Source of the DNA: an uncultured Bacilli bacterium | GTDB lineage: Bacteria > Bacillota_I > Bacilli_A > RF39 > UBA660 | Assembly: GCA_944358545.1 (NCBI GenBank) | Contig: CALVRJ010000013.1 | Coordinates: forward strand, 1-33,492 | Length of the DNA: 33,492 nt | Reading direction: 5' to 3' | In this document: one piece after another, positions 1-33,492 of the stretch | Numbering within the stretch: position 1 is the first letter of the stretch | Layout: each line of letters begins with the position of its first letter | Notes under the pieces: generated by a model | What the model was told of the DNA's origin: nothing | What the model saw: only the letters and a program-made list of their open reading frames with translations | The model's database searches: none | Translations under genes and position numbers: made by a program

Positions 1-91
1 TCGTTACTGACCCTCTATTACTTGGCCAATTATCACTAGTTTTTGGTTTGACCAACACTACTTGACATTGAACCTTTTTAAACTACAAAAT
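1..91. other. Segment downstream of the tmRNA 3' end
   Basis: No gene is seen in this short stretch. On the minus strand it follows the tmRNA CCA end. It holds a small 5-bp hairpin (TTGGT/ACCAA with a three-base loop) but no U-tract, so I do not call a terminator. The 3' end of ssrA is a common integration site for mobile elements, and any element integrated there would lie to the left, outside the window. Confidence 0.4.
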
Positions 92-445
92 TGGTGGACC
101 CGAGGAGAGTCGAACTCCTGTCCAAAGAAAGTTCCAATAAAACCTCTACAAGTTTAGTTAATTATTTTAAGTCCTAGAAAAACGGTAATTAACAACCTAA
201 TCTTCTAGCAAGCCTATCAACTTCATTATTACTTCTAGGCTAAGTAATAACTAATCTCACTAAAAGCGAACCCTTAAAACTTCTCGTGAGCTAAGAAGTT
301 AAAAGAGTGTACCAAAGCCAAACTTAGGCAAATGAAGGTACTAAATTAGAATTTCTGTTTCCAGTTATATTTAAGTTTGGACTTGACGTGTCCCTCCGAC
401 TTGCAGTCTTACCTTCCCTATCCCTGTCGAAACCAAGACGGGCCC
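92..445 (-). ncRNA. ssrA: tmRNA (transfer-messenger RNA), one-piece
   Basis: tmRNA acts as both tRNA and mRNA in trans-translation: it is charged with alanine, enters stalled ribosomes with SmpB and encodes a degradation tag. The 5' end GGGCCCG at 445 pairs with CGGGUCC just before ACCA at 92-95, giving a 7-bp acceptor stem with one G-U pair. The conserved 5' segment GUCUUGGUUUCGACAGGGA and the T-arm GGAGUUCGACUCUCC are both present. The length of 354 nt is usual for a one-piece tmRNA, and the CCA is encoded. It lies just downstream of smpB, its obligate partner, and rnr, which degrades the rescued mRNA. It appears to have its own promoter at 459-486. Confidence 0.97.
324..362 (-). other. tmRNA proteolysis-tag reading frame
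   Basis: In the tmRNA, the sequence ...UAACU GGA... resembles the resume-codon context of Bacillus-type tmRNAs. Reading from GGA at 362-360 to the UAA at 326-324 gives GNRNSNLVPSFA, preceded in practice by the alanine carried on the tmRNA. The length is typical, and the hydrophobic C-terminus ending in Ala suits ClpXP-type recognition. It ends SFA rather than the common LAA. The resume codon is inferred from context and not proven. Confidence 0.75.
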
Positions 446-446
446 A

Positions 447-480
447 TTAAGCTCTTACATTATAACACATAAGAGCTTAA
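447..480. repeat. 11-bp perfect inverted repeat around the ssrA -10 box
   Basis: TTAAGCTCTTA (447-457) and TAAGAGCTTAA (470-480) are perfect inverted copies flanking 12 bp that contain the TATAAT of the ssrA promoter. The RNA would fold into a hairpin downstream of smpB, but no U-tract follows, so it is a poor intrinsic terminator. It may be a protein-binding dyad, a processing hairpin at the end of the smpB transcript, or both. Confidence 0.7.
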
Positions 481-486
481 AAACAA
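459..486 (-). promoter_or_regulatory. Promoter of ssrA
   Basis: On the minus strand there is TTGTTT (486-481), a 16-bp spacer and TATAAT (464-459). The TG two bases upstream of the -10 makes it an extended -10 (TGTGTTATAAT). Transcription would start near 452, a few bases before the mature 5' end at 445, leaving a short leader for RNase P. It lies between smpB and ssrA, so ssrA can be made independently of rnr-smpB. Confidence 0.75.
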
Positions 487-488
487 AA

Positions 489-923
489 TCAATATTTAAG
501 ATGTGCTTTAATTTTTCTTTCAATATCTCTTTTCTTAATATCTTCGCGCTTATCGTATATCTTTTTACCTCTAGCTACTCCAATCAAAACTTTAGCTAAC
601 CCATGTTTCAAATATACTTCTAAAGGCACCAATGTTAACCCTTGAATATTTATCTTATCACGAAGCTTTAATATTTCCCCTTTATGTAATAAAAGCTTTC
701 GTGTTCTTGTCTCTTCATGGTTAAATCTATTACCATTATCATAACTACTAATATGCATATTTATTAAAAAAATCTCGCCATTTTTATAAGTTGCATAAGC
801 ATCTTTAATATTAGCTTTACCTTGTTTTAAAGATTTAATCTCCGTACCTGTTAAAACAATACCAGCCTCTATCGTATCTAAAATCTGATAATTAAATCTT
901 GCCTTTCTGTTTTTTATCTCCAT
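489..923 (-). CDS. smpB: SsrA-binding protein SmpB
   Basis: SmpB binds the tRNA-like domain of tmRNA and places it in the A site of stalled ribosomes. The 144-aa product has the family hallmarks in order: N-terminal [23 protein letters not shown], the [25 protein letters not shown] segment, and a basic C-terminal tail (residues ~120-144, [20 protein letters not shown]) that reads the empty mRNA channel. I chose ATG at 923 because GAGG lies 9 nt upstream. The in-frame ATG at 932 abuts that GAGG directly and would add only three residues. The start overlaps the end of rnr by 32 bp, suggesting coupled translation. Confidence 0.96.
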
Positions 924-3018
924 GTTTATCATCCTCGTAAATCTTAAAATTAATAAGTCCCTTATCTTTTACTACACTGTCGACAATTATTTTTACCTCA
1001 TCGCCTACTCTATATCTCTTCTTCGTCCTTCTACCTATCACACTAAAAGCTTTTTCATCGTAATAGTAATAATCATTTGGTAGTGAATCAACTCTTATCA
1101 TTCCCTCAACCAAATTATCAAGTTCAATATAAATTCCATAGTTAGTTACTGTATCGACAATACCCTTATAAGTCTCACCTATATGACCTTCCATATATTC
1201 AGCCATTTTCATATCAGTAACATCACGTTCACACTGAACAGCCGCTCTTTCTCTTTCAGATGAATGTGCGGCAATCTCTGGTAAATTTTGATTATTATAA
1301 TCGATTACCTCACTATTAATCTGATGCTTAAACAAATAAGTTCTCAGCAATCTATGAACTGTCAAGTCCGGAAATCTTCTAATTGGTGACGTAAAATGTG
1401 TATAGCATTTACTAGCTAAACCAAAGTGGCCAATATTTACACTATCATAAACCGCCTTTTGCATACTTCTTAAAAGCATTGAAGATAAAATTGAATACTC
1501 TTTTTTACCCGTAAGTTGTTTTAAAATACCTTGAATAGTCTTTGGAGTAATTTTTTTCAAATTAGCATTCACCTTATAACCTAAAACCGAAACAAAACTT
1601 AAGAAATTTTTTATCTTATCTTCATCTGGAAGACCGTGAACTCTGTAAATAAATGGTAAATTCATATTATAAATAGTCGAAGCCACAGCCTCATTTGCCA
1701 TAATCATAAAATCTTCGATTAAATTTTCCCCAGCACCTTGAACTCTTCTTGCAATGTCAATTGCACGTCCATTTTCATCAGTTATAATTTTTGCTTCGTC
1801 AACATCAAAATCAATATAACCACGTTCTACCTTATTTTTTCTAATAATTTTTGAAAGTTCATACATTAAACGTAAATCATCTGCAAATTCCTCATAACCT
1901 TCGGGAACTACATTCTTTTCTAAAATACTATTAACACATTTATAAGTCATTTGTTTTCTTGACTTAATCACACTCTCAAAAATATCACTTGAAATAGTAT
2001 TACCCTTTTCATCGACTTCCATCACACAAGAAATAGCCAGTCTTTCAACATTTGGATTTAATGAACATATGCCATTTGAAAGTTGATGTGGAAGCATTGG
2101 GATAACTGTATTAGCTAAATACGAACTAGTACCTCTATTATAAGCCTCTTTATAAATTGCGCTTCCTTCTTTAACATAATAACTAACATCGGCAATATGG
2201 ACACCTAAAATATAATGATTATTAGAAAGCTTTTTAATACTAACCGCATCATCAATATCTTTTGTATCATCACCATCAATTGTAAAAATAACTTCCCCAG
2301 TTAAATCTTTTCTTCCTTTTTTATCATCATCATTTATTTCTGAAGGCAAACTCTTAAGCTCTTCTATTACATCATCAGGAAAAATATCGTTTATTTGATA
2401 TCTAGCCGCAATTGACAAAATATCAACACCAGGATCATCTTTATGTCCTAAAATTCTAATAATTTCTCCTTGATAATAATTTGTATTAGGCTTATTTTCT
2501 AAAAGCTTAACGACAACCTTATGTCCTGGAACTGCCCCCATAGATTTATCACTTGCTACTTCCAAAATAATATTTAATTTATCGTCATCTAACTTTACAA
2601 AATTTTTATTATCACGAACATAAAATTCACCAACTTGTAAATCATTTAAATTTCTCTGAAGAATCCTTTCAACAGCCGCTTCATGATTAACCTCATTAAT
2701 AACATTAATTACAACTTCATCACCATTAATTGCCCCTTTAACATGTGCAGCTGAAACATAATAATCTTTATCACTACCTTCGACTACGACAAAACCAAAT
2801 CCCTTTGGATTAGCTACAAAAACACCTTTTTTCTTTGTCTTTTCATTAAAAGGTTCATATTTTCCTTTATTAGTCACTCTTATTTTTAAATTGTTTTGTA
2901 AACTCATTAAAGCTTTACTAAGCGATGATGCATTTTTATCATCTAATTCATTCATAATCTCTTCATAAGTTAAAGCCTTATTATGATTTTTAATTATTTC
3001 TAATACTTTTTCTTCCAT
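892..3018 (-). CDS. rnr: Ribonuclease R (3'-5' exoribonuclease)
   Basis: RNase R processively degrades structured RNA from the 3' end, including nonstop mRNAs released by trans-translation. The 708-aa product has an N-terminal winged-helix-like region (1-60), cold-shock domains (about 62-115 and 140-200), the RNB catalytic domain (about 240-570) and a C-terminal S1 domain (about 625-700). The metal-binding aspartates are seen in [14 protein letters not shown] as D248, D254, D256 and D257, matching the E. coli quartet. HIADVSYYV and the [13 protein letters not shown] segment are also typical. The start has AGAGG 6 nt upstream. A -10-like TATAAT lies at 3041-3036 without a clear -35. The tail is short and lacks the long Lys-rich extension of enterobacterial RNase R. 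Confidence 0.96.
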
Positions 3019-3095
3019 ATTGCACCTCTTCTTAAATTATAAAGCAAAAAAGCTAAAAAATATAGTCCTTTTACTTATAACTTTACCCATTTTAC

Positions 3096-3125
3096 AAAAA
3101 ATGATATCACAAGATATCACTTTTT
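3096..3125 (-). terminator. Intrinsic terminator after the YjdF-like gene
   Basis: On the minus strand TGATATC and GATATCA pair around a 4-nt loop, extended by an A-run against the U-run, and are followed by six Ts. The stem overlaps the TGA stop codon (3117-3119) of the upstream gene. This supports TGA being read as stop, and so the standard code. Confidence 0.8.
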
Positions 3126-3665
3126 ATTCTTAATATAATACCAAATGCTTACTAATATTGAACCACCAAAAGCTACTATAATATCCATCATCGTATCAGT
3201 AACGCCAGTTTCCACAACCTTTTGTGCATCTCCACCAAACAAAGCATTACATACAAATTCAAATATTTCCCAAAGTCCTGAACATAAAAAACTAAAAGAA
3301 ATAATAAATAAAATTCCAAACCATAAATTGTTAATTTTTAAATGTTTCAAAATTAAAGTTGCCACATATCCACTAAGTACTCCTGATATTGTATGAGTCA
3401 CTTTATCAAAACCTAGTACACTATCATACCAAACTAAAATCACCCCTAAATAATGAGCCATAAATATAAATATTATCCAAATAAAAGTAAGCCCATTATT
3501 TATTTTTATTTTAAATAGCCTTTCAATAATAAAAGGTAAACTGACAGTTAAAATAATACTTAAATTCTTAAGTAAAACGACAATACCTTCATATGGCTGT
3601 GAAACTATCGTTAAAAGTGCGATAACGGATATTGTTAAAACTAGTATTATATTAATCTTCTTCAT
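3117..3665 (-). CDS. YjdF/DUF2238-like integral membrane protein
   Basis: The 182-aa protein is almost entirely hydrophobic with about five to six predicted membrane helices. The pattern resembles YjdF-type (DUF2238) proteins: a D-K-x-x-H motif after the third helix (FDKVTHTISG, about residue 86), then WE-x-x-E-F (about 133-138) and a D-T-M-M-D motif before the last helix (about 157-162). The conserved charged residues in helices suggest metal or lipid interaction, but the family's function is not established. The ATG lies inside the end of rmuC with a 14-bp overlap, and the AGAGGTGG in rmuC can serve as ribosome binding site. Assignment is from motif layout only. Confidence 0.65.
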   Translation of the reverse strand: MKKINIILVLTISVIALLTIVSQPYEGIVVLLKNLSIILTVSLPFIIERLFKIKINNGLTFIWIIFIFMAHYLGVILVWYDSVLGFDKVTHTISGVLSGYVATLILKHLKINNLWFGILFIISFSFLCSGLWEIFEFVCNALFGGDAQKVVETGVTDTMMDIIVAFGGSILVSIWYYIKNKK

Positions 3666-4713
3666 AATCTATTTTTTCCACCTCTACTTGATTAATTGAA
3701 TTAAACCTTTTTGTAATCTTATCGGTTGTCGTATAAATATCTTTAACATCTTTACTAACCGTTTCAATACTTCTATAAAGTTTATCCCATCTTTCTTTAT
3801 ATCTTTTAAATTCTGTATCTAAAAGTCTTAATTCTTTATGAATTACTTTTGCATATTTATCTCTTTCAATATTTTTAATAATAATTTGCAAAGTTGTTAA
3901 AGTACTTACTAAAGTAGTTGGTCCGCAAATCCATACTCTTTTACTATAAGCATAATCAATTATATCTTGATGGTATGCGTTAACCTCGGCAAAAATTGCT
4001 TCAGCTGGTAAAAACAAAATAGCCTGATCTGAAGTCTCTCCCGGAATAATATATTTAGTCGCAATCGCATCAATATGTTTTTTCATATCTGCTTTAAACT
4101 TTTTCTCCGCTAAACTTCTATTTTGATTATTTTTATCTACCATCGCCTGATAATCCTCTAATGGAAATTTTGAATCGATTGCCACCATCCCAAGCGGTTC
4201 TGGTGCAAACAAAACTGAATCGGCAATCGTTCCATTACTTAGTGTGTACTGTAATTTATAAATATTACTATTTTCTCCAAAAACATTAACCAAAATATGT
4301 TTTAAATTAACCTCACCAAATATACCACGTGTTTTTTTATCCGTTAAAACTGACTGTAAAGACACAATATCATTAGATAAGTTATCAATTTTCTTTTGTG
4401 CTTCATCAATTTTCGAAAGCCTTTCTAAAACCGAAATAAAAGTCTTATTTGTCTTCTCAAAATTTTGATCTAACCTTTCATTAACCTTATCATTAATTAA
4501 ATTAAGTCTCTCATCTATCTTATTATTAAGTCTCTCAAAATCATCATTTAAACTTTTACTTAAATCACTCTTAAAAGTTCCGAGTTCCCTAATCATTTCC
4601 GTCTCTAACTTACCAAGTCTTTCCGTAATATTTGATTCATTTACGTTTTTCGTTAAAGAAATTACACTGACAATTAAAATTAATACAAGTAATCCAATAA
4701 TAATATATTCCAT
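3652..4713 (-). CDS. rmuC: DNA recombination protein RmuC
   Basis: RmuC-family proteins limit inversions and recombination at short inverted repeats; they have a nuclease-like fold and a membrane anchor. The 353-aa product starts with one TM helix (about residues 2-22), continues with a long coiled coil (about 25-130, with repeated NDKVNERL-like heptads) and then the RmuC domain (about 130-320) with GEVNLKHIL, DSKFPLEDY and ILFLPAEAIFAEV motifs, which are diagnostic. I chose ATG at 4713, preceded by GAAGGTGG at 4 nt. A longer in-frame extension to 4785 would run through the promoter at 4741-4770 and is not supported. Confidence 0.93.
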   Translation of the reverse strand: MEYIIIGLLVLILIVSVISLTKNVNESNITERLGKLETEMIRELGTFKSDLSKSLNDDFERLNNKIDERLNLINDKVNERLDQNFEKTNKTFISVLERLSKIDEAQKKIDNLSNDIVSLQSVLTDKKTRGIFGEVNLKHILVNVFGENSNIYKLQYTLSNGTIADSVLFAPEPLGMVAIDSKFPLEDYQAMVDKNNQNRSLAEKKFKADMKKHIDAIATKYIIPGETSDQAILFLPAEAIFAEVNAYHQDIIDYAYSKRVWICGPTTLVSTLTTLQIIIKNIERDKYAKVIHKELRLLDTEFKRYKERWDKLYRSIETVSKDVKDIYTTTDKITKRFNSINQVEVEKIDYEED

Positions 4714-4740
4714 TTTACCACCTTCTATTATTTCTATTTC

Positions 4741-4770
4741 ATTATAACTTAAAATATACTCACTCTTCAA
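4741..4770 (-). promoter_or_regulatory. Promoter of rmuC
   Basis: On the minus strand there is TTGAAG (4770-4765), an 18-bp spacer and TATAAT (4746-4741), about 28 bp upstream of the rmuC start codon. Confidence 0.7.
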
Positions 4771-4803
4771 GTAAAAATAAAACATTTGTTTTCCTATTTG
4801 ACA

Positions 4804-4832
4804 AAAAAGAAACTTTTATAAAGTTTCTTTTT
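4804..4832. terminator. Bidirectional intrinsic terminator (copy A)
   Basis: AAAAAGAAACTTT and AAAGTTTCTTTTT form a 13-bp stem with a 3-nt loop, A-run on one side and T-run on the other, so it can work in both directions. It lies just 3' of the LRR remnant. A diverged copy, with the same flank TTACCTAATATA, ends the rhodanese gene at 5341-5370. Confidence 0.8.
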
Positions 4833-4852
4833 ACCTAATATACTATAATTAT

Positions 4853-4984
4853 TTAACACATTCCTGTTGTTACGGATGATATACTGCTTAAATAGAAAAG
4901 ATTAGATTTATCTTTTTCTGTAGGTACCCATCCACTACCAACATACACATGTTTTAAATTTGGTGTATTTCCAAATATAATGTC
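4853..4984 (-). pseudogene. 3' remnant of a BspA/DUF285-type leucine-rich-repeat surface protein
   Basis: The residues read FGNTPNLKHVYVGSGW, then SSISSVTTGMC and a stop. This resembles the last repeat and C-terminus of BspA-like/DUF285 surface proteins, in which 'F..CPNLKTIYV...W' is the repeat core. Only about 43 codons remain. The frame stays open upstream to a GTG at 5050, but those first ~22 residues look like translated non-coding DNA. I read this as the 3' stub of a lost cell-surface gene, possibly cut by an insertion element. Decay into a new small ORF cannot be excluded. Confidence 0.55.
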
Positions 4985-5340
4985 CATAGCGGGAGTGTAA
5001 AATACCCCACAATTTAATAAATAATGGGTGTTTTTTTGTGACTTTTTCACATTTCAAAATTCGTCCCCCCTCTTAAGTTGACATTATTGCCCCCCCATAA
5101 AAAATTCAAGTTTTCAGAGGGATAATTTTTCACATAAAAATGTAGATTTTTACATTTTTTGTTTTTCCCTTTTTGAGGGTCTGAATAGTTACTGTAGATT
5201 TTCGAATTGTTTTCCGCTTTTTACCTAATTATTTTACCCACAATATATAAACTTTAACATTAAATTCCCCAAATAAATTACTCGCTTAATAGTAACAGAA
5301 ATAGATAATAAAAAAACATCTTTTTAATATTATATAAAAC
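4985..5340. other. Gene-poor scar with possible insertion-sequence end
   Basis: No convincing gene is seen. On the minus strand, 5030-5100 contains TGTCAACTTAAG, two G7/G6 runs (as C runs on the plus strand at about 5065 and 5089) and the imperfect palindrome TGTGAAAAAGTCACA. This compact, odd composition resembles the terminal region of an IS21-like insertion sequence, but no transposase or paired end is visible. The rest (5160-5340) is AT-rich with no recognised signal. Confidence 0.4.
5136..5159. repeat. Hairpin with 9-bp stem in the scar region
   Basis: AAAAATGTA (5136-5144) and TACATTTTT (5151-5159) are perfect inverted copies with a 6-nt loop, flanked by T-rich sequence on the 3' side. 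It could act as a plus-strand terminator, but no plus-strand gene precedes it, so it may belong to the lost element. Confidence 0.45.
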
Positions 5341-5370
5341 AAAAAAGAAACTTTTGAGAAGTTTCTATTT
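5341..5370 (-). terminator. Intrinsic terminator of the rhodanese gene (copy B)
   Basis: On the minus strand GAAACTT and AAGTTTC pair around a TTGAG-type loop, followed by a six-T run. It overlaps the stop codon of the rhodanese gene. Together with the flanking TTACCTAATATA it is a diverged copy of 4798-4846. Confidence 0.75.
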
Positions 5371-5646
5371 ACCTAATATATAATCTTCATATCCTCCTTT
5401 AACACTTATAACTTTATAACCTAAAGCCCTAAGAACTCTCGAAGCATGTAGTGAAGTCGCTCCCATTTGACAATATATATAATAAGTATCACCTTTATTC
5501 AAATATTTTTCAGGAAAACTCATCAGTTGTCTAAAACTTATATTAATTGCCCCAGGAATATGATTATCACTATATTTTTGCCCATTTCTTATATCTATAA
5601 TTTTTGGATTAGAAAGTTTAAGTAAATCATTAACAGTAATTTCCAA
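5365..5646 (-). CDS. Single-domain rhodanese-like sulfurtransferase
   Basis: The protein (94 aa from the chosen start) is one rhodanese domain. It has the DIR motif (KIIDIRNGQKY), HIPGAINIS, and an active-site loop with the persulfide cysteine in YCQMGATS. It probably carries sulfane sulfur in the cytoplasm; the partner is unknown. I prefer TTG at 5646 as start because AGAGGTGA lies just upstream at 5659-5652. The ATG at 5664 has no ribosome binding site and directly abuts a TATAAT (5670-5665), so it may not be transcribed with a leader. The ORF has its own terminator and looks independent of the secretion genes. Confidence 0.85.
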   Translation of the reverse strand: MEITVNDLLKLSNPKIIDIRNGQKYSDNHIPGAINISFRQLMSFPEKYLNKGDTYYIYCQMGATSLHASRVLRALGYKVISVKGGYEDYILGK

Positions 5647-5705
5647 ATAAGTCACCTCTGACATATTATATGAGCAAATAAAAAATGTAATGAAGACATC
5701 AAACT

Positions 5706-5731
5706 AAAAAATAAATCCCAAAGGATTTATT
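5706..5731 (-). terminator. Intrinsic terminator of the coupling-protein gene
   Basis: On the minus strand AATAAATCC and GGATTTATT form a 9-bp stem with a 4-nt loop, followed by a T-run. The upstream arm overlaps the TAA stop at 5727-5729. This marks the 3' end of the secretion locus. Confidence 0.88.
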
Positions 5732-8129
5732 CATCATCATCTGCAAAGAAATCATCAAAGAATTGATCATCTGTAACATAATTACTATCATTTTTAGACG
5801 GTTCAGCTTTAATATTATTTAAAGTATCATGCTTAACCTCAGCTTTATTTTCTTTAGAAGTATTCTTAATCTCCATCTTAGAAACTTCATTTCTTTTTTC
5901 ATTTTCTAAGCGAACTTCTTTATTGACATTACTTGTAATTTTAGCCGCAAAATCCATAACTTTTTTATTTTTAATTTCAGGCTTTTTAGTTTCGTTATCT
6001 TTTACATTATCAGATTTCTTTACATCTTTATCTTTTGAAACATCGCTTACATTATTTTTAGAAGAAATAACTTCCACCGGCTTAACTGAAATATTATCTT
6101 TTTTAACAGACTCAGTCCGTTCTTTAACTGCTCCTGGTTTAATAACCTCTTTTACTTCTTGAGCCGGTTTTATAGCTGGCATTTTAATTGGATCAATCTT
6201 TCCAACAGGAGTTCCCTCACTAGCTTTCTTTTGAGCCTCCGCTTGCGCAATTTTCTCATCCATGCTCTTTAAAATAGCACCAAAATCAAGCGATGACTTA
6301 GGAGGTGTAATTGGTTTTGACTTATTCGCATTATTTTCCTGTGTCATTCTACTAATCATTTGATTTATTTGCTCTTGATCATGTTCTTTTTTCTTTTCAT
6401 CGACAAAAATCTTTAAATCAAACACATGAACCTTTTGCTTCTCTCTCGTTGGATATTCAGCTTTTTCGTAAGTTTCACCCCAATCAATTTGGTAATCTAA
6501 CTTTAATTTAGTCCTAAATGGATTACACCTAGTTCTCAGCAAAATAATTTCGCCGACTTTTAATTTCTGTAAATCACTAATGGTAATTAAAGGCCTAGTC
6601 TCTTCAATCGCTTTACCATCTTTATCTTTCTTGTCAGTCTTAACTTTTACTTCCCCACACATCTTACTAATTTCTTCTAATGCTGCAAGTTCAGTACTAA
6701 TCAAATAAACTATATTTGTACAGTTACCTTTAATCGTATCGCCTTTTTCCTTACCATAAACTTCAGATAATTGAGCAAAGTTCTGAATAACAAAGAAAAA
6801 TCTCATCTTTCTACTACGAGCTGCTGAAACCATCGCATCGACATCTTTAAGTGGTGGCATATTCGCAAACTCATCCAGTAAGAAGTTTGTTCTATAAGGA
6901 AGTTTTCCTCCACATTTTTGAGCATAATCAACAAGTGTTTCATAACATTGTTTAAGGAAAATTGTTACCAAAGAATGATATGTTTTCTTTTCATCCTGAA
7001 TAACTATAAATACAGCTGTTTTCTTTCTACCAATATCTTCAAACTCAAAATCACTATGTGAAAGCATTTCAGATAAATTATCTCTTGAAGCAAAAAGCCT
7101 AATCTTTTGCTGGAAAACAGAAATAATACTTCCTCGAGTTTCAGAAGGTGCCGAAATAGTTGAAGACGCACTTACATAAGCCGAAGAAGCCGGATCTTTA
7201 GTAAGCTTAAAATATTCATTCGCATAAACAGAACGAGCTCCACACTTCTCTTCTCCCACTGTTGTAAATAAATTAATACTATTTAAATTAATTTCATCAG
7301 GCTGTGCATCTTCAAACAAACCTAAACAAATACCTGAAAAATAGTTTGCTGAAGTATTTTGCCAAAATGGATCGTTATTTTGTCCAGCTTCATCATACAA
7401 AATATTTGCCGCTAGGTCATCAGTAAGCTCGTTTGCCTTATCAATATTACCCTCTTTATAATATTTATAAGGTAAATGAAGTGGATTCCAACCACTACCT
7501 TGTTGTGGATTACGGAAATTAAGTAAAATTACATTATACCCTCTAGCTTTAAGCATATTTGCTGTTGTTTCATAAATTTCACCTTTAGGATCCGTAATAA
7601 TCATTGATTCATCGTGTTTAGCCAAAGAATGAACTAATGGGAAAATTGCAACCTGGGTTTTACCCGCACCAGTAGAACCGATAATAAGTGTATGAGCCTC
7701 ACTATTATCAACCCACATAAATTTCCCATCATTAATTAAAGGAAGACCCCCAGCTTCTGCTTTTTTAGCCTTTACATCGACTTTAACTAACTCTTTTTTT
7801 AGTTCACTATCTTTCATCCATCTAGAATAACCTTTAGACTCTTTTTTTACATCAGTTCCGAAACCGATACCTTTATCCCTGTCAAAAAACTTATCTTTAA
7901 CTGATACAATACAAGCAACTAAAGCAATAATATAACAAGGAATAGTTATTCCAATATAATCCGGACCTAAAGCTGGAAACGGATTCAAGCCATAAAATAA
8001 ATGATCTAAATCACCTTTTGCAAACTGTATAATATTAAGTACAGCTATACAAACAATATACAAAAGAATGACACAAAATCCTCCAAACATTGCCCAATCT
8101 TTAGGTTCTGCATTAAATTTTAATTTCAT
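5727..8129 (-). CDS. VirD4/TraG-type type IV coupling protein
   Basis: Type IV coupling proteins are inner-membrane ATPases that recruit substrates (DNA-protein complexes or proteins) and feed them to the channel. The 800-aa product has two N-terminal TM helices (about 13-34 and 56-77), Walker A GSTGAGKT (151-158) and Walker B FLLDEFANMPP (about 416-426), the family's signature. The nucleotide-binding fold ends near 590. A charged Lys/Glu/Pro-rich, probably disordered tail (about 590-780) and an acidic end DDQFFDDFFADDDE follow. I chose ATG at 8129 with AGGAGGT 6 nt upstream; an extension to 8150 lacks one. No relaxase is nearby, so the substrate may be protein or an unlinked DNA. Confidence 0.94.
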   Translation of the reverse strand: MKLKFNAEPKDWAMFGGFCVILLYIVCIAVLNIIQFAKGDLDHLFYGLNPFPALGPDYIGITIPCYIIALVACIVSVKDKFFDRDKGIGFGTDVKKESKGYSRWMKDSELKKELVKVDVKAKKAEAGGLPLINDGKFMWVDNSEAHTLIIGSTGAGKTQVAIFPLVHSLAKHDESMIITDPKGEIYETTANMLKARGYNVILLNFRNPQQGSGWNPLHLPYKYYKEGNIDKANELTDDLAANILYDEAGQNNDPFWQNTSANYFSGICLGLFEDAQPDEINLNSINLFTTVGEEKCGARSVYANEYFKLTKDPASSAYVSASSTISAPSETRGSIISVFQQKIRLFASRDNLSEMLSHSDFEFEDIGRKKTAVFIVIQDEKKTYHSLVTIFLKQCYETLVDYAQKCGGKLPYRTNFLLDEFANMPPLKDVDAMVSAARSRKMRFFFVIQNFAQLSEVYGKEKGDTIKGNCTNIVYLISTELAALEEISKMCGEVKVKTDKKDKDGKAIEETRPLITISDLQKLKVGEIILLRTRCNPFRTKLKLDYQIDWGETYEKAEYPTREKQKVHVFDLKIFVDEKKKEHDQEQINQMISRMTQENNANKSKPITPPKSSLDFGAILKSMDEKIAQAEAQKKASEGTPVGKIDPIKMPAIKPAQEVKEVIKPGAVKERTESVKKDNISVKPVEVISSKNNVSDVSKDKDVKKSDNVKDNETKKPEIKNKKVMDFAAKITSNVNKEVRLENEKRNEVSKMEIKNTSKENKAEVKHDTLNNIKAEPSKNDSNYVTDDQFFDDFFADDDE

Positions 8130-8168
8130 CTCTAGACCTCCTAAAAACAAAAGTTCAATAGTAACATT

Positions 8169-8174
8169 ATTATA
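8169..8174 (-). promoter_or_regulatory. Possible -10 box for the coupling-protein gene
   Basis: TATAAT lies about 40 bp upstream of the virD4-type start and just downstream of a terminator, as expected for a new transcript. No good -35 is found at 17 bp (AACAAA), so the call is tentative. Confidence 0.4.
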
Positions 8175-8178
8175 TCAC

Positions 8179-8206
8179 AAAAAAAGCAATATTTGTTAAA
8201 TATCAC
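8179..8206 (-). terminator. Intrinsic terminator after the anchored protein gene
   Basis: On the minus strand GTGATATTT and AAATATTGC form a 9-bp stem with two wobble pairs and a 3-nt loop, followed by seven Ts. It separates the anchored-protein gene from the coupling-protein gene. Confidence 0.65.
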
Positions 8207-8214
8207 TTTATAAT

Positions 8215-9027
8215 TTATTCTTCATCTAACATACAATTTTGCGTTAAAGATAATTTATCATCGTCAGCGTTATAAATTTGATAACATGACTCAAAAGTTG
8301 GAACATTTCTAACATCATTTGAAACAATAAGTTCATAAGTACCATTTCCATCTAAATCGGCGATTTCTTGAAGTTCAAAATTATATGTACTACCATTTTC
8401 CTTAACAACATCCAAGACCTTATCATTTCTTACTAAAACCAAATAAGTTGTTGGTGTATAATCTAAAACATCTAACTTATTATCTGAAAAAGTATATATT
8501 ACTTCGTTATCTCCATCTTTATCTAAATCGACATAAGTTTTCAAAAGTGAAGACATAATTAATCGTAATTGACTATAATCAATATCTCCAACCACCTCAT
8601 CGATAATATCGTCATCGCTCTCATCATAAGATTCAGTATCATATGCAGTAATTTTTATATCATTTTTTAAACCTGTATAGGCAATTCTAAAATTATTCGT
8701 ATTTAATTCTTTATAATTTTTATCATAAAAATACCATTTTTGATTATAAAATTGTGCACTTGCAGCTTTTAATTTTTTTGTTCCATTATAAATAGTATAT
8801 TCAAACTCATTTGCATCATTAGGAACCTCAGTTTCCTGAAGATATTTACCATTATCAACATACCAAATTAAAAAATCTTTAATATAAATATATGCATCAT
8901 TTTTAAAAACGCCAGTCTTCTCTACACCTTGATTTACAAAACCTGCAAAAATAACATAAATAATTCCTATTATAGCTAAGCCTATAAACAAAAATAAATT
9001 TCTTTTTAACTTCTTATCTTCATTCAC
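8215..9027 (-). CDS. Membrane-anchored extracytoplasmic protein with calcium-loop-like motifs
   Basis: I do not recognise a named family. The 270-aa product has a short basic cytoplasmic start, one TM helix (about residues 10-30) and an extracytoplasmic domain. Two segments, DLDKDGDNEVIY and DLDGNGTYELIV, look like the D-x-D-x-D-G loops of FG-GAP/VCBS or EF-hand-like calcium sites. Two cysteines near the C-terminus (SCYQ, NCML) may pair. Its one-helix topology is like VirB8, a component otherwise missing here, but no sequence similarity to VirB8 is evident. I chose GTG at 9027, with AAGGTGG 5 nt upstream; an upstream GTG at 9036 lies inside that site. A consensus promoter precedes it. Confidence 0.8.
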   Translation of the reverse strand: MNEDKKLKRNLFLFIGLAIIGIIYVIFAGFVNQGVEKTGVFKNDAYIYIKDFLIWYVDNGKYLQETEVPNDANEFEYTIYNGTKKLKAASAQFYNQKWYFYDKNYKELNTNNFRIAYTGLKNDIKITAYDTESYDESDDDIIDEVVGDIDYSQLRLIMSSLLKTYVDLDKDGDNEVIYTFSDNKLDVLDYTPTTYLVLVRNDKVLDVVKENGSTYNFELQEIADLDGNGTYELIVSNDVRNVPTFESCYQIYNADDDKLSLTQNCMLDEE

Positions 9028-9051
9028 AAAAACCACCTTACCTTAATTAAA

Positions 9052-9080
9052 ATTATATATACTAAATCCATATATGTCAA
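9052..9080 (-). promoter_or_regulatory. Consensus sigma-A promoter of the anchored-protein gene
   Basis: On the minus strand there is TTGACA (9080-9075), a 17-bp spacer and TATAAT (9057-9052): an exact match to consensus, 25 bp upstream of the GTG. It is back to back with the plus-strand promoter at 9092-9120; only 11 bp separate the two -35 boxes. Confidence 0.92.
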
Positions 9081-9091
9081 TTAATTTTTTG

Positions 9092-9120
9092 TTGATAATA
9101 ATCATGTAAATTGATATAAT
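9092..9120 (+). promoter_or_regulatory. Consensus sigma-A promoter of the plus-strand gene
   Basis: TTGATA (9092-9097), a 17-bp spacer and TATAAT (9115-9120) lie 23 bp upstream of the ATG at 9144. Confidence 0.9.
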
Positions 9121-9143
9121 TTAATATAGAATGGAGGTCAAAA

Positions 9144-9707
9144 ATGGAAGACGAAAATAAAGTAAAAACTGTATTCAGAGCCATTATAATCTTTCTAATA
9201 ATTGCCATTATAATAATTATTGGAATCCAAATATATAACAACTGGCAAAACAAACAAAACAATGAAAGACTATATAACTATTTAGATAAGAACAACTATA
9301 AACAAAATGAAGATGGCATATATTATAAAACAAAAAAATCAGGAAACACAACTGTAACTGACAAAGCCATATCAAGCGAATACCTTTTTTCTAGAGATAC
9401 TTTAACTGAAGCTAAAAACTACACAACAATGTCAGTTCAATATAAAAAAAATAAAACTATAAAAATAACTTATCAAATCGAAGGCTTTGACCAAAATAAT
9501 AACTACGGAATTCTTTTTCAAAAAGGAACTTATAAAAATGGTAAATTTAACTGCGAAATAGTTACCAACATAGATTTTAAAACAAAATGCAATCTTATGA
9601 AAAAAGAAGCCCAAAAATATGAAAAAGAAATAAATAATATCTTAAAATCACAAAATATAAATCCAAGTCATATAAAAATTAAAACTAAAAAAAGTGCAAA
9701 AGTATAA
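9144..9707 (+). CDS. Small membrane-anchored extracytoplasmic protein, unknown function
   Basis: No family is recognised. The 187-aa product has a short N-terminal cytoplasmic part, one very hydrophobic Ile-rich TM helix (about residues 13-31) and a Lys/Asn-rich extracytoplasmic domain with two cysteines (NCEIV and KCNLM, about 15 residues apart) that could pair. Start support is strong: GGAGG precedes ATG by 6 nt, with a consensus promoter upstream. It is the only convincing plus-strand gene. It sits between the hydrolase and the anchored protein, sharing a divergent promoter region with the latter and a bidirectional terminator with the former. It may be an accessory or regulatory factor of the machine, or a later insertion. 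Confidence 0.85.
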   Translation: MEDENKVKTVFRAIIIFLIIAIIIIIGIQIYNNWQNKQNNERLYNYLDKNNYKQNEDGIYYKTKKSGNTTVTDKAISSEYLFSRDTLTEAKNYTTMSVQYKKNKTIKITYQIEGFDQNNNYGILFQKGTYKNGKFNCEIVTNIDFKTKCNLMKKEAQKYEKEINNILKSQNINPSHIKIKTKKSAKV

Positions 9708-9742
9708 AAAAATTTCTAATAAAATATATTAGAAATTTTTTT
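9706..9742. terminator. Bidirectional terminator between convergent genes
   Basis: A 16-bp near-perfect AT stem (9706-9721 with 9727-9742, core AATTTCTAATA) with a 5-nt loop has A-run and T-run flanks. It ends both the plus-strand gene (stop at 9707) and the long minus-strand secretion operon (stop at 9742). Confidence 0.92.
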
Positions 9743-12216
9743 TACCATATAGAACCTAAGTTAGTCGCACTAGTAACTCTCTTACCGCCCCACTCACTAA
9801 ACCATCCATTGTTACCTGGATTACCATATTGATTATAGTAAGCTCTTGCAACCTCAAATTCTATAACATTTTGTCCATTATTATGACCCCATTCATTACA
9901 ACCTGGGTCGTTAGGATTTTTAATATCGGCAATAATACAAGGAATCTTTGTACCATCACTTAAATAGAAATCAACTTTATCACCAACTTGACCATAAGTT
10001 GTTGTACAAGCAATTAAATATCTTCCATCGTATGTTGCTATACCATTATCGTATTTTGCTCCACTTGGAAGCCAATAATTATAATATAAGTTACCTTGAT
10101 TTGAATTCTCTGCCCATTGCCAACTATTATCACTATTACTATAGAACGTAACCGTATAACCACCATTACCATATTCAGCTGGAATAGTAATTTCTCCAGA
10201 CGCTCCATCTTCCGGTAAACATAAATCAGCTGCGTTTGAACCACTTAATCTATATATATATTGATAATTATGTCTACCTTCACTATATGACGCAATACTA
10301 ATTTCATTACCTGAACTATCACCAGAACGTCCGTCCATATCATAATGAGCTGCAATTTCTTTTATTTCGCCATTTTCATTACTATAAATAGTAGTCGTAT
10401 GTCCACTAACACCAGGTCGCGGATCAACAACTATATCACCTGCCTGTAAACTATTCCTATCATATGGAATTTGTTCAAAACCAGCGGCTGTCAAAACAGA
10501 ACCCATATTAGTTGTATTAAATGGACCTTGAGAAGCATCTAAAATACCAGCATTCACAAGTGAATAAAATACAAATGATGAACAATCATAATTTGGACCA
10601 TTTCTATTAGAGATACTATATCCATGACTATTATCATCAGCAATAGCTTCCATCGCTTTCAAAAACTTACTTACAGAATTATTAGCCTCGGCTGTTCCCG
10701 CCGGACTAGTACTTGAATTACCAGTACTTCCAAAAGCAACATCGTTCGCACAGAACAAATTATATGAATAAAGCGAATTACCTTTCCAAGCGTTCTGAAG
10801 AGTAACTAATCCCTGCTGTCCATTAGGTGCTGAAGGGTCCATAACATAAACATTTCCATTTTCAACATGATCAAACGCCACCCAGTGACCTAATGATAAA
10901 TACAAAACAATAAATGGTTGATGATTACCATTACATGGCGTATTTATAGCTTGACTTAATACCCCAGCAGCATTACTAACATTAACCGGAATATCTTGGC
11001 CAACCATTACGAAATTAGGTGCAATTCCTTGCCAACTATTCCAATATAAAGCACCACCTGTAAAACTTGCATTTTGGACAAATACCCCAGGATTAAAATT
11101 AGTAACCGTAAGTTGTGTCCCTGACTTTGCAATTAAATAAGACATTGAAGTAGCCGTACAACCAATATTACAAACATTACTTACACCACCTAGTGATAAA
11201 TTACTCCAAGGAGCTCCACACTGTCTCCAATTCGTAATATCGCCTGTTCCAACCGAACCAGCAGTATAAACACATTCGTCCTCTTCCTCAGGGAATAATT
11301 GTCTATAAAATTTAGCAAATTCAATTATGTTGTCTGCCGCTTCCTTTTTTGCTCTATCCTTAGCCGCGCCTTCAGGCATATTTTTAATATCTTCAAATGT
11401 TCCTCCGATAAAACCATGCTGACAAATATCCATTGAATTGAACATTTTTACTACTGAATCTGCTGCATTTCCATCTGAATCACCAAAACCAAAAAAATCC
11501 ATAATCATATCAATTGGTTGAAAAATAAGATTTTTTATACTACCAATAGCTGAACCCACTGTTTCCGCTACACAAGCAACACCATTTACAACAAAATTAT
11601 TCGACCCAAATCCAGGATTTTGTAATGCTTCTTTATAACTATCCTCGTTATACTTGCCATCTACAGTCGAATTATACATAATAATTGCCGCTGCATCAAC
11701 TAAATCTATTTCTTCTTGATCTATACCATTATATCCATCACTACTAGTTGTCGATAATCCCTCAAAAAATTTTTTTACAGAATCTGTAAAACTGTCTTCA
11801 TCATAATCAGCATCATATTGTGCATCCATTACCTCATAATAATCACCTTGAAATAAAACTGTTGATGCCAAAACAACTTTGTCAATTCTGCCATTACTAT
11901 TTTCAGCAATAATATCTATTTTAGAAACAAACTGAGCTTCTTTCTTTTTTTCAAGATCTTCATTTGAACACAATATACAAGCTTGATTAAACGTATTTTC
12001 AATTCTATCGACATTTTCTTGTACTAAACCCAAAAAATAGGAAACAACACCCAAAACAACCATTATTAAAATAAAGAAAAAAGATGCCCCCGCAATTATT
12101 CCAAAAAGCATAAGTTTTGCCTTAGCCTTAAAAAAGCCGCCAACTAAATTTGTTGGATCTAATCCGGCTTTTGAAGCTTTCTTACTTAAAAAACTTAAAC
12201 CTAATTTAGGAAGCAT
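9742..12216 (-). CDS. VirB1-like cell-wall hydrolase: TM + C39-type peptidase + NlpC/P60 + beta-barrel-like domain
   Basis: This 824-aa protein probably opens peptidoglycan for the secretion channel. One TM helix (about 35-64) follows a basic N-terminus. Residues 70-320 are unassigned. A papain-like C39-type domain (about 325-490) shows Q332, C353 (NIGCTATS), H444 (LGHWVAF) and D460. An NlpC/P60 domain (about 510-660) shows C545 (YDCSSF), H606 (SGHTTTIY) and H624 (AAHYD). The C-terminus (about 675-790: GRYLIACTTTYGQVGD, CIIADIK, VIEFEV) resembles the double-psi-barrel-like tail found in related conjugation hydrolases. Gram-positive T4SS hydrolases usually pair a lytic transglycosylase with NlpC/P60; the C39 domain here is unusual. 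Start: GGTGGTGA 4 nt upstream of ATG. Confidence 0.88.
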   Translation of the reverse strand: MLPKLGLSFLSKKASKAGLDPTNLVGGFFKAKAKLMLFGIIAGASFFFILIMVVLGVVSYFLGLVQENVDRIENTFNQACILCSNEDLEKKKEAQFVSKIDIIAENSNGRIDKVVLASTVLFQGDYYEVMDAQYDADYDEDSFTDSVKKFFEGLSTTSSDGYNGIDQEEIDLVDAAAIIMYNSTVDGKYNEDSYKEALQNPGFGSNNFVVNGVACVAETVGSAIGSIKNLIFQPIDMIMDFFGFGDSDGNAADSVVKMFNSMDICQHGFIGGTFEDIKNMPEGAAKDRAKKEAADNIIEFAKFYRQLFPEEEDECVYTAGSVGTGDITNWRQCGAPWSNLSLGGVSNVCNIGCTATSMSYLIAKSGTQLTVTNFNPGVFVQNASFTGGALYWNSWQGIAPNFVMVGQDIPVNVSNAAGVLSQAINTPCNGNHQPFIVLYLSLGHWVAFDHVENGNVYVMDPSAPNGQQGLVTLQNAWKGNSLYSYNLFCANDVAFGSTGNSSTSPAGTAEANNSVSKFLKAMEAIADDNSHGYSISNRNGPNYDCSSFVFYSLVNAGILDASQGPFNTTNMGSVLTAAGFEQIPYDRNSLQAGDIVVDPRPGVSGHTTTIYSNENGEIKEIAAHYDMDGRSGDSSGNEISIASYSEGRHNYQYIYRLSGSNAADLCLPEDGASGEITIPAEYGNGGYTVTFYSNSDNSWQWAENSNQGNLYYNYWLPSGAKYDNGIATYDGRYLIACTTTYGQVGDKVDFYLSDGTKIPCIIADIKNPNDPGCNEWGHNNGQNVIEFEVARAYYNQYGNPGNNGWFSEWGGKRVTSATNLGSIW

Positions 12217-12242
12217 CTTATCACCACCATACTATTTATCTA

Positions 12243-14027
12243 TTATAGTCCGCCACCAGAACCAAATGAATCTAATTCTTGAGCTGTAACTACAATATTT
12301 ATTCTCATTCTTTTACTACCACATACAAACAAAGCTTCTCCTTGATTGTAACCTTTTATATTTTCTTTTTCATTATCATTTAAATCGATTAATTTAGCTA
12401 AATCCTCAACCGCCTGTTTTTTTAGTCCCATAACTAAGTAATAAGAAGCATTATCAAATATCGCTTTACCTTGTGTAATGACAGCCGGATCACTAAAATC
12501 AGTTGGTTGCTGAGTAATTATAATTGTTCCTGTATTATACTTACGAGCACGTCTTTGAATCTGTGCTAAAAAGTCCGCACCTAATACATTATTCCCGCCT
12601 AAAAGTACATGAGCCTCATCTACCATAAGTACTGTATTTTGATTAACATCCAAAGTTAAACTCCATGCATATTTTAAAACGTTAAAGAATAATGCATTTC
12701 GAATATTAGAATCTGTATTCATTAATTCTCTAATATTAAATACAATAAAATCACTTTTCGGGGTAATTGTCGTTTTCCCATCAAAATAGAAACGAAGCTC
12801 ACCGATTAACGGACGCATTTTAAGCTCCAAATGTTCTAGTATATCTCTCTCTCTACTTTGTTCAGGCATTGAAGTAATTTTTCCTCTTACCGTTGCATAT
12901 ACATCTCTTAAAGTAGGATAATCAGCTGAAGTAAAATGTGTAAAATCGCTATTAAAATCTATTCCAAAACGTTTATAGGTCTCTTGTACTGTTTCACTAA
13001 AAACATTTACAACATCATCTGTAATAGATGGATCATAATATTTTATAAAAGCTTTAATTGTTTGTAAAGTTCTCGTTAAAACAGCATAGCCAAGACCTTG
13101 CCTGATTTCATCCTCATCGGCATCAATTACAACTTCCAGTGGATTAATCATACCAAATTCTCCACCTTTACCTAAGTCGATAAAATCGCCACCATATAAT
13201 CTCGTCATATCCTCAAGTTCCCCTTCAGGGTCAATAACAACTATTTTATAACCATTCCTTATATGATTTCTAAGCATAAGTTTAGCAGCTGTAGATTTAC
13301 CAGAACCAGAAGTACCAAGAATAATCATATTTGCATTATTTCGGTTATGTTCTTTTTGAACTTGATATAAAAATTGATTAAACAAAACTACCCCACCAGA
13401 GAAATCAACACCTAATAAAGTTGATAACCCAGGATCTTTAATACTATCAAATACAAATGGATACATCGCCGCAATTGTCGGTGAAGGAATAGGTGTCCCT
13501 ATTCTATCTTCGACATCTTGTTTCGGAAAAATTGGAAGCATTGATTTTAAAACTTTTTCTTGTTCAAATCTTAATGAAACAGCTCGCATATTCATTGCCT
13601 CTAAATAACCTCTTAATTGTAACTTTTTAGCTGTAAGTTCTTCATCAGAGTCTGCTGTTATCATTAAATGTAATTGAAAATCAAATATTTTTGACTGTGA
13701 AGCCGCAAGTTGTTTAATAAAGTCTTCCAAAGATTCATAATCTTGCCTAAGTCTTTCCTGAATAGTAACATCATGTTCTTCTTGATAACGAACTTTTAAA
13801 TCCGCAATTTCCTTATTAACCATCTTCGTAATAACCCCAAAAGGAAGTGGAATATGTTTAATAACCATTTTAATACCTGACATACTCGTTAAATTAGCTA
13901 AAAATCCAGGCGCAATAACTTTAGGATAAGATATAACCGTCATTATTGTTGAATACTTATCACTAACAACAAAACTACTCGGTCTAAATTCAAGACCTTT
14001 CGGAGCGATTTGTGTTTTTATATCCAT
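12243..14027 (-). CDS. VirB4-type conjugation ATPase, C-terminal cistron (central + ATPase domains)
   Basis: VirB4 ATPases power T4SS assembly and substrate transfer at the inner membrane. The 594-aa product begins at the usual VirB4 central domain (EFRPSSFVVSDKYSTIM...YP) and continues through Walker A GTSGSGKS (238-245), IVVIDPEGE, Walker B VLMVDE (466-471) and the ITQQPTDF motif (504-511). It closely follows the CD1110-type architecture of Clostridioides conjugative elements. The N-terminal domain is encoded by the preceding gene, and the start codon overlaps that gene's stop (TAATG), so translation is coupled. Together the two polypeptides make about 775 aa, the usual length of one VirB4. 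Confidence 0.93.
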   Translation of the reverse strand: MDIKTQIAPKGLEFRPSSFVVSDKYSTIMTVISYPKVIAPGFLANLTSMSGIKMVIKHIPLPFGVITKMVNKEIADLKVRYQEEHDVTIQERLRQDYESLEDFIKQLAASQSKIFDFQLHLMITADSDEELTAKKLQLRGYLEAMNMRAVSLRFEQEKVLKSMLPIFPKQDVEDRIGTPIPSPTIAAMYPFVFDSIKDPGLSTLLGVDFSGGVVLFNQFLYQVQKEHNRNNANMIILGTSGSGKSTAAKLMLRNHIRNGYKIVVIDPEGELEDMTRLYGGDFIDLGKGGEFGMINPLEVVIDADEDEIRQGLGYAVLTRTLQTIKAFIKYYDPSITDDVVNVFSETVQETYKRFGIDFNSDFTHFTSADYPTLRDVYATVRGKITSMPEQSRERDILEHLELKMRPLIGELRFYFDGKTTITPKSDFIVFNIRELMNTDSNIRNALFFNVLKYAWSLTLDVNQNTVLMVDEAHVLLGGNNVLGADFLAQIQRRARKYNTGTIIITQQPTDFSDPAVITQGKAIFDNASYYLVMGLKKQAVEDLAKLIDLNDNEKENIKGYNQGEALFVCGSKRMRINIVVTAQELDSFGSGGGL

Positions 14028-14572
14028 TAGCTCATCACCGTCCCAAATGTTGTGGTTGTCCCACCATTTAAGAAGTTATCCAAAATAATTCGTAAATCAT
14101 CATTGGAAGTTTGAGTTGCCACGAGTTGAGCATTAGCAAAATTCTGAATTAAACTTCTTATCTTTTTTTGAATTCTATCCATATCTTTATCCTTGAAAAG
14201 TAAATAAAATTCGGTATCAACAACGTTATTTGTTGTAAACATATTTGCCTTATTAATATCTTCCATAATCAATTTTCTTCTAACAGGATTTATTTCCGAA
14301 TTATATAATAGCTGAAGTCTTGATAAATAAGCCGTAATATCAACTGGTCTATCAGCTGCGATAATCCAAAATTCATAATCAATCATGTTATAAACATTAC
14401 GCAAATTATTAATTATTAAATTTTGTTCACTAGGATCAAGAATAAAAATATTTCTCGGAGATATTTTAACTCCTGTAACCTTATCATTATTATCACAAAT
14501 GATAACGCCATTTGTAATTGATTTTATAGGCACAAAATCATTTGTGTATTTGCTTCGTGTCTCCGTACTCAT
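14027..14572 (-). CDS. VirB4 N-terminal domain protein (split VirB4)
   Basis: The 181-aa product has the N-terminal signature of Gram-positive VirB4 proteins: DFVPIKSITNGVIIC, KISPRNIFILDPSEQ and a later FYLLFKD segment. It ends just where the central domain starts in full-length homologues and lacks any P-loop. It lies between PrgI and the ATPase cistron, exactly in the VirB4 N-terminal place. ATG at 14572 is preferred; a GTG at 14581 is also possible. The start overlaps the end of the PrgI gene by about 35 bp. The ORF ends in TAA inside TAATG, so a separate, coupled polypeptide is likely, although ribosomal frameshifting could also join the two. Confidence 0.85.
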   Translation of the reverse strand: MSTETRSKYTNDFVPIKSITNGVIICDNNDKVTGVKISPRNIFILDPSEQNLIINNLRNVYNMIDYEFWIIAADRPVDITAYLSRLQLLYNSEINPVRRKLIMEDINKANMFTTNNVVDTEFYLLFKDKDMDRIQKKIRSLIQNFANAQLVATQTSNDDLRIILDNFLNGGTTTTFGTVMS

Positions 14573-14864
14573 CTTTCGCACACCAACCTTTCCAAATAAA
14601 TCTTTGTCTTGTTGTATAAAAAGTATAAAGCTCTTTTAATATTACCAAAGTATTATGATAATTAGGAATTGGCAATACTAAGAAACCTGAAATAACTCCT
14701 GGAGCTAAATCAATTGCTGCCATAAGTAAACTAGAAGGGGACAAAATCATTAGAAGTAATATTGTTATTGTAAGTCCCACTCCAAAAAGTATTAAATCAG
14801 CAGTTGTAAAAACTCCAAAGATTAACATTGATTTTTTTGTGTTTGCCGGTATTAAATAATTCAT
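14538..14864 (-). CDS. PrgI-family protein (VirB3-like T4SS membrane component)
   Basis: The 108-aa protein carries the PrgI-family pattern: YLIPANTKKS at the start, two adjacent TM helices (about 15-60), the linker LPIPNYHN, and a C-terminal TRQRFIWKGWC. PrgI/VirB3 proteins are small inner-membrane partners of VirB4 and are nearly always encoded next to it, as here. Start support is strong: AGGAGG lies 8 nt upstream of ATG. The 3' end overlaps the VirB4 N-terminal cistron. Confidence 0.92.
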   Translation of the reverse strand: MNYLIPANTKKSMLIFGVFTTADLILFGVGLTITILLLMILSPSSLLMAAIDLAPGVISGFLVLPIPNYHNTLVILKELYTFYTTRQRFIWKGWCAKDEYGDTKQIHK

Positions 14865-14879
14865 TTACACAGCCTCCTT

Positions 14880-17315
14880 TTATTGATTATTACCATTAGA
14901 ACCATTTATTCCATTATTATTTGAACCCAGTCCCTGATTACCACCTAGATTACTATTATTTGAATTAACATCTATTGGTTTACTTGACACTGTTCTTGGT
15001 GTAGCATTTGATGAACTACTTCCAGAAGTTCCAACTGGTTTTACGCTTGGACTACTGCTTGAACTGCTAGTTACTTTAACATCTGCAGTTAAATCAGGTT
15101 TTGTATTTGACGTAGTTTCAGTTTTATTCGCTCCAAGACTACCACCTGGACGAACTCCTGAATTATTTGAACTTCTTCTTCTTCCACCAGGAGCAGCATC
15201 TGGATTACTTACGCGTTTATAATCATTAATTTGCATTTCCAAATCTTTAGTTTTTTCATCAGCAGCTTTTCTCTGATCAGTAAGCTCTTCAACTTTACGT
15301 TTATAATCATCTTGATATTGTTGTTGTTCATCATTATAGGCTTTTCTTTGCATATTAGCAAAATTCTGTGCCTCAATAAACTGATCATATTGTGACCTAT
15401 TCATAGCTCTCTCTATAATAGAATTTTGTTCCTCTTCATTCTGGGCATTCGCATATGCTTCATTTAATTTATTATTATAATCATCCCAAGATGAAGAATT
15501 AGCCGCCATATTATAATCTTTATCACCAAATGAATTCATAACTTTAGAAAGCTCATAATTAGCCATATCCATATTTCTTCTATCAGCAACTGCTGGACCT
15601 CTACTTTCAAGATCTGCCAATGCTTGTCTAACTGCATCCTCATCTTGTTGAGCATTTTTTAAATCTCTCTCAAGTCCTTTTTGTTTTTCATCAAGTTTTC
15701 CAAATCCACCATATTCATTTGGAATACCAGCAAACTTAGCAATTTTATCTCCAACTCTATCTTTTACTCCATAACCAACCTGTTGTCTAGTATCTCTAGC
15801 CATACGAGCATTAACAGCTGAAGTTACTCCTTTTTTCATCCCTTCAATAGCGTTTTTAGACTTAACACCAGTTAGGCCTCCTCTAAATAAACCACTACCA
15901 GCTCCACCTACAACACTTCCAAATGTTGAGGCTGTAGACCGTAACAATCCATGACCCAAATCTCTTTGATGTTGAAATGTATTTTTAGCGGCTAACGCAT
16001 TAGCTGCAAATCCTCCAAGTCCAGCCACCGCACCTCCAACGGCACCTCCAAGGACACCAGCAGCTAATGGACTTTGTGTAATAGTCTTAAGCGGATTAAG
16101 ACTAAAATTCCCAGACATTTTTATACCTATAATACTTTCAATTAAATTTGGTATTTGACCAGCAAATATAAGTAATCCTATAATTACCATTACTTGAACT
16201 AATATTGCCATCCAGCCGCTTGGAGTATCACCATTCGCATATGTCGCTGTTGTACCAGTAGCGAGCAAAGTATTAGTAATTGCATCGACCATAAAAAATA
16301 CAAAATAAATTACTGCAAGCCTAATAAATAGAGATGCAAAAGTACTAAGGCATTCCTTTCCCCATTTTCCAAGCATACTATTTGCTTTAGACAAAAGTGG
16401 ATTCATATATGAAATTATTGGAATAGGAGCAATTATTTCTAAAAAAGCTAATTTAATTGCTCTAACAGCAATTTCTAATGCTGTGCTTATCAATAGCAAA
16501 ACTATAACTACACCTACTATAGTAGAAATTATAAATCTATAATTAATATAATAAACTCCCTGTCCATCTTTAACATTTATTATATCACCGTATTTGCTAA
16601 AATCTCTTTGATCCTCATCAGGATTATCCGTAGTTCTAAAGAAATAACCAATATTAGAATCTTTCATCAATTCCGAATCAACTTTATCAAGACATGAAGT
16701 ATTTTCTGCCCCATCATAAGTACCTTGTGCTTGAACCATTGCCTTAGTTCCAAGTACCGGGCCAGAATTACATATCCCATAAAATGTGCTTTCATCAATT
16801 GAGGCAAAAGTTCCAAAAACTAAAAATTGCATATCGGTAGCCATCATTTTATTTGCCCCGTTCGTACTCTCAACATTATTACCAACGGAATTGCCAAGAA
16901 TGATTTTTCCTAAAATATTACTAGATAAAATAGTTGATTGAACTTTATATGCAAAAGCAAAAATAAATGGAACCGTTACAACTAATACTAAGGAAATCAA
17001 ACAGTTTGTAACTAATTTTCCCATTCCCTTTCCTTTGTCTGAAAAAGCATTAGGATCAACTATATATTGAAGTATTGCAAATGCAATTTGAAAAAGCATT
17101 ATTACTCCAAGTAACACATATATTCTACTAGCAAACTTAAAAATTAAATTGTTTGGATCCATATGGAATCCATCACTCTGTAGCATATTGCTTATTCCAA
17201 ATAAATCAAGGTTGGCCAAATACATAATTAGCTCGTATAAAACAGAAATCAGACCATAAACAATATTATCTATTTGAAAAAATAATATTCTAATTATATT
17301 AAGGAACCATCCCAT
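14880..17315 (-). CDS. VirB6/TrbL-like polytopic channel protein
   Basis: VirB6-type proteins form the inner-membrane pore of T4SSs. The 811-aa product has an N-terminal half (1-400) with about seven TM helices and an extracytoplasmic insertion (about 135-245) with two Cys. A Gly/Ala-rich segment (415-450) and a long charged, probably coiled-coil cytoplasmic region (about 550-700) come next. The tail is low-complexity Ser/Asn/Gly-rich (700-811). Architecture and place directly before PrgI match CD1112-type VirB6. The helix segment with APIPIISYMNPL is typical of the group. The ATG follows GGAGTGA at 6 nt and is 15 bp after the upstream gene. Confidence 0.88.
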   Translation of the reverse strand: MGWFLNIIRILFFQIDNIVYGLISVLYELIMYLANLDLFGISNMLQSDGFHMDPNNLIFKFASRIYVLLGVIMLFQIAFAILQYIVDPNAFSDKGKGMGKLVTNCLISLVLVVTVPFIFAFAYKVQSTILSSNILGKIILGNSVGNNVESTNGANKMMATDMQFLVFGTFASIDESTFYGICNSGPVLGTKAMVQAQGTYDGAENTSCLDKVDSELMKDSNIGYFFRTTDNPDEDQRDFSKYGDIINVKDGQGVYYINYRFIISTIVGVVIVLLLISTALEIAVRAIKLAFLEIIAPIPIISYMNPLLSKANSMLGKWGKECLSTFASLFIRLAVIYFVFFMVDAITNTLLATGTTATYANGDTPSGWMAILVQVMVIIGLLIFAGQIPNLIESIIGIKMSGNFSLNPLKTITQSPLAAGVLGGAVGGAVAGLGGFAANALAAKNTFQHQRDLGHGLLRSTASTFGSVVGGAGSGLFRGGLTGVKSKNAIEGMKKGVTSAVNARMARDTRQQVGYGVKDRVGDKIAKFAGIPNEYGGFGKLDEKQKGLERDLKNAQQDEDAVRQALADLESRGPAVADRRNMDMANYELSKVMNSFGDKDYNMAANSSSWDDYNNKLNEAYANAQNEEEQNSIIERAMNRSQYDQFIEAQNFANMQRKAYNDEQQQYQDDYKRKVEELTDQRKAADEKTKDLEMQINDYKRVSNPDAAPGGRRRSSNNSGVRPGGSLGANKTETTSNTKPDLTADVKVTSSSSSSPSVKPVGTSGSSSSNATPRTVSSKPIDVNSNNSNLGGNQGLGSNNNGINGSNGNNQ

Positions 17316-17329
17316 TTTAAATCACTCCT

Positions 17330-18274
17330 TTATTCGCCAACCCCACAAAGTGGATCATCTTTATTAACACCAGCTATATTAGCTACACCGTTAATAGTTT
17401 GTATTGCAAAAGTAACAATTACTGGTGCAAGCAATAATACAATTAAACATATTATTCTTGTTTTTAAGCCTTTAAGAAAATTTCTAAAGCCTTCTTCAGT
17501 ACCAACAATTGCTTTTACTCCATCCAGTACTGAAAGTAACACAACCAAAATAATACCAATTATACTTACCCATGTAAATATAGTATTAAGTAAACTTTGC
17601 ATGCTGGAATCTATTAAACTACAATCACCCTGCTCATTTCCGTAATTAGCACCAGACTTATTATTCCAATAATCTTTAATAGAACCCACGTCAGTCAAAT
17701 TATTTTCAGGTGTTTCATCAGCACTTGTATCACCAGGAGTGGTAGTATTAGTAGTTCCCTCCTGAAAAATTTTATCATCATCAATTGTAATAATTGCACC
17801 TTCGTCATTGCTCTCATTTTTTTCACTAAGTGACATTGTAGTTATATTTTTTGCACCAGCATCTTCAGCTGCCTTTTGTGTAAGATATACAGAATCCATG
17901 TTAAAGCCTGTAGAACCCGCTAAATATAAATAATTAGGACATTTCCACTGTTTATCTTTATAAAATTTATTTTTAATTTTATTTGCTCCAAGCAATCTCA
18001 TATTAGTTGGAGCTGCTCCATTTGCAAAAACATTTGAAGTATCACTATAAATTAAAAAATTACTTACAAACTTGCCATTCTCATTCATATAAACTTTAGT
18101 TTCCAAACGGTAGGTTGATGGGTTTTCAGTTACAGCTGTTTGAAATTGATTATATGTACATATTGCAAAGCCATTTTTTGTCTTTATATCGGCAGCAAAA
18201 ACAGAAGAAGAAAACACAAAACATAAACCAAGTACCGTCAAAATTCCAAGCGTTACCTTATAAATGTTATTCAT
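17330..18274 (-). CDS. Extended VirB2-like protein (copy 2)
   Basis: The 314-aa product has a signal peptide (MNNIYKVTL...VFAAD, about 1-28), a secreted N-terminal domain (30-150), an acidic/Thr-rich linker, and a C-terminal pilin-like module. That module has two TM helices (TIFTWVSIIGIILVVLLSV and IICLIVLLLAPVIVTFAI) joined by a basic loop, the layout of VirB2/TrbC pilins. A Cys before helix 1 (GDCSLID) and after helix 2 (PLCGVGE) would lie outside and may pair. The C-terminal ~120 residues are nearly identical to the adjacent copy 1. ATG at 18274 has GGGGTGA upstream; an in-frame ATG at 18328 lies within the -10 region and is not credible. Confidence 0.82.
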   Translation of the reverse strand: MNNIYKVTLGILTVLGLCFVFSSSVFAADIKTKNGFAICTYNQFQTAVTENPSTYRLETKVYMNENGKFVSNFLIYSDTSNVFANGAAPTNMRLLGANKIKNKFYKDKQWKCPNYLYLAGSTGFNMDSVYLTQKAAEDAGAKNITTMSLSEKNESNDEGAIITIDDDKIFQEGTTNTTTPGDTSADETPENNLTDVGSIKDYWNNKSGANYGNEQGDCSLIDSSMQSLLNTIFTWVSIIGIILVVLLSVLDGVKAIVGTEEGFRNFLKGLKTRIICLIVLLLAPVIVTFAIQTINGVANIAGVNKDDPLCGVGE

Positions 18275-18326
18275 TGGTAAAATCACCCCAATTAATCTAA
18301 AAAAGACAAAAAACCATACTATATAC

Positions 18327-18335
18327 ATTATAACA
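18327..18335 (-). promoter_or_regulatory. Extended -10 promoter before VirB2-like copy 2
   Basis: TGTTATAAT on the minus strand (TATAAT at 18332-18327) lies in the 92-bp gap between the two extended VirB2-like genes, about 53 bp upstream of the start. The -35 is weak (TATTAT at 17 bp). Confidence 0.5.
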
Positions 18336-18366
18336 TAAAAAACTATTTAATAATATATAAAATTAA

Positions 18367-19329
18367 TTATTCGCCAACCCCGCAAAGCGGATCGTTACTA
18401 TTAACACCAGCTATATTGGCAACCCCATTAATAGTTTGTACTGCAAACGTAACAATTGTCGGGGCAAGTAATAATACGATTAAACATATTATCCTTGTTT
18501 TTAAACCTTTAACAAAGTCCCTTAATCCATCATCTGTACCGACAATAGCTTTTACTCCATCTAATACTGAAAGTACTACAACCAAAATAATTCCGATTAT
18601 ACTTATCCACGTAAATATAGTATTAAGTAAATCTTGCATGCTTGAATCTATTAAACTACAATCTCCTTGTTCATTTCCATAATTAGCCCCTGACTTATTA
18701 TTCCAATAATCTTTTATTGACTGCGTATCGGCTAAGGTACTAGTCGCACTATTGTCTTTTTTAGTTTCATCTTTCTCCTCTTCTTTAGTAGTTGAACCAC
18801 CTGTAACACTAGAACCTGTCTGACTACCCTTATCATTAAAAACCGCATTCTTCTTATTACTTATATTATTTGAACTTTTATCTAATATCAAATTATAACA
18901 GGCAATTCCAGGAGTACAGTTAGTTCCAAAAACTAAATTACCACCTTTACTAAAATTCTTCATATCTAAAAAAGTAAAAGTTACATTATTTTCCGCACAA
19001 GAAAACTTTTTATTTTTATAGAAAAAAGACATCATTAAATCATTATCTCTATTATAAGAATCATAATTAGGCAATGGAACATTCGTTGAACTATTATCAC
19101 TTGCAACCAAATCAACATCCGCTCCAGTCTTCACTTTGCCATCTTTACTATAATAAACCCAAGTTCTCGCAACTAAAGTTTTACCTTGAAAGCCAGAAAC
19201 AGTATAACGACAAAACGCATATCCATTTTTAGTTTCAGTTCGTTTAGTAGGCAAAGCAGCATCTACACTCCTTATTCCAAAAAATAAAAACATACTAAAA
19301 CACAGTAACAAACATATAATTTTCTTCAT
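18367..19329 (-). CDS. Extended VirB2-like protein (copy 1)
   Basis: The 320-aa product is a paralog of the next gene. It has a signal peptide (MKKIICLLLCFSMFLFFG...VDA, about 1-24), a secreted domain with four Cys (FCRY, FSCAE, NCTPGIACY), a Lys/Glu/Thr linker (about 185-210) and the two-helix pilin-like module (about 240-310) ending DPLCGVGE. Known VirB2 pilins are short, so an exposed ~180-residue domain ahead of the pilin module is unusual and might decorate the channel or bind a partner. I chose ATG at 19329, 9 nt after AGGTG; the GTG at 19341 lies inside that site. Confidence 0.82.
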   Translation of the reverse strand: MKKIICLLLCFSMFLFFGIRSVDAALPTKRTETKNGYAFCRYTVSGFQGKTLVARTWVYYSKDGKVKTGADVDLVASDNSSTNVPLPNYDSYNRDNDLMMSFFYKNKKFSCAENNVTFTFLDMKNFSKGGNLVFGTNCTPGIACYNLILDKSSNNISNKKNAVFNDKGSQTGSSVTGGSTTKEEEKDETKKDNSATSTLADTQSIKDYWNNKSGANYGNEQGDCSLIDSSMQDLLNTIFTWISIIGIILVVVLSVLDGVKAIVGTDDGLRDFVKGLKTRIICLIVLLLAPTIVTFAVQTINGVANIAGVNSNDPLCGVGE

Positions 19330-19390
19330 ATAAGGTCTCACCTATCCTTATTTAATTATATCATGCATTTCAAAAATAATATATAACAAA

Positions 19391-19422
19391 CAAAAAAATA
19401 TAAGAAATAAACTTATATTTTT
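19391..19422 (-). terminator. Intrinsic terminator of the short-pilin unit
   Basis: On the minus strand AAAAATATAAG and CTTATATTTTT form an 11-bp stem with a 7-nt loop, followed by Ts. It ends right after the second short VirB2-like gene, so the two short pilins (20227-19421) form a self-contained unit. Confidence 0.85.
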
Positions 19423-19846
19423 ACACATTATCAGATGAATCATTCGAATTTTCATCAGTTTGAGCATTATTACTTGGTTCATCATCAACACCGTTAATGA
19501 ATTTCTTTGTACAACCCCAAACATCAGTAATCGTTTGACCATCACTAGATTGTTCTTCGACACTTGATACTAAATTTACTGCAAATTGAACAATTATAAC
19601 AATCAAGAATACTACCAAAGCTGATATTAATCTTGAAATAAAAGATTTTTGATATTTCTTAATATCTTCCTCTTTCTTTGCTACAACTGACTTTGCAAAA
19701 TCAAGCATACCCCAAATGATAAGTAAAATTGGCACTACAATTTTTATCATTTGAATAATTGTTGATACTAGGTTAAAAAGTTCATTTGGAATTAAAATTC
19801 CGTTACATAAAGTAGAATTACCGTCTAAAACATTAAATAAGTTCAT
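19421..19846 (-). CDS. Short VirB2-like pilin candidate (copy 2)
   Basis: The 141-aa product has two TM helices (IVVPILLIIWGMLDFAKSVV and LVVFLIVIIVQFAVNLV) with a basic cytoplasmic loop (KKEEDIKKYQKSF), the VirB2/TrbC pilin topology. A Cys precedes helix 1 (TLCNG) and another follows helix 2 (WGCTKKF). The tail is Asn/Asp/Ser-rich. It has no classical signal peptide. ATG at 19846 has AGGTG 6 nt upstream; the GTG at 19855 is less likely. It lies 15 bp after copy 1, and the IIWGMLDFAK core is identical in both. A structural subunit of the secretion machine is the most likely role. Confidence 0.78.
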   Translation of the reverse strand: MNLFNVLDGNSTLCNGILIPNELFNLVSTIIQMIKIVVPILLIIWGMLDFAKSVVAKKEEDIKKYQKSFISRLISALVVFLIVIIVQFAVNLVSSVEEQSSDGQTITDVWGCTKKFINGVDDEPSNNAQTDENSNDSSDNV

Positions 19847-19861
19847 AATGTTCACCTACTT

Positions 19862-20227
19862 TTAACCTTGACCATCTTGACCATTAATCAATGCTTTAGC
19901 ACATGTCCATGCAGAACCAGATTGATCACTATTAGCTTGAAGGTTACCAACAATATTAATTGCAAGTTGAACAATTGTTACAATTAAAAATACGATTAAA
20001 GCTGCAATAAGTCTTTTCATAAATTTACTTTGACCAGCTTTAATATCATCTTCTTTTTGAGCAATAACTGCTTTTGCAAAATCAAGCATACCCCAAATGA
20101 TAAGTAAAAGTGGTACTACAATTTGAAATGCCACAAAAACTAAATGTACAAGTTTACCAATAGCAGTTGGAATACCTTGTCCACCAAGTGCAGTTTGACA
20201 AAAATCCAAAGTACTAATTAAATCCAT
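19862..20227 (-). CDS. Short VirB2-like pilin candidate (copy 1)
   Basis: The 121-aa product shares the two-helix layout with the next gene: helix 1 VVPLLLIIWGMLDFAKAVIA, loop QKEDDIKAGQSKFMKR, helix 2 LIAALIVFLIVTIVQLAINIV. Cys residues before helix 1 (DFCQTAL) and after helix 2 (WTCAKAL) should lie on the same outer face. It has one of the strongest translation signals in the window (AGAGGAGGT 6 nt before ATG) and a near-consensus promoter with an operator-like dyad, so it is probably abundant. I favour the major VirB2-type subunit of the T4SS module. Confidence 0.8.
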   Translation of the reverse strand: MDLISTLDFCQTALGGQGIPTAIGKLVHLVFVAFQIVVPLLLIIWGMLDFAKAVIAQKEDDIKAGQSKFMKRLIAALIVFLIVTIVQLAINIVGNLQANSDQSGSAWTCAKALINGQDGQG

Positions 20228-20240
20228 AATTTACCTCCTC

Positions 20241-20273
20241 TTTATAACATAACTATACATTAAATGTTATAAA
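20241..20273. repeat. 10-bp perfect inverted repeat over the short-pilin promoter
   Basis: TTTATAACAT (20241-20250) and ATGTTATAAA (20264-20273) flank 13 bp containing the -10 box. One arm lies in the spacer and the other at the expected start point, so only one arm would be transcribed. A repressor or activator site fits better than an RNA hairpin. Confidence 0.7.
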
Positions 20274-20280
20274 ATGTCAA
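20252..20280 (-). promoter_or_regulatory. Strong promoter of the short VirB2-like pilin unit
   Basis: TTGACA (20280-20275), a 17-bp spacer and TATAGT (20257-20252) lie about 25 bp upstream of the ATG at 20227. With the terminator at 19391-19422 it defines a two-gene pilin transcript inside the larger cluster. Confidence 0.88.
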
Positions 20281-20307
20281 TTATCTTGAAATCATCTTTA
20301 CATAAAC

Positions 20308-21318
20308 TTATTTAAACATTCCAAATAAACCTTTTTTATCGCCTTTACTTCCACTATCACCATTTTGTTTATAAAAGCCAAGCTTTTCTAAAAACTTATT
20401 AAGTTCAACACTATCGTCTAATTGATCATTAAGTGGTGGAATAGTTCCAAAAATATCGAGTTTAGTCTCATAACTAAAATCAGAAACATCCTGTTCACTA
20501 AGTAAACATTTATTCAAAACAACCTTTTTATTCTTATAATTTTCAAGAGCTCTCGGGCTTCTTGCAAGCAATTTATTTATTTGAATCTTTGAAGGCTCAA
20601 GTAAATAAATTGTTTCATTTGCTAAAGTATCAGCCGCCGGGCTATTATTTGCATCTATCAAAATAATATCTGCATTACCATATTTTTGAATAGCATTTCC
20701 TAGTTCACTATTAGAAACACTATACATTTTATCTTCATCAAAGTACATAAAATCATGTTTGTCAACCTCGATAGCCACAACATTATAATTATGTGCAAGT
20801 TGTCTTTTAGCAATATAAACAAGAGTTGTTGCTCCAGCGTTCTGTGTAACATCCTTAAAACTAATAACCACATTACTCTTTACATTCTGTAATGTAGGTG
20901 AAGTTTGATAAGTCCCCATCTCATCAGTATGCACAGTATCAAGTTGATGATACTGAGCTACATCACGATAACTATTTGGATGACTATATAAATACTTTAC
21001 ACCTTCGACATTCATCGTAAAATTATAAATCCTCATTGAAATCAAATCAGATAAATACTCAGGAGCTGAAGTTTCTGGAGAACCATCCAAAAGTAATATT
21101 ACTCTATCCATGTCTAAAGAAAGAGATAATTTCTGTAAAGTTTTAATATCCTTATAATTTTTCAAAGCAGTTATATCTAAAATCATCTTTTGAAAATAGA
21201 AATTTTTAAAAGTTTCGATTATCTCATCTACGCTAAACTCACCTTCTAGTTTCTTTATAACCTCTATATCTAAACTAGCTAGAGCATCACGATACTTATT
21301 TGCAACAATTACATTCAT
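20308..21318 (-). CDS. tadZ: TadZ/CpaE-like pilus localisation protein with degenerate P-loop
   Basis: TadZ/CpaE proteins position the Tad apparatus at a cell site. The 336-aa product has an N-terminal receiver-like region (about 35-125) and a ParA/MinD-like domain (150-310). The expected P-loop reads FKDVTQNAGATTLVYIAK (154-171): it keeps the GxTT end but has Ala where the catalytic Lys should be, so nucleotide binding may be altered. DIILIDANNSPAAD replaces the usual D-x-P region, and VVLNKC matches the MinD nucleotide-base strand. Atypical P-loops are known in TadZ. The gene follows the TadE/F-like genes; GGAGGG lies 6 nt before ATG. Confidence 0.82.
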   Translation of the reverse strand: MNVIVANKYRDALASLDIEVIKKLEGEFSVDEIIETFKNFYFQKMILDITALKNYKDIKTLQKLSLSLDMDRVILLLDGSPETSAPEYLSDLISMRIYNFTMNVEGVKYLYSHPNSYRDVAQYHQLDTVHTDEMGTYQTSPTLQNVKSNVVISFKDVTQNAGATTLVYIAKRQLAHNYNVVAIEVDKHDFMYFDEDKMYSVSNSELGNAIQKYGNADIILIDANNSPAADTLANETIYLLEPSKIQINKLLARSPRALENYKNKKVVLNKCLLSEQDVSDFSYETKLDIFGTIPPLNDQLDDSVELNKFLEKLGFYKQNGDSGSKGDKKGLFGMFK

Positions 21319-21341
21319 AATCTACCCTCCTTAAACATCTA

Positions 21342-21839
21342 TTACGTTCTTGGAACAACATGACCCAAATCAGAAGAAGAATCAACATCATTAAAAGTCA
21401 TTGTTTCTCCTCTTACAGGAATTCTAATTAAATCTTGAATAATAGGAAAATCAAAATACATATAAGTAATCACTCTATAATATTTACCACATTTATAATT
21501 ATCACCAGAATCACAAGTACTAAGTTCATAAACACAGTAATCATAAGGATTACTTGAAGAATTATCACTAACTATTTTTCCACCAGCTACATTTGGACAA
21601 TTGTGAGAAACTGTAGTATCTTTTAAACGATAACCAATTCCTTCACCACCTATCCAATCATTTATATCTTTAGCTGTATTTTCATCGTAATTTTCATCTT
21701 TTTCAATTTCCTCGACGATTCTATTTTTTACCTTAAATGCTTTAGAATAACTAAGAGAACCTATAAATAACATAATTAACACAACGACAAATATTATAAT
21801 CAAATTAAATACCATCGCATTACTAATCGCTTCTTTCAT
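21342..21839 (-). CDS. TadE/TadF-like minor pilin (copy 2)
   Basis: The 165-aa product begins MKEAISNAMVFN and has one N-terminal TM helix (about 11-30), a conserved SYSKAFKVKNRIVEEIEK segment and an extracytoplasmic domain with four Cys (NCPN, YCVYELSTC, KCGKYY). Topology and place in the Tad cluster fit TadE/TadF pseudopilins. It is homologous to the preceding gene (SYxKAFKVxxRI, a YCVY motif, and a Y-F-x-(F/L)-P-I-x hydrophobic segment). AGGAGG, encoded in the last codons of that gene, serves as its ribosome binding site. No cleavable prepilin leader is evident. Confidence 0.72.
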   Translation of the reverse strand: MKEAISNAMVFNLIIIFVVVLIMLFIGSLSYSKAFKVKNRIVEEIEKDENYDENTAKDINDWIGGEGIGYRLKDTTVSHNCPNVAGGKIVSDNSSSNPYDYCVYELSTCDSGDNYKCGKYYRVITYMYFDFPIIQDLIRIPVRGETMTFNDVDSSSDLGHVVPRT

Positions 21840-21848
21840 TAGCTAATC

Positions 21849-22394
21849 TTACCTCCTTAAAGGCGTACCTTTACGGTAATAATAACCTGAATAAGTATCA
21901 GTATCACCATCACTAAAATTATAAGTTCTCTCTCCCTTAGTATAAACTGGAAGTTTAAATTCACCAACTATTGGCAAATTAACAAATATATAACTAATAA
22001 CACTATAATTATAATATATTGGCTGACTATCTCCATTATTTCGAGATGTTTCTTTTTCACCTCGGTCATCTCCAATAAAATAAACACAATACAAATGAGA
22101 AGAATTTTTATCAGCCATTAAAGTACCTTTATCAGTAGCTGTTGGAATTTCTGGACATTCAGAACTTTGAACATTAATTTCCAAACTAGTATAGCCAATA
22201 CTCGTTAAATAATCTTCAATATCCGTCTTAGCTAAAGAATTATAACCTTCAAATTTTTCAATTATACCTAAAATTCTCTCATTAACTTTAAAGGCCTTAT
22301 AATAACTGATAGTTGCCGAAATTAAGCCAAATACAATTATAATAAATAGTATTACCATATTATACAGAAAAACACTTCCAATACTCTCTCGCAT
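21849..22394 (-). CDS. TadE/TadF-like minor pilin (copy 1)
   Basis: The 181-aa product starts MRESIGSVFLYN, with one TM helix (about 11-30), then SYYKAFKVNERILGIIEKF and a mainly extracytoplasmic domain containing two Cys (SECPEI and LYCVY). It is a diverged paralog of the next gene, and the order suggests both are minor pilins of the Tad fibre. The start follows GGGCGGTG at about 7 nt and lies downstream of a weak hairpin separating it from the major pilin gene. The assignment rests on topology and context. Confidence 0.7.
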   Translation of the reverse strand: MRESIGSVFLYNMVILFIIIVFGLISATISYYKAFKVNERILGIIEKFEGYNSLAKTDIEDYLTSIGYTSLEINVQSSECPEIPTATDKGTLMADKNSSHLYCVYFIGDDRGEKETSRNNGDSQPIYYNYSVISYIFVNLPIVGEFKLPVYTKGERTYNFSDGDTDTYSGYYYRKGTPLRR

Positions 22395-22410
22395 CTTAAG
22401 ACACCGCCCA

Positions 22411-22434
22411 TCTTTTTACTAATCTTTTTACTAA
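22411..22434. repeat. 12-bp perfect tandem duplication
   Basis: TCTTTTTACTAA occurs twice head to tail (22411-22422, 22423-22434) in the leader of the TadE/F-like gene, between the attenuator hairpin and the ribosome binding site. It may be a simple slippage product. Confidence 0.8.
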
Positions 22435-22458
22435 GAAAATCTTGCCCTAAAGCAAGAG
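22433..22458 (-). terminator. Weak terminator or attenuator after the Flp-like pilin
   Basis: On the minus strand TCTTGC and GCAAGA form a 6-bp stem with a 6-nt loop, followed by TTTTCTT. Its modest strength would let some transcription continue into the minor pilins while favouring the major pilin. Confidence 0.6.
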
Positions 22459-22474
22459 TTCCCTTTTTAACATA

Positions 22475-22708
22475 TTACTTGTTATTTGCACTTCGTGTAC
22501 AAGTTGAATAACCGCTTGGATCGTATTGTTTATTACCACCACTTGTGCATTTACCACTCTTCCAAACACCTCCGGCATCTGTACAACAAGCTCTATTAGC
22601 AGTATTACTCATCAAACTGTTAATAAGTGGAGTAACAACAGCAACGATAACACCGATTAAGATAATTGCAACAACTGTTAAGTTTGCTTCACCTGCAGCT
22701 TCTTTCAT
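22475..22708 (-). CDS. Flp-like major pilin candidate
   Basis: The 77-aa product has an N-terminal hydrophobic helix (NLTVVAIILIGVIVAVVTPLI, about 9-29) and a short C-terminal part with four Cys (ACC, KCT, TCT). Size, single helix and place beside TadC and the TadE/F-like genes fit a Flp-type pilin. The N-terminus MKEAAGEANL lacks a long basic prepilin leader; if cleaved at AAG/EANL the leader would be six residues. It has its own extended -10 promoter and a downstream attenuator, which fits a highly expressed structural subunit. GGTGGTGA is the ribosome binding site. Confidence 0.8.
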   Translation of the reverse strand: MKEAAGEANLTVVAIILIGVIVAVVTPLINSLMSNTANRACCTDAGGVWKSGKCTSGGNKQYDPSGYSTCTRSANNK

Positions 22709-22743
22709 CTAATATCACCACCTTACCTTCTACTCTATTTTAG

Positions 22744-22754
22744 ATTATAACACA
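22744..22754 (-). promoter_or_regulatory. Extended -10 promoter of the Flp-like pilin
   Basis: TGTGTTATAAT on the minus strand (TATAAT at 22749-22744) is about 36 bp upstream of the pilin start. No good -35 is seen at 16-18 bp. The 11-mer is identical to those before ssrA and before the first gene of the large operon. Confidence 0.65.
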
Positions 22755-22802
22755 TTTATATCATATTTTCTATAAAATAATATCAATTTAACTTTTACTT
22801 TA

Positions 22803-23594
22803 CTAATAATTCATCATCATCATCATAGATAGTAATAAAAATCCTAAAATACCACCACCGGTACAAAATAACATAATCATTGTTTTATTTTCCATTTTAT
22901 CAAGACGTTCTTTATATTTCTGCTCACGAGCCTTATTTTGAAGAGATGAAATAGTTCTTGAGAAAACAAGTAACTGTTCTTGCTTATTCTCTTGACTACC
23001 CAAACCTAAACGATAAAGAAGTCTCATCATTCGCATTGAATCACGAACTGGGTATTCATTTGCAAAATCCATATAAGGCTGAACACTAGAATCACCAGCA
23101 TCAATCTTTTGAACTAAAGTTCGAAGACCTGGTTTGAAGATTTCTGGGGCTGTATCAATTGATCTAGCTAAAGCAACTGGAACTGTATAATGTTGAATTA
23201 AAATTTCAAGTCCCTTTAAATAGTATGGAAGCATTAAATTAATTTTATGTAAATTTTGCTTATAATAATTTTTTAGATTAATATAAGGAAGTTTAAAAAC
23301 TAAAAATCCAATCAATAAAGAAAGTAAAATATAAGCAAATGTCAAGTTATTAAGGAAAATAAAGAACATAATTATAATTGTCAAAATTCCATTTCTAACT
23401 CTTTGACCAAAAAGCTTTTCAACATCGACATCACCATATCTTATACTAAGCAAGAACTTATAATCATCTTCCATCAAAAACATAAAATATGGCTCAGTTT
23501 CTTTAACAAATTTATGCGAACTAAAATGATTGTTAAAAGACAAAATAACAACAATTATAATTCCAATAATTATAAATAATAAACCTGTACTCAT
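22803..23594 (-). CDS. tadC: TadC-like pilus assembly platform protein
   Basis: TadB and TadC form the inner-membrane platform that couples the ATPase to pilin addition. The 263-aa product has TM helices near 4-20, 70-100 (two close helices) and 238-260, with a cytoplasmic T2SSF-like region between (LPYYLKGLEILIQHYTVPVALARSI... about 120-215). The start overlaps the tadB stop in TAATG, so the two are translationally coupled. Confidence 0.85.
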   Translation of the reverse strand: MSTGLLFIIIGIIIVVILSFNNHFSSHKFVKETEPYFMFLMEDDYKFLLSIRYGDVDVEKLFGQRVRNGILTIIIMFFIFLNNLTFAYILLSLLIGFLVFKLPYINLKNYYKQNLHKINLMLPYYLKGLEILIQHYTVPVALARSIDTAPEIFKPGLRTLVQKIDAGDSSVQPYMDFANEYPVRDSMRMMRLLYRLGLGSQENKQEQLLVFSRTISSLQNKAREQKYKERLDKMENKTMIMLFCTGGGILGFLLLSMMMMMNY

Positions 23595-24499
23595 TATTCC
23601 GCCCCCACATCTTCATTATAATATTTTTCACCAGATAAGATGAAATATGTATTAAGCCATATAATACCGTGAAGTAACAATACTACCCACCAGTCTTCTA
23701 GCATCTGGTTATAAGTCTCAATTCCAAGCATAAACTGAACAAGCATAACCATTAAATAAAGCATAATTCCAAATTGTAAAAACTTTTTATGGAATGTTGC
23801 TCTATCGATTCTATCTCGGTATACACTTTCAACAAGCATATCGATATCTTGACTCATATTTTCAAGTGATTCACCAGAATCTTTTGAACCTTCATTAGTT
23901 ATCTGTAAGAAAAGTTGATGCATATTTCTAACAATATAGAAATCATATTTAGAATTCATATAAGTAATAGACTGCTCAACGGTACCATTTTCATAAGCTA
24001 AATCAATCATCATTTTAACATCAGATTTAACGGGATCTTCAAGTACATTCGAACTATAAACACCTTCCAATGCTTTAACAAATGATTGTGTCGTTGCAAA
24101 TTCCATAATAGTGTTTGTTGTATAAACCTGAATTTGCTCAAATATAAACTCACTGTAAAGCCTCTTACATCTTAAATAAGTTAAATAAGGAATAACAGCT
24201 ACAGCTGCAATTGCATAAATAATTGAAACTATAATATTATAGAAATACAAATATGTTACAACAGCAGCTCCAACTGCAAAGACAATTACCTGAATTGCAT
24301 ATTGTCTTGGCGTATATTCTTGACCAAGCTCCTTTACCTTTTCGCGAACCACTTTAAATGAATAAGGAGCATATCGATCATATAACGCACCTACTTTTTT
24401 GTTTATAAACTTATAAACATTATTTGAATTGCTATTGTTACGATACAAAATTATAAACACAGCAATTGCTAAAACGACTAAAAATATTGCTATTGTCAT
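23594..24499 (-). CDS. tadB: TadB-like pilus assembly platform protein
   Basis: The 301-aa product has an N-terminal TM helix (1-19), paired helices around 68-108, a T2SSF-type cytoplasmic domain (about 120-240: FIFEQIQVYTTNTIMEF...GESLENMSQDIDMLVE), and two C-terminal helices (about 244-290). This is the normal TadB layout. It sits between tadA and tadC; AGGAGGT lies 7 nt before ATG. Confidence 0.87.
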   Translation of the reverse strand: MTIAIFLVVLAIAVFIILYRNNSNSNNVYKFINKKVGALYDRYAPYSFKVVREKVKELGQEYTPRQYAIQVIVFAVGAAVVTYLYFYNIIVSIIYAIAAVAVIPYLTYLRCKRLYSEFIFEQIQVYTTNTIMEFATTQSFVKALEGVYSSNVLEDPVKSDVKMMIDLAYENGTVEQSITYMNSKYDFYIVRNMHQLFLQITNEGSKDSGESLENMSQDIDMLVESVYRDRIDRATFHKKFLQFGIMLYLMVMLVQFMLGIETYNQMLEDWWVVLLLHGIIWLNTYFILSGEKYYNEDVGAE

Positions 24500-24513
24500 A
24501 TAATCAACCTCCT

Positions 24514-25986
24514 TTATTCAAATAAATTTTCAGTTCCTGTATTAGTCTGTTTAGGCCCTTGTTGTTGGCTAGTTACAGCCGAATCAAAAGCATTCGAAAA
24601 TATACTACCTGAACTATCAGGTTTTACATAGCCTTGATTTGTATTTACATTACTTTGAACTGTTCCATTCAAAGTTGTGTTATTAAAAGTATTTTGATTA
24701 ACAACCTGATTAGAATTATTTAATGGGCTAACCGTTTGTGTATTTTGTATAGTTTGAGTATTAACACTATTTTGAACTGGTTTTACTTGTGCAGCTACAT
24801 TTGAATTAGAAACTTGCGAATTAAGTAAATTAATAGTGTTTTCCTTAACTTCTGGAATTTCACCTTGTTTAGTATTTGAACCATCTTTAACAAAATTATT
24901 GTTATCAGTACCTTCTTCCTCCGGTTCTCCAGCCAAATTCTGAAGTTCTTTTGGTAAAAATACACCTTGAATTTCCAAATAATCAATTAAATATGGACTT
25001 GGATTATTTCTAATAACCTTGCCATCTGCTCCTTTTCGATAAATAACATTATGCTTAGCCTCATTAGTATCCTCAGTTACATAAAATTCAGTTACCTCAG
25101 CAATCTCTCTTTTAAATTGATGGGTTGCCTTATCAGTATAACCTCTTACATATATACCAATTTGAATATATCTACAAATGGATTTTATAAACTGATCCAT
25201 ATCCTGGCTAGTCTCAAGTAAACTATACATACGACTTGGAATAGAAGAAGCCTTATCCGCATGGATAGTAGACAAAATATAGTGACCTGATGAAATTGAG
25301 TTACGAACAGCCATAACTGCTTCAGCACTACGAACCTCGGAAAGTAAAATCCATTTTGGATTCTGTCTCATACATGCTTCCAATATATCAGTATATGTTG
25401 CAATATTATTAGTTTTCATCGATACAATATCGCGTGTTGGAAAAATCTTATCAAGGTGAAGCTCCAAAGTATCTTCGATTGTAATAATTTTTTCATTTTC
25501 AGCAATCTTAGAAGCTAAATACTTAATAAGCTCTGTTTTACCTGAACCAGTTTCACCACAAGCAATAATATTACAGTGACCTAACACACATTGTTCAAGA
25601 AAATCAATAATATCAAGTTCAACATATTTTTCAGCAACAATTTTATCTTTTTGTAATCGTATTTTTGCCGGTGTTTTACGAACAACACAAGCAATGCCAT
25701 TCTGAGCAATTGAATCATGAACAAATGCTAAACGAAGTTCAGCACTTTCAGCATCCAAGAATGGATGAGCCATATTAAAGGTTTTACCCATAACATTTGA
25801 ACACTGAAAGGCTAATTTCTCCATAAAAGTATTATTAACTTCCTTATTCTCAATTCTAAATATACCTTTAGATAAAGTCTTTAACCATACCTGACCACCA
25901 TTATCATAAGAAATATCAGTAATATCATCATCTTCCAAATATGGCTTCAGAGGACCGAAGTCAATTTGGTCGAACATATTATTCAT
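24514..25986 (-). CDS. tadA: TadA/CpaF-type secretion ATPase with long Asn/Gln-rich tail
   Basis: This hexameric GspE/VirB11-superfamily ATPase powers pilus assembly. The 490-aa product has an N-terminal domain (1-130), Walker A GETGSGKT (144-151), an Asp box IITIEDTLEL (167-176), a Walker B-type WILLSEVRSAEA (212-223) and a His box GHYILSTIHAD (234-244). All key residues are present. After the core, residues ~350-490 form an Asn/Gln/Thr-rich tail that ordinary CpaF proteins lack. As a VirB11 relative it could also serve the neighbouring T4SS module, which has no other VirB11. GAGGAG lies 9 nt before ATG. Confidence 0.92.
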   Translation of the reverse strand: MNNMFDQIDFGPLKPYLEDDDITDISYDNGGQVWLKTLSKGIFRIENKEVNNTFMEKLAFQCSNVMGKTFNMAHPFLDAESAELRLAFVHDSIAQNGIACVVRKTPAKIRLQKDKIVAEKYVELDIIDFLEQCVLGHCNIIACGETGSGKTELIKYLASKIAENEKIITIEDTLELHLDKIFPTRDIVSMKTNNIATYTDILEACMRQNPKWILLSEVRSAEAVMAVRNSISSGHYILSTIHADKASSIPSRMYSLLETSQDMDQFIKSICRYIQIGIYVRGYTDKATHQFKREIAEVTEFYVTEDTNEAKHNVIYRKGADGKVIRNNPSPYLIDYLEIQGVFLPKELQNLAGEPEEEGTDNNNFVKDGSNTKQGEIPEVKENTINLLNSQVSNSNVAAQVKPVQNSVNTQTIQNTQTVSPLNNSNQVVNQNTFNNTTLNGTVQSNVNTNQGYVKPDSSGSIFSNAFDSAVTSQQQGPKQTNTGTENLFE

Positions 25987-25992
25987 AAAATA

Positions 25993-27042
25993 TTACTCCT
26001 CATCATTTGCCATTGGTACACTAGTAGTGGCAGTATGAACTTCACCAGTCGCAATTTCTGTAACTGAAGCAGTTAAATTACCATCATTCTTAAATGTAAC
26101 TGTAACTTTTTTTCTATTTACAATAATAGGATCTTCATCATCCACAGTATAAGAACAAGTATAATCAGTTCCACATCCCTCAGGGAATTTAATAGTCATC
26201 TTCATATTATTATTTTTGTTAGATGAGAATGTAGGTACTAAATCACTTGCATCGTTTGAACCATCATCGATAGGTATATCAACAGAGTGTGCATTAATAT
26301 AGTCAACAAGTTGTTGTGTAGAAATTTCAGTAGCTCCTTGATTTGGTGCTTGACCACCATGAGGTACTGGATAAAGTTCAACACCTAAATCATCCATATA
26401 AGATGCTTTCTTAAGTAAACTATACATATTTCCAGGTAAACCAAATATCAACATTGAAGGACTTCTCTCTTCAGATGTATTTTCAAATACAGCCTTACCA
26501 GATGAATCCTTAACAGCTAAAACCTCAATATTTTCAATAAGTTTACCAACCATAATTGGCTCTTCCTCACCATTACCGACTTTCATAAAGATGTCAATTT
26601 TATTTCCAGGGAAAATTGAATTACCATAAGTAGTTTCCATATCAACAGGGAAATTATAAACTACTTCTCCAGCTTTTACTTTGGTAAATGCTGCATCAGG
26701 AAGTTCACTTTCGCTAATTACTGTATCAGTATAAAACATACTTCCCTCAGGAATAACTGTATTGATATTAGAATATTTTCCAACAATCTGACTTCGATCT
26801 TGAATTACATTGTCAGAAACTGAAATATTTGGCATATCAATTTCCTGAACCATATCATCGGTAATTTCAGTTCTAGGTTGAATTGTTTCAGTTGCAACCG
26901 GTATAGTTACCGGTTCAACCGCTTGATTAATTTGCGTACTATAACCAACATAAAGTAATACTAAAATAATAATTACTCCAATAATGGTTACCGTATTTTT
27001 GTTTTTAAAAAATCTTTTAAATGACGCCGTTACGCTTTCCAT
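25993..27042 (-). CDS. cpaB: CpaB/RcpC-like pilus assembly protein (SAF domain)
   Basis: The 349-aa product has a short cytoplasmic part, one TM helix (17-35) and an extracytoplasmic SAF-like domain (about 44-108: VTIPVATETIQPRTEITDDMV...VIPEGSMFY), then a CpaB-type domain (about 115-225 with VDMETTYGNSIFPGNKIDIFM). The C-terminal domain (about 270-349) is rich in beta-strand-like sequence and has a likely Cys pair (GCGTDYTCSY). In diderms CpaB works with the secretin; here, with no secretin gene, it probably acts in the cell wall space. It directly precedes tadA. Confidence 0.85.
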   Translation of the reverse strand: MESVTASFKRFFKNKNTVTIIGVIIILVLLYVGYSTQINQAVEPVTIPVATETIQPRTEITDDMVQEIDMPNISVSDNVIQDRSQIVGKYSNINTVIPEGSMFYTDTVISESELPDAAFTKVKAGEVVYNFPVDMETTYGNSIFPGNKIDIFMKVGNGEEEPIMVGKLIENIEVLAVKDSSGKAVFENTSEERSPSMLIFGLPGNMYSLLKKASYMDDLGVELYPVPHGGQAPNQGATEISTQQLVDYINAHSVDIPIDDGSNDASDLVPTFSSNKNNNMKMTIKFPEGCGTDYTCSYTVDDEDPIIVNRKKVTVTFKNDGNLTASVTEIATGEVHTATTSVPMANDEE

Positions 27043-27070
27043 ATTTTCTCCTTCTTTCTATTCTCTATTT

Positions 27071-27478
27071 TTAATAAGGGGTCTCCAAAATTGCATCAAT
27101 TCTATTAGATAAATTAAAGTTAAATGTATCACCACTCATACCATTAGAACCAAGTACACCACTTGAAACTCTAATACTTACCTTTGGTGGTTTTTCATTT
27201 ATATCGTAAAAACTAATCTTATATTCTCTAGACCTGCTAGCACTTTCTGCATATCTTCTAATAAAGTTCTCAGCAAACTTTTCACGATTAATTCTTACCT
27301 CACCTGTTGCTCTATATGATGCATAATCAAACGAATCCCACATAGCCGCTTCGGTAACTTCCTTTAAAAGCTGTGAATTATGCTCATCAACATTTGTCAA
27401 ATTTTGAAACAAGAATATAAAGATAATTCCAGCCACACCGAGCATTACAACAAACATGCCCCAAAATGACTCTTTCAT
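27071..27478 (-). CDS. TadE-like single-helix protein
   Basis: The 135-aa product starts MKESFWGMFVVML, with one TM helix (about 7-26), then a polar domain including NIDEHN-like and YRATGEVRINREKFAENFIRRYAES. It has no cysteine, unlike the other exported proteins of the locus. The place between the giant Cys-rich gene and cpaB, and the N-terminal form shared with the other pilin-like proteins, suggest a TadE-like minor subunit. It starts 3 bp after the upstream gene's stop. Confidence 0.7.
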   Translation of the reverse strand: MKESFWGMFVVMLGVAGIIFIFLFQNLTNVDEHNSQLLKEVTEAAMWDSFDYASYRATGEVRINREKFAENFIRRYAESASRSREYKISFYDINEKPPKVSIRVSSGVLGSNGMSGDTFNFNLSNRIDAILETPY

Positions 27479-27481
27479 CTT

Positions 27482-30400
27482 CTAATCACTACCTTTCTTG
27501 CTTTTATCACAGCTATAGAAATTACTTTTATTACTATTAGCACATAAACCAGTAACATCATATTCCAAATTATCTAAAAATTCACTTACACAAGCTTTAC
27601 CGTTATCTTTACATTTTAAATCCCAGTCATCATAAGAAGTAGAATCGTTATATTCTCTAATATCACCTATCTTTTTAGTATCAAGTACTATCTCATATAA
27701 AGGCTCACCTGAGTAAACAACACTACGTTTATTAATTATGTAATTAGAAGACACATTGTTATCATAACTACAATCTAATCTACCAGCTGAAATGCTATAA
27801 GAACACCAATTAGCACCAGTAACTCTTGCCTTAGAATCACTACCATCCTGACCTGGGAATGGGAATGTTAAATCAATTGGTCTATAAATAACATTTATAC
27901 CGCCAGTACCTGGACAAGTACCATCAGGCATCGGTGCACATTCACCACTTGGACAACATCCATAAGGACATTCACTAGTTGGACACTCTATTGTTGTCGT
28001 ACCAGGACAAATTCTATCATATTCCTCTTTAGAAATTTCTTTGCCATCGAAATCATAATACTTTCCATCTTTTACATAACAAGTACCACCGTCAGGACAA
28101 ATTCTATAAAACTCTTCTTTAGTAATTTGGTTACCACTAAAATCATAGTATTTTCCATTTTCGATGCGACACGTATATGGTGTATTTTTAGGTTTACATT
28201 GACCAGTTGATGAATTATATACTTGACCTACTGGACAACATGAATTAGTACTTGGATTCCAAGAACGTCCTAACCTATTAGCATCTGCTTCCGTTTCACA
28301 TCCATCAGCTGTTCCATCACATTCTCCAGTCTCCGGATTATAATTTGTTCCTACTGGACAACATTTATTAGTTGTTGGGTTCCAATCTCGGCCTAATCTA
28401 TTAGCATCCTCTTCTGTCTTACAAGAAGTAAGATTATTTTCACAAACCCCTGTCGTTGGATTATAAGTAGTTCCTACTGGACAACATGCTTTTGTTCTTG
28501 GATTCCAATCACGACCTAATCTATTGGCATCTGCTTCTGTCTTACAATCATCAGTAGTCGTTGGTGGAGTCCCTCCACTTGAACATTTTCCAGTTGATGA
28601 ATTATAAGTAGTTCCCACTGGACAACAACTGTTTGTCTTTGGATTCCAATCACGACCTAATCTATTGGCATCTGCTTCTGTTTTACATTCACTATCAGTA
28701 TCATCATCACATTTTCCAGTTTTAGAATTATAACTTGTACCTACTGGACAACATGACTTTGTCTTTGGATTCCAATCACGACCAAGTCTACTTGCATCCG
28801 CAGCCGTTTCACACTTTATTGTCTCCTCATCACATTTTCCGGTTGATGAATTATAAGTAGTTCCCACTGGACAACAACTATTTGTCTTTGGATTCCAATC
28901 ACGACCTAATCTATTGGCATCAGCCTCTGTCTTACAATCACCATCTTCATCAGGTGGAATAACAGATGGATTACAAATTCTATTATATTCAGATTTAGAA
29001 ATTTCTAATCCATTATAATAATATTTACCATTTCTTACCTCACAAGGACTCGGACTATTTATAAGTACCATACAAGAATAACCTGAATCAGTCGCACCAT
29101 CTATTTTATTTCTATTAATACAACTGTTAGAACCTGTACCAATTTTGTTTTCAGTTCTCTGGCTTACACAGTTTTCAAATGCCTCACCAGAACTACCAAA
29201 CATTTTTGCACACGCGCTGTTATTTAAAATATCCCAGTCACGTGACTCCATTCTTCCTTTTCTATATTTCTTATAAACATTATCCACTTTATTCCCAGAA
29301 GACTGTAAATAATCGTTATTTTGTGTATAAGCTTTAGAAATTCTAGAACCACTAGGTAATGTATAAGAAAATTGAATATCGCCTGCTGGTGCATTATCTT
29401 CAGCATTAGCCGTAAATGTAACAGGTAAATTAGGTAACCCTATATTCTCATACTCTTGAAGTTCACTAGCATCATTAGAAGGTTTATGTTTCATTGATAA
29501 ACCATCTTGTTTTCTAACATATTGATAATAATTCTGAGGTAATGTATAAGAATATGTAACAGACATAGTAAGCATGTCACCATTAATATTAGCCGAATAA
29601 CTATCAGGCTCATCATATCTTCTCATTTCTTCAGCCGAATTCATATTATATGGACTGCCACTATTCGTCTCATTATATCTAAACATTACTGTTCCTGTAT
29701 CACGCTTAAACTCACTCTCAGCATTTCTAGCATAAGCGTTCAAATTCCCGCCTTTACATTGCCTTATCTTAGTAACACGAACAGGTTTAAAGTTTTGGAT
29801 ACCAGTAGTTCTAAGATTTTCAAGTTCTCGTGCCGTTGGATTTAGCAAGAAAAATCTACCAGGAGTAACTTTAATAGTATTATTTACATTCGGGAAAAAC
29901 ACTTTGTACTCTTCTCTACAAAAAGTACCACCGCCTCTATCAAAGTATGTCTTAACATTACCATCCATTGATGAACTATTCATAATAGCTTCCCAGTCTG
30001 TCGTATCTTGAATAATATAGGCTTTGTTTTCACTGTCGTTCGAATTACAGTTAACACACGCCGCATCAACCGAATAATCATAAGGCTTAACAAACAATTT
30101 AGGATTAAAACCGATAATATTATAACCTTCACCACGATTTCTATCGGCAAATGCTAACCCAAGCTCAGACCGACCATTTGTTGTATACCAGCCACCTCTT
30201 CTACCAGCTGCGTTATGTATTCCCATATCATCTTGTGTCGTAAACAAATCGCCTTGCCAAGAACTACCAAATAGACCTAAATCCGGATGCTCTGCTGCCC
30301 ATGACTTACGTGGATACAAAATAGAACACCAAGTATTTACATCCCATGAAGAATAACCAAAACAAGTAAGTTTTTGAACTAAAATTCTATATCCATAAGA

Positions 30401-30901
30401 ATTAAAATTACCAGGATCAGAACCTTGTTCTTTCAAGTTATTTATATTTTGATTAAATTCACTTAATAATTGATTTGCATAAGTCTTTTCACTTACCGTT
30501 TGAACATTATCAAGACCACCACGAGCCTGAATATCTCTTGCCAAGTTCAAAAGGCTACCATTTTTACTTCCATACCTACAACCATTTGCTTCAGCTGTAC
30601 TATTTGCTTTCCTATCGATATCGGAAATTATATAACGGCCCTGTGCCCCCGTATTTACAACGACACACTTCCCAACATCGTAGTAATCACCATATTGTGG
30701 TTTATATACAAGTTGAAATAAATAAACTCCTGAATCAAAACCACTACCACCATCAGTCATATGATTAATATCAGTTCCACCACCAGTAGCACCGCCACTG
30801 CCAGTATAACCACCGGTCTGCCAAGCTTCTACTTGAACCGAACTAAAACCGATAATCGTGACAAATAAAAGCAAAAATAACTTTTGAAATGTCCTCTTCA
30901 T
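27482..30901 (-). CDS. Giant secreted Cys-rich repeat protein, putative pilus-associated adhesin
   Basis: The 1139-aa product has a signal peptide (1-26, ending VEA). Residues ~27-600 hold a large unassigned domain with scattered Cys, starting with a Gly/Thr-rich segment. Then come a C...NGKYYYNG...RIC unit, six tandem ~41-residue repeats (C-T-E-A-D-A-N-R-L-G-R-D-W-N-P ... CCPVGT-x-Y-N ... TG-x-C), two more NGKYYDF-x-G units and a short CPYGCCPSGEC segment. No sortase LPxTG motif or C-terminal TM helix is seen, so attachment is probably through the pilus or other proteins. Being first among the Tad genes and by far the largest exported protein, it is the best candidate for the tip or surface binding subunit. 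Start: AAGGAGG before ATG. Confidence 0.85.
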   Translation of the reverse strand: MKRTFQKLFLLLFVTIIGFSSVQVEAWQTGGYTGSGGATGGGTDINHMTDGGSGFDSGVYLFQLVYKPQYGDYYDVGKCVVVNTGAQGRYIISDIDRKANSTAEANGCRYGSKNGSLLNLARDIQARGGLDNVQTVSEKTYANQLLSEFNQNINNLKEQGSDPGNFNSYGYRILVQKLTCFGYSSWDVNTWCSILYPRKSWAAEHPDLGLFGSSWQGDLFTTQDDMGIHNAAGRRGGWYTTNGRSELGLAFADRNRGEGYNIIGFNPKLFVKPYDYSVDAACVNCNSNDSENKAYIIQDTTDWEAIMNSSSMDGNVKTYFDRGGGTFCREEYKVFFPNVNNTIKVTPGRFFLLNPTARELENLRTTGIQNFKPVRVTKIRQCKGGNLNAYARNAESEFKRDTGTVMFRYNETNSGSPYNMNSAEEMRRYDEPDSYSANINGDMLTMSVTYSYTLPQNYYQYVRKQDGLSMKHKPSNDASELQEYENIGLPNLPVTFTANAEDNAPAGDIQFSYTLPSGSRISKAYTQNNDYLQSSGNKVDNVYKKYRKGRMESRDWDILNNSACAKMFGSSGEAFENCVSQRTENKIGTGSNSCINRNKIDGATDSGYSCMVLINSPSPCEVRNGKYYYNGLEISKSEYNRICNPSVIPPDEDGDCKTEADANRLGRDWNPKTNSCCPVGTTYNSSTGKCDEETIKCETAADASRLGRDWNPKTKSCCPVGTSYNSKTGKCDDDTDSECKTEADANRLGRDWNPKTNSCCPVGTTYNSSTGKCSSGGTPPTTTDDCKTEADANRLGRDWNPRTKACCPVGTTYNPTTGVCENNLTSCKTEEDANRLGRDWNPTTNKCCPVGTNYNPETGECDGTADGCETEADANRLGRSWNPSTNSCCPVGQVYNSSTGQCKPKNTPYTCRIENGKYYDFSGNQITKEEFYRICPDGGTCYVKDGKYYDFDGKEISKEEYDRICPGTTTIECPTSECPYGCCPSGECAPMPDGTCPGTGGINVIYRPIDLTFPFPGQDGSDSKARVTGANWCSYSISAGRLDCSYDNNVSSNYIINKRSVVYSGEPLYEIVLDTKKIGDIREYNDSTSYDDWDLKCKDNGKACVSEFLDNLEYDVTGLCANSNKSNFYSCDKSKKGSD
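28196..28936 (-). repeat. Six tandem ~123-bp coding repeats (Cys-rich module)
   Basis: Six copies of a ~41-codon unit, each with four Cys (one at the start, a CC pair, and one at the end), differ mainly in the linkers (EETIK, DDTDSE, SSGGTPPTTTDD, ENNLTS, DGTADG). Copies 1 and 3 are nearly identical in DNA, which suggests recent expansion or gene conversion, so copy number may vary between strains. Confidence 0.93.
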
Positions 30902-30902
30902 T

Positions 30903-31553
30903 TTAATGCCTCCTTCTTGGTAATCTCTTTATAACTACCAAAATAATAATTAAAATTACTATACCTAACCCAACTGATAAAATTAAAACATTATCTCTAA
31001 AAAAGTTAAGTATTGTACTCCAAACACTATTGTCTTGAACACTCTTTTGATTAGCTAAAGCTATATCCTGCTTATATTTAACAAACTCATTTTCAAATTG
31101 TGAATTTGTTAGCGAAACATTAAGCCATCTCTGGCAATATTTAAAATTAGGATTTTCTTTGCATTCATCATAAGTGCTGTAATAGTTATAAAATGGCGTA
31201 CTTATATATTTAGTAACTAACTTCTTTCCAGAACAATTAGGATCACTAGAATATATATCAAAAGTCAAAGTTGTTCCAGCTCCAACATTTACGTTTTGCT
31301 CGGTTGCACCGCTAAGCATTACCGTTCCCAAAGTTCCTGGATTATAATAAGTTACATAAATATCATTTGTTAAATTAGTAAGTGTTACTGTAAAATTAGC
31401 ATTACTATCATAATTATAACTAAGTTTGACATTATTTGCGATTTTTGAAAGCTCTGCAAGCCTCTGATAATCACAATCCGCAGAAACTTTAGTTATAAAA
31501 GGAGTCATACAAATAAACACAAATATTATATAAAATATTTTCTTACCCTTCAT
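30903..31553 (-). CDS. Exported protein with C-terminal membrane anchor, unknown
   Basis: The 216-aa product has a signal peptide (about 1-25, ending VSA), an extracytoplasmic domain of Ig-like, beta-rich character (VKLSYNYDSNANFTVTLTN...) with four Cys (ADCDY, PNCSG, DECKE, KYCQR), a predicted helical stretch, and a C-terminal TM helix (about 186-208) followed by KRLPRRRH. It is type I in topology and could display its domain at the machine. ATG at 31553 follows GGAGGATACGGTA; an upstream in-frame ATG at 31586 lies before the -10 box and is rejected. Family not recognised. Confidence 0.78.
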   Translation of the reverse strand: MKGKKIFYIIFVFICMTPFITKVSADCDYQRLAELSKIANNVKLSYNYDSNANFTVTLTNLTNDIYVTYYNPGTLGTVMLSGATEQNVNVGAGTTLTFDIYSSDPNCSGKKLVTKYISTPFYNYYSTYDECKENPNFKYCQRWLNVSLTNSQFENEFVKYKQDIALANQKSVQDNSVWSTILNFFRDNVLILSVGLGIVILIIILVVIKRLPRRRH

Positions 31554-31572
31554 TACCGTATCCTCCTTTATT

Positions 31573-31581
31573 ATTATAACA
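31573..31581 (-). promoter_or_regulatory. Extended -10 promoter before the C-anchored protein
   Basis: TGTTATAAT on the minus strand (TATAAT at 31578-31573) lies about 20 bp upstream of the ATG at 31553, just ahead of the GGAGG. The -35 is poor (A-run). Confidence 0.5.
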
Positions 31582-31622
31582 TACATTTAGCATGTTTTTT
31601 TATTTTTATGTAAAATATTTGT

Positions 31623-33230
31623 CTATTTCAAATTATATTTGTAAATTGAACCTCGTATATCAAAAGTCAAATAAATCTCGCTTGCATTTTTTGTCTCACT
31701 AGGTACCTCTATATAATAAGTATTAGCCTCAACAGTTGATGATGGTTTCACATTAGATGACTCTATTTTTTCGCTTTTCCAAACGTCACCAACTTTATAG
31801 TGAATAGTTCCATATGAATTCATTACGTTTCTAAAAGAATTCAAATCAGGAATATTAACAGTTTCATCAACGTTCAAAGTCCCTACAAATTTCATTAAAG
31901 TTTTATCGTAATTACCACTAGCTGTTGGTGTTACATATTCATAAGAGTTATTACACTTATCATTCGCATAACAGAACAAATAACTAACTTTAAACCTATC
32001 AGCTATTTCAAAACTATCAATATCTAAACTTGTAGACCCTAAAATACTGCCATAAAAATCTAAATCTTCACCTAAATTGGCCTCAGCAACTGTCTCACCA
32101 TTACCAAACTTTTCAGGTTTTAATTTAACATAATTGTTCTTAGCTCCTACCTGACCTTTGACATAACTTAAATCATCATTAACTTTTAATTCCATTTTTT
32201 CATTAACTAAACTTTTAGGAATCTCAAATACTATAATATAAGATTCAAACTCATCTTTTAACTCTTCTTTATTATATGGAGTACCTAAATCATACAATCT
32301 CTTAGCCGCCTCTTTATTCTGCCCATAAGTAAGATTACCTATTTTCAAAGTTATAAGACCTGTATTAAGCGTCTCTGAACCATTTGTTCTAACATCAAAC
32401 TTAACTACAACTAATGTATCATCATCTGACACAACTTGACTACCATTTATATCATTATTAGTTATATAACTATTTTTTACATTAAAATCTACTCCACTTG
32501 CCGTGAAAGTTGTTCCCTGACTATAATTAGCTGAATATATTCCAACGTTAAAATATATCCAAAAAGCTAAAACAACTAAACAAATAATCCCAATCGTATT
32601 AATAATAAACTTATTTTCAAAATAAACATATTTAGCATGTCTAACTCTTCTCTTAACATCGCGAATCGCTTTACCTTTGTCGACTTCAAGAGAAACCTCA
32701 ATTTCTTCACTATCCTTTTCACTTATATCTAGCTGCTGCAAATCTGAAGTAAAGTTAAATTGTTTAATATCAAAACCAGTTGCTCTAAGTGCGACTAAAA
32801 TAAAACTTATACCTTGTAAAAATAACGCAATAAAAGCAAAATCTTGATAAGCCTTAGTTACTCTGACATCAAGCATTACATTAGATATATTTATAAGACC
32901 TGAATAACAAAAACCATAAAGAACTACAACTAATACATAAATAACAATATTATATATATACAAAAACTTTGGCTTTTTCTTATAAATCATTACTGAAAGT
33001 AATGCAATCGTCACAATAACAATAAACATCGACAGCAAAAAACTATAAATATTTAAAACTGACTCTGGTGTAAAAGCCGCTAAGGCTTGCTCAGGACTAG
33101 TCAAATAAGTATTAAAAAAGCGATAGAGAGTAAACGTTCTAAGCAATAAAATCAATATTAAAACAGCCATTATTACATGTAATAGCTTAAAATATTTAAT
33201 AAAAAGTGCATAAGGCTTCCTTAGAATCAT
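31623..33230 (-). CDS. Polytopic membrane protein with C-terminal ectodomain (DUF4352-like), unknown
   Basis: The 535-aa product has four N-terminal TM helices (about 15-35, 60-82, 90-112, 128-150), a cytoplasmic segment ending in a basic stretch (about 155-205, DVKRRVRHAKY), a fifth helix (about 212-230) and a ~300-residue ectodomain. The first ectodomain part (GVDFNVKNSYITNN...TLVVVKFDVRTNGSET...LKIGNLTY) resembles the telokin-like/DUF4352 beta fold often found in Gram-positive surface lipoproteins. A Cys pair (FCYANDKCNN) lies near the end. First gene of the operon; it could anchor or sense for the apparatus. GGGAGGG precedes the ATG. Confidence 0.78.
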   Translation of the reverse strand: MILRKPYALFIKYFKLLHVIMAVLILILLLRTFTLYRFFNTYLTSPEQALAAFTPESVLNIYSFLLSMFIVIVTIALLSVMIYKKKPKFLYIYNIVIYVLVVVLYGFCYSGLINISNVMLDVRVTKAYQDFAFIALFLQGISFILVALRATGFDIKQFNFTSDLQQLDISEKDSEEIEVSLEVDKGKAIRDVKRRVRHAKYVYFENKFIINTIGIICLVVLAFWIYFNVGIYSANYSQGTTFTASGVDFNVKNSYITNNDINGSQVVSDDDTLVVVKFDVRTNGSETLNTGLITLKIGNLTYGQNKEAAKRLYDLGTPYNKEELKDEFESYIIVFEIPKSLVNEKMELKVNDDLSYVKGQVGAKNNYVKLKPEKFGNGETVAEANLGEDLDFYGSILGSTSLDIDSFEIADRFKVSYLFCYANDKCNNSYEYVTPTASGNYDKTLMKFVGTLNVDETVNIPDLNSFRNVMNSYGTIHYKVGDVWKSEKIESSNVKPSSTVEANTYYIEVPSETKNASEIYLTFDIRGSIYKYNLK

Positions 33231-33256
33231 TTCTAGCCCTCCCCTATTCTGGCTTA

Positions 33257-33267
33257 ATTATAACACA
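33257..33267 (-). promoter_or_regulatory. Extended -10 promoter at the head of the secretion/pilus operon
   Basis: TGTGTTATAAT on the minus strand (TATAAT at 33262-33257) lies 26 bp upstream of the first start codon. The upstream region is a T-run with no clear -35. Confidence 0.65.
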
Positions 33268-33277
33268 AACTAATAAT

Positions 33278-33306
33278 AAAAAAAAAGGCAAATTAAAAAA
33301 TTTGTC
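33278..33306 (-). terminator. Intrinsic terminator after the reductase remnant
   Basis: On the minus strand CAAATT and AATTTG pair around a T4 loop, with an outer G-C after one mismatch, followed by nine Ts. It insulates the operon from upstream transcription. Confidence 0.75.
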
Positions 33307-33329
33307 TCAAAAATTAAAAAGTTTCACAT

Positions 33330-33437
33330 TTAACCTTTATACTGACCGCCATTTACATGAAATACCTGACCCGTCGTATAAGAAGCTAAATCACGGGACT
33401 TTGACAGTTTTAAAGCAACAAAACTTGCTAACAAAAG
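33330..33437 (-). pseudogene. 3' remnant of an SDR-family reductase (FabG-like)
   Basis: On the minus strand the last 36 codons before TAA (33332-33330) read FVALKLSKSRDLASYTTGQ then VFHVNGGQYKG. This matches the C-terminus of short-chain dehydrogenase/reductases such as FabG, where 'F-L-A-S-x-x-A-S-Y-I-T-G-Q-x-x-H-V-(D/N)-G-G' is conserved. In-frame TGA (33440-33438) and TAA stops precede it, so the Rossmann fold and active site are missing. A deletion joined the 3' end to AT-rich DNA. Confidence 0.8.
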
Positions 33438-33492
33438 TCAATAGTTATTTTAATAAAATTAATAAATAATTTAATAATTATATTTGAGCATG

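Follow-up and report, generated by a model that had tools for sequence, protein, structure and literature searches.

Why does a T4SS locus carry four adjacent genes for two-helix, VirB2-like proteins, and could their products assemble into one structure? We addressed this question in the window, the whole analysed stretch of 33,492 nt to which all coordinates refer, and in relatives of its genome (WIN). With a probability of about 0.6, the four proteins (A to D) are the pilins of a chromosomal T4SS that lacks a relaxase and is inherited with a Tad-like pilus, building a heteropolymeric filament or channel with exchangeable recognition heads.

An ORF check placed A, B, C, and D as neighbouring ORFs on the minus strand, where the sequence-only reading had put them (Table 1). 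B would have 144 aa if begun at an upstream GTG, and D 332 aa if begun at the upstream ATG at 18328. The order Cys, helix 1, basic loop, helix 2, Cys was confirmed in all four by the ORFs, the alignments, and AlphaFold2 hairpins of A and the C core. Hydropathy, AlphaFold2, and alignments agree on two hydrophobic helices and a short basic loop, predicted to be cytoplasmic, which is the VirB2-type architecture. The hairpin of A spans residues 21-55 and 59-97 (mean pLDDT 69.5), and that of the C core residues 229-263 and 266-306 (block pLDDT about 71-80, in a model with a whole mean of 52). Amongst genus-level relatives, the Cys pair flanking the hairpin was present in 31/31 A, 32/32 B, and 47/47 complete long cores, a count that leaves out 5 of 52 long cores cut by contig ends. 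C and D have a signal-peptide-like start and then a head of ~200 aa preceding the hairpin, both absent from A and B. Identity is 48% between A and B, 50% between C and D, and 22-30% over the hairpin between short and long proteins.

Table 1. Features of the pilin locus and its surroundings in the window.
Feature	Position	Strand	Remarks
VirD4 coupling ATPase	5727..8150	-	PF02534 E 3e-59; NF045973 311.7 bits, above its cut-off
Peptidoglycan hydrolase, membrane-anchored (Amidase_5)	9742..12216	-	VirB1-like role
VirB4 ATPase part	12243..14027	-	594 aa; PF19044/PF12846; NF045975 positions 295-890, 351.7 bits
VirB4 separate N-terminal part	14027..14581	-	184 aa; NF045975 positions 93-276
PrgI/VirB3-like	14538..14864	-	108 aa; weak, PF12666 E 0.15
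VirB6-like polytopic membrane protein	14880..17315	-	811 aa; named by position and topology, no family match
Extended pilin D	17330..18274	-	314 aa from inner ATG; PF18895 33.5 bits
Pilin core of D	17333..17629	-	99 aa
Extended pilin C	18367..19329	-	320 aa from ATG: signal-peptide-like start, variable head, pilin core; PF18895 34.5 bits
Pilin core of C	18370..18666	-	99 aa, homogenised with D core
Head of C	18667..19329	-	221 aa; N-terminal, presumably extracellular; from boundary and identities
C head segment near-identical in G019	18790..19329	-	10/540 bases differ, then likeness breaks off
Short pilin B	19421..19846	-	141 aa from ATG, no signal peptide, hairpin as A; PF18895 22.1 bits
Short pilin A	19862..20227	-	121 aa; Cys-helix-basic loop-helix-Cys without signal peptide; PF18895 12.6 bits
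TadZ-like protein	20308..21318	-	directly upstream of pilins; named by position, no family match
Tad-like pilus operon	22475..27478	-	small Flp-like, TadC- and TadB-like (by position), TadA, CpaB/RcpC, DUF5411; order conserved
TadA ATPase	24514-25986	-	T2SSE E 1.3e-27
CpaB/RcpC	25993-27042	-	RcpC E 1.5e-6, just under cut-off
DUF5411	27071-27478	-	E 1e-53

Profile searches support a T4SS pilin-like nature. C and D passed the cut-off of Pfam T4SS_pilin (PF18895, 26.6 bits), and A and B are sub-threshold relatives tied to them via the hairpin identity; in two alignments, 11 of 17 long proteins and 11 of 26 short ones matched PF18895 at E <= 0.01. The VirB2 label itself did not carry over to the family of that name: PF04956 had 0 matches in the genome at E <= 0.001, while 3 of 14 controls matched, so these pilins are VirB2-like in architecture only and not members of the TrbC/VirB2 family. 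Holins or small transporters, which the sequence-only reading had named as the refuting alternative, did not turn up. Profile searches of the pilins gave no match to holin families, and matches to MscL (15.3-16.6 bits against a cut-off of 27.4 in Pfam; 16-20 against 180-197 in NCBIfam) and to 7-TM proteins were weak and under cut-offs. An identity as Tad/Flp pilins, with a single helix and a prepilin peptidase site, was rejected because each of the four proteins has, beyond any signal peptide, two helices; the Flp family matched none of them in a profile search.

The A model had nothing above noise in Foldseek and VIA-align searches of structures, the Pyrobaculum conjugative pilus (8dft) ranked fifth against the model (Z 6.8, rmsd 3.9, 95 aligned) inside the noise for helical models, and a sequence-profile search of the PDB returned no credible match. 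A and B weakly match one PHROGs family of unknown function, and viral contigs probed with the D protein held no relatives. In NCBIfam, the pilin hairpins weakly match the Mycoplasma ICE membrane proteins Mbov_0396 and MMCAP2_0566. Neither VKOR nor Thioredoxin_4, both disulphide-forming, was found in the genome.

The genomic context is of the VirB2 type, with the pilin genes adjoining VirB6, VirB3, VirB4, and VirD4 core genes. They are flanked by T4SS genes on one side and Tad-like genes on the other, an order kept in relatives, and the locus holds one chromosomal place across many uncultured Bacilli. Its VirB4 scores best with the Mycoplasma ICE family Mbov_0397 (351.7 bits, under the cut-off of 590) and its VirD4 is of the CD1115 conjugal family, as if the locus were a decaying integrative conjugative element with the pilins as leftovers. 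This origin is extremely unlikely, given that many distant contigs keep the gene order pilins-VirB6-PrgI-VirB4-VirD4-rhodanese-RmuC-RNase R-SmpB and have their reading frames open. No relaxase was found among the window proteins scanned, and the sole PF03432 relaxase match in the genome lies on contig C2 with another T4SS.

Several pilin subunits per locus are a conserved state. All 42 loci with a complete interval, that is TadZ and VirB6 on one stretch, encode two (22), three (14), or four (6) pilins and never one. The premise of a single VirB2 in most T4SSs is fair, but systems with several have been published for Patescibacteria, Bartonella, and Anaplasma. Tandem duplication, which had been proposed for each pair, holds for the short one as an old event, since A and B both occur genus-wide and their identity is no higher within a genome (median 46%) than between genomes (47%). 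Compared as sequences, A and B are thus shown to be old, stable paralogues.

The likeness of the long pair, on the other hand, is not due to recent duplication. Between C and D, identity is 88% in the core (86% DNA) and 38% in the head (51% DNA). The same pattern was found in all 11 in-cluster long pairs from nine genomes (cores 87-98%, heads 27-44%), compared with medians of 42% (core) and 26% (head) for 1299 pairs from different genomes. The 11-pair set leaves out the exception, G330, whose two long pilins lie on two contigs and have cores just 47% identical. Long pilins of the upstream type are not homogenised either, with cores 32-47% identical to in-cluster ones. Tree tests on WIN, G019, and G334 rejected grouping by genome for the heads (dlnL 136, pAU 4e-34) and grouping by orthologue for the cores (dlnL 66, pAU 2e-50). 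Of 25 cores, 15 had their nearest neighbour in their own genome, as did 0 of 25 heads; shuffled labels gave at most 7. The heads therefore predate the split of related species, while the cores have been homogenised per genome. Pairwise dN/dS did not show positive selection on the heads (0.14-0.58, above TadZ and TadB but still <1).

Head segments can also be followed between species. Ca. Coprosoma intestinipullorum (G019), a related species, shares about 98% DNA identity with WIN in the C head and mostly 80-90% in flanking genes, with a TadZ dS of 1.0; past the 540 bases listed in Table 1, WIN_C and G019_C differ at 19-26 positions in each full 60-base window. G019 and G334 present the reverse, with flanking genes at 96.8% and C heads at only 73%. 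Beyond the genus, the DNA of L089 and L090 is 94-98% identical upstream and mostly 92-100% downstream, with ~700 bases of head unalignable. Relatives thus appear to exchange long-pilin heads. An inserted recombinase as the general switch was rejected, as the gaps of seven loci showed a single integrase-like ORF, confined to one relative.

Recent tandem duplication followed by fast head drift, with neither gene conversion nor head exchange, is very improbable against the conflicting trees and the near-identical head in diverged flanks; for the WIN/G019/G334 set it is refuted unless contigs are chimeric. The number of long pilins in the cluster does vary from one to three, so duplications and losses do occur. 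It is equally improbable that head exchange is an assembly artefact in which metagenome reads of related species were joined at repeated cores. Such joining would fit the position of G019_C at a contig end and the 13 of 36 contigs whose ends fall in a long pilin gene or no more than 170 bases from one. Those ends are at most a hint of hypervariability, because the 36 contigs were picked for holding pilins. A chimeric G019_C, moreover, requires two exact joins within 800 bases; the core/head contrast occurs on single contigs in eight genomes besides G019, and the L089 and L090 contigs are whole and well embedded. At the sequence level, then, the C and D cores are shown to be near-identical inside each genome, and the heads to diverge and move between genomes. 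Uniform cores with divergent, moving heads point to modular pilins, with a common core and an exchangeable surface head.

We infer a mixed polymer and surface exposure. All four proteins would be membrane-inserted, with both Cys ends on the outer side, the basic loop on the inner side, and the two Cys face to face. VirB4 would extract them and VirB6 stack them into a mixed filament or a short envelope-spanning tube, whose body is likely made of A and B; C and D could be built in via the common core, which would put their heads on the surface or at the tip. Gene conversion between tandem copies would even out the cores, which we propose are homogenised because all must fit the same neighbours, and the common cores would provide homology for recombination that brings in new heads. 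The heads may serve as swappable recognition or decoy domains, either for partner cells or for evading pilus phages or immunity, and could do the job that in diderm systems falls to a separate VirB5-type adhesin. For the system as a whole, contact-dependent transfer with neighbouring cells is predicted as the most likely role.

The C/D hairpin could instead be a membrane anchor, making C and D T4SS-associated adhesins or receptors docked on VirB6 or on A/B, with a channel from A/B alone. We consider this unlikely, though there are points in its favour: such a head (~200 aa) would be large for a major pilin, fitting one docking partner would homogenise the cores too, and excerpts of one report say that Gram-positive T4SSs use surface adhesins rather than pili (PMC12102498). 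However, C and D match the T4SS pilin family best, ahead of A and B, and the hairpin and Cys pair are common to all four, which speaks against a mere anchor. Co-assembly also has an evolutionary argument, namely that parts packing together stay uniform while exposed parts vary.

Several known systems resemble this locus in part. The Mycoplasma ICE T4SS shares the best VirB4 family, Mbov_0397, and the weak hairpin matches to its membrane proteins; it is mobile and, going by the profile, has an undivided VirB4, whereas here VirB4 is split and the locus is chromosomal with no relaxase. Concerted evolution of a Bartonella T4SS was reportedly the subject of Nystedt 2008, going by the title. The Bartonella Trw T4SS, in the part of PMC2610397 drawn on here, likewise has tandem pilus subunits, thought to show variant surface forms for host recognition, and no relaxase-driven transfer. 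Unlike the present system, it is diderm, with short headless pilins, and splits variant recognition between TrwL (VirB2) and a separate TrwJ (VirB5). Anaplasma phagocytophilum carries 8-15 VirB2 copies whose variable parts lie close to the N-terminal Cys and to the C-terminus; it is diderm, with small pilins of usual size, and the excerpts of PMC3556328 do not describe head/core modularity.

A further parallel is found in Patescibacteria. Excerpts of PMC12102498 and PMC12857230 describe a T4SS that, as here, belongs to monoderms with reduced genomes, is chromosomal and mostly without relaxase, and has PF18895/PF04956-type VirB2-like pilins in arrays of 2-11 genes, plus a type IV pilus. The present locus differs in its Bacillota host, its adjoining Tad-like operon, and the division of its array members into two fixed classes. 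Within a genome, its long cores have 87-98% identity, as opposed to an average of 25% and at most 54% for Patescibacterial array members, and the same excerpts do not describe an exchangeable head. According to part of a 2025 review, VirB2 and VirB5 are absent from Gram-positive T4SSs save Patescibacteria (PMC12857230). Multiple VirB2 genes are thus already known (Patescibacteria, Bartonella, Anaplasma), while we found no report of VirB2-type pilins in Bacillota or of head/core modular pilins in the open-access literature searched. A conserved T4SS with several pilins in Bacillota would broaden the Patescibacteria-only picture of monoderm VirB2, and heads of different species on interchangeable cores offer a natural system to ask what the surface of a T4SS recognises. 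Tentatively, and at somewhat less than even odds, reduced-genome gut Bacilli may be a second monoderm lineage, besides Patescibacteria, with a VirB2-pilin T4SS: a chromosomal system fused to a Tad-like locus, building a heteropolymeric surface structure for contact-dependent exchange with neighbouring cells, its pilin core kept uniform by gene conversion and its interchangeable recognition heads circulating between species.

All four two-helix proteins proposed from sequence alone are present in the window at the positions given for them, each with the order Cys - helix - basic loop - helix - Cys. The Cys pair was invariant in genus-level relatives (31/31 for A, 32/32 for B, and 47/47 complete cores of the extended pilins). 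C and D passed the Pfam T4SS_pilin profile (PF18895, cut-off 26.6 bits), while B and A scored under it; by a profile test, the set does not belong to TrbC (PF04956). AlphaFold2 modelled the hairpin at middling confidence and the N-terminal heads of the extended pilins poorly, with a few strands. The pilin set works like a VirB2-type multi-pilin T4SS, with two of the four proteins being PF18895 members.

Genes of the locus in gene order, with window coordinates where available; the oppositely oriented gene is listed last
Feature	Coordinates	Strand	Remarks
Large secreted-type Cys-rich protein	27482-30901	-	1139 aa; contains about six repeats rich in Cys; at the Tad-like operon's upstream end, a conserved position
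DUF5411, CpaB, TadA, TadB/TadC-like, small Flp-like		-	Tad-like side
Two TadE/F-like, then TadZ-like		-	
Short pilin A	19862-20227	-	
Short pilin B	19421-19846	-	
Extended pilin C	18367-19329	-	
Extended pilin D	17330-18274	-	
VirB6-like, PrgI-like		-	T4SS side
VirB4, first gene	14027-14581	-	Positions 93-276 of an NCBIfam profile
VirB4, second gene	12243-14027	-	Positions 295-890 of the same profile
Peptidoglycan hydrolase, VirD4		-	
Rhodanese, RmuC, DUF2238, RNase R, SmpB, tmRNA			After VirD4
Membrane-anchored protein	9144-9707	+	187 aa; between gene g8215 and hydrolase

The draft genome comprises 1.38 Mb, of which the window is one contig of 33,492 bases. Family matches supplied the names TadA, CpaB, DUF5411, VirB4, VirD4 and hydrolase, with RcpC (for CpaB) just under its cut-off; TadB, TadC, TadZ, TadE/F, Flp and VirB6 were named by position, size and topology only, the profile search having returned no credible family match for them. 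The VirB4 split recurs in relatives, where 56 and 60 loci match the two profiles, respectively, and many genus-level relatives keep the reversed 187-aa gene. By VirD4, at 84% identity (locus L047), the closest named relative of the window's genome is Candidatus Coprosoma intestinipullorum, the species of genome G019.

With C as query, a match was found in 21/24 genomes of the genus (own genome counted), in 0/15 more distant genomes, and in 30/31 genomes reached via VirD4 loci; the 24- and 31-genome sets share at least 13 genomes, judged by identical places and scores. DUF5411 exceeded its cut-off in 11/295 genomes sampled from the phylum, all 11 from the window's own family. Among 126 loci searched, VirD4 was found in 82, rhodanese in 69 and RmuC in 55, and the order VirB6-PrgI-VirB4-VirD4-rhodanese-RmuC was repeated in many genomes, which together point to a fixed chromosomal position.

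Pilins lay in the TadZ-VirB6 interval in all 42 loci having both genes in order on one strand (two of these, L096 and L153, seem to be a single contig): two pilins in 22 loci, three in 14 and four in 6. By length and hydrophobic segments, each interval encodes one or more short hairpin proteins, together with one or more proteins that have an additional hydrophobic segment at the N-terminus. In genus-level loci, two short pilins precede the extended ones, which number one to three; an exception to the usual order is G023 (L143), whose two short pilins lack a preceding TadZ. One relative (L135) carries a 334-aa integrase-like ORF between B and the extended pilin (8981-9982, - strand). A pilin was the outermost locus gene at the fetched end in 16/36 contigs, and 13 of these 16 ends lay inside a long pilin gene or within 170 bases of one; such assembly breaks may come from repeats or strain variation.

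To compare the extended pilins, we split 52 sequences into a head and a core (the C-terminal hairpin part, 99 aa in C and D). In 11/11 in-cluster pairs from nine genomes (the window's own, G000, with G014, G020, G017 with three pairs, G019, whose pair is split over two contigs, G334, G327, G335 and G332), cores were 87-98% and heads 27-44% identical; the median identities of pairs from different genomes (n=1299) were 42% and 26%. G330, with its pair on two contigs, is an exception (cores 47%). Further extended pilins, located elsewhere in G014, G020, G004, G335, G332, G333, G022 and G342, are unhomogenised (core 32-47% versus in-cluster), although the two further copies of G332 are homogenised as a pair (core 97%, head 53%). 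Extended pilins away from the cluster (L127, L130, L137, L170, L172, L173, L176) form a class with its own core type, not homogenised with the in-cluster copies; in G014, G020 and G335 they lie close to the Tad-like operon's upstream end, in one case in opposite orientation.

Among 25 proteins from genomes with several non-upstream extended copies, the nearest neighbour came from the same genome for 15 cores and no heads, whereas shuffling genome labels (10,000 tries) gave at most 7. The other ten cores belong to the sister species G019 and G334 (four) and to G022, G330 and G342 (six). For C and D of the window, G019 and G334, heads rejected the by-genome tree (dlnL 136, pAU 4e-34) and cores rejected the by-orthologue tree (dlnL 66, pAU 2e-50; G019_C core cut at 72 codons), which indicates that the pair predates the split of these species and that its cores were homogenised later. 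The sequence-only reading, a heteropolymeric pilus or channel with each pair derived from tandem duplication, was right in direction but not in how C and D became alike. The short pilins differ: median identities were 58% for A-A, 70% for B-B, 46% for A-B within a genome and 47% between genomes, and these values indicate old, stable paralogues without homogenisation.

Heads also appear to move between genomes. Across the contig that the window shares with G019, the Tad and VirB4 genes show 80-90% identity in most 100-base windows and less in some stretches; dS of TadZ is 1.0. Identity is 91-99% from window position 19357 to about 18800, then 48-72%; codon-aligned, the two C genes differ at 10 of their first 540 bases and then at 19-26 per 60 (full windows), with the caveat that all genomes are metagenome-assembled and G019_C lies at a contig end. 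Between G019 and G334, four flanking genes are 96.8% and the C head 73% identical, while heads of G004, G018 and G333 have dS of 0.40-0.48 versus 0.68-1.10 for TadZ and TadB. Outside the genus, loci L089 and L090 share 94-98% identity on the upstream side and, for the most part, 92-100% on the downstream side. Their extended pilin starts at 95%, then about 700 bases of head fail to align; identity is down to 57-93% in the core and the first part of VirB6, and to 70-81% in the short pilin. This first part of VirB6 (about 2750-3600 of these two loci) is far more divergent than its flanks in near-identical genomes. The part of the locus expected to face the surface is thus the one that varies. 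In dN/dS, heads exceed TadZ and TadB for the majority of pairs, but their pairwise values (0.14-0.58) stay below 1, so we claim exchange and divergence for them and make no claim of positive selection.

The sequences reveal a common hairpin, conserved mixed pilins, uniform cores, mobile heads, and T4SS and Tad-like neighbours. By analogy with T4SSs in general, the pilins would insert in the membrane with the basic loop inside, VirB4 would extract them for stacking on VirB6, and the hydrolase would open the peptidoglycan. C and D would enter the A/B polymer through their cores and display their heads; the need to fit polymer neighbours would keep cores uniform, and uniform cores would in turn supply homology for acquiring new heads. 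The absence of a relaxase from the locus speaks against plain conjugation, which leaves DNA uptake, effector delivery and adhesion as candidate functions.

Diderm systems, according to PMC12857230, carry a separate VirB5 adhesin at the pilus tip; no VirB5 candidate was seen at this locus, and the head-bearing C and D could fill that role. A second T4SS in the same genome (contig C2, L141) looks ordinary, with a VirB4 of 785 aa, a VirD4 of 611 aa, a relaxase and a single pilin-like candidate frame (108 aa, signal-peptide-bearing, without the Cys pair). The VirB4 of the window has its nearest match in the Mycoplasma ICE family, scoring under that family's cut-off. In the literature searched, multi-pilin precedents include Bartonella TrwL/TrwJ and Anaplasma VirB2, and the closest published system is the Patescibacteria T4SS, with arrays of 2-11 pilins sharing 25% identity on average and 54% at most (PMC12102498).

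Follow-up and report, generated by a model that had tools for sequence, protein, structure and literature searches.

A likely adhesin with exchangeable heads encoded in a Tad-like pilus/T4SS locus of an uncultured UBA660 bacterium

The window, as the whole stretch of DNA analyzed here is called, comprises 33,492 nucleotides from an uncultured bacterium of the RF39/UBA660 group. A single open reading frame at 27482-30901 on the minus strand, with an ATG start, encodes an apparently secreted, Cys-rich mosaic surface protein of 1139 aa and is present as a single copy in the 1.38-Mb source genome. The initial annotation called the protein giant, a term that stands only in a relative sense, most full-length homologues being ~830-1310 aa long. 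Read by eye, the N-terminus carries an apparent cleavable Sec-type signal peptide (~aa 1-24, 30830-30901; MKRTFQKLFLLLFVTIIGFSSVQVEA followed by W), which falls in a hydrophobic helix spanning residues 2-29 in the model, and then a Gly-rich segment. An exchangeable head (aa 25-272, 30086-30829), delimited by mosaic identities, AU tests and a confident model, precedes a conserved beta-rich core that starts at YDYSVDAACVNC (aa 273-615, 29057-30085) and is marked by invariant Cys and Trp columns as well as by the model. Beyond a region of repeats lie a Cys cluster common to many congeners (CPYGCCPSGECAPMPDGTCPG, 27908-27970) and a conserved C-terminal domain (aa 1003-1139, 27485-27895) proposed to serve in docking; all of these features are on the minus strand. 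The protein has 54 Cys residues, 36 of them within aa 616-1003. Pfam and NCBIfam searches of the 1139-aa protein returned nothing above cut-off, and its C-terminus lacks an LPXTG-like motif with membrane helix and basic tail, ending in a conserved soluble domain. A promoter and terminator scan gave no signal above chance.

The flanking genes belong to a pilus or secretion locus. At 30903-31586 (minus strand) lies the gene for a small Cys-containing partner protein with a C-terminal membrane helix and a basic tail, which adjoins the adhesin gene in pilus loci of both the genus and the family. Directly downstream of the adhesin, the gene at 27071-27478 (minus strand) is identified by synteny and by PF17424 (E 1e-53) as encoding a DUF5411 protein, with a pseudopilin-like N-terminal helix. 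On the same strand are a CpaB-like gene (25993-27042; TIGR03177, 4e-10, under its cut-off), a CpaF/VirB11-type ATPase (24514-25986; T2SSE, 1.3e-27) that matches VirB11 (1e-19) and CpaF (5e-19) in the PDB equally well, and a 77-aa candidate major pilin (22475-22708) with an AAG/EA prepilin-like site and a Cys-containing tail. That tail (CCTDAGGVWKSGKC) faintly echoes the adhesin's CC repeat unit, described below. Two membrane platform proteins have no family match in the PDB and one of them, scanned as an alignment, none above cut-off in Pfam; the names TadB, TadC and TadZ are labels given by gene order, not database matches. A prepilin peptidase is encoded elsewhere in the genome, and there are seven matches to sortases. 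Across 5727-27478 the Tad-like genes form one run with T4SS genes, the run including VirD4 (5727-8150), an Amidase_5 peptidoglycan hydrolase (9742-12216), VirB4 (12243-14027) and T4SS pilins (17330-19341). The VirB4-like ATPase is possibly split, naturally or by a frameshift, as a 184-aa ORF (14027-14581) adjoins the 594-aa ORF at 12243-14027. With CpaB under its cut-off, the ATPase equally close to VirB11 and CpaF and the platform proteins unmatched, the assignment to the Tad type is partial. Since T4SS parts are also encoded here, the machine may be a T4SS and not a retractile pilus.

Gene order in the genus runs from the protein at 31623 through the partner at 30903, the adhesin, DUF5411, CpaB and the ATPase to two platform proteins, minor pilins and T4SS pilins, and is constant where contigs reach. 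The adhesin keeps its place with the partner, DUF5411, CpaB and ATPase genes in all nine genus loci that reach those genes. Of 10 loci from the wider family, 8 share this arrangement, one with a repeated partner-adhesin pair, and L108 and L114 hold adhesin copies away from the pilus locus. Across the genus, the products from DUF5411 to the TadZ-like gene are 53-97% identical to those of the window, the adhesins 34-56% (best segments) and the partners 37-51%.

Both kinds of repeat described in the initial annotation are real. Six Cys-rich (CC) units occupy aa 656-902, each with the pattern C-x20-CC-x13-C and, counted from its first Cys through its last, exactly 35 aa long without indels, and they are separated by linkers of 6-12 residues. 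On the minus strand they map to 28832-28936 (unit 1), 28709-28813 (unit 2), 28583-28687 (unit 3), 28442-28546 (unit 4), 28319-28423 (unit 5) and 28196-28300 (unit 6), with start-to-start spacings of 123, 123, 141, 126 and 123 nt; TRF detected repeat arrays with scores of 353 and 466. The three NGKYY units, at aa 620-643 (28973-29044), aa 911-935 (28097-28171) and aa 941-965 (28007-28081) on the same strand, thus flank the CC array. Near-identical DNA, which had been taken to indicate recent expansion, was found only in the non-adjacent units 1 and 3, which share 95% of their nucleotides and the same protein sequence (five synonymous and no nonsynonymous codon changes). Since all other pairs are 73-85% identical, the array as a whole is not very recent.

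No match to the CC unit above cut-off was found in Pfam or NCBIfam, and the unit is, as proposed, an undescribed one. Among 392 genomes of the phylum, in a sample with no other congener, a CC-unit profile matched that of the window alone, and the unit has been found only in the window's genus. A phage origin was considered and dropped, viral contigs encoding no relative; PHROG 34616 was matched at 8.5e-10 when stretches were summed, but none of them passed by itself. CC units are 69% identical within a protein versus 58% between proteins. Copy number ranges from 0 to 6 across species of the genus, with none in 12 of the 29 proteins examined, some of which are incomplete. In light of this variation, the unit fits a spacer that grows and shrinks rather than a core function. 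Nor can the CC repeat be the defining part of the protein, as the check proposed in the initial annotation revealed: many close homologues have one copy or none, the two nearest relatives having one unit each. The family is defined instead by the conserved C-terminal domain and the core.

The NGKYY unit, unlike the CC unit, is common across the wider bacterial family. In L080-L083, proteins of that family, the module C..NGKYYD.DG.xVxxxEYxxxC likewise forms what appears to be an extended stalk: long tandem arrays of it make up most of each protein, preceded by an N-terminal domain and followed by a tail that is LPXTG-like and includes a membrane helix (NPPTG or NPQTG, e.g. in L080, L082 and L083), whereas the conserved C-terminal domain is absent. 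The occurrence of NGKYY arrays in such wall-anchored-looking relatives supports a stalk role for the repeats.

The C-terminal domain (last ~135 residues) is the most conserved region, with a median pairwise identity of 46%. In the members examined it stands at or near the C-terminus, with no sorting signal seen after it. In Pfam no family reaches cut-off for this domain, the PDB gave no match to it, and its structural model is poor. A search of 296 genomes from the class detected the domain in 29, every one of them in the window's own GTDB family (f1); homologues of the protein were found in 37 of 43 sampled congeners. With a profile, 147 out of 288 genomes in the order gave matches, some of them to NGKYY modules alone. 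One relative is Candidatus Coprosoma intestinipullorum. In another (L090:148-2460, the same gene as that of L067) a proline/glutamate-rich segment is accompanied by a SpaA-like domain (PF17802), whose E of 1e-4 falls narrowly short of the cut-off.

The head has a history of its own. That of the window protein (aa 24-270) is 52, 50 and 48% identical to those of L007, L010 and L009, respectively, whereas the cores of these three are only 30-35% identical to the window's (31% for L007). Conversely, the core, stalk and C-terminus are 73, 75 and 75% identical to those of L031, the head of which is only 25% identical. Identity switches at ~aa 260-280, the start of the core. AU tests, with groups picked after the identities had been seen, rejected the placement of the window with L031 and L032 on the head (p 4e-8), and with L007, L009, L010 and L015 on the core plus C-terminus (p 1e-64). 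As the head tree is long-branched, with weak internal support, reliance is placed on the identities and AU tests and not on the tree's detailed shape. L032 and L039 have a common head (78% identical) joined to bodies that belong to different clades. Within the genus, one body class bears at least six classes of head. Together these comparisons show the head of one lineage on the body of another, with heads having been replaced between species. L111:1-10647 contains three adhesin genes in tandem, separated by partner genes and located upstream of DUF5411; such an array is a possible reservoir for head switching inside one genome.

Structural models give little guide to the ancestry of the head. 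The window head is modeled with confidence (pLDDT 82.5, pTM 0.85), as is most of the core, with mostly high pLDDT across aa 260-610. A PDB fold search with the head model yielded no relative (best Z 2.7) and listed no thioester-domain (TED) entry, a result that does not of itself exclude a TED. Weak Ig-like matches of the whole-protein model to the core (best Z 5.2) were not usable, and hardly any relatives turned up in a search with the L022 head. Thioester adhesin domains are defined by three motifs (PMC4450167, PMC6194298), here taken as [YFL]C-hydrophobic-polar, TQxx-hydrophobic-W and hydrophobic-Q-polar. Motifs resembling these are found, in order, at the head position of five family members (L087, L096, L097, L099 and L100), which thus have putative thioester-type heads: a Cys (in LCLN, LCID, LCLD or SCID), a [TAS]QxxxW helix and a Gln in QRF[LI] or QRVL. 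The TED pattern used, which 4 of 10,800 shuffled N-termini match, caught L087 and L096 from an earlier Cys. The head of the window protein contains KCVVV and VQKLT but lacks TQxxxW, and so does not carry the motif set. Its reading as a degenerate thioester domain, with Cys79 near a strand, three helices and a Gln176 strand, found no support in the fold search and was rejected.

Among known systems the closest in plan is PilY1 of type IVa pili, a soluble non-pilin tip protein with a type I signal, a variable, poorly conserved N-terminal region and a well-conserved C-terminal domain, which is encoded with pilus genes and is thought to be located at the tip with its variable end outermost (PMC7541494). 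The window protein likewise has a type I signal (by eye), a variable N-terminus, a conserved C-terminus and an operon with pilus genes. It differs in having no Pfam match to the PilY1 beta-propeller or vWA domain, nor, at E<=1 in a sequence comparison, to the PilY1 C-terminal domain; in addition, it belongs to a Gram-positive-type cell, has a disulfide stalk and exchanges its heads as whole domains. Among Tad-like systems there is precedent for pilus tips that can be exchanged (PMC12075869). KilLMN of Myxococcus (PMC12075869) and CpaL of Caulobacter (PMC12607857) are large, variable tip proteins associated with Tad-like pili, interchangeable and with predicted disulfide bonds. However, these tip proteins have a pilin-like N-terminal helix, and CpaL a vWA domain as well, whereas the window protein has a Sec signal and no vWA match; the pilin-like helix and prepilin leader expected of TadG, CpaL or KilN were not seen in it by eye. 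The TED adhesins SfbI, Cpa, BaTIE and TIEpLS20 (PMC4450167, PMC6194298, PMC8092201) share an N-terminal head on a repetitive stalk, and there are the similar motifs in the five relatives named above; TIEpLS20 offers a precedent from a conjugation locus, that of pLS20 (PMC8092201). Unlike these adhesins, the window protein has a head without the motifs, a disulfide-rich stalk in place of isopeptide or ester domains, and a conserved C-terminal domain where they have LPXTG.

The protein is likely an adhesin. The initial proposal, an adhesin whose repeat is undescribed, finds support in the lack of a family match, the genus-only CC unit, the synteny with a pilus/secretion locus and the exchangeable heads. 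We favor, with a probability of about 0.5, a secreted adhesin displayed by the pilus or secretion apparatus of its own locus, with a docking end, a stalk and an exchangeable head. Export would be by Sec. The C-terminal domain of ~135 residues would then dock the protein either to a minor pilin/pseudopilin complex (DUF5411 and neighbors) or to the membrane-anchored partner encoded at 30903-31586, a step suggested by the domain's conservation, the synteny and the absence of any other anchor. The disulfide-rich stalk of CC and NGKYY units would project the protein outward, its length changing by gain or loss of units; length does vary between species. Finally, the N-terminal head would bind a target surface, and its replacement by interspecies recombination would alter specificity. 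A pilus-tip position is inferred from this architecture. The best reading of the plan is thus PilY1-like but non-homologous, that of an exchangeable-head adhesin of a Tad-like pilus/T4SS apparatus.

A rather doubtful alternative places the protein not on a pilus tip but on the mating surface of a conjugation-type T4SS, held there by its membrane-anchored partner and gripping recipient cells in the way of the thioester adhesin of pLS20. The presence of VirD4, VirB4 and T4SS pilins in the same gene run is consistent with this, as is the partner, with its C-terminal membrane helix and with a gene that lies next to that of the adhesin and was apparently duplicated with it in L111; moreover, the TED adhesin of pLS20 also lacks a sorting signal and does not need sortase (PMC8092201). 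However, no relaxase was recognized among the window ORFs scanned, the locus, placed beside smpB and rnr by a reading of the sequence, is chromosomal and is conserved throughout the genus, and its closest conserved neighbors are Tad-like genes.

It is unlikely that the protein is instead a structural or cell-wall component, for example a spacer or scaffold round the secretion channel, with a diversity that stems from evasion of phages or immunity and not from the binding of ligands. Fast divergence and head replacement would also be expected under selection by phages for which pili or surface proteins serve as targets, and no binding activity is known for the protein. Yet a pure scaffold would not need TED motifs at the head position, as seen in some members; in known proteins such motifs mediate covalent binding (PMC4450167). 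Very improbable is the idea that the CC unit is a chitin- or glycan-binding module of the peritrophin type (CBM_14), so that the stalk itself binds glycans. CBM_14, or peritrophin-A, has six Cys over ~50 residues. It is the sole Pfam match (E 0.0027, over 25 residues), and the CC-unit profile weakly matches (E 0.025) a PDB chain in which a CxxGTxxNxxTxxC motif occurs. Nevertheless, the Pfam match scores 18.2 bits against a gathering score of 22.1 and covers only half of the model, the four Cys of the CC unit are set in 35 residues as C-x20-CC-x13-C, and many orthologues have no CC unit. With a score below cut-off and the wrong Cys pattern, CBM_14 identity was rejected.

If the protein is an adhesin displayed by its own apparatus, it belongs to an adhesin family likely of a previously undescribed kind. 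Tentatively, the family may represent pilus-borne adhesins of a new class, belonging to gut bacteria of the Gram-positive type, with a C-terminal docking domain and a partner that link the protein to a Tad/T4SS-like apparatus, interchangeable heads, of which some would be thioester-type and react covalently, and an adjustable disulfide stalk; were this so, the swap of one domain would give a species a new binding specificity. The RF39/UBA660 bacteria are uncultured, genome-reduced gut organisms suspected to live off partners or hosts (PMC13155120), and no account of how they attach was found in the literature. A family of adhesins linked to pili, in which the exchange of heads can be measured, is a concrete candidate for host or partner recognition in these organisms, and suggests that modular tip exchange extends beyond the Gram-negative systems in which it has so far been described.
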